DNA of 19,626 nt from Clostridiales bacterium (GTDB lineage: Bacteria; Bacillota_A; Clostridia; Saccharofermentanales; Saccharofermentanaceae), in NCBI GenBank assembly GCA_017649745.1, contig JAGCGE010000039.1, positions 1 to 19,626 of the forward strand, given 5' to 3'. Within the stretch, counting starts at the first letter, position 1; every line of letters begins with the position of its first letter. The notes beneath the pieces are model-generated. The model did not search any database and was not told the DNA's origin. It saw only the letters and a program-made list of their open reading frames with translations. The translations under genes were made by a program, and so were the position numbers. This document shows, piece by piece, positions 1 through 19,626 of the stretch.

Positions 1-1
1 G

Positions 2-358
2 AGCAACCGTACGATCGAACTTCCGCAATTTCTCTGTGACGAGATGCAAGATTACTTTGATTCGATCTACAAACTCGACAACAACAGCCGGCTCTTTCCT
101 TTCAGCAAGTATTTTCTTCTTCACGAGATGGATCGGGGAGCGAAAGCGGCCGGCGTGAAGCGGATCCGGATCCATGATCTGAGACATTCGAGTTGTGCGC
201 TTCTGATCGAACTCGGGTATTCGCCGATTCAGATTGCCGAAAGATTGGGTCACGAATGCAGCACCGTTACAGAGCGGTATTCACATTTGTATCCGTCGGT
301 ACAGAGAAAAATGGCCGACAAACTAAACGAAACCTTTTTGACACCGAGGGAGGCATGA
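2..358 (+). CDS. Tyrosine recombinase/integrase, C-terminal part (5' end outside window)
   Basis: The reading frame is open from base 2, so the gene begins upstream of the window and only about 118 C-terminal residues are visible. The catalytic part of a phage-type tyrosine integrase is clear: a DLRHSS box (Arg-His pair), then a LGH box, then TERYSHL with the nucleophilic Tyr. Family knowledge: such enzymes integrate and excise mobile elements through a 3'-phosphotyrosine intermediate. The next gene starts 3 bases after the stop and uses the GGGAGG inside the end of this gene as its ribosome site, so integrase and mobilization genes are probably one transcript. This supports an integrative mobilizable element rather than a prophage. 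The core-binding and arm-binding domains are not visible, so the subfamily cannot be told. Confidence 0.9.
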   Translation, partial: SNRTIELPQFLCDEMQDYFDSIYKLDNNSRLFPFSKYFLLHEMDRGAKAAGVKRIRIHDLRHSSCALLIELGYSPIQIAERLGHECSTVTERYSHLYPSVQRKMADKLNETFLTPREA

Positions 359-360
359 AC

Positions 361-723
361 ATGGGAAAGTATTTCGGAAATACCAAGAAGCAGAAGCTGT
401 CTGTGAAGAAGAAAAAGAACGAAAACAACCGGCGCAGAAAAGTCATCGTGAACTTTCGGGTCAGCCCATGCGAGAAGGAATTGATCGATGCCCGCATAGC
501 TCAATCCGGACTGATGCGATCGACATATTTCATCGAGAGCTGTCTCTACCAGAAGGTTCTTGTAAAAGGAAACATCCGCTCCTTCTCGGCTATCAGAGTG
601 ACACTTCAGGAGTTATCCGAAAAGATCGAACAGAATCCCGATCTGACACAACTGGATCCGGCCGATGCGGAGCGGATCAGGATCATCCTTCAGATGATCG
701 ATTATCTATTCGAAGGGAGGTGA
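361..723 (+). CDS. mobC: MobC-like mobilization accessory (relaxosome) protein
   Basis: This 121-residue basic protein has a Lys/Arg-rich N-terminus (residues 9-25), then a segment reading KVIVNFRVSPCEKELI with a helix-rich remainder. That is the usual look of ribbon-helix-helix MobC-like proteins, which bind oriT and help the relaxase nick. The start at 361 is chosen because GGGAGG (348-353) lies 7 bases upstream; the ATG at 355 is only 1 base from it. The gene sits between an integrase and a DUF3847-like gene, with the oriT and relaxase following, which is the usual order in Firmicutes MobQ elements. The RHH fold is inferred from pattern, not from a profile search. Confidence 0.75.
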   Translation: MGKYFGNTKKQKLSVKKKKNENNRRRKVIVNFRVSPCEKELIDARIAQSGLMRSTYFIESCLYQKVLVKGNIRSFSAIRVTLQELSEKIEQNPDLTQLDPADAERIRIILQMIDYLFEGR

Positions 724-727
724 GAAC

Positions 728-1021
728 ATGGCACAGAAATCGTATGAAGAACGTATTGCGGAGCTTCAAAAGAAACAGGAACAACTCGAAGCACAGAAGC
801 GGGCGCTTCAGAAAAAGCAGTCTGAAGAGGATCGCAAGAAGCGCACCAGACGACTGATCGAACTTGGAGGAATCGTGGAGTCGGTGCTCGGAAGGCCGAC
901 CACCGACGAAGATAAAATCCGGCTTCTGAATTTCCTGAACCGACAGGAGAAGAACGGATGTTTCTTCACCAAAGCGATGAACGAACAGATCCCCGGAGGT
1001 GAGAAAAGTGTTGAAGGTTAA
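728..1021 (+). CDS. DUF3847-like small mobilization-module protein
   Basis: This 97-residue protein begins with an Arg/Lys/Glu/Gln-rich coiled coil (residues 5-40), followed by a short conserved-looking block reading RRLIELGGIVESVLG, and a C-terminal helical part. The layout resembles the DUF3847 family, small proteins found beside MobA/MobL relaxases in Clostridia. The family name is from memory. Their function is unestablished; a relaxosome role is plausible. The gene starts 4 bases after mobC, with GGGAGG just upstream of the ATG, so it is translated from the same message. The stop at 1019-1021 leads directly into the oriT region. Confidence 0.65.
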   Translation: MAQKSYEERIAELQKKQEQLEAQKRALQKKQSEEDRKKRTRRLIELGGIVESVLGRPTTDEDKIRLLNFLNRQEKNGCFFTKAMNEQIPGGEKSVEG

Positions 1022-1027
1022 GAGAAC

Positions 1028-1084
1028 CCTCCCCAATTCCCTTAACTTGTTAAGGGCGCACTTATATGTGGGCGGAGCCCACAT
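1028..1084 (-). other. oriT: Origin of transfer (oriT), MobQ type, with nick core and adjoining inverted repeat
   Basis: On the minus strand, bases 1064 to 1053 read TAAGTGCGCCCT. This is the core of the RSF1010/MobQ nick region, where the relaxase is known to cut between G and C (TAAGTGCG/CCCT). By analogy the cut falls between 1057 and 1056 on the minus strand. Directly beyond it lies a perfect inverted repeat, CCCTTAAC-TT-GTTAAGGG (1039-1056), the usual relaxase recognition hairpin. The site sits between the accessory genes and the MobA/MobL relaxase, as expected. The core match and position are seen; the nick position is inferred. Confidence 0.85.
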
Positions 1085-1209
1085 CCAAGCGCGCTCTCCG
1101 AGGGGGGCTTATGCAGCCAGCACCAAAGGACTTTGTCCTTGTGGAATCCTACAAGGACGCTTCGCTCCTTGACCTGGACCAAGTTTCACTTGGATGGAGT
1201 CCTGCGGAC
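1066..1209 (+). repeat. Tandem series of short hairpins upstream of the relaxase gene
   Basis: Six short inverted repeats follow one another between the oriT core and the relaxase: ATGTGGGC-gga-GCCCACAT (1066-1084), GGCT-tatgc-AGCC (1106-1118), AAGGAC-ttt-GTCCTT (1126-1140), CAAGGA-cgcttcgc-TCCTTG (1152-1171), CCAAGT-ttc-ACTTGG (1179-1193) and GTCC-tgc-GGAC (1199-1209). Four have three-base loops. No open frame of note uses the stretch. They could fold in the single-stranded transfer intermediate, or in the 5' leader of the relaxase mRNA. The repeats are directly visible; their role is unknown. Confidence 0.75.
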
Positions 1210-1256
1210 GGCGCTTAATCTCGCAACAGCACATCACAAGAAAGGAGGCATGCTTT

Positions 1257-2759
1257 ATGTCAATATACCATTGCTCGATAAAGATCATCAGCCGTGCGGG
1301 TGGCCGATCCGCTGTGGCTTCTGCTGCATACAGATCCGGCGAGAAGCTGTATAACGGCGAGACCGGCATGACACGCGACTTTACCCGTAAGGGCGGAGTC
1401 ATCATGAGCGAGATCCTTCTTCCGGAAAATGCACCGGAGCGGTTTTCGAACCGTGAGGTTCTGTGGAATGAAGTCCAGCAGATCGAAAAGAGATCGGATG
1501 CACAATTCGCACGTGAGATCGAAGTCGCTCTTCCATCTGAAATGGCAAGAGAGGATCAGATCGAATGTATCCGGAGTTATATCCGGGACAACTTTGTTTC
1601 TGAGGGCATGATCGCAGACTGGGCACTTCATGACAAGGGAGACGGAAATCCTCATGCACACATCCTGCTGACGCTCCGCGGGATTGATGAACATGAGAAG
1701 TGGCTTCAGAAACAGAAGACGGTTTTTGCTAACAGTAGAGATGAAAAAGGACGACCGGTCTATGATCCGTCTCTTCCGTCCTATGATCCGAAAAACAAAG
1801 AAAAGACTTCGAAGTATCGGATACCGCAACTGGACAAAGACGGGAACCAGAAAGTCCGTATCCGGGAAGGAAAAGGAACCGAATACCTGTGGGAAAAGAT
1901 TTCGATTCCCGCGAATGACTGGAATGAACACACGAAGGCAGAACAGTGGAGAGCATCCTGGGCAGAACACTGTAACAGATATCTCAAACCGGAACAGATG
2001 ATCGATCACAGAAGTTATGAAAGACAGGGAATAGAAAAGGAACCCACGATCCACGAGGGAGTCGTGGCAAGACAGATGGAAAAAGAAGGAAAGAACGCAG
2101 AAAGGTGTCAGATCAACCGTGAGATCCGGGAACGGAATTCGATACGGGAACAGATAAGAAAGATAGCATCGGAGATCACGAAACTGGTCGCCGAGAAAGT
2201 GAGGAACATATATGAACGATATAAAGAACTTAGAAGAACTATTGGAAATCCTGAAGGCTCAGGAAGAGATGCAGGAGATCCTGGAAAAGCAGCAGGCGGA
2301 AATCGAGGAACTCTATCAGATAAAGAATTCCTTGGAAGAGCAGCTGGAAGAATCACTGCAATTAAACGAGCAACTCACGAAGCAGAACAGGAAATTGCAG
2401 GAACAGATACACGAATTGCAAAACTAAGAGAAGCGATACACGAAAAGGAGGTAAAGATCCATGAACGATTCAGAAAACTACAAGACAGAAGATCTTCTCG
2501 ACATGATGGAGAAGATGCAGGACCAACTGGGAGCACAGATACAGAAATACTCCGATGCACTCGAGACGATATCGAGTCTTTCCTCGGAGAACTTGAAGCT
2601 CAGGAACGAGCTTCAGAGGAAAAGCGATACCATAGTCTCCTTGAACGGAAAGATCGAGACGCTGAGCAAGAGCGATCTCAATCTGAAGAAGAGCAAGGAG
2701 ATACTCGAAGCAGGGATGAAAGCCAAGAGCGAAGCCGAGGCTATGAGATCAGCCTGTGA
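1257..2759 (+). CDS. MobA/MobL-family (MobQ) conjugative relaxase
   Basis: This 500-residue protein starts MSIYHCSIKIISR and continues GRSAVASAAYRSGEKL, the classic MobA/MobL N-terminus. Tyr25 in AAYRSG is the candidate nicking tyrosine. The metal-binding His motif is HDKGDGNPHAHILL (residues 125-138). The family nicks one strand at oriT and pilots it into the recipient using another element's secretion channel. The start at 1257 follows AAAGGAGG (1241-1248) by 8 bases; longer in-frame starts add residues lacking family similarity. From about residue 320 (base 2215 on) the tail becomes low-complexity, rich in Arg, Glu, Gly and Ser. There the DNA is also read in a second frame by the two following genes. 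The recognised relaxase domain lies in the first 250 residues, so the tail is probably dispensable for catalysis. Confidence 0.92.
   Translation: MSIYHCSIKIISRAGGRSAVASAAYRSGEKLYNGETGMTRDFTRKGGVIMSEILLPENAPERFSNREVLWNEVQQIEKRSDAQFAREIEVALPSEMAREDQIECIRSYIRDNFVSEGMIADWALHDKGDGNPHAHILLTLRGIDEHEKWLQKQKTVFANSRDEKGRPVYDPSLPSYDPKNKEKTSKYRIPQLDKDGNQKVRIREGKGTEYLWEKISIPANDWNEHTKAEQWRASWAEHCNRYLKPEQMIDHRSYERQGIEKEPTIHEGVVARQMEKEGKNAERCQINREIRERNSIREQIRKIASEITKLVAEKVRNIYERYKELRRTIGNPEGSGRDAGDPGKAAGGNRGTLSDKEFLGRAAGRITAIKRATHEAEQEIAGTDTRIAKLREAIHEKEVKIHERFRKLQDRRSSRHDGEDAGPTGSTDTEILRCTRDDIESFLGELEAQERASEEKRYHSLLERKDRDAEQERSQSEEEQGDTRSRDESQERSRGYEISL
2212..2427 (+). CDS. Small coiled-coil protein nested out of frame inside the relaxase gene
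   Basis: This 71-residue frame lies wholly within the relaxase gene in the +1 frame. It is almost pure heptad-like coiled coil: Leu/Ile at regular spacing with Glu, Gln and Lys between (for example LEELLEILKAQEEM and NSLEEQLEESLQL). A possible ribosome site, GTGAGG, lies about 7 bases before the ATG. The frame is the same as that of the downstream membrane protein gene, which starts 34 bases after its stop. The regular heptads argue it is real, while the overlapping relaxase tail looks like an out-of-frame reading of it. Translation is inferred. A partner role for the relaxase or membrane protein is possible but not shown. Confidence 0.55.
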   Translation: MNDIKNLEELLEILKAQEEMQEILEKQQAEIEELYQIKNSLEEQLEESLQLNEQLTKQNRKLQEQIHELQN

Positions 2760-3486
2760 GGAAGAGAGAAAAACTCTTAATGAGAAAAAGTCAGAACTGG
2801 ATGCTCGGGAGAGGAAAGAAAGCAGTTGCGAAGCCAACCTCTCCCGAGAGATCACTACAAAAGCTGAAGAAATCACAAAAGAAAAGAGAGAGAGCCTCGA
2901 ACAAGAGTATAAGAAACGCAGAAATGAGATGGAAAGCAGTTACGAAAAAAGAGAATCTCTTCTTTCCAACCAATATAAGAAAATGACCGTAGCACACAAG
3001 GCCGAATTCACGGCCTTGCTACTCTACGGTCTGATATCCACAGTGATGCAGGTCCTGACTACACCAATAATAGTCGAAGAGTTTATTTCTTTCTTCCGCG
3101 GCTTGTGGAATGGAGTGACAGGTTATTTCCACCTTGCGAATAACGCAGGGAAGGGTATGGCCAGTATTGCAGACTATATCTCCAATCCTTCCGCTTCCAC
3201 GATTCTACACGGACTCCTGTATATAGTCGTGGCCGGAACGATAATCGGAGTAGCCGGACTCGGAATACTCTACATTGGTTTCGCATATTGGGACTATTTG
3301 CATGAAAGTCTATGGGACAGATATACGGTGATTGCCATTGTTGTGATTCTTGCCGTTACGCTCTTTCTTTCGGAAGAGTTCTCAAGCATGCTACCACTAA
3401 ATCTACTTCTGATTCAGATACTGGTGTTCCTTGTATATTCAGGAGTAAGAGCGTGGATACATCACAAGAAAGAGACTGAGAACTAA
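2461..3486 (+). CDS. Coiled-coil membrane protein of the mobilization module (DUF6040-like)
   Basis: This 341-residue protein has a long N-terminal coiled coil (about residues 5-175, rich in Glu, Lys and Ser with spaced Leu). A membrane domain follows, with hydrophobic stretches near residues 182-205, 248-275, 289-306 and 310-331, and a short basic tail. A strong AAAAGGAGG lies about 8 bases before the ATG. The first 299 bases overlap the relaxase 3' end in another frame. Similar proteins, which I recall as DUF6040, sit next to MobA/MobL relaxases in Clostridia; the family name is from memory. A role in linking the relaxosome to the membrane or to a coupling protein is inference. No Walker motifs are present, so it is not itself a coupling ATPase. 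Confidence 0.75.
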   Translation: MNDSENYKTEDLLDMMEKMQDQLGAQIQKYSDALETISSLSSENLKLRNELQRKSDTIVSLNGKIETLSKSDLNLKKSKEILEAGMKAKSEAEAMRSACEEERKTLNEKKSELDARERKESSCEANLSREITTKAEEITKEKRESLEQEYKKRRNEMESSYEKRESLLSNQYKKMTVAHKAEFTALLLYGLISTVMQVLTTPIIVEEFISFFRGLWNGVTGYFHLANNAGKGMASIADYISNPSASTILHGLLYIVVAGTIIGVAGLGILYIGFAYWDYLHESLWDRYTVIAIVVILAVTLFLSEEFSSMLPLNLLLIQILVFLVYSGVRAWIHHKKETEN

Positions 3487-3526
3487 TTACAGAAAAATCA
3501 TTTCAGTTATGATTCTAGAAACTCTC

Positions 3527-3560
3527 TTGACAAGTAATTAAGAGATGTTTTTTATAGAAT
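3527..3560 (+). promoter_or_regulatory. Candidate promoter for agrA-agrC
   Basis: A consensus -35 box TTGACA (3527-3532) precedes the AT-rich stretch TTTTTTATAGAAT. The -10 could be TTTTAT (3550-3555, 17-bp spacer) or TATAGA (3553-3558, 20-bp spacer); neither is ideal. A 6-bp inverted repeat AATCAT-ttcagtt-ATGATT lies just upstream (3497-3515). This is the only promoter-like sequence between the membrane protein gene and agrA. Confidence 0.4.
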
Positions 3561-3586
3561 ATGACGATGGTTTTATGGGGGTAGAC

Positions 3587-4315
3587 ATGTTTCGAATAGC
3601 GCTTTGTGATGACAACCGGTCTTTTTTGGAATATGAAAGTGTTGTAATTTACGGCCATTTGACAGAGAAAGATGTGCTTTGTCAATGTGATACTTTTATA
3701 TCTGGGGAGGAACTTCTGGCAAAGGGCATACTTATCAAGAATTATGATTTGTTCATTTTGGACTATGATATGGATGGACTTACCGGATTTGAAGCCGCAC
3801 GGAAAATATACGAAATATATCCTGACGCAAAGATAGCTTTTGCAACCAATTACTATGACTTTACCCGAGAAGGTTATAGGTATAACGCGGTACGATATCT
3901 TGTCAAGCAGGAGAAAACATTTGAATCTGAACTAAAAGAGTGCGTGGATCTTCTTTTTGAAAAGGAGCCTAAGAAAACAATCGTTATAGAATTACGCGAT
4001 GGAAATAAAGAACTTAATATCGATGAAATAGTGTATATTAGAAGTGATAAGCATTATATCAGGTTTTTCATCAAAGACAGGGATTCGACATATTTTGAGC
4101 GGCGATGCAGCCTCGATGACATCCAAGCAGAATTACCTCAATACTTCGTCAGAATTCATCAACGGTTCATAATCAATCTTAAGTACGTAGATAACATTCA
4201 GCGATATGAGTTAACAATACCGAAGAGTGATGGCAAACCGTTAAAGTTTCCGATTTCGAGAAATAGATACGATGATGTTAATGAGAAGTATTGTTTGATG
4301 AAGGGAAAGTTCTAA
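3587..4315 (+). CDS. agrA: AgrA-type LytTR response regulator
   Basis: This 242-residue protein has a receiver domain (residues 1-120) with the acidic pair Asp8-Asp9 in ALCDDN and the phosphoacceptor Asp59 in LFILDYDMDG. A LytTR DNA-binding domain follows (about 135-240), with blocks such as EIVYIRSDKHYIRF and FVRIHQRFIINLKYVDNI. LytTR regulators bind pairs of direct repeats and control quorum-sensing and exoprotein genes. The start at 3587 has GGGGG (3577-3581) 5 bases upstream and gives the normal receiver N-terminus; upstream in-frame ATGs at 3545 and 3575 would add an unusual leader. The sensor kinase gene begins at the very next base after the stop, so the pair is co-translated. The kinase and AgrB next door make this the regulator of an agr circuit. 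Confidence 0.92.
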   Translation: MFRIALCDDNRSFLEYESVVIYGHLTEKDVLCQCDTFISGEELLAKGILIKNYDLFILDYDMDGLTGFEAARKIYEIYPDAKIAFATNYYDFTREGYRYNAVRYLVKQEKTFESELKECVDLLFEKEPKKTIVIELRDGNKELNIDEIVYIRSDKHYIRFFIKDRDSTYFERRCSLDDIQAELPQYFVRIHQRFIINLKYVDNIQRYELTIPKSDGKPLKFPISRNRYDDVNEKYCLMKGKF

Positions 4316-5605
4316 ATGATCTACAGCATTATAAATACAGTTGGATATGTTATTTTGGCTCAAATATTCTGCTCGGCCTTTATTGAGCGAGAAGAGATGT
4401 CTGCATTCTTTAGTGGAATGACTACGATTCTCTGGATAATTCTGGGATCTGCTGTTTCTATTCTTTTTGAAGAAGTGCTGGTTATTCGAATCATTTTAGC
4501 TATTATGCTTAACATTCTGTTCTTTTTGATTCTCTATAAAAAGAACAGATTAGTGAAGACCTTAGCTGTTGCAATATTATTCTATGTGACGGGATTGTCC
4601 TGCGAGATTCTTGTGGTTGCTATTCACAAGTATTTTGATCCTGAATTAAAGATTGAAAAACTGATGGATAGCGAAATATACGTGTACATGGGTGTTGTAA
4701 GCCAGTTTATTGAACTTATCGTTGTTTTTATCATTCGGAAAATCTTCCGCAAAGTGAGAACTGCCAAAATAGAATCGAAATTATGGATGATCTATACTAT
4801 TTTCCCTCTGTATTCTGTAAGCTTAGTTGTCCTGTTAGGGTATAGCTTTGATGGTCCCATCAGTTTTTCTCAAGCCAATGCGTTTACATATATAGCGAGT
4901 TCACTTTTGCTGATAAACCTGTTCATATATTGGTTTATACAGCAAGAATCGAGACGAGCTCTTGATGTGCAGAAAAATGATATTGAAATAGCTCATGCTG
5001 AGGGTATTGTTCAGTTATACGACCAAATAACTAAAGAACGCGATGTTCTGGGGAAACGGGAACATGAATTTAAGAATACAATTTCTGCGCTTCAGGGGCT
5101 ATATGCTAATAAGCAATATGACAAAATGGGGGAGATTCTCGGTGTTCAGAATACCGAACTGATCAACAATACCAATGTGTTTGAAACAGGAAACCGGCTG
5201 ATAAACACGATTCTTAATACGAAATATGTTGAGGCAAGGGAAAAAGACATCACTTTTAGGTTTGTTATTAATGATCTCTCAAAGTTGATAATCGCAGATC
5301 GAGATTGTATAGTGATTCTTTCTAATATGCTCAACAATGCTATCGAAGCCGCTGAGAAATGCCCTGAGGGACACAGAATCCTATTCGTCAAAGCAGTAAT
5401 TGAGGGCGGTAAGTTTATCTTTGCTTGTCGGAATTCGTACATAAATGACCTCGATCCGGAAATGAGAAGCAAAAAGAAAGATGTAGTGTCTCATGGGTAT
5501 GGGATAGAGAACGTAAAAGAAGCAGTAAATCGTAATAAAGGAAGTTGTATCTTTAGTAAAGAGGGACAGGAATTTGTTGCAGTAGTTATTCTCCCGATAG
5601 GATAA
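4316..5605 (+). CDS. agrC: AgrC-type sensor histidine kinase (GHKL/HATPase_c_5 family)
   Basis: This 429-residue protein starts with about six hydrophobic segments (residues 5-210), forming a polytopic sensor. A linker helix leads to the phospho-acceptor region EHEFKNTISALQ, with His250 the candidate. The ATP-binding domain shows an N box, NMLNNAIEAAEKC (residues 337-349), and a G box, HGYGIENVKEA (393-403). This is the AgrC/ComD layout, in which the membrane domain senses a cyclic autoinducer peptide and signals to the LytTR regulator. The start abuts the agrA stop with no gap. The 182-base gap that follows carries the agrB promoter. The ligand is presumably the product of the agrD-like gene at 6362; that pairing is inferred from position. 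Confidence 0.92.
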   Translation: MIYSIINTVGYVILAQIFCSAFIEREEMSAFFSGMTTILWIILGSAVSILFEEVLVIRIILAIMLNILFFLILYKKNRLVKTLAVAILFYVTGLSCEILVVAIHKYFDPELKIEKLMDSEIYVYMGVVSQFIELIVVFIIRKIFRKVRTAKIESKLWMIYTIFPLYSVSLVVLLGYSFDGPISFSQANAFTYIASSLLLINLFIYWFIQQESRRALDVQKNDIEIAHAEGIVQLYDQITKERDVLGKREHEFKNTISALQGLYANKQYDKMGEILGVQNTELINNTNVFETGNRLINTILNTKYVEAREKDITFRFVINDLSKLIIADRDCIVILSNMLNNAIEAAEKCPEGHRILFVKAVIEGGKFIFACRNSYINDLDPEMRSKKKDVVSHGYGIENVKEAVNRNKGSCIFSKEGQEFVAVVILPIG

Positions 5606-5683
5606 CTACAGGCAGTAACTAGTCTCTCTAGAAATGCATATAAATTAGTATAATTCCGGCTAAACCATCCCGGATTAGTGCAG

Positions 5684-5714
5684 TACTTGCCAAAATTTGA
5701 CCATACTTGCCAAA
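5684..5714 (+). promoter_or_regulatory. Direct repeat TACTTGCCAAA x2, candidate LytTR (AgrA) binding site
   Basis: The 11-mer TACTTGCCAAA occurs at 5684-5694 and again at 5704-5714. The period is exactly 20 bp, about two helical turns. LytTR regulators bind two direct repeats about two turns apart, usually 21-22 bp, upstream of weak promoters. The site lies in the agrC-agrB gap, about 38 bp above an extended -10. The repeat sequence is not a clear match to the staphylococcal AgrA box, so the assignment rests on geometry and context. Confidence 0.6.
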
Positions 5715-5748
5715 TACTGTTTTTGCTATTCATTTCATCAAAATCATG

Positions 5749-5757
5749 TGCTATACA
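5749..5757 (+). promoter_or_regulatory. Extended -10 promoter of agrB-agrD
   Basis: TGCTATACA (5749-5757) is an extended -10 box (TG-n-TATACA). No good -35 lies 17 bp upstream (TTCATT at best), as expected for an activator-dependent promoter. Transcription would start near 5764, giving a leader of about 24 bases before the agrB ATG at 5788, with AAGGAG at 5776-5781. Confidence 0.5.
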
Positions 5758-5787
5758 GTACTTAGATTTAGATGAAAGGAGAAGCAA

Positions 5788-6423
5788 ATGGAGCAGGTTG
5801 CGACGAAAATAGTGACCAAGATGGTGTCAGCCGATTTGATATCAGAAGAAGAATCTGATCTTTATAACTATGGTGTTCAGGTTATACTCGAAAAGGTCAT
5901 TTCCTATGCCATCTTTTTTGTGTTGGCTATGATTATGCACAAGCTCTTGGAAATCTTACTATTCTTCGTTTCCTTCTCAATTCTCAGGAAGTATAGTGGC
6001 GGTATCCATTGCAAGACCTTTAAGTCTTGTTTGATTATTTCTGCCCTTGTGTCTTTTTCTGGTATGATGCTTCTGCCGATTGTTGAACATAACAAATTAT
6101 TATATCAAGGGGGGGTTGTGATGTCAATAGTTGTTTTGATTATTCTTGGCTCCATCAACAACCCCAATATAGATTGGAGCGATTGCGAGTATAGAAGTGC
6201 GAGAAGACTAGCCAGAACAATAGCAATTTTTGAATTGTCGGTTTTGCTCTTGTTGGCAGTCTTGAATACCCCAATCAGAATTCGGTTCTTTATCAGCTAC
6301 GGAATCGTTGTTTGTGCGATTTCGATGCTGTTAGAAATACGAAAGAGAGGGGGTATAGCATATGAAGAGTGCAGAGAGACAGATCTTGAAGGCGGTGAAA
6401 GCAGCTGCAAAGAAGCAGACTGA
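5788..6423 (+). CDS. agrB: AgrB-family peptide-processing membrane endopeptidase
   Basis: This 211-residue protein has several hydrophobic segments and the AgrB catalytic signature RKYSGGIHCKTFKSC: Arg67, Gly71-Gly72, catalytic His74 and Cys81. In Staphylococcus the His and Cys cut the AgrD precursor at its C-terminal side and form the thiolactone. Length and topology match the family (around 190-210 residues). AAGGAG sits 6 bases before the start. The last 20 codons overlap, in another frame, the start of the agrD-like gene; this region encodes a polar tail (residues about 190-211) after the last membrane helix. It has its own promoter, separate from agrA-agrC. Confidence 0.95.
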   Translation: MEQVATKIVTKMVSADLISEEESDLYNYGVQVILEKVISYAIFFVLAMIMHKLLEILLFFVSFSILRKYSGGIHCKTFKSCLIISALVSFSGMMLLPIVEHNKLLYQGGVVMSIVVLIILGSINNPNIDWSDCEYRSARRLARTIAIFELSVLLLLAVLNTPIRIRFFISYGIVVCAISMLLEIRKRGGIAYEECRETDLEGGESSCKEAD

Positions 6424-6481
6424 TCCGAAGATTCCGGGATGTTTGATTCTTTATCACCAGCCGAAAAGACCGAAGAAGTAA
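6362..6481 (+). CDS. agrD: AgrD-like cyclic autoinducer peptide precursor (39 aa)
   Basis: The frame is ATG at 6362 to TAA at 6479-6481, overlapping agrB by 62 bases in a different frame. A purine-rich GAGAGGGGG lies about 9 bases upstream. The product has an amphipathic Lys/Ala-rich N-terminal helix (residues 1-19), then a short DPKIPG spacer, then CLILY (residues 27-31), then a charged tail HQPKRPKK. The layout follows AgrD: leader helix, Cys-started hydrophobic core, polar tail removed by AgrB. From memory, the Clostridium perfringens precursor has CLWFT followed by HQPEEPK, so core and tail align closely. The predicted signal is a five-residue thiolactone between Cys27 and Tyr31, possibly with N-terminal exocyclic residues. 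The leader is less hydrophobic than in staphylococci. Confidence 0.88.
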   Translation: MKSAERQILKAVKAAAKKQTDPKIPGCLILYHQPKRPKK

Positions 6482-6501
6482 GAAGTGGACAAACTGAATA
6501 G

Positions 6502-6630
6502 ATGTTAAAAACTCTATTACAGTATTATCCGACAGAAAGAAACTATGGTATCTCGATTCCGGATAGAGTACCAAGGTTTCTCTTTGGAGGATTATCAAAA
6601 AGAAGTGTGTTAGTCATGTCAAAACAATAA
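6502..6630 (+). CDS. Possible small ORF (42 aa) between agrD and the NlpC/P60 gene
   Basis: ATG at 6502 opens a 42-residue frame to a TAA at 6628-6630, filling most of the gap before the next gene. It begins MLKTLLQYYP and ends SVLVMSKQ. There is no good ribosome site: AGAAGTGG at 6481-6488 is weak and distant. I recognise no family. The stretch also holds an imperfect hairpin GGTATCTC...GAGTACC (6548-6573) without a T run, so no terminator separates agrD from the exported-protein genes. It may equally be untranslated leader. Confidence 0.2.
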   Translation: MLKTLLQYYPTERNYGISIPDRVPRFLFGGLSKRSVLVMSKQ

Positions 6631-6644
6631 AGGAGGAAAACAGT

Positions 6645-7166
6645 ATGAAAAAGAAATGGTTGAGTATTCTTTGTGCTATGATCATCGTTTGCAGCGCGAT
6701 GGGAACCGTCAGTGCAGGATCTCCACATGATTCTTCAAGCACTTTTTTGCGAGGACTTCATATTCCTACACTGTCTTACACGATCAGCAGTAAAATAGGC
6801 TGCAGTTATTCATTCGGTGCGGCTGGCCCTGACAGTTTTGACTGTAGTGGTCTAGTATGGTACACCTACTACTTGCAAGATGGCATCCCGTTGGGAAGCA
6901 CGCATGGTTCAGCGGAGATCGCACAGTACTTGAACGGGAAAGGGGCAAGTTGTACAAGCTCCTCGTTAATGGGTTATGACTTGATTTTTTATGACCTTAG
7001 TACGAGTAACGATAATAAATTCCTCAAAATAGATCACGTTGCTATCTATATAAACGATTCCAACGGTGTGCTTGCTGAAGCCAGACCCTCTTATGGAGTG
7101 GTATACTCCTCTTATCGACGCAATCAGAGTAAAGAGGTCTTTTATGCAGATCCGTTTGTCACATAA
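6645..7166 (+). CDS. Secreted NlpC/P60-family peptidoglycan hydrolase
   Basis: This 173-residue protein has a signal peptide (MKKKWLSIL..., hydrophobic to residue 22, likely cut after VSA at residue 24) and a single NlpC/P60 domain. Catalytic Cys67 lies in SFDCSGLVWY, and His131 in KIDHVAIYI; the third polar residue is not certain. The family cleaves peptide stems of peptidoglycan (D-Glu/diaminopimelate type bonds). There is no cell-wall binding repeat, so it is a minimal secreted enzyme. AGGAGG lies 8 bases before the start. It is the first of five genes for exported proteins on one strand and follows agrD by 163 bases with no terminator seen. A role in remodelling or lysing cell wall on a quorum signal is inference. 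Confidence 0.88.
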   Translation: MKKKWLSILCAMIIVCSAMGTVSAGSPHDSSSTFLRGLHIPTLSYTISSKIGCSYSFGAAGPDSFDCSGLVWYTYYLQDGIPLGSTHGSAEIAQYLNGKGASCTSSSLMGYDLIFYDLSTSNDNKFLKIDHVAIYINDSNGVLAEARPSYGVVYSSYRRNQSKEVFYADPFVT

Positions 7167-7206
7167 AAGAATTATGTAGTATGGGAGTAAGAGAGGAGGT
7201 TTCAGA

Positions 7207-9426
7207 ATGTCAAGATTTCGGAAAACGATAATCTCCATATTGATACTGGGAGTTCTTCTGGGATCGTCATGCAAAAAAACGAGCAGAAAACCTGTTGAGG
7301 AATCCTCCTTTCTTTCTCCTTATTACTCGACAGAGAATACAATTCTTTCTATTCCTCACGAAGTTGATGCGGGTTTCTCCGGGAATCTGATGTTTGTTCA
7401 GACATATTATGAGTCCGAATCGTATCTGAAAGCTCATCGAGAGCAATGCATTCCGAAATTTGGTGATAAAGCAGATACCCAGTACTCTTATCTCCCTTTC
7501 GATGAACAGGGAGAAGTGTTGACGCCGGAGAATAATCTTCTGGTACTAAATGACAATGGAGAAACCACGAAATCATACGATCTAAATAAAGAATGCGGAA
7601 CTTCGGATTCTTATCGTCGTATGCTTTGCTGTGAGGATGGCTGCTGGGTATTGAGCCGTAAGGCTGATGCCGTTTTTGGCATTATAGAGTATGATCTGGA
7701 TCTGATTCACCCGGAAGATGGCGTGAAGAAACATGTTGTATTAGATTTGAATCCGGCGGAAGTTAATATTCTGGGTTTAGCAGCATATAAAGATGATCAA
7801 GTAGCGCTTTCCTGCTGGAAGCAGAACGCAAGGTTGATTCTGATTGACGAAGCAGGACATATAGAGAAAGAGATAGATCTCCCTGAAAGAGTGGAATCCA
7901 ACGCTGTTTATTTCAAGGGACAGTGGACTTGCATCGGTTGCGGAGAATCGGGAGAAACTATTCTCTTCAGTTATGATGAGGGGAAAAGCCGATGGGAAGA
8001 AACTCCTGTTGAATTACCGGTATACAGAACAATCATGGTTCGTGGAGAAAAACTCTTCGGAATCAATTCGCGTGGGATTGCTCAGATAAACGTGAAGACC
8101 CCGACAACGCTCTTATGGGAAGATGTTTCTGTATGGGGGACGGTTCAAGACATTAAAATCCTCGAGAATGGAAAGTTAGATTTAGTTACCCGACCTTTGA
8201 GTGAGGATATAATTGTCAGGTATCGATTGAGTCCGGCAGAGAAAAAGAATCTTCAGAGCAAGGAAGAATTTGTTATTGCAGGATATGATCTTGAGAATAG
8301 CTGTGTGAATCAGCTGATTCAGGAGATGAGTATTCGACATCCGGAAATCAAGTTTGTCTTGCGAGACTACAAAGACGAAATCAATGCGACAGAAGAAAAC
8401 TGGGTTCAGGCAAAAAAAGAGATTTCTACAATAATGAGTCTGGATCTGGCCAATGGAACCGCACCGGATATGTACTATGATCTTTATGATGATTTTGCAT
8501 TGGATGAGATGGGAAGACTTGGATATCTTAAAGATCTTGAACCAGTGATTTCAAAACTCAACAATGACGATTATTTCGTTGACAAAATCACATTGGGAGA
8601 AGAGACTCCGTATTGTGCCTGTCTCTACTTCGATGTAATTGGTTTCTGTGCATCAGATAAATATGTGCAGAATCCGTATACATGGACTTATGATGACTTC
8701 TATAAGAGTGCGGAGAATTATGATGATCTTTCCGGGATCCAGAGTATCTTTTCGAAGCAGTATCTGTTGAAACATGCAGTAATGGCACAGATCGATAAGT
8801 TTATCAAGGATGGAAAAGCATACTTTACCGGAGATGATTTCCTTAAACTATTAAAGTGGACAAAAGACATCGGATGCAGAAGTAACTGGGATGATTATGT
8901 CTCTCCGGATCTGGATAATGGATACTATATGCTGGATTGGGCAGATATCACTTCACTGGGATCTGTGTTTATGTATCAGGATCATGTCATAGTCGGTTTC
9001 CCGAACGAGAATGGATCACTTCATGTAGTTCCTTATTGCCTGTTAGCGATTTCAGCTACCACATCAAAAACAGATCTGGCATATGAAATTATAGAATATG
9101 CTTTGGGTGAGGATTTTCAGTCGAAGAATTATCAATTGCAAAGTGGTATCTCAGTGAATTGCAAGTGCTGTGAACAGCGGATGGAGAAGGATTATGCAAC
9201 ATATTCAGAAGTGGATAGCAATAGTATGCGATTCAGTAAAGAGGAATACTACGAAATGTTTAATACTCTGATCAGAAGAGCAGATCGCTACTTGCACGGA
9301 AGTCAATCGATTGTTGATATTTGCCTCGAGGAAGCATCGGCATATTATTCCGGTGATATATCTGCGGAACATGCAGCTGAATTGATACAAAGTCGCGTAA
9401 CCCTATATTTGCAGGAATCTAAATGA
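7207..9426 (+). CDS. Large lipoprotein: propeller-like N-terminal part plus extracellular solute-binding domain
   Basis: This 739-residue protein starts with a lipoprotein-type signal ending LGSSC (Cys22), a slightly irregular lipobox. Residues about 60-345 are rich in short beta-strand units, with turns such as LNDNGETTKSYDL and LIDEAGHIEKEIDL, resembling a beta-propeller. From about 355 on (FVIAGYDLENSCVNQLIQEM, LANGTAPDMYYDLYDD) it looks like a type-1 extracellular solute-binding protein. Such proteins normally deliver ligands to an ABC importer, yet no permease or ATPase gene is nearby. GAGGAGG lies 6 bases before the start. It could bind a sugar or peptide, or act as a sensor; substrate unknown. 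The fold of the N-terminal part is inferred from pattern only. Confidence 0.8.
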   Translation: MSRFRKTIISILILGVLLGSSCKKTSRKPVEESSFLSPYYSTENTILSIPHEVDAGFSGNLMFVQTYYESESYLKAHREQCIPKFGDKADTQYSYLPFDEQGEVLTPENNLLVLNDNGETTKSYDLNKECGTSDSYRRMLCCEDGCWVLSRKADAVFGIIEYDLDLIHPEDGVKKHVVLDLNPAEVNILGLAAYKDDQVALSCWKQNARLILIDEAGHIEKEIDLPERVESNAVYFKGQWTCIGCGESGETILFSYDEGKSRWEETPVELPVYRTIMVRGEKLFGINSRGIAQINVKTPTTLLWEDVSVWGTVQDIKILENGKLDLVTRPLSEDIIVRYRLSPAEKKNLQSKEEFVIAGYDLENSCVNQLIQEMSIRHPEIKFVLRDYKDEINATEENWVQAKKEISTIMSLDLANGTAPDMYYDLYDDFALDEMGRLGYLKDLEPVISKLNNDDYFVDKITLGEETPYCACLYFDVIGFCASDKYVQNPYTWTYDDFYKSAENYDDLSGIQSIFSKQYLLKHAVMAQIDKFIKDGKAYFTGDDFLKLLKWTKDIGCRSNWDDYVSPDLDNGYYMLDWADITSLGSVFMYQDHVIVGFPNENGSLHVVPYCLLAISATTSKTDLAYEIIEYALGEDFQSKNYQLQSGISVNCKCCEQRMEKDYATYSEVDSNSMRFSKEEYYEMFNTLIRRADRYLHGSQSIVDICLEEASAYYSGDISAEHAAELIQSRVTLYLQESK

Positions 9427-9445
9427 TTTTTCGGAGGTGAATAAA

Positions 9446-10117
9446 ATGAAAAAGGTAAATGCCGCATTGATAGTTGTAATTGTATCTCTTGCAGCAATGA
9501 CAATCGGATGCCAATCATCCAAGAAAGATAAAGAATCCGGTAGCGAGCCATCTGAAACGTCTATTTCCTTAACAGAAGAATCTTCATCAGCAGAGACTGA
9601 AGATGCAAAGACTTCTAGTTCGGAGGACACTTCTGCTACTACGGAATCTACAACTGAGAATACGAAGATATCTTCTGAGACCTTGGAGAGCAGCTTGCTG
9701 ATCAAAAATGCCGAAGAAATGGAGGCAGCCTTTCTGGAGGCTTGTAAAGATTCCATTGAACCGGTAATAGAAAAGGATCCGACCGAGAAAAACACGATAC
9801 GATCCTATGGCACTAATACGGTACATATATTATTCCGAGTCCATACTGATGCTGATGCTGCCCGAGCTGCTATTTGCGAAACAATAAGCTACGGTGGCTG
9901 GTATGAAGAAGACTGTGTTGTAAAAGAGATCAAGATAGATGAGGCTCCGCTATTCCTTCAGGCATTCTATTGCAAGACGCCCGATGGCGCAGATATGCTG
10001 TTTGTCTTAGGATACAACGATACGGTTTCCTTCGCGATGGAAGGCCATGATACCGCTCATGTCGAGAATATAGAAAAGATTCTTATCGCTATGGGGATTG
10101 ATCTTAAGTCAATGTAA
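9446..10117 (+). CDS. Putative lipoprotein with Ser/Thr/Glu-rich spacer
   Basis: This 223-residue protein opens MKKVNAALIVVIVSLAAMTIGC, a lipoprotein signal with lipobox TIGC (Cys22). A long Ser/Thr/Glu-rich linker follows (about residues 23-80), typical of a spacer reaching out from the membrane. A globular C-terminal domain (about 85-223) contains two Cys-bearing segments (AICETISYGGWYEEDCVV and AFYCKTPDGADM). I do not recognise the domain. GGAGG (9433-9437) sits 8 bases before ATG 9446, preferred over the GTG at 9437. It follows the solute-binding lipoprotein by 19 bases, so they are co-transcribed. Confidence 0.75.
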   Translation: MKKVNAALIVVIVSLAAMTIGCQSSKKDKESGSEPSETSISLTEESSSAETEDAKTSSSEDTSATTESTTENTKISSETLESSLLIKNAEEMEAAFLEACKDSIEPVIEKDPTEKNTIRSYGTNTVHILFRVHTDADAARAAICETISYGGWYEEDCVVKEIKIDEAPLFLQAFYCKTPDGADMLFVLGYNDTVSFAMEGHDTAHVENIEKILIAMGIDLKSM

Positions 10118-10134
10118 TGATAGGAGATAGAATA

Positions 10135-10704
10135 ATGAAACGGAAGCTATGTGGAGTTGTTCTTTCTGTAGTTACACTTTTCAGTATATCGTCATGTTCA
10201 GTCCACAATACTGCCAGTGATATGACTACAGAGACGGCTATCACCGGATCAATGCAAAGTGAAATAGAAAGACAAGTTTCTCAAGAAATAGGTGATAGAT
10301 TACACGGTTCCCTTTTTGTTGAGATTCCGTATGAGGAAAGCTATAGTCAAATTGAAGTGAGCACTTCCAAAGCAATATACAAGAGTAAAGAAACTCGTAT
10401 TGAATGTAATATTATTAATCATAACAGGGGACATGGGTTCTGGTTTTGCTGGATACCGTTTGTTGAGAGAAGAGAAAGAAGTGAGTGGAAGCCCGTAGAG
10501 TTCAAAAGGGAGTTTCTTGAAGGAAGTTGCGATTACTATGCGTTTTGTGCTATTCCCGATTATCCTGATAGTGAATTCTCTACCATGGTGCTGTTAGATA
10601 CTGAAAAAGCATATAAGGATAAATATCTGCCCGAAGGACAATACCGATTTAAGGTCTATGTGGGAAAGGAGATTTTTTATGCGGAATTTGAAATCAAGGA
10701 TTAG
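10135..10704 (+). CDS. Putative lipoprotein with Ig-like beta domain
   Basis: This 189-residue protein starts MKRKLCGVVLSVV and has a lipobox-like ISSC (Cys21). Residues about 70-189 alternate short hydrophobic strands (IEVSTSKAIYKSKETRIECNI, YRFKVYVGKEIFYAEFEI) and end in a typical beta-sandwich closing strand. This resembles bacterial Ig-like domains found in lipoproteins. TAGGAG (10121-10126) lies 8 bases before 10135; the in-frame ATG at 10117 has no such site. The 3' end overlaps the protease start by 26 bases, giving translational coupling. Function is unknown; partnership with the protease is plausible from the overlap. Confidence 0.7.
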   Translation: MKRKLCGVVLSVVTLFSISSCSVHNTASDMTTETAITGSMQSEIERQVSQEIGDRLHGSLFVEIPYEESYSQIEVSTSKAIYKSKETRIECNIINHNRGHGFWFCWIPFVERRERSEWKPVEFKREFLEGSCDYYAFCAIPDYPDSEFSTMVLLDTEKAYKDKYLPEGQYRFKVYVGKEIFYAEFEIKD

Positions 10705-11587
10705 CAGATCCTTCGTACTAGTTGTAGCCTGCGTACTTATATCATCACTTGGGTTTTCGAAAGTACATGCAGAAGAAGACGAATGCCACGACTCGAATGC
10801 TGATGTATTTGAAATGTTGTCATATGACGCCAAAACAGGCAGCACCTATATTAGCTACTTTAAAAATGTGGTTAAAGATCCTGATGTAGAGCTTGTATCA
10901 CCGGCTAACTGTGACGTTCCGATTGAGAATCAACAATTGAGATCTCCAACACCACTATCTCATGTTAGCAATGCAAATATCTCACCATATTACAATGTAG
11001 TGATGTGCCGTAATGGGTTTGATATTGATAATAATGGTGTAATTGAAACATGGACCATAACCTCTGGTGCATTTGTATACAACGATCTGGTTTTTACATG
11101 TGCACATGGTATTTATTGGTACGCGCAATCCAAAACGGCAAATGTGGTACAAGTATATAAAGCACTCAACTCTTCAAGTCTTCCAAATACATATTATTCT
11201 TTGTCAGGATGGCATATACCAACACAGTTCACCTCAAGTGCAGATTCTGACTATGATTGGGCAGTTTTAGTTACTTCCTCTACAACGAGCACGTGGTTTG
11301 GTTACGGATATGCAAGTAATATATCCAATAAGTCAGTTAATTCCGCAGGTTATGTTGATCAGCCTTCATATTATTATCTTATGCAAGAGAGTCCGGGAAC
11401 GATGAGTAGTACTTCTTCGTATAGGTTTTCAAGTACAATGTACACAATTGGTGGACGTAGTGGATCAGCAGCATTTGATAGTAATGGAATCGTGTGGGGC
11501 GAGCTGCAAAGTCATATCAGTGGATATTATGGTTATGGTTGCCTTGTGACCAGTCAGGTCTATAGCGTTTTAGAAGCATTGAAATAA
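10679..11587 (+). CDS. Secreted chymotrypsin-fold serine protease (V8/glutamyl endopeptidase-like)
   Basis: This 302-residue protein has a signal peptide ending near KVHA (residue 31), a likely pro-region (about 32-95), then a trypsin-fold domain. The triad is visible: His143 in VFTCAHGIYW, Asp193 in SDYDWAVL, and Ser261 in GGRSGSAAFD. Motif spacing suits secreted V8-like peptidases of Firmicutes; cleavage specificity cannot be read. The start at 10679 has GGAAAGGAG 8 bases upstream; the ATG at 10658 adds seven residues with no site. It overlaps the lipoprotein gene before it and is the last gene of the exported-protein run. Staphylococcal V8 protease is regulated by agr, so the link to the upstream agr locus is suggestive, not shown. 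Confidence 0.85.
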   Translation: MRNLKSRISRSFVLVVACVLISSLGFSKVHAEEDECHDSNADVFEMLSYDAKTGSTYISYFKNVVKDPDVELVSPANCDVPIENQQLRSPTPLSHVSNANISPYYNVVMCRNGFDIDNNGVIETWTITSGAFVYNDLVFTCAHGIYWYAQSKTANVVQVYKALNSSSLPNTYYSLSGWHIPTQFTSSADSDYDWAVLVTSSTTSTWFGYGYASNISNKSVNSAGYVDQPSYYYLMQESPGTMSSTSSYRFSSTMYTIGGRSGSAAFDSNGIVWGELQSHISGYYGYGCLVTSQVYSVLEALK

Positions 11588-11777
11588 TGATATGATGCAA
11601 TGCTGTAATTGCGTGGAAGAATGAACCATATTAATCCTTGGGAAATTTAGTATATTATATATTAATTGATATACTTAAGGAGTTATCAAGTTATATGAAT
11701 AGAAACGTGCATAAGGCGCATATTTGTATTTTTGTTATCGATTTTAGTAAGCTTTCTCTAATAGCTTGATCTATTAT

Positions 11778-11830
11778 TTGACTTTGGTTGCTTACGACTA
11801 TATAATTTGGTCGTAAGCTAAGTCGTAAGT
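11778..11830 (+). promoter_or_regulatory. Sigma-A promoter with operator-like inverted repeat around the -10 box
   Basis: TTGACT (11778-11783), a 17-bp spacer, and TATAAT (11801-11806) form a near-consensus promoter. A perfect 9-bp inverted repeat GCTTACGAC...GTCGTAAGC (11790-11798 and 11810-11818) encloses the -10 box. A third copy, GTCGTAAGT, follows at 11822-11830 in direct orientation. A protein bound here would block RNA polymerase, so this is a strong operator candidate for the gene starting at 11858. GGGG (11847-11850) is the likely ribosome site. The rest of the 11588-11777 gap holds AT-rich sequence and only a doubtful 24-codon frame at 11695-11769. Confidence 0.8.
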
Positions 11831-11857
11831 GAAATCGTATGATCATAGGGGAAGAAC

Positions 11858-13381
11858 ATGGCAATTCCAATCACAATAGAAAAGCTATTATCTGAAAACA
11901 TTGTTGAATGGGCGAGAATAGAGTTTAAAGAAGGGTGGAATCCGGATACAACCCTGAAAACCATAAGTGCATTTGCAAATGATATAGATAACTGGGGTGG
12001 CGGTTATATTGTTGTAGGTGCAAAAGAGAAAGATGGGAAGGTTGTAAGACCAGTAAAAGGGATATCACCAGATTCTGTGGATAAAATACAAAAGGATATT
12101 CTTAGATATTGCAAATATCTAAGACCTGTATATATACCGCAAACGGAACCGGTGTGGTTTGATGGGAAACTACTTCTATTAATTTGGTGTCCAGGCGGAT
12201 ATGAAAGACCATATGCATGCCCTAAGTCACCGGATATGAAGAACAGTGAGAAAATATACTATATTCGCAAGTTATCCAGCACGATTGAAGCTACTGATTT
12301 AGATGTTAAGGAGTTAATGTCGTTAACACATAACGTCCCGTTTGATGATCGTATTAATCCCAAAGCTGAAATGAAGGATCTAAAGTACCCGATCATTAGA
12401 AATTACCTGCAGAATGTAAACAGTAGCTTAATTAACGACATTGATAACCTGGATACGGTTCAAATCGCAAAGGATTTACGAATTGCAGATGGGCCAACGG
12501 AATACTATAAGCCATTGAATGTCGGATTACTTTTCTTCAATGATCACCCGGAGTCCTATTTTCCATATTGCCAAATAGAGGTAGTTAATATCCCTGATCC
12601 AACAGGCCAAGGCATGGAAGAACGCATTTTCACAGGACCTATAGATCAACAGTTACGCGATGCTCTTGCCTACATAAAGAACAATGTAATTGCAGAGAAA
12701 ATATTTAAGATCGCAGGACAGGCGGAAGCTGTAAGAGTAAAGAACTATAGTTATGAGGCGATTGAGGAATTCTTATCAAATGCTATATATCATAAATCTT
12801 ATCAGATCCATGAACCTGTTACAGTAAGAATAGAAACAGATAAGATCGAAATTACTAGCACCCCGGGACCGGACAGATCTATTACGGATGATGATATCCG
12901 AAATTATCAAATGAGAACGAGAAGATACAGAAATAGAAGAATAGGCGATTTCCTCAAAGAATTGCATCTTGTAGAAGGAAGGAACACGGGTATTCCTACT
13001 GCTATAAGAGCAATAAAGGAAAATGGTTCTCCGTTACCATTGCTGCTTACCGACGAAGAACGATCTTTTTTCTCTGTAATCATTCCAATACACGAAGCGT
13101 TTATGCAAGAAAAGAATATTCAGAATAATTCTGATGCTGGTGTTGACAAGATGGTGCAAAAACGCAGATCGAAAGACCAGATCAAAGCACTAATACTAGA
13201 AGAGTTGTCAAAGGAAAGTGTATCGACTAATGAGTTATACAAGAGATTAGGTTATTCCGGTAACGCCTCTAAAACATTTAGGGAATGTGTAGAGGAATTG
13301 ATTGCCGAAGAGAAAGTGAGGTATGCTACTGAATCATTAAGAGATTCAAGCAATACATTAATAATGTACAGAAGTATTTGA
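11858..13381 (+). CDS. AlbA_2/Schlafen-domain protein with GHKL-type ATPase domain and winged helix
   Basis: This 507-residue protein begins with an AlbA_2 (Schlafen-type) domain (about residues 5-140) with the marks EFKEGWN and GGGYIVVGAKEKDG. The middle holds an ATPase-like part (about 295-415) with EAIEEFLSNAIYHKSY, VRIETDKIEITSTPGP and GRNTGIPTAIRAI, as in proteins annotated 'ATP-binding, RecG-related'. The C-terminal 75 residues look like a winged helix (QIKALILEELSKESVSTNELYKRLGY). Such proteins are taken to be regulators or defence-associated; the family biochemistry is unsettled. It could bind its own operator just upstream. A ClpP-fold protease gene follows 69 bases later with its own AAGGAGG and no terminator. 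Confidence 0.85.
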   Translation: MAIPITIEKLLSENIVEWARIEFKEGWNPDTTLKTISAFANDIDNWGGGYIVVGAKEKDGKVVRPVKGISPDSVDKIQKDILRYCKYLRPVYIPQTEPVWFDGKLLLLIWCPGGYERPYACPKSPDMKNSEKIYYIRKLSSTIEATDLDVKELMSLTHNVPFDDRINPKAEMKDLKYPIIRNYLQNVNSSLINDIDNLDTVQIAKDLRIADGPTEYYKPLNVGLLFFNDHPESYFPYCQIEVVNIPDPTGQGMEERIFTGPIDQQLRDALAYIKNNVIAEKIFKIAGQAEAVRVKNYSYEAIEEFLSNAIYHKSYQIHEPVTVRIETDKIEITSTPGPDRSITDDDIRNYQMRTRRYRNRRIGDFLKELHLVEGRNTGIPTAIRAIKENGSPLPLLLTDEERSFFSVIIPIHEAFMQEKNIQNNSDAGVDKMVQKRRSKDQIKALILEELSKESVSTNELYKRLGYSGNASKTFRECVEELIAEEKVRYATESLRDSSNTLIMYRSI

Positions 13382-13450
13382 GTTAACTTAGGATATTATT
13401 GTGGTAAGTATTAAGTAACAATAACCAAGTGATGGATAAGGAGGTTATAA

Positions 13451-14635
13451 ATGGGGTATTTACAAGAATATATTGACAAAAACTTTACGCCAAAGGATTT
13501 GCTGGCGGAGCTTCAACGTTTGGTTGAGAAATACAATGAGGTTACAGGAAGATACATATTTTTGTATGTTGCGGCTATGTTTAAACATATCCCTGGTATT
13601 TCTATGGAAGAAGAAGATTTCTATATTATCAGAGATATGCTTCAATCTGTAAGCGATTATTCTGAGATAGATGTCTATATTGAAACTCCAGGAGGTAATG
13701 GTGTCACTGCAGAACAGATTGCTAAGTTTTTACACAGTAAATTTGAAAAGGTTAATTTTGTTATCAGTGGGGAAGCTAAAAGCGCAGGAACAATTTTGGC
13801 GATGGCAGGTAACGAAATATTTATGACTGAAACGGGAAGTTTGGGTCCGATAGATGCGCAGGTTTCCATAGGAAGAACCGTTGTTTCCGCTTATGATTAT
13901 ATGGAATGGATCAACAATAAAATGAAAGAAGCTGTAAAGACTGGAAGGCTAAATCCTGTTGATGCAACAATGATTGCTCAGATTACACCAGGAGAAATCC
14001 AGCTAGTAAATCATTCATTGGAATTCGCAAAGGATTTAGTGAAACAGTGGCTATATGAGTACAAATTCAAAGGGTGGACGACAACAGAAACAAAACATGA
14101 AGTTGTGACGGACGGTATGAAGAGAACTCGTGCGGATGAAGTAGCTGCGGAATTAACAAATCACTCTCGATGGCGAACCCATGGACGATCATTGGGGATT
14201 GAGGATTTGAAATCGATAGGAATTAAAGTTATAAATCTCGAAGGAGACCCACTTGCTGAAATTGTATATAGAATACAGTTTGTGTGCAAATTGCTCCAAG
14301 AAACAACATCAAATTACAAATTATTTTATAGTAAAGATGAGAAAATCCTTAAAAACGCAGTTGCGGCCAACATTCACAATAACCAAGCAAGCGGGGGTTT
14401 AAGAGGTATCCCCAAGGACGCAAAAGTGATTCATGTGGAAGTAACGTGCAATAAATGTGGTCGTAAACATAGGTTTTTCAAAAAACTTGTTGATAATGAT
14501 GATTTGGATAGCGATATGGAAAAACAGAATATAAAGCCGCTTCCTAAGGATGATAGGTTTATTTGTGAATGTGAGAATGTAATTGACTTAAAAGCGGTGA
14601 AAAACGAAATTGATATGTTGCCAAAAGAAGAGTAA
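13451..14635 (+). CDS. SDH_sah/SppA-type ClpP-fold serine protease with zinc-ribbon-like tail
   Basis: This 394-residue protein resembles the serine dehydrogenase proteinase (SDH_sah) family of ClpP-fold peptidases. VYIETPGGNG (residues 75-84) is the strand with the oxyanion glycines. ISGEAKSAGTILAMAG (105-120) holds the likely nucleophile Ser111. ETGSLGPIDAQV (127-138) is the conserved follow-on. In SppA relatives the enzyme is membrane-anchored; here an N-terminal hydrophobic patch (residues 34-45) is too short to be a clear anchor. The tail has CNKC (Cys333, Cys336) and CEC (Cys372, Cys374), a zinc-ribbon-like unit. AAGGAGG precedes the ATG by 8 bases. Its partner genes suggest one functional unit; the substrate is unknown. 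Confidence 0.85.
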   Translation: MGYLQEYIDKNFTPKDLLAELQRLVEKYNEVTGRYIFLYVAAMFKHIPGISMEEEDFYIIRDMLQSVSDYSEIDVYIETPGGNGVTAEQIAKFLHSKFEKVNFVISGEAKSAGTILAMAGNEIFMTETGSLGPIDAQVSIGRTVVSAYDYMEWINNKMKEAVKTGRLNPVDATMIAQITPGEIQLVNHSLEFAKDLVKQWLYEYKFKGWTTTETKHEVVTDGMKRTRADEVAAELTNHSRWRTHGRSLGIEDLKSIGIKVINLEGDPLAEIVYRIQFVCKLLQETTSNYKLFYSKDEKILKNAVAANIHNNQASGGLRGIPKDAKVIHVEVTCNKCGRKHRFFKKLVDNDDLDSDMEKQNIKPLPKDDRFICECENVIDLKAVKNEIDMLPKEE

Positions 14636-14668
14636 TATTATATACACTTCATGAATGGAGGTTGAGCT

Positions 14669-14851
14669 ATGGAAAAGATTAAGTTGGATAAAACCGAAGC
14701 CGTGGTTACCTTTCTGAAGGATACTAAAGAAGGAAAGTATGCAATGTTGGAACCTGCAATTGTCGAAATACCGAGAACCTCGACATCTCGAGATGATTAT
14801 CTGGAAGAAGATGAAATAACCATTTTGTATAGTGTAACGAACCAGCTATAA
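14669..14851 (+). CDS. Small acidic protein (60 aa), third gene of the AlbA_2-protease unit
   Basis: The ATG at 14669 has GGAGG (14656-14660) 8 bases upstream and follows the protease stop by 33 bases. The product mixes short strands (EAVVTFLKDTKEGKYAML, AIVEIPRTS) with an acidic stretch (DDYLEEDEITIL). No signal, membrane helix or Cys motif is present. I do not recognise a family. Its position makes it a candidate adaptor, inhibitor or substrate of the protease; that is inference. Confidence 0.6.
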   Translation: MEKIKLDKTEAVVTFLKDTKEGKYAMLEPAIVEIPRTSTSRDDYLEEDEITILYSVTNQL

Positions 14852-14936
14852 TAGGTGCAAAAGACAGGTAGTGTTCTTTGACAACTGAATAGACATCTTG
14901 TAACACAAATAGGTGTACAAGGATTCTCTATTCAAG

Positions 14937-15045
14937 TAATCCATCCAGGACGCCTTGATGCGTAGGTGGGACAGGGAAAAGAATGTTCCCAAAATGTTCC
15001 CAAGAAGTTCGAAAACGGCGCAGAATGATAAGAATGGATGGATTA
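14937..15045. repeat. Scar-like noncoding region: 10-bp inverted repeat enclosing a tandem AATGTTCCCAA pair
   Basis: A perfect 10-bp inverted repeat, TAATCCATCC (14937-14946) and GGATGGATTA (15036-15045), encloses 89 bases. Inside, AATGTTCCCAA occurs twice in tandem (14982-14992, 14993-15003) with an 11-bp period. Motifs of this kind often lie at the integrase end of Firmicutes elements as arm-type sites (from memory). Just upstream, CTTGTAACAC/GTGTACAAG (14897-14921) is an imperfect hairpin. No integrase gene is present here, so the stretch reads as the remains of an element end. The interrupted blaR1 begins right beside it. Confidence 0.5.
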
Positions 15046-15050
15046 TACAA

Positions 15051-15414
15051 CTATATGTTGTGTATGCTTTTCGTGGGAGAACCCATATATAGCTGCCTGC
15101 ATAGAACTCGAATAAACGAGGCGGCTCCTATCAGGTAAATAGCAGTTATAACAGACATTGGTTCAATAAGTGGTACCGTTTCGGTATGAACTACCTGATT
15201 TGTAACAACAAGATCAGCAGGTGTTGCTTTTTCTATGGTTACTAATGCGCTTCCCGTTTGCGGTCTGATCGGAATAAGAAATCCGGCTATAACAACAAGC
15301 CAGGAATAGTATCCGGATTGACGGAGATTGTTTGTTATAAAGAATCCGCGAGACTATCAGGTAGATTACAGCAACTATGGACATGTTCATTGAGCAAATG
15401 AGAATATTAAGCAT
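15051..15414 (-). pseudogene. blaR1: blaR1/mecR1-type (M56) sensor gene, frameshifted and truncated
   Basis: Starting at ATG 15414, reading down the minus strand, the product begins MLNILICSMNMSIVAVIYLIVSRIL, a BlaR1-type first membrane helix. Near 15313-15325 the sense frame shifts by one base: SGYYSWLVVIAGFLIPIRP (helix two) and VITAIYLIGAASFIRVL (helix three) continue in the other frame until TAG at 15051-15053. Without the shift, residues join smoothly, so one coding sequence was broken. The metallopeptidase domain with its HExxH motif and the sensor domain are missing entirely. The start lies 8 bases after the blaI stop, as in real blaI-blaR1 pairs. The repressor therefore has no working cognate sensor here. 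Confidence 0.8.
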
Positions 15415-15422
15415 TGCACACC

Positions 15423-15794
15423 TCACATATCATTAAGCCAATTCTTGAGATCATTAATATCTTCATCAGATATTTCCCCGTCACTATATAAGGCCTTTAC
15501 AAACCCAGACATCTTATTTGCGCCGAATCTGCTTTTCAGAGATTCAGCTTCGATATTCATGTACTGAGACTCACTTACAACAGCATAATATCCACGTTCT
15601 TTGCCGTTCTTTTCAGATCGCAGAAAGCCTTTCTTTTCTAGCCTGCCGAGCATAGTCATGACGGTTTGCTGTTTCCAATCGCGGTCTGGCAGATCTCTGC
15701 TTAAAACTACCGTAAGAGCAGGAGAAGTTACGGGCTGTTCGATATGCCAAATAGCCTTCATAATCTCAAACTCCGCATCAGGTAGTTTTTTCAT
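15423..15794 (-). CDS. blaI: BlaI/MecI/CopY-family transcriptional repressor
   Basis: This 123-residue protein has the family N-terminal winged helix: LPDAEFEIMKAIWHIEQPVTSPAL, then WKQQTVMTMLGRLEKKGFL, then GYYAVVSESQY. A helical dimerisation part follows (about residues 75-123). These repressors sit on TACA-TGTA dyads and are released when the partner BlaR1 protease is activated by a beta-lactam. Length matches the family. The gene reads on the minus strand from its own promoter with an operator just downstream of the -10. The partner blaR1 next door is broken, and no beta-lactamase gene is in the window. It may now simply repress itself or genes elsewhere. Confidence 0.9.
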   Translation of the reverse strand: MKKLPDAEFEIMKAIWHIEQPVTSPALTVVLSRDLPDRDWKQQTVMTMLGRLEKKGFLRSEKNGKERGYYAVVSESQYMNIEAESLKSRFGANKMSGFVKALYSDGEISDEDINDLKNWLNDM

Positions 15795-15815
15795 AGCAAC
15801 ATGAACCTCATAAAT

Positions 15816-15864
15816 TACATTTGTAGTTTATGTTCATAATAAGTCTATATATCAGTGTTGTCAA
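15816..15864 (-). promoter_or_regulatory. blaI promoter and BlaI operator
   Basis: On the minus strand, TTGACA (15864-15859), a 17-bp spacer and TATTAT (15841-15836) form a consensus promoter. Just downstream lies the dyad TACAAATGTA (15825-15816), matching the BlaI/MecI operator half-sites TACA and TGTA. Binding there would block initiation, so blaI is probably self-repressed. Confidence 0.8.
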
Positions 15865-15957
15865 TCTGAAATATGAGAAAACGACAGCATTTAATATATA
15901 TGTGAGATATAGCACTGTTAGTTGAAAAAGTGAGATAAAAGGATAAAGAGACAGCTT

Positions 15958-16008
15958 GTTTTATCTGGCGGAATTGTCAGTAAATTTGCGTTGACCGCTA
16001 AATAAAAC
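15958..16008. repeat. Palindromic element, upstream copy (GTTTTATCTGGCGG ... CCGCTAAATAAAAC)
   Basis: The left arm GTTTTATCTGGCGG (15958-15971) and right arm CCGCTAAATAAAAC (15995-16008) are inverted copies matching at 12 of 14 positions. The right arm overlaps the -35 box of the ATPase promoter. A similar palindrome stands just after the ATPase gene; the left arms TTTATCTGGCGGAAT and TTTATTTGGCGGAAT differ at one base of 15. It may be an operator or a mobile-unit end. Confidence 0.6.
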
Positions 16009-16019
16009 GGGTTTATAAT
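15991..16019 (+). promoter_or_regulatory. Sigma-A promoter of the AAA ATPase gene, apparently leaderless
   Basis: TTGACC (15991-15996), a 17-bp spacer and TATAAT (16014-16019) form a near-perfect promoter. Transcription should begin about 6-7 bases on, at 16025-16026, which coincides with the ATG at 16026. No Shine-Dalgarno sequence exists upstream. The gene is therefore probably read from a leaderless mRNA. Confidence 0.65.
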
Positions 16020-16025
16020 ATGTTT

Positions 16026-17456
16026 ATGATAGGACGAAATAATGAAATAAAAGAATTAAATAGACTCTATGACAGCAAGAAAGCAGAACTTGTTGCCATA
16101 TACGGGCGCCGTCGTGTAGGGAAAACTTTCTTAGTTGACGAGGTCTTCGAGGGACGAATCACTTTTCGTCATGCAGGTCTGTCACCTGTGGAGACGAAAA
16201 AGGGTGCGTTGGGAATGCAACTTAAGAACTTTTATAATTCCCTTTTGGATCATGGGATGAAGAAAAGCCGTATTCCCGGCAGTTGGCTTGATGCTTTTTT
16301 CATGCTTGAACAATTCCTGAAGGAGAAGGATACCGGTGAACGCCAGCTTGTTTTTCTTGACGAGCTTCCTTGGCTCGATACACCAAGATCCGGATTTATA
16401 ACTGCTTTTGAATCTTTTTGGAATAATTGGGCTTGTCACAGAAAGAATCTGATGGTTGTCGTATGTGGCAGTGCGAATTCTTGGATTCTCGATAATCTGA
16501 TCAACAATCACGGTGGATTATATAATCGAGTTACGTATGAGATAAAACTTTCCCCTTTCACACTTACGGAGTGTGAGGAATTCTTTGAGAGCCAAGGAAT
16601 AAAGATTACCAGATATGATATCGTCCAGAGCTATATGATTATTGGTGGTATTCCGTATTACATGGGATATTTTGAAAAAGGAAAAAGCTTGGCTCAGAAT
16701 ATTGATCGTTTATTCTTTGCCAAAGACTCGAAACTTAAAGACGAATATGATCGACTTTTCACATCAGCATTCAGCAAGCCGGAACTTATAAAAAGTATTG
16801 TCGAATTTCTTTCAAAGAGAAACGCAGGATATACAAGAGAAGATATTTTGCAAGGATTGAAGATAACGGACGGAGGATCATTATCGAAACATCTTAACGC
16901 ATTGATCGCAAGTGATTACATCGTTAAGTATCAGCCATTCGGGATGAGCAAGAAATGTGAGTATTACCGATTAACAGATCCGTTTTGTTTATTCTATCTT
17001 CAATTTAGAAATAAGATCAATGGAGCGGATGAGACTTTTTGGCAAAAGGGATTATCGAGTGGTCAGATTGTATCATGGCGCGGCTTTGCTTTTGAGAAGG
17101 TTTGTTTTAACCATGTAAAGCAGATAAAGCGTGCCCTTGAAGTAGGCGGTGTTTTATCGACGGAATCTGCTTGGTCTATCAAGGATGATGATCAGGAAGG
17201 GACGCAGATAGATCTTCTTATATCCAGAAAAGATAATGTTTTGAATATGTGTGAGATCAAATACCTCGGTGATGATTTTGCGGTGGACAAAGACTATTAC
17301 AGAACAATCCTGAGAAGGCAGGAGATATTGACAAAGAAAGTATCTCCGAAGATTGCAATCCACAGCACTTTGATTACTACATTCGGACTAAAAAATAATG
17401 AATATGGTGGTGTTTTTACCAATGTGGTGACCATGAATGATTTATTTGAGAAGTGA
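16026..17456 (+). CDS. AAA ATPase (ATPase_2 domain) with DUF234/PD-(D/E)XK-like C-terminus
   Basis: This 476-residue protein has a Walker A motif YGRRRVGKTFL (about residues 26-36) and Walker B LVFLDELPWL (107-116). A sensor-like CGSANSW follows, then a winged-helix section (YTREDILQGLKITDGGSLSKHLNAL). The C-terminal nuclease-like fold has GFAFEKVC, QIDLLISR and MCEIKYLG, which suit Glu/Asp/ExK of PD-(D/E)XK enzymes. Such genes occur in many copies in Clostridia, Bacteroides and archaea; the function is unsettled, with stress, toxin and mobile roles proposed. The start at 16026 is preferred over 16020 because the promoter -10 ends at 16019. The gene is bracketed by two related palindromes and is divergent from blaI, but has no BlaI site. 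Confidence 0.88.
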   Translation: MIGRNNEIKELNRLYDSKKAELVAIYGRRRVGKTFLVDEVFEGRITFRHAGLSPVETKKGALGMQLKNFYNSLLDHGMKKSRIPGSWLDAFFMLEQFLKEKDTGERQLVFLDELPWLDTPRSGFITAFESFWNNWACHRKNLMVVVCGSANSWILDNLINNHGGLYNRVTYEIKLSPFTLTECEEFFESQGIKITRYDIVQSYMIIGGIPYYMGYFEKGKSLAQNIDRLFFAKDSKLKDEYDRLFTSAFSKPELIKSIVEFLSKRNAGYTREDILQGLKITDGGSLSKHLNALIASDYIVKYQPFGMSKKCEYYRLTDPFCLFYLQFRNKINGADETFWQKGLSSGQIVSWRGFAFEKVCFNHVKQIKRALEVGGVLSTESAWSIKDDDQEGTQIDLLISRKDNVLNMCEIKYLGDDFAVDKDYYRTILRRQEILTKKVSPKIAIHSTLITTFGLKNNEYGGVFTNVVTMNDLFEK

Positions 17457-17467
17457 GATGAAGTTGA

Positions 17468-17514
17468 TTTATTTGGCGGAATATAAAAAAACGAACGGGA
17501 TTCCGCTGGATAAA
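17468..17514. repeat. Palindromic element, downstream copy (TTTATTTGGCGGAAT ... ATTCCGCTGGATAAA)
   Basis: The arms TTTATTTGGCGGAAT (17468-17482) and ATTCCGCTGGATAAA (17500-17514) pair at 12 of 15 positions around a 17-base loop. The inner 7 bp GCGGAAT/ATTCCGC are perfect. It lies 11 bases after the ATPase stop. There is no T run, so it is not a standard terminator. It mirrors the palindrome upstream of the same gene. Confidence 0.6.
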
Positions 17515-17560
17515 AAGCGAGTGTATTATCGTTAGATAAGAGAATGGCATGGAGGTAAGA

Positions 17561-17773
17561 ATGCTTGAATGTAGAATAATCAATGGCCATCCGTGGTCAA
17601 TAGGATGCGGGGATCCTAATCCATCAAAGAGAGGCGAGGATGCTGCCTTGATGTCTGATCTACCAGTGGAGATTCAACACAAAGTGTCTGATTGGATATT
17701 TGGAAAACTGTGGAAACGCAATACTCCCAATTATGATCATGATAGTTATGAGCTTATGAGTTGTTATCATTGA
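17561..17773 (+). CDS. Small hypothetical protein (70 aa), apparently C-terminally truncated
   Basis: GGAGG (17551-17555) stands 5 bases before the ATG at 17561; the upstream ATG at 17549 overlaps this site and is less likely. The product reads like the N-terminus of a Firmicutes family I recall without a name: INGHPWSIGCGDPNPSKRGEDAALMSDLP, followed by helical SDWIFGKLWKRN and DHDSYEL. Relatives, as remembered, continue well beyond DSYEL, whereas this one ends after five unrelated residues (MSCYH). The stop lies inside an inverted repeat with TGATAACA motifs, so recombination probably replaced its 3' part. Function is unknown. Confidence 0.55.
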   Translation: MLECRIINGHPWSIGCGDPNPSKRGEDAALMSDLPVEIQHKVSDWIFGKLWKRNTPNYDHDSYELMSCYH

Positions 17774-17817
17774 TAAAATCAGTGATAACAACAAGCTGAT
17801 AACAAATTGATAACACC
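17760..17817. repeat. Cluster of TGATAACA motifs with a 10-bp inverted repeat
   Basis: A perfect inverted repeat GTTGTTATCA (17760-17769) and TGATAACAAC (17783-17792) has a 13-base loop. Two further direct copies, TGATAACAAA (17797-17806) and TGATAACACC (17808-17817), follow at short intervals. Four related sites within 58 bases suggest a multi-site DNA-binding region, for example for a recombinase, excisionase or replication initiator. The cluster overlaps the end of the truncated gene. Confidence 0.6.
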
Positions 17818-17942
17818 AGTTCGGATACCCGATAGACACAGGATATTAGAACGCAAATAGAATCAATAAGTATCAAGACTCTTATACAAAACAAGTTAGG
17901 ATTAGTTTTAACTTGACGAACTCGAATAATGAAAAAACGCTT

Positions 17943-17974
17943 GAAATGCCCTAAAACAGGGCGTTTCATTTTTT
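17943..17974 (+). terminator. Rho-independent terminator
   Basis: GAAATGCCCT (17943-17952), loop AAAAC, and AGGGCGTTTC (17958-17967) form a 10-bp stem with one G-T pair, followed by ATTTTTT (17968-17974). This is a strong intrinsic terminator. No gene reads directly into it within 160 bases, so its original gene, perhaps an integrase, seems to have been lost. The rest of the 17818-17942 stretch shows nothing I can assign. Confidence 0.85.
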
Positions 17975-17977
17975 AAA

Positions 17978-17997
17978 GCCACCAAAAAGCCACTAAA
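17978..17997. repeat. Tandem GCCACCAAAAA / GCCACTAAA pair, integrase arm-site-like
   Basis: GCCACCAAAAA (17978-17988) and GCCACTAAA (17989-17997) repeat with an 11-bp period directly after the terminator. GCCACC-type tandem motifs are often seen next to tyrosine integrase genes in Clostridia (from memory). Here no integrase is adjacent, so this looks like a leftover element end. Confidence 0.45.
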
Positions 17998-18089
17998 TTT
18001 CGAACTCATATATTTTGGAGACAGTAGCAGAACCATATTCAATTAATGGATCTGTAGCATAAAAAGTTATCAAGAGAACCTTACCCGGA

Positions 18090-18138
18090 TGATATAATTA
18101 TCTTGTCTGAGGGAGTGATCCCTTAGTCGAGATAATTA
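18090..18138 (+). promoter_or_regulatory. Extended -10 promoter and 20-bp GTGA-loop inverted repeat
   Basis: TGATATAAT (18090-18098) is an ideal extended -10 box; no clear -35 is present. From 18095 a long inverted repeat runs to 18138: two 20-base arms around a GTGA loop (18115-18118), with one mismatch and two G-T pairs. Transcription would start near 18105, inside the left arm. The repeat may act as a DNA operator or, in shortened form, as a leader hairpin. It ends 32 bases before the ATG at 18171. Confidence 0.65.
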
Positions 18139-18170
18139 ACAGAATACATGCTGTTGAGGAGTGAATGGAA

Positions 18171-18443
18171 ATGTGTGTAGTGTGTGATAACATTCAATTA
18201 ACTAAATGGTTTGCTTCTCCAAAAGAATACATGCAGTGCCTGAACTACATTCAAAAGCTTCTGGATTCCGGTGACTTTGAGATGGAATCGCAGACGTGTG
18301 ATTTGGATAAGGTCAAAAATGATAATGGCTACTGGGTTGATGATCTAATTGCACACACAATAAGGTGCAGGCACTGTGGACAGGCTTATACGTGTAGCGT
18401 AGATACATATCATGGAAACGGTCGTTTCAGAGAAGGTCGCTAG
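18171..18443 (+). CDS. Small Cys-rich protein (90 aa), possible zinc-binding immunity-type protein
   Basis: GAGGAG (18156-18161) is 9 bases before ATG 18171 and only 3 before ATG 18165, so 18171 is preferred. The protein begins MCVVCDNIQLTKWF and ends with CRHCGQAYTCSVDTYHGNGRF. It has paired Cys at both ends, suggesting a zinc site made by two CxxC pairs. The middle has SPKEYMQCLNYIQKLLDSGDF and DNGYWVDDLIAH. I recall similar small proteins beside SUKH immunity genes in Firmicutes, without a firm name. The following gene is such a SUKH protein, 51 bases downstream. Confidence 0.6.
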   Translation: MCVVCDNIQLTKWFASPKEYMQCLNYIQKLLDSGDFEMESQTCDLDKVKNDNGYWVDDLIAHTIRCRHCGQAYTCSVDTYHGNGRFREGR

Positions 18444-18494
18444 TATTGCAAATCTGCAGTAAAATGAACAACAATTCATCATATAAAGGTTGAG

Positions 18495-18896
18495 ATGACA
18501 ATGGATAAAGATCTGGAAGAGATGTTCAAGGAATTCGAATTTAATGAGAAATCAGAAGAAATGATTTCGGAAGTCAATGGTATGAAACTACCTGATGACT
18601 ACCTTGGTTTCATTAGTGAGCACAATGGCGGTGAAGGTCCTCTGGGGCAAAATAATTACGGTCGCTTCTATAAATTGGAAGAACTCGAGGAGATCAATGA
18701 GGCATACGATGTAAAGAACTCTTGGCCTGGATATATAGTAATAGGCGGTATAGACGATACGCTTTGGGCCTATAATCCGGAGAAGAAGATATACTGTCAG
18801 ATTGACAGCATGAATATGGATGAGGATACATACTATACGATTTCAAACAGTTTTGAAGAATTCCTCATCAATATGGATAAGGAACTAGCAGACTGA
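18495..18896 (+). CDS. SMI1/KNR4 (SUKH) family immunity-type protein
   Basis: This 133-residue acidic protein carries SUKH features: MKLPDDYLGFISEHNGGEGPLG (the 'LP..Y..F...NGG' block), LEELEEINEAYDV, WPGYIVIGGIDDTLWAYN (the 'IG.dg....y' block), and a C-terminal SFEEFLINM. SUKH proteins mainly act as immunity proteins against polymorphic and contact-dependent toxins. No toxin gene is in the window, so this is an orphan immunity gene or part of an immunity array. The start at 18495 has AAAGG about 5 bases upstream; ATG 18501 is possible. Confidence 0.82.
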   Translation: MTMDKDLEEMFKEFEFNEKSEEMISEVNGMKLPDDYLGFISEHNGGEGPLGQNNYGRFYKLEELEEINEAYDVKNSWPGYIVIGGIDDTLWAYNPEKKIYCQIDSMNMDEDTYYTISNSFEEFLINMDKELAD

Positions 18897-18936
18897 TATA
18901 TAAGCAGGATAGACAACTAAATCAGGATTATATTCA

Positions 18937-19003
18937 GGGGAGGAATATATGAAATAGTGTACTCTGCAGTTATCCTAATGAAAACAAAGATGCGTTGAAT
19001 TAA
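18937..19003 (+). pseudogene. Possible remnant: strong ribosome site with ATG-AAA-TAG, followed by a shifted short frame
   Basis: GGGGAGG (18937-18943) stands 5 bases before ATG AAA TAG (18949-18957). If one base is skipped, the frame continues VLCSYPNENKDALN to TAA at 19001-19003, which reads like a normal protein start. This may be a decayed gene beginning, or a two-codon leader. Evidence is thin. The rest of the 18897-19049 gap shows nothing else. Confidence 0.25.
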
Positions 19004-19049
19004 TAGACCGAAAAATTAACAGTAAAAATGATCGAGGACCTTATAAGAG

Positions 19050-19427
19050 ATGGAAGAAGTTTACTTGTCAATTTGCTGCGATGTTTTTTATGTAGCAGAT
19101 AAGAATGTCGTCCTGGTTCACTGGAAAAAATATTGTGAGCTGGAACAGTACAGAGAGCCCCTTATGAAGGCGCTTCAGGTAATCAATGCTCACAGAGGGT
19201 GTAATTATGTCGCTGATACAAGGGACGGCTTTGAAGATAATCCCCTTGATACAAAATGGGTGGCAGAATACTTTATGCCTAAGGCAAAAGAGTACGGATG
19301 CAGTATTATATATTTTATTATTGACAAGGATAATTCATTGAAAGAAGAACTTGAAGAACAGGAAAAGGATGCTTCTTCCATACTCGTGTTCAGATATATA
19401 TACGGGATCGATGAAGTGGAACGATAA
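19050..19427 (+). CDS. Hypothetical protein (125 aa), possibly SpoIIAA/STAS-like fold
   Basis: This 125-residue protein has alternating strand and helix segments: SICCDVFYVADKNVVLVHW, PLMKALQVINAHRGCNYVADTRDGFEDNP, and CSIIYFIIDKDNSLKEELEE. The pattern of strand, helix, then VADTR strand resembles small alpha/beta STAS or SpoIIAA-like proteins, but I do not recognise a named family. Only a weak AAGAG precedes the start. It has no signal or membrane segment. It stands between a SUKH gene and a HIT-family gene; no link is evident. Confidence 0.65.
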   Translation: MEEVYLSICCDVFYVADKNVVLVHWKKYCELEQYREPLMKALQVINAHRGCNYVADTRDGFEDNPLDTKWVAEYFMPKAKEYGCSIIYFIIDKDNSLKEELEEQEKDASSILVFRYIYGIDEVER

Positions 19428-19476
19428 ATAATCAGTTTTATAGACGATGACAAATCGAAATTTGTAGGTGAAAAGA

Positions 19477-19626
19477 ATGGGGAATTGTGATTGGTGCAAC
19501 CTGTCTGAAGAAGAAAAACAGTTTCAGTTATACGAAAGTAAATCGTGGTCTGTTTTCCTTTCAGATGAACAGGATTATATTGGACGATGTATTTTGGTCT
19601 TGAAGCGTCACTGCGGTTCAATGTCA
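19477..19626 (+). CDS. HIT-family (histidine triad) protein, N-terminal part (3' end outside window)
   Basis: ATG 19477 opens a frame that stays open to the window end (50 codons). AGGTG lies about 6 bases upstream. The product starts MGNCDWCNLSEEEKQFQLYES, followed by SWSVFLSDEQDYIGRCILVLKRHCGSMS. The phrase 'YIGRCILVLKRHCGS' is the strand-turn of HIT-type nucleotide hydrolases and transferases. The HxHxH catalytic motif would lie beyond the window, so identification rests on the N-terminal half. The CDWC pair may bind zinc, as in some HIT members. Confidence 0.65.
   Translation, partial: MGNCDWCNLSEEEKQFQLYESKSWSVFLSDEQDYIGRCILVLKRHCGSMS

Follow-up and report, generated by a model that had tools for sequence, protein, structure and literature searches.

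The frame at 6362..6481 on the forward strand is a real agrD within a complete agrA-agrC-agrB-agrD cassette, located in a 19,626-nucleotide contig of a Clostridiales bacterium (hereafter, the window), and its product is almost certainly the precursor of a signal. Taking all the evidence together, we consider it likely that this is an agr cassette carried by a mobilisable element in a gut lineage of Clostridia, combining autoinduction through an AgrA box with a contingency tract in agrB. The bacteria, which live in the gut, probably use the ring peptide derived from AgrD to gauge their own density.

According to our proposal, AgrB would cut AgrD after Tyr31, at the tail HQPKRPKK, and join Cys27 to Tyr31 in a thiolactone ring of five residues. 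The exported peptide would be sensed by AgrC, and AgrA would activate the agrBD promoter through a 20-bp tandem repeat, resulting in autoinduction, with secreted and lipoprotein cargo being expressed by read-through or from further copies of the box. A one-base change in the G7/G8 contingency tract would truncate AgrB at about residue 110 (135-aa product) and stop signal making, leaving agrA and agrC intact; the window would represent the full-length (on) state. An off cell would keep its receptor and therefore could listen without talking, and its translation of agrD may fall too, because that of agrB stops upstream.

The agrD gene, its cassette and its predicted peptide

All four genes are on the forward strand, in the order A-C-B-D. 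Gene agrA (3578..4315; the start codon is uncertain, the ORF opening at 3545) encodes a response regulator with a LytTR domain (PF04397, PF00072). It is followed by agrC (4316..5605), encoding a receptor histidine kinase with a GHKL domain (PF14501, E 1e-18), whose match to the AgrC model NF046015 was weak and far below cut-off, and whose hydrophobic N-terminal half is, by eye, a membrane sensor half. The 211-aa product of agrB (5788..6423; PF04647, E 8e-34) is a membrane peptidase/cyclase in which His74 and Cys81, expected to be the catalytic pair as in S. aureus AgrB, are invariant across 42 aligned AgrBs. None of 129 matches of the AgrB structure model to the PDB reached E ≤ 0.001, and a sequence search did not return a confident match either; likewise, no AgrB relatives were found in viral contigs, and those from plasmids were limited to three weak matches, none covering 80%.

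The agrD frame spans 39 codons from its ATG and reads, stop included (6479-6481), MKSAERQILKAVKAAAKKQTDPKIPGCLILYHQPKRPKK; it is predicted to encode an autoinducing peptide precursor. As the first-pass annotation had claimed, it overlaps the end of agrB in a different frame, by 62 bases, and the Shine-Dalgarno-like sequence GAGAGGGG (6346..6353, forward strand) precedes its ATG at an ordinary distance. The NCBIfam model TIGR04223 (quorum_AgrD) matched the frame with 21.5 bits (curated cut-off 19, E 2e-4); Pfam gave no match at E ≤ 1. This score above cut-off, the agrB neighbourhood and the recurrence of the frame in relatives bear out its identification as AgrD. The frame had also been described as short enough to be missed, which is only partly true: five AgrDs from a large protein database are nameless, but NCBI's TIGR04223 does detect the window's frame.

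Using the window AgrB as query against GTDB species genomes, we found eight loci. In seven of them agrD is a separate ORF, overlapping or just 3' of agrB (L003 and L005 having the same sequence), and in the eighth, L002, from the G038:C11 contig, it is fused in frame to agrB. Lack of conservation in relatives had been named beforehand as one outcome that could refute the gene, and the frame was conserved. The fusion in G038:C11 (L002/L010/L072) forms one 260-aa frame; database protein P0046 corresponds to the AgrB of this same contig in unfused form, and the fusion is therefore an indel variant, real or erroneous.

Alignment of eight AgrDs revealed 15 invariant columns (M1, E5, L9, K13, K17, D21, P25, C27, Y31, H32, Q33, P34, K35, R36 and P37), and with a profile of these eight sequences we detected AgrD in 12 genomes among 98 related ones, at E ≤ 0.01. 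The first-pass annotation had also suggested a pattern search of small ORFs near agrB homologues; run as C/S-x4-HQP[KR], it recovered 32 distinct AgrD frames, comprising all those with the pattern in our loci and five database proteins. These frames have the HQPKRP tail, a constancy that is partly imposed by the search pattern but is also seen in the eight aligned AgrDs, and between them 26 different cores, each of five residues with Cys or Ser in first place; AgrDs with a YQPKEPK tail (L023-L025, from the same bacterial family) fall outside the pattern and the 32.

The first 18 residues of AgrD (6362..6415, forward strand) would form a basic amphipathic helix, with a net charge of +5 and a hydrophobic moment of 0.45 that is reached by 1.4% of shuffles; among six AgrDs scored in this way, L012 alone misses the 5% level. 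The charged leader had been considered distinctive, which is not so within the clade, as the five relatives scored alongside share the charge pattern. The predicted thiolactone ring, C27-L-I-L-Y31 (6440..6454), and the C-terminal recognition tail HQPKRPKK (6455..6478) follow on the same strand. Conservation of the Cys and the tail around a variable core, in the eight aligned and the 32 collected AgrDs, supports the earlier proposal that the ring starts at Cys27 and that HQPKRPKK is the tail, whereas the thiolactone and both cleavage points of AgrD are features that we infer from the family.

The cores collected include CLILY, CISLY, CVTIY, CITFY, CISFY, CQVIY and CPYFF, and, among those of the Ser type, SPVIF and SPGLF; all 26 are ready candidates for AIP chemistry. 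Among the sequences compared, CLILY had no bearer other than the window and G001, whose AgrD is 97% identical. The Ser-for-Cys AgrDs (SPVIF, SPGLF) come from L021, L060, L111 and L015/L074 and keep the HQPKRP tail, a lactone being predicted for them instead of a thiolactone. The constant tail with a changing core looks like a signal group under receptor co-evolution. In each of the 39 AgrC pairs compared, conservation was lower in the sensor half than in the kinase half, and the sensor/kinase ratio was highest in the two pairs sharing a core (0.99 and 0.92), a weak support for co-divergence of core and receptor because one of these pairs is near-identical throughout.

Compared with TIGR04223 AgrDs and clostridial five-residue AIPs, the window AgrD is alike in its leader helix, its Cys, replaced by Ser in some relatives, four residues ahead of the cleavage point, its basic, Pro-containing tail and the overlap with agrB, and differs in its CLILY core, its HQPKRPKK tail and a leader that is weakly hydrophobic on average. 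The first-pass annotation had likened its core and tail to those of the Clostridium perfringens type, CLWFT and HQPEEPK.

It is possible, although we favour the bare five-residue ring, that the mature peptide still carries a short tail (e.g. PG-CLILY), and so retains the thiolactone. Pro25, located two residues before Cys27, is invariant in the eight aligned AgrDs, and the part of PMC11297923 available to us describes conversion of bare pentameric thiolactones to a homodetic ring by S-to-N acyl shift, both of which are consistent with a tail; that same part reports tail-less pentamers for Listeria and other species, which argues for the bare ring. The computed [M+H]+ is 760.41 for PG-CLILY and 606.33 for the bare CLILY ring in both isomeric forms; given the rearrangement described in that text, mass alone therefore cannot separate the CLILY thiolactone from its isomer. 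In the accessible part of PMC5322536, the AgrD of C. thermocellum gives rise to a serine-lactone pentapeptide, thus sharing the five-residue ring, with Ser for Cys as in our relatives G008, G142 and G022, and differs from the window's in having no neighbouring agrB, agrC or agrA. That pentapeptide slows growth (PMC5322536, same part), and the cargo of the window's relatives includes an FtsX-type permease and an ABC ATPase beside a small secreted protein, but it is most improbable that the ring peptide acts as an antimicrobial or some other effector with no signalling role, since agrC and agrA are intact next door and the receptor halves diverge along with the core.

The poly-G tract in agrB

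Codons 107-110 of agrB read CAA GGG GGG GTT and contain a run of seven G (Gln107-GGG-GGG-G; 6109..6115, forward strand), a candidate phase-variation tract that is in the full-length frame in the window. AgrB is recurrently truncated exactly at this tract, as computation revealed in relatives whose frame breaks there to leave a product of about 135 aa. We distinguished 13 DNA tracts: four uninterrupted on frame (window, G001, L003 = L005 = G116, and G108), six uninterrupted off frame, and three with an interruption (G038 in the on frame, L006 = G130 in the off frame, and G045, which is on at the tract yet has another frameshift upstream of it). Some loci therefore look decayed, not switching. 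Alleles shifted by one base (G8; G8-G9 if a CAG codon is included) were found in L007, G036 = KHP2 (L008/L070), G043, G015, G008, G040 and G142, and the shifted tract in G008, G040 and G142 lies in AgrBs that are only about 28-37% identical to that of the window.

Among 74 database AgrBs, 13 were truncated at the tract, two were C-terminal halves and one was broken elsewhere; P0034 was classified by eye, and P0020, P0023 and P0054, in which the motif was outside the range of the script, look full length. A search with one truncated protein, a query that favours truncated alleles, returned 31 proteins that we classified by reading as 17 truncated at the tract, five truncated elsewhere and nine full length. 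Each allele is one assembled sequence, most being known as proteins alone, and individual consensus errors in MAGs are possible. In P0050, residues 1-107 are those of the window AgrB except for T10M, and the last 25 are those of the window's shifted frame past the G run. More generally, for 9 of 21 truncated alleles there is a full-length relative with at least 98% identity in the part before the tract, two of the nine sharing one relative. The Gly-Gly pair is absent from 11 of 53 classified full-length database AgrBs, and therefore the tract is not universal. In the AgrB model (mean pLDDT 82) the tract falls within helix 103-120, and truncation there removes the last two helices and keeps His74 and Cys81. 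A search for the tract pattern outside the family, in 391 class-wide genomes, returned nine places, five of them unlike agrB.

Both tract states thus occur in close relatives, and a change in length shifts the frame. On the AgrB tree, the 17 truncated rows need 15 changes compared with 15.6 after shuffling the labels, with on and off alleles scattered as though at random; this tree is weak, with 28 of 66 inner branches open and P0072 left out, and its starred branches alone force eight changes. In the shifted alleles, the original frame runs on past the tract for 75 codons free of stops (12 of 12 sequences), and its pN/pS (0.17-0.37 in 10 pairs, excluding L084, whose contig ends) is like that of the part before the tract (0.23-0.37), whereas the same DNA in the wrong frame gave 1.2-2.8 (three pairs). 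Additionally, GGG was the codon at 19 of 22 tract positions versus 3 of 22 at a neighbouring conserved Gly pair, across 11 loci (leaving out L021 and L026, which the control motif did not fit), a test that ignores shared ancestry and overstates the difference because the loci are related.

From these comparisons, the tract rather probably serves phase variation of signal production, and a reversible switch is on balance a likelier account of it than either programmed slippage or assembly error and decay. Programmed frameshifting, whereby ribosomal or transcriptional slippage would let G8 alleles still yield full-length AgrB at a set ratio and with no switching, seems unlikely to us. It would agree with the purifying selection on the downstream frame of G8 alleles, and G_GGG_GGG is a possible slippery sequence; nevertheless, both lengths are found among near-identical alleles, which is what switching predicts, some full-length relatives have an interrupted tract, and there is no consistent stimulatory structure 3' of the tract (z of -0.26, -0.20, -2.48 and +0.15 at four loci). 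Among the four loci folded, L007 folds better than shuffles downstream of the tract; a sense-strand frameshift structure past the tract was rejected, being inconsistent across the four loci.

We judge it equally improbable that assembly errors or the decay of genes, with no regulation, explain the truncated alleles. Metagenome assemblies are indeed among their sources, and some loci (L006, G045) contain further damage, but a single break site, seen in many independent clusters, accounts for 17 of the 22 truncated proteins in the 31-protein set, and the break is also present in KHP2 (L008), whose record is not titled MAG. Likewise, stops are not accumulating downstream, and GGG codons seem to be retained though synonyms would serve. 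The G run is very unlikely to be an internal Shine-Dalgarno sequence for a separate C-terminal half of AgrB: an ATG does lie 5-7 bases past it in the window and several relatives, and gene callers gave 118-aa C-terminal halves (P0067, P0068), but the ATG is replaced by ATA in L003 and L021 and the Met is missing in P0042.

Under the reversible switch that we prefer, we infer both reversibility in a living population and loss of AgrB function in the truncated state. The chances are about even for the broader reading, in which a poly-G talk/listen switch on mobilisable elements would let clonal gut populations hold signallers and silent listeners, with secreted cargo swapped immediately past the agrD stop. 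Mutants that are silent or blind to the signal tend to be seen as losers or cheats of accidental origin; if the switch is real, an agrB tract that recurs over large distances, with both lengths in near-identical alleles, would make signal production itself a bet-hedged trait.

There are precedents for slippage in homopolymers of agr genes. In S. aureus, agr is lost and regained via a poly(A) tract in agrA and a duplication-inversion in agrC, according to the text available from PMC6686034, and the accessible portion of PMC8768832 describes, for 114 genomes, a frameshift that recurs in a poly(A) close to where agrB ends. These cases are alike in the change of homopolymer length; as far as those texts go, S. 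aureus phase variants mostly involve poly(A) in agrA and the agrC rearrangement, whereas here a poly-G tract in the middle of agrB is polymorphic lineage-wide and recurs in AgrBs down to about 28% identity to that of the window. Rumen agr genes have been counted and hardly studied, the evidence being described as limited in the part of PMC10838665 available, and in the accessible text of the open-licence literature we found neither poly-G tracts in agrB nor the HQPKRP-tail AgrD group described.

The AgrA box, the cargo and the mobilisable element

Upstream of agrB, the sequence TACTTGCCAAA occurs twice, 20 bp apart (5684..5714, forward strand), and this tandem repeat is probably the AgrA (LytTR) binding site. 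Its unit, TTGCCnAA, is present twice at the 20-bp spacing in nine of nine aligned agrB upstream regions, and the pattern TTGCCnAA-N12-TTGCCnAA gave 20 sites, in 15 of 98 related genomes, compared with three for the reversed control pattern. Judging by their flanks, a reading of our own, 14 of the 20 sites are agr-type, seven of which precede agrB or a remnant of it and seven of which are elsewhere. A scan 5' of agrB detected no standard sigma-70 promoter; the site has instead the extended -10-like sequence TGCTATACA (5749..5757, forward strand), 35 nt past the second repeat. By script, an extended -10 (TG-n-TA) is at exactly 35 nt in 13 of 16 testable agr-type sites, one agr-type site being cut by a contig end, and by eye L065 has it at 35 nt too; it is missing at the common phase in two agr-type sites of G007 and was found there in none of six other sites.

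The boxes away from agrB include those preceding a 151-aa secreted protein and two lipoproteins in G001:C17 (L065), agrA and a lipoprotein in G019 (L067, one box each), and, in G035 (L063), a lipoprotein that shares its first residues with AgrB. Because the box also precedes cargo genes without agrBD in relatives, AgrA probably drives secreted-protein and lipoprotein cargo, and these sequences would thus define an AgrA-activated promoter with a small regulon of exported proteins. The lipoprotein gene in L063 (G035), at 2707-5118, starts with the first codons of agrB behind an agr promoter, and a second agrB remnant in the same locus (15900-17081) precedes another lipoprotein; from these sequences, the start of agrB seems to be a recombination joint.

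The system is like S. aureus agr (agrBDCA) in its four parts, its LytTR regulator and the tandem repeats upstream of agrB, which in staphylococci are about two helical turns apart; it differs in the gene order agrA-agrC-agrB-agrD, in the repeat unit TTGCCnAA, in the secreted cargo directly after agrD and in its location on a mobilisable element. The mobilisation backbone, identified with Pfam, comprises an integrase C-terminus (44-358), a NikA-like gene (340-723) and a MobA/MobL relaxase (1194-2759), all on the forward strand. No tRNA attachment site was found in the window or L066.

The cargo is on the forward strand as well, and a scan detected no terminator between agrD and its first gene (6645..7166), which encodes an NlpC/P60 cell-wall hydrolase-like protein (PF00877, E 2e-11) with, by eye, a signal peptide. 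The second (7207..9426) encodes a 739-aa lipoprotein from a large family, present in 14 of 23 loci, that is related to sugar-binding ABC proteins, its profile (11 members) matching CbpC (7x0o) with E 8e-35. These are followed by two lipoprotein-like ORFs (9437-10117 and 10117-10704) and a trypsin-like secreted protease (10658-11587; PF13365, E 2e-7). The window and G001 are 97% identical over positions 1-6482, from the integrase end through the mobilisation genes and agrACBD, and unrelated right after; similarly, the alignment with the window ends at 6479-6491 in all eight loci that reach agrD. Of 15 loci listed, 10 continue with a gene for a small protein (roughly 113-178 aa) that by eye carries a signal peptide, and the small secreted cargo proteins of relatives had no Pfam or NCBIfam match above cut-off. 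In L066 this place is taken by a gene for a large secreted protein that matches metallopeptidases weakly, and L075-L078 contain other genes after agrD.

In L007 (6790-10797), L069/L070, L072 and L079, the genes after agrD encode a small secreted protein that belongs to no known family, an FtsX-type permease or other membrane proteins, and an ABC ATPase, a layout that we take to resemble bacteriocin loci. At the end of the window's cargo, 153 bases (11598-11750) are 93% identical to positions 808-959 of L065, the unlinked AgrA-box cargo locus of G001. The SLFN_AlbA_2 gene of the window (11858-13381) shares 86% identity with a gene that likewise follows the agr cargo in L069/L070 and, as judged from this identity, is a second shared piece past the exchanged cargo.
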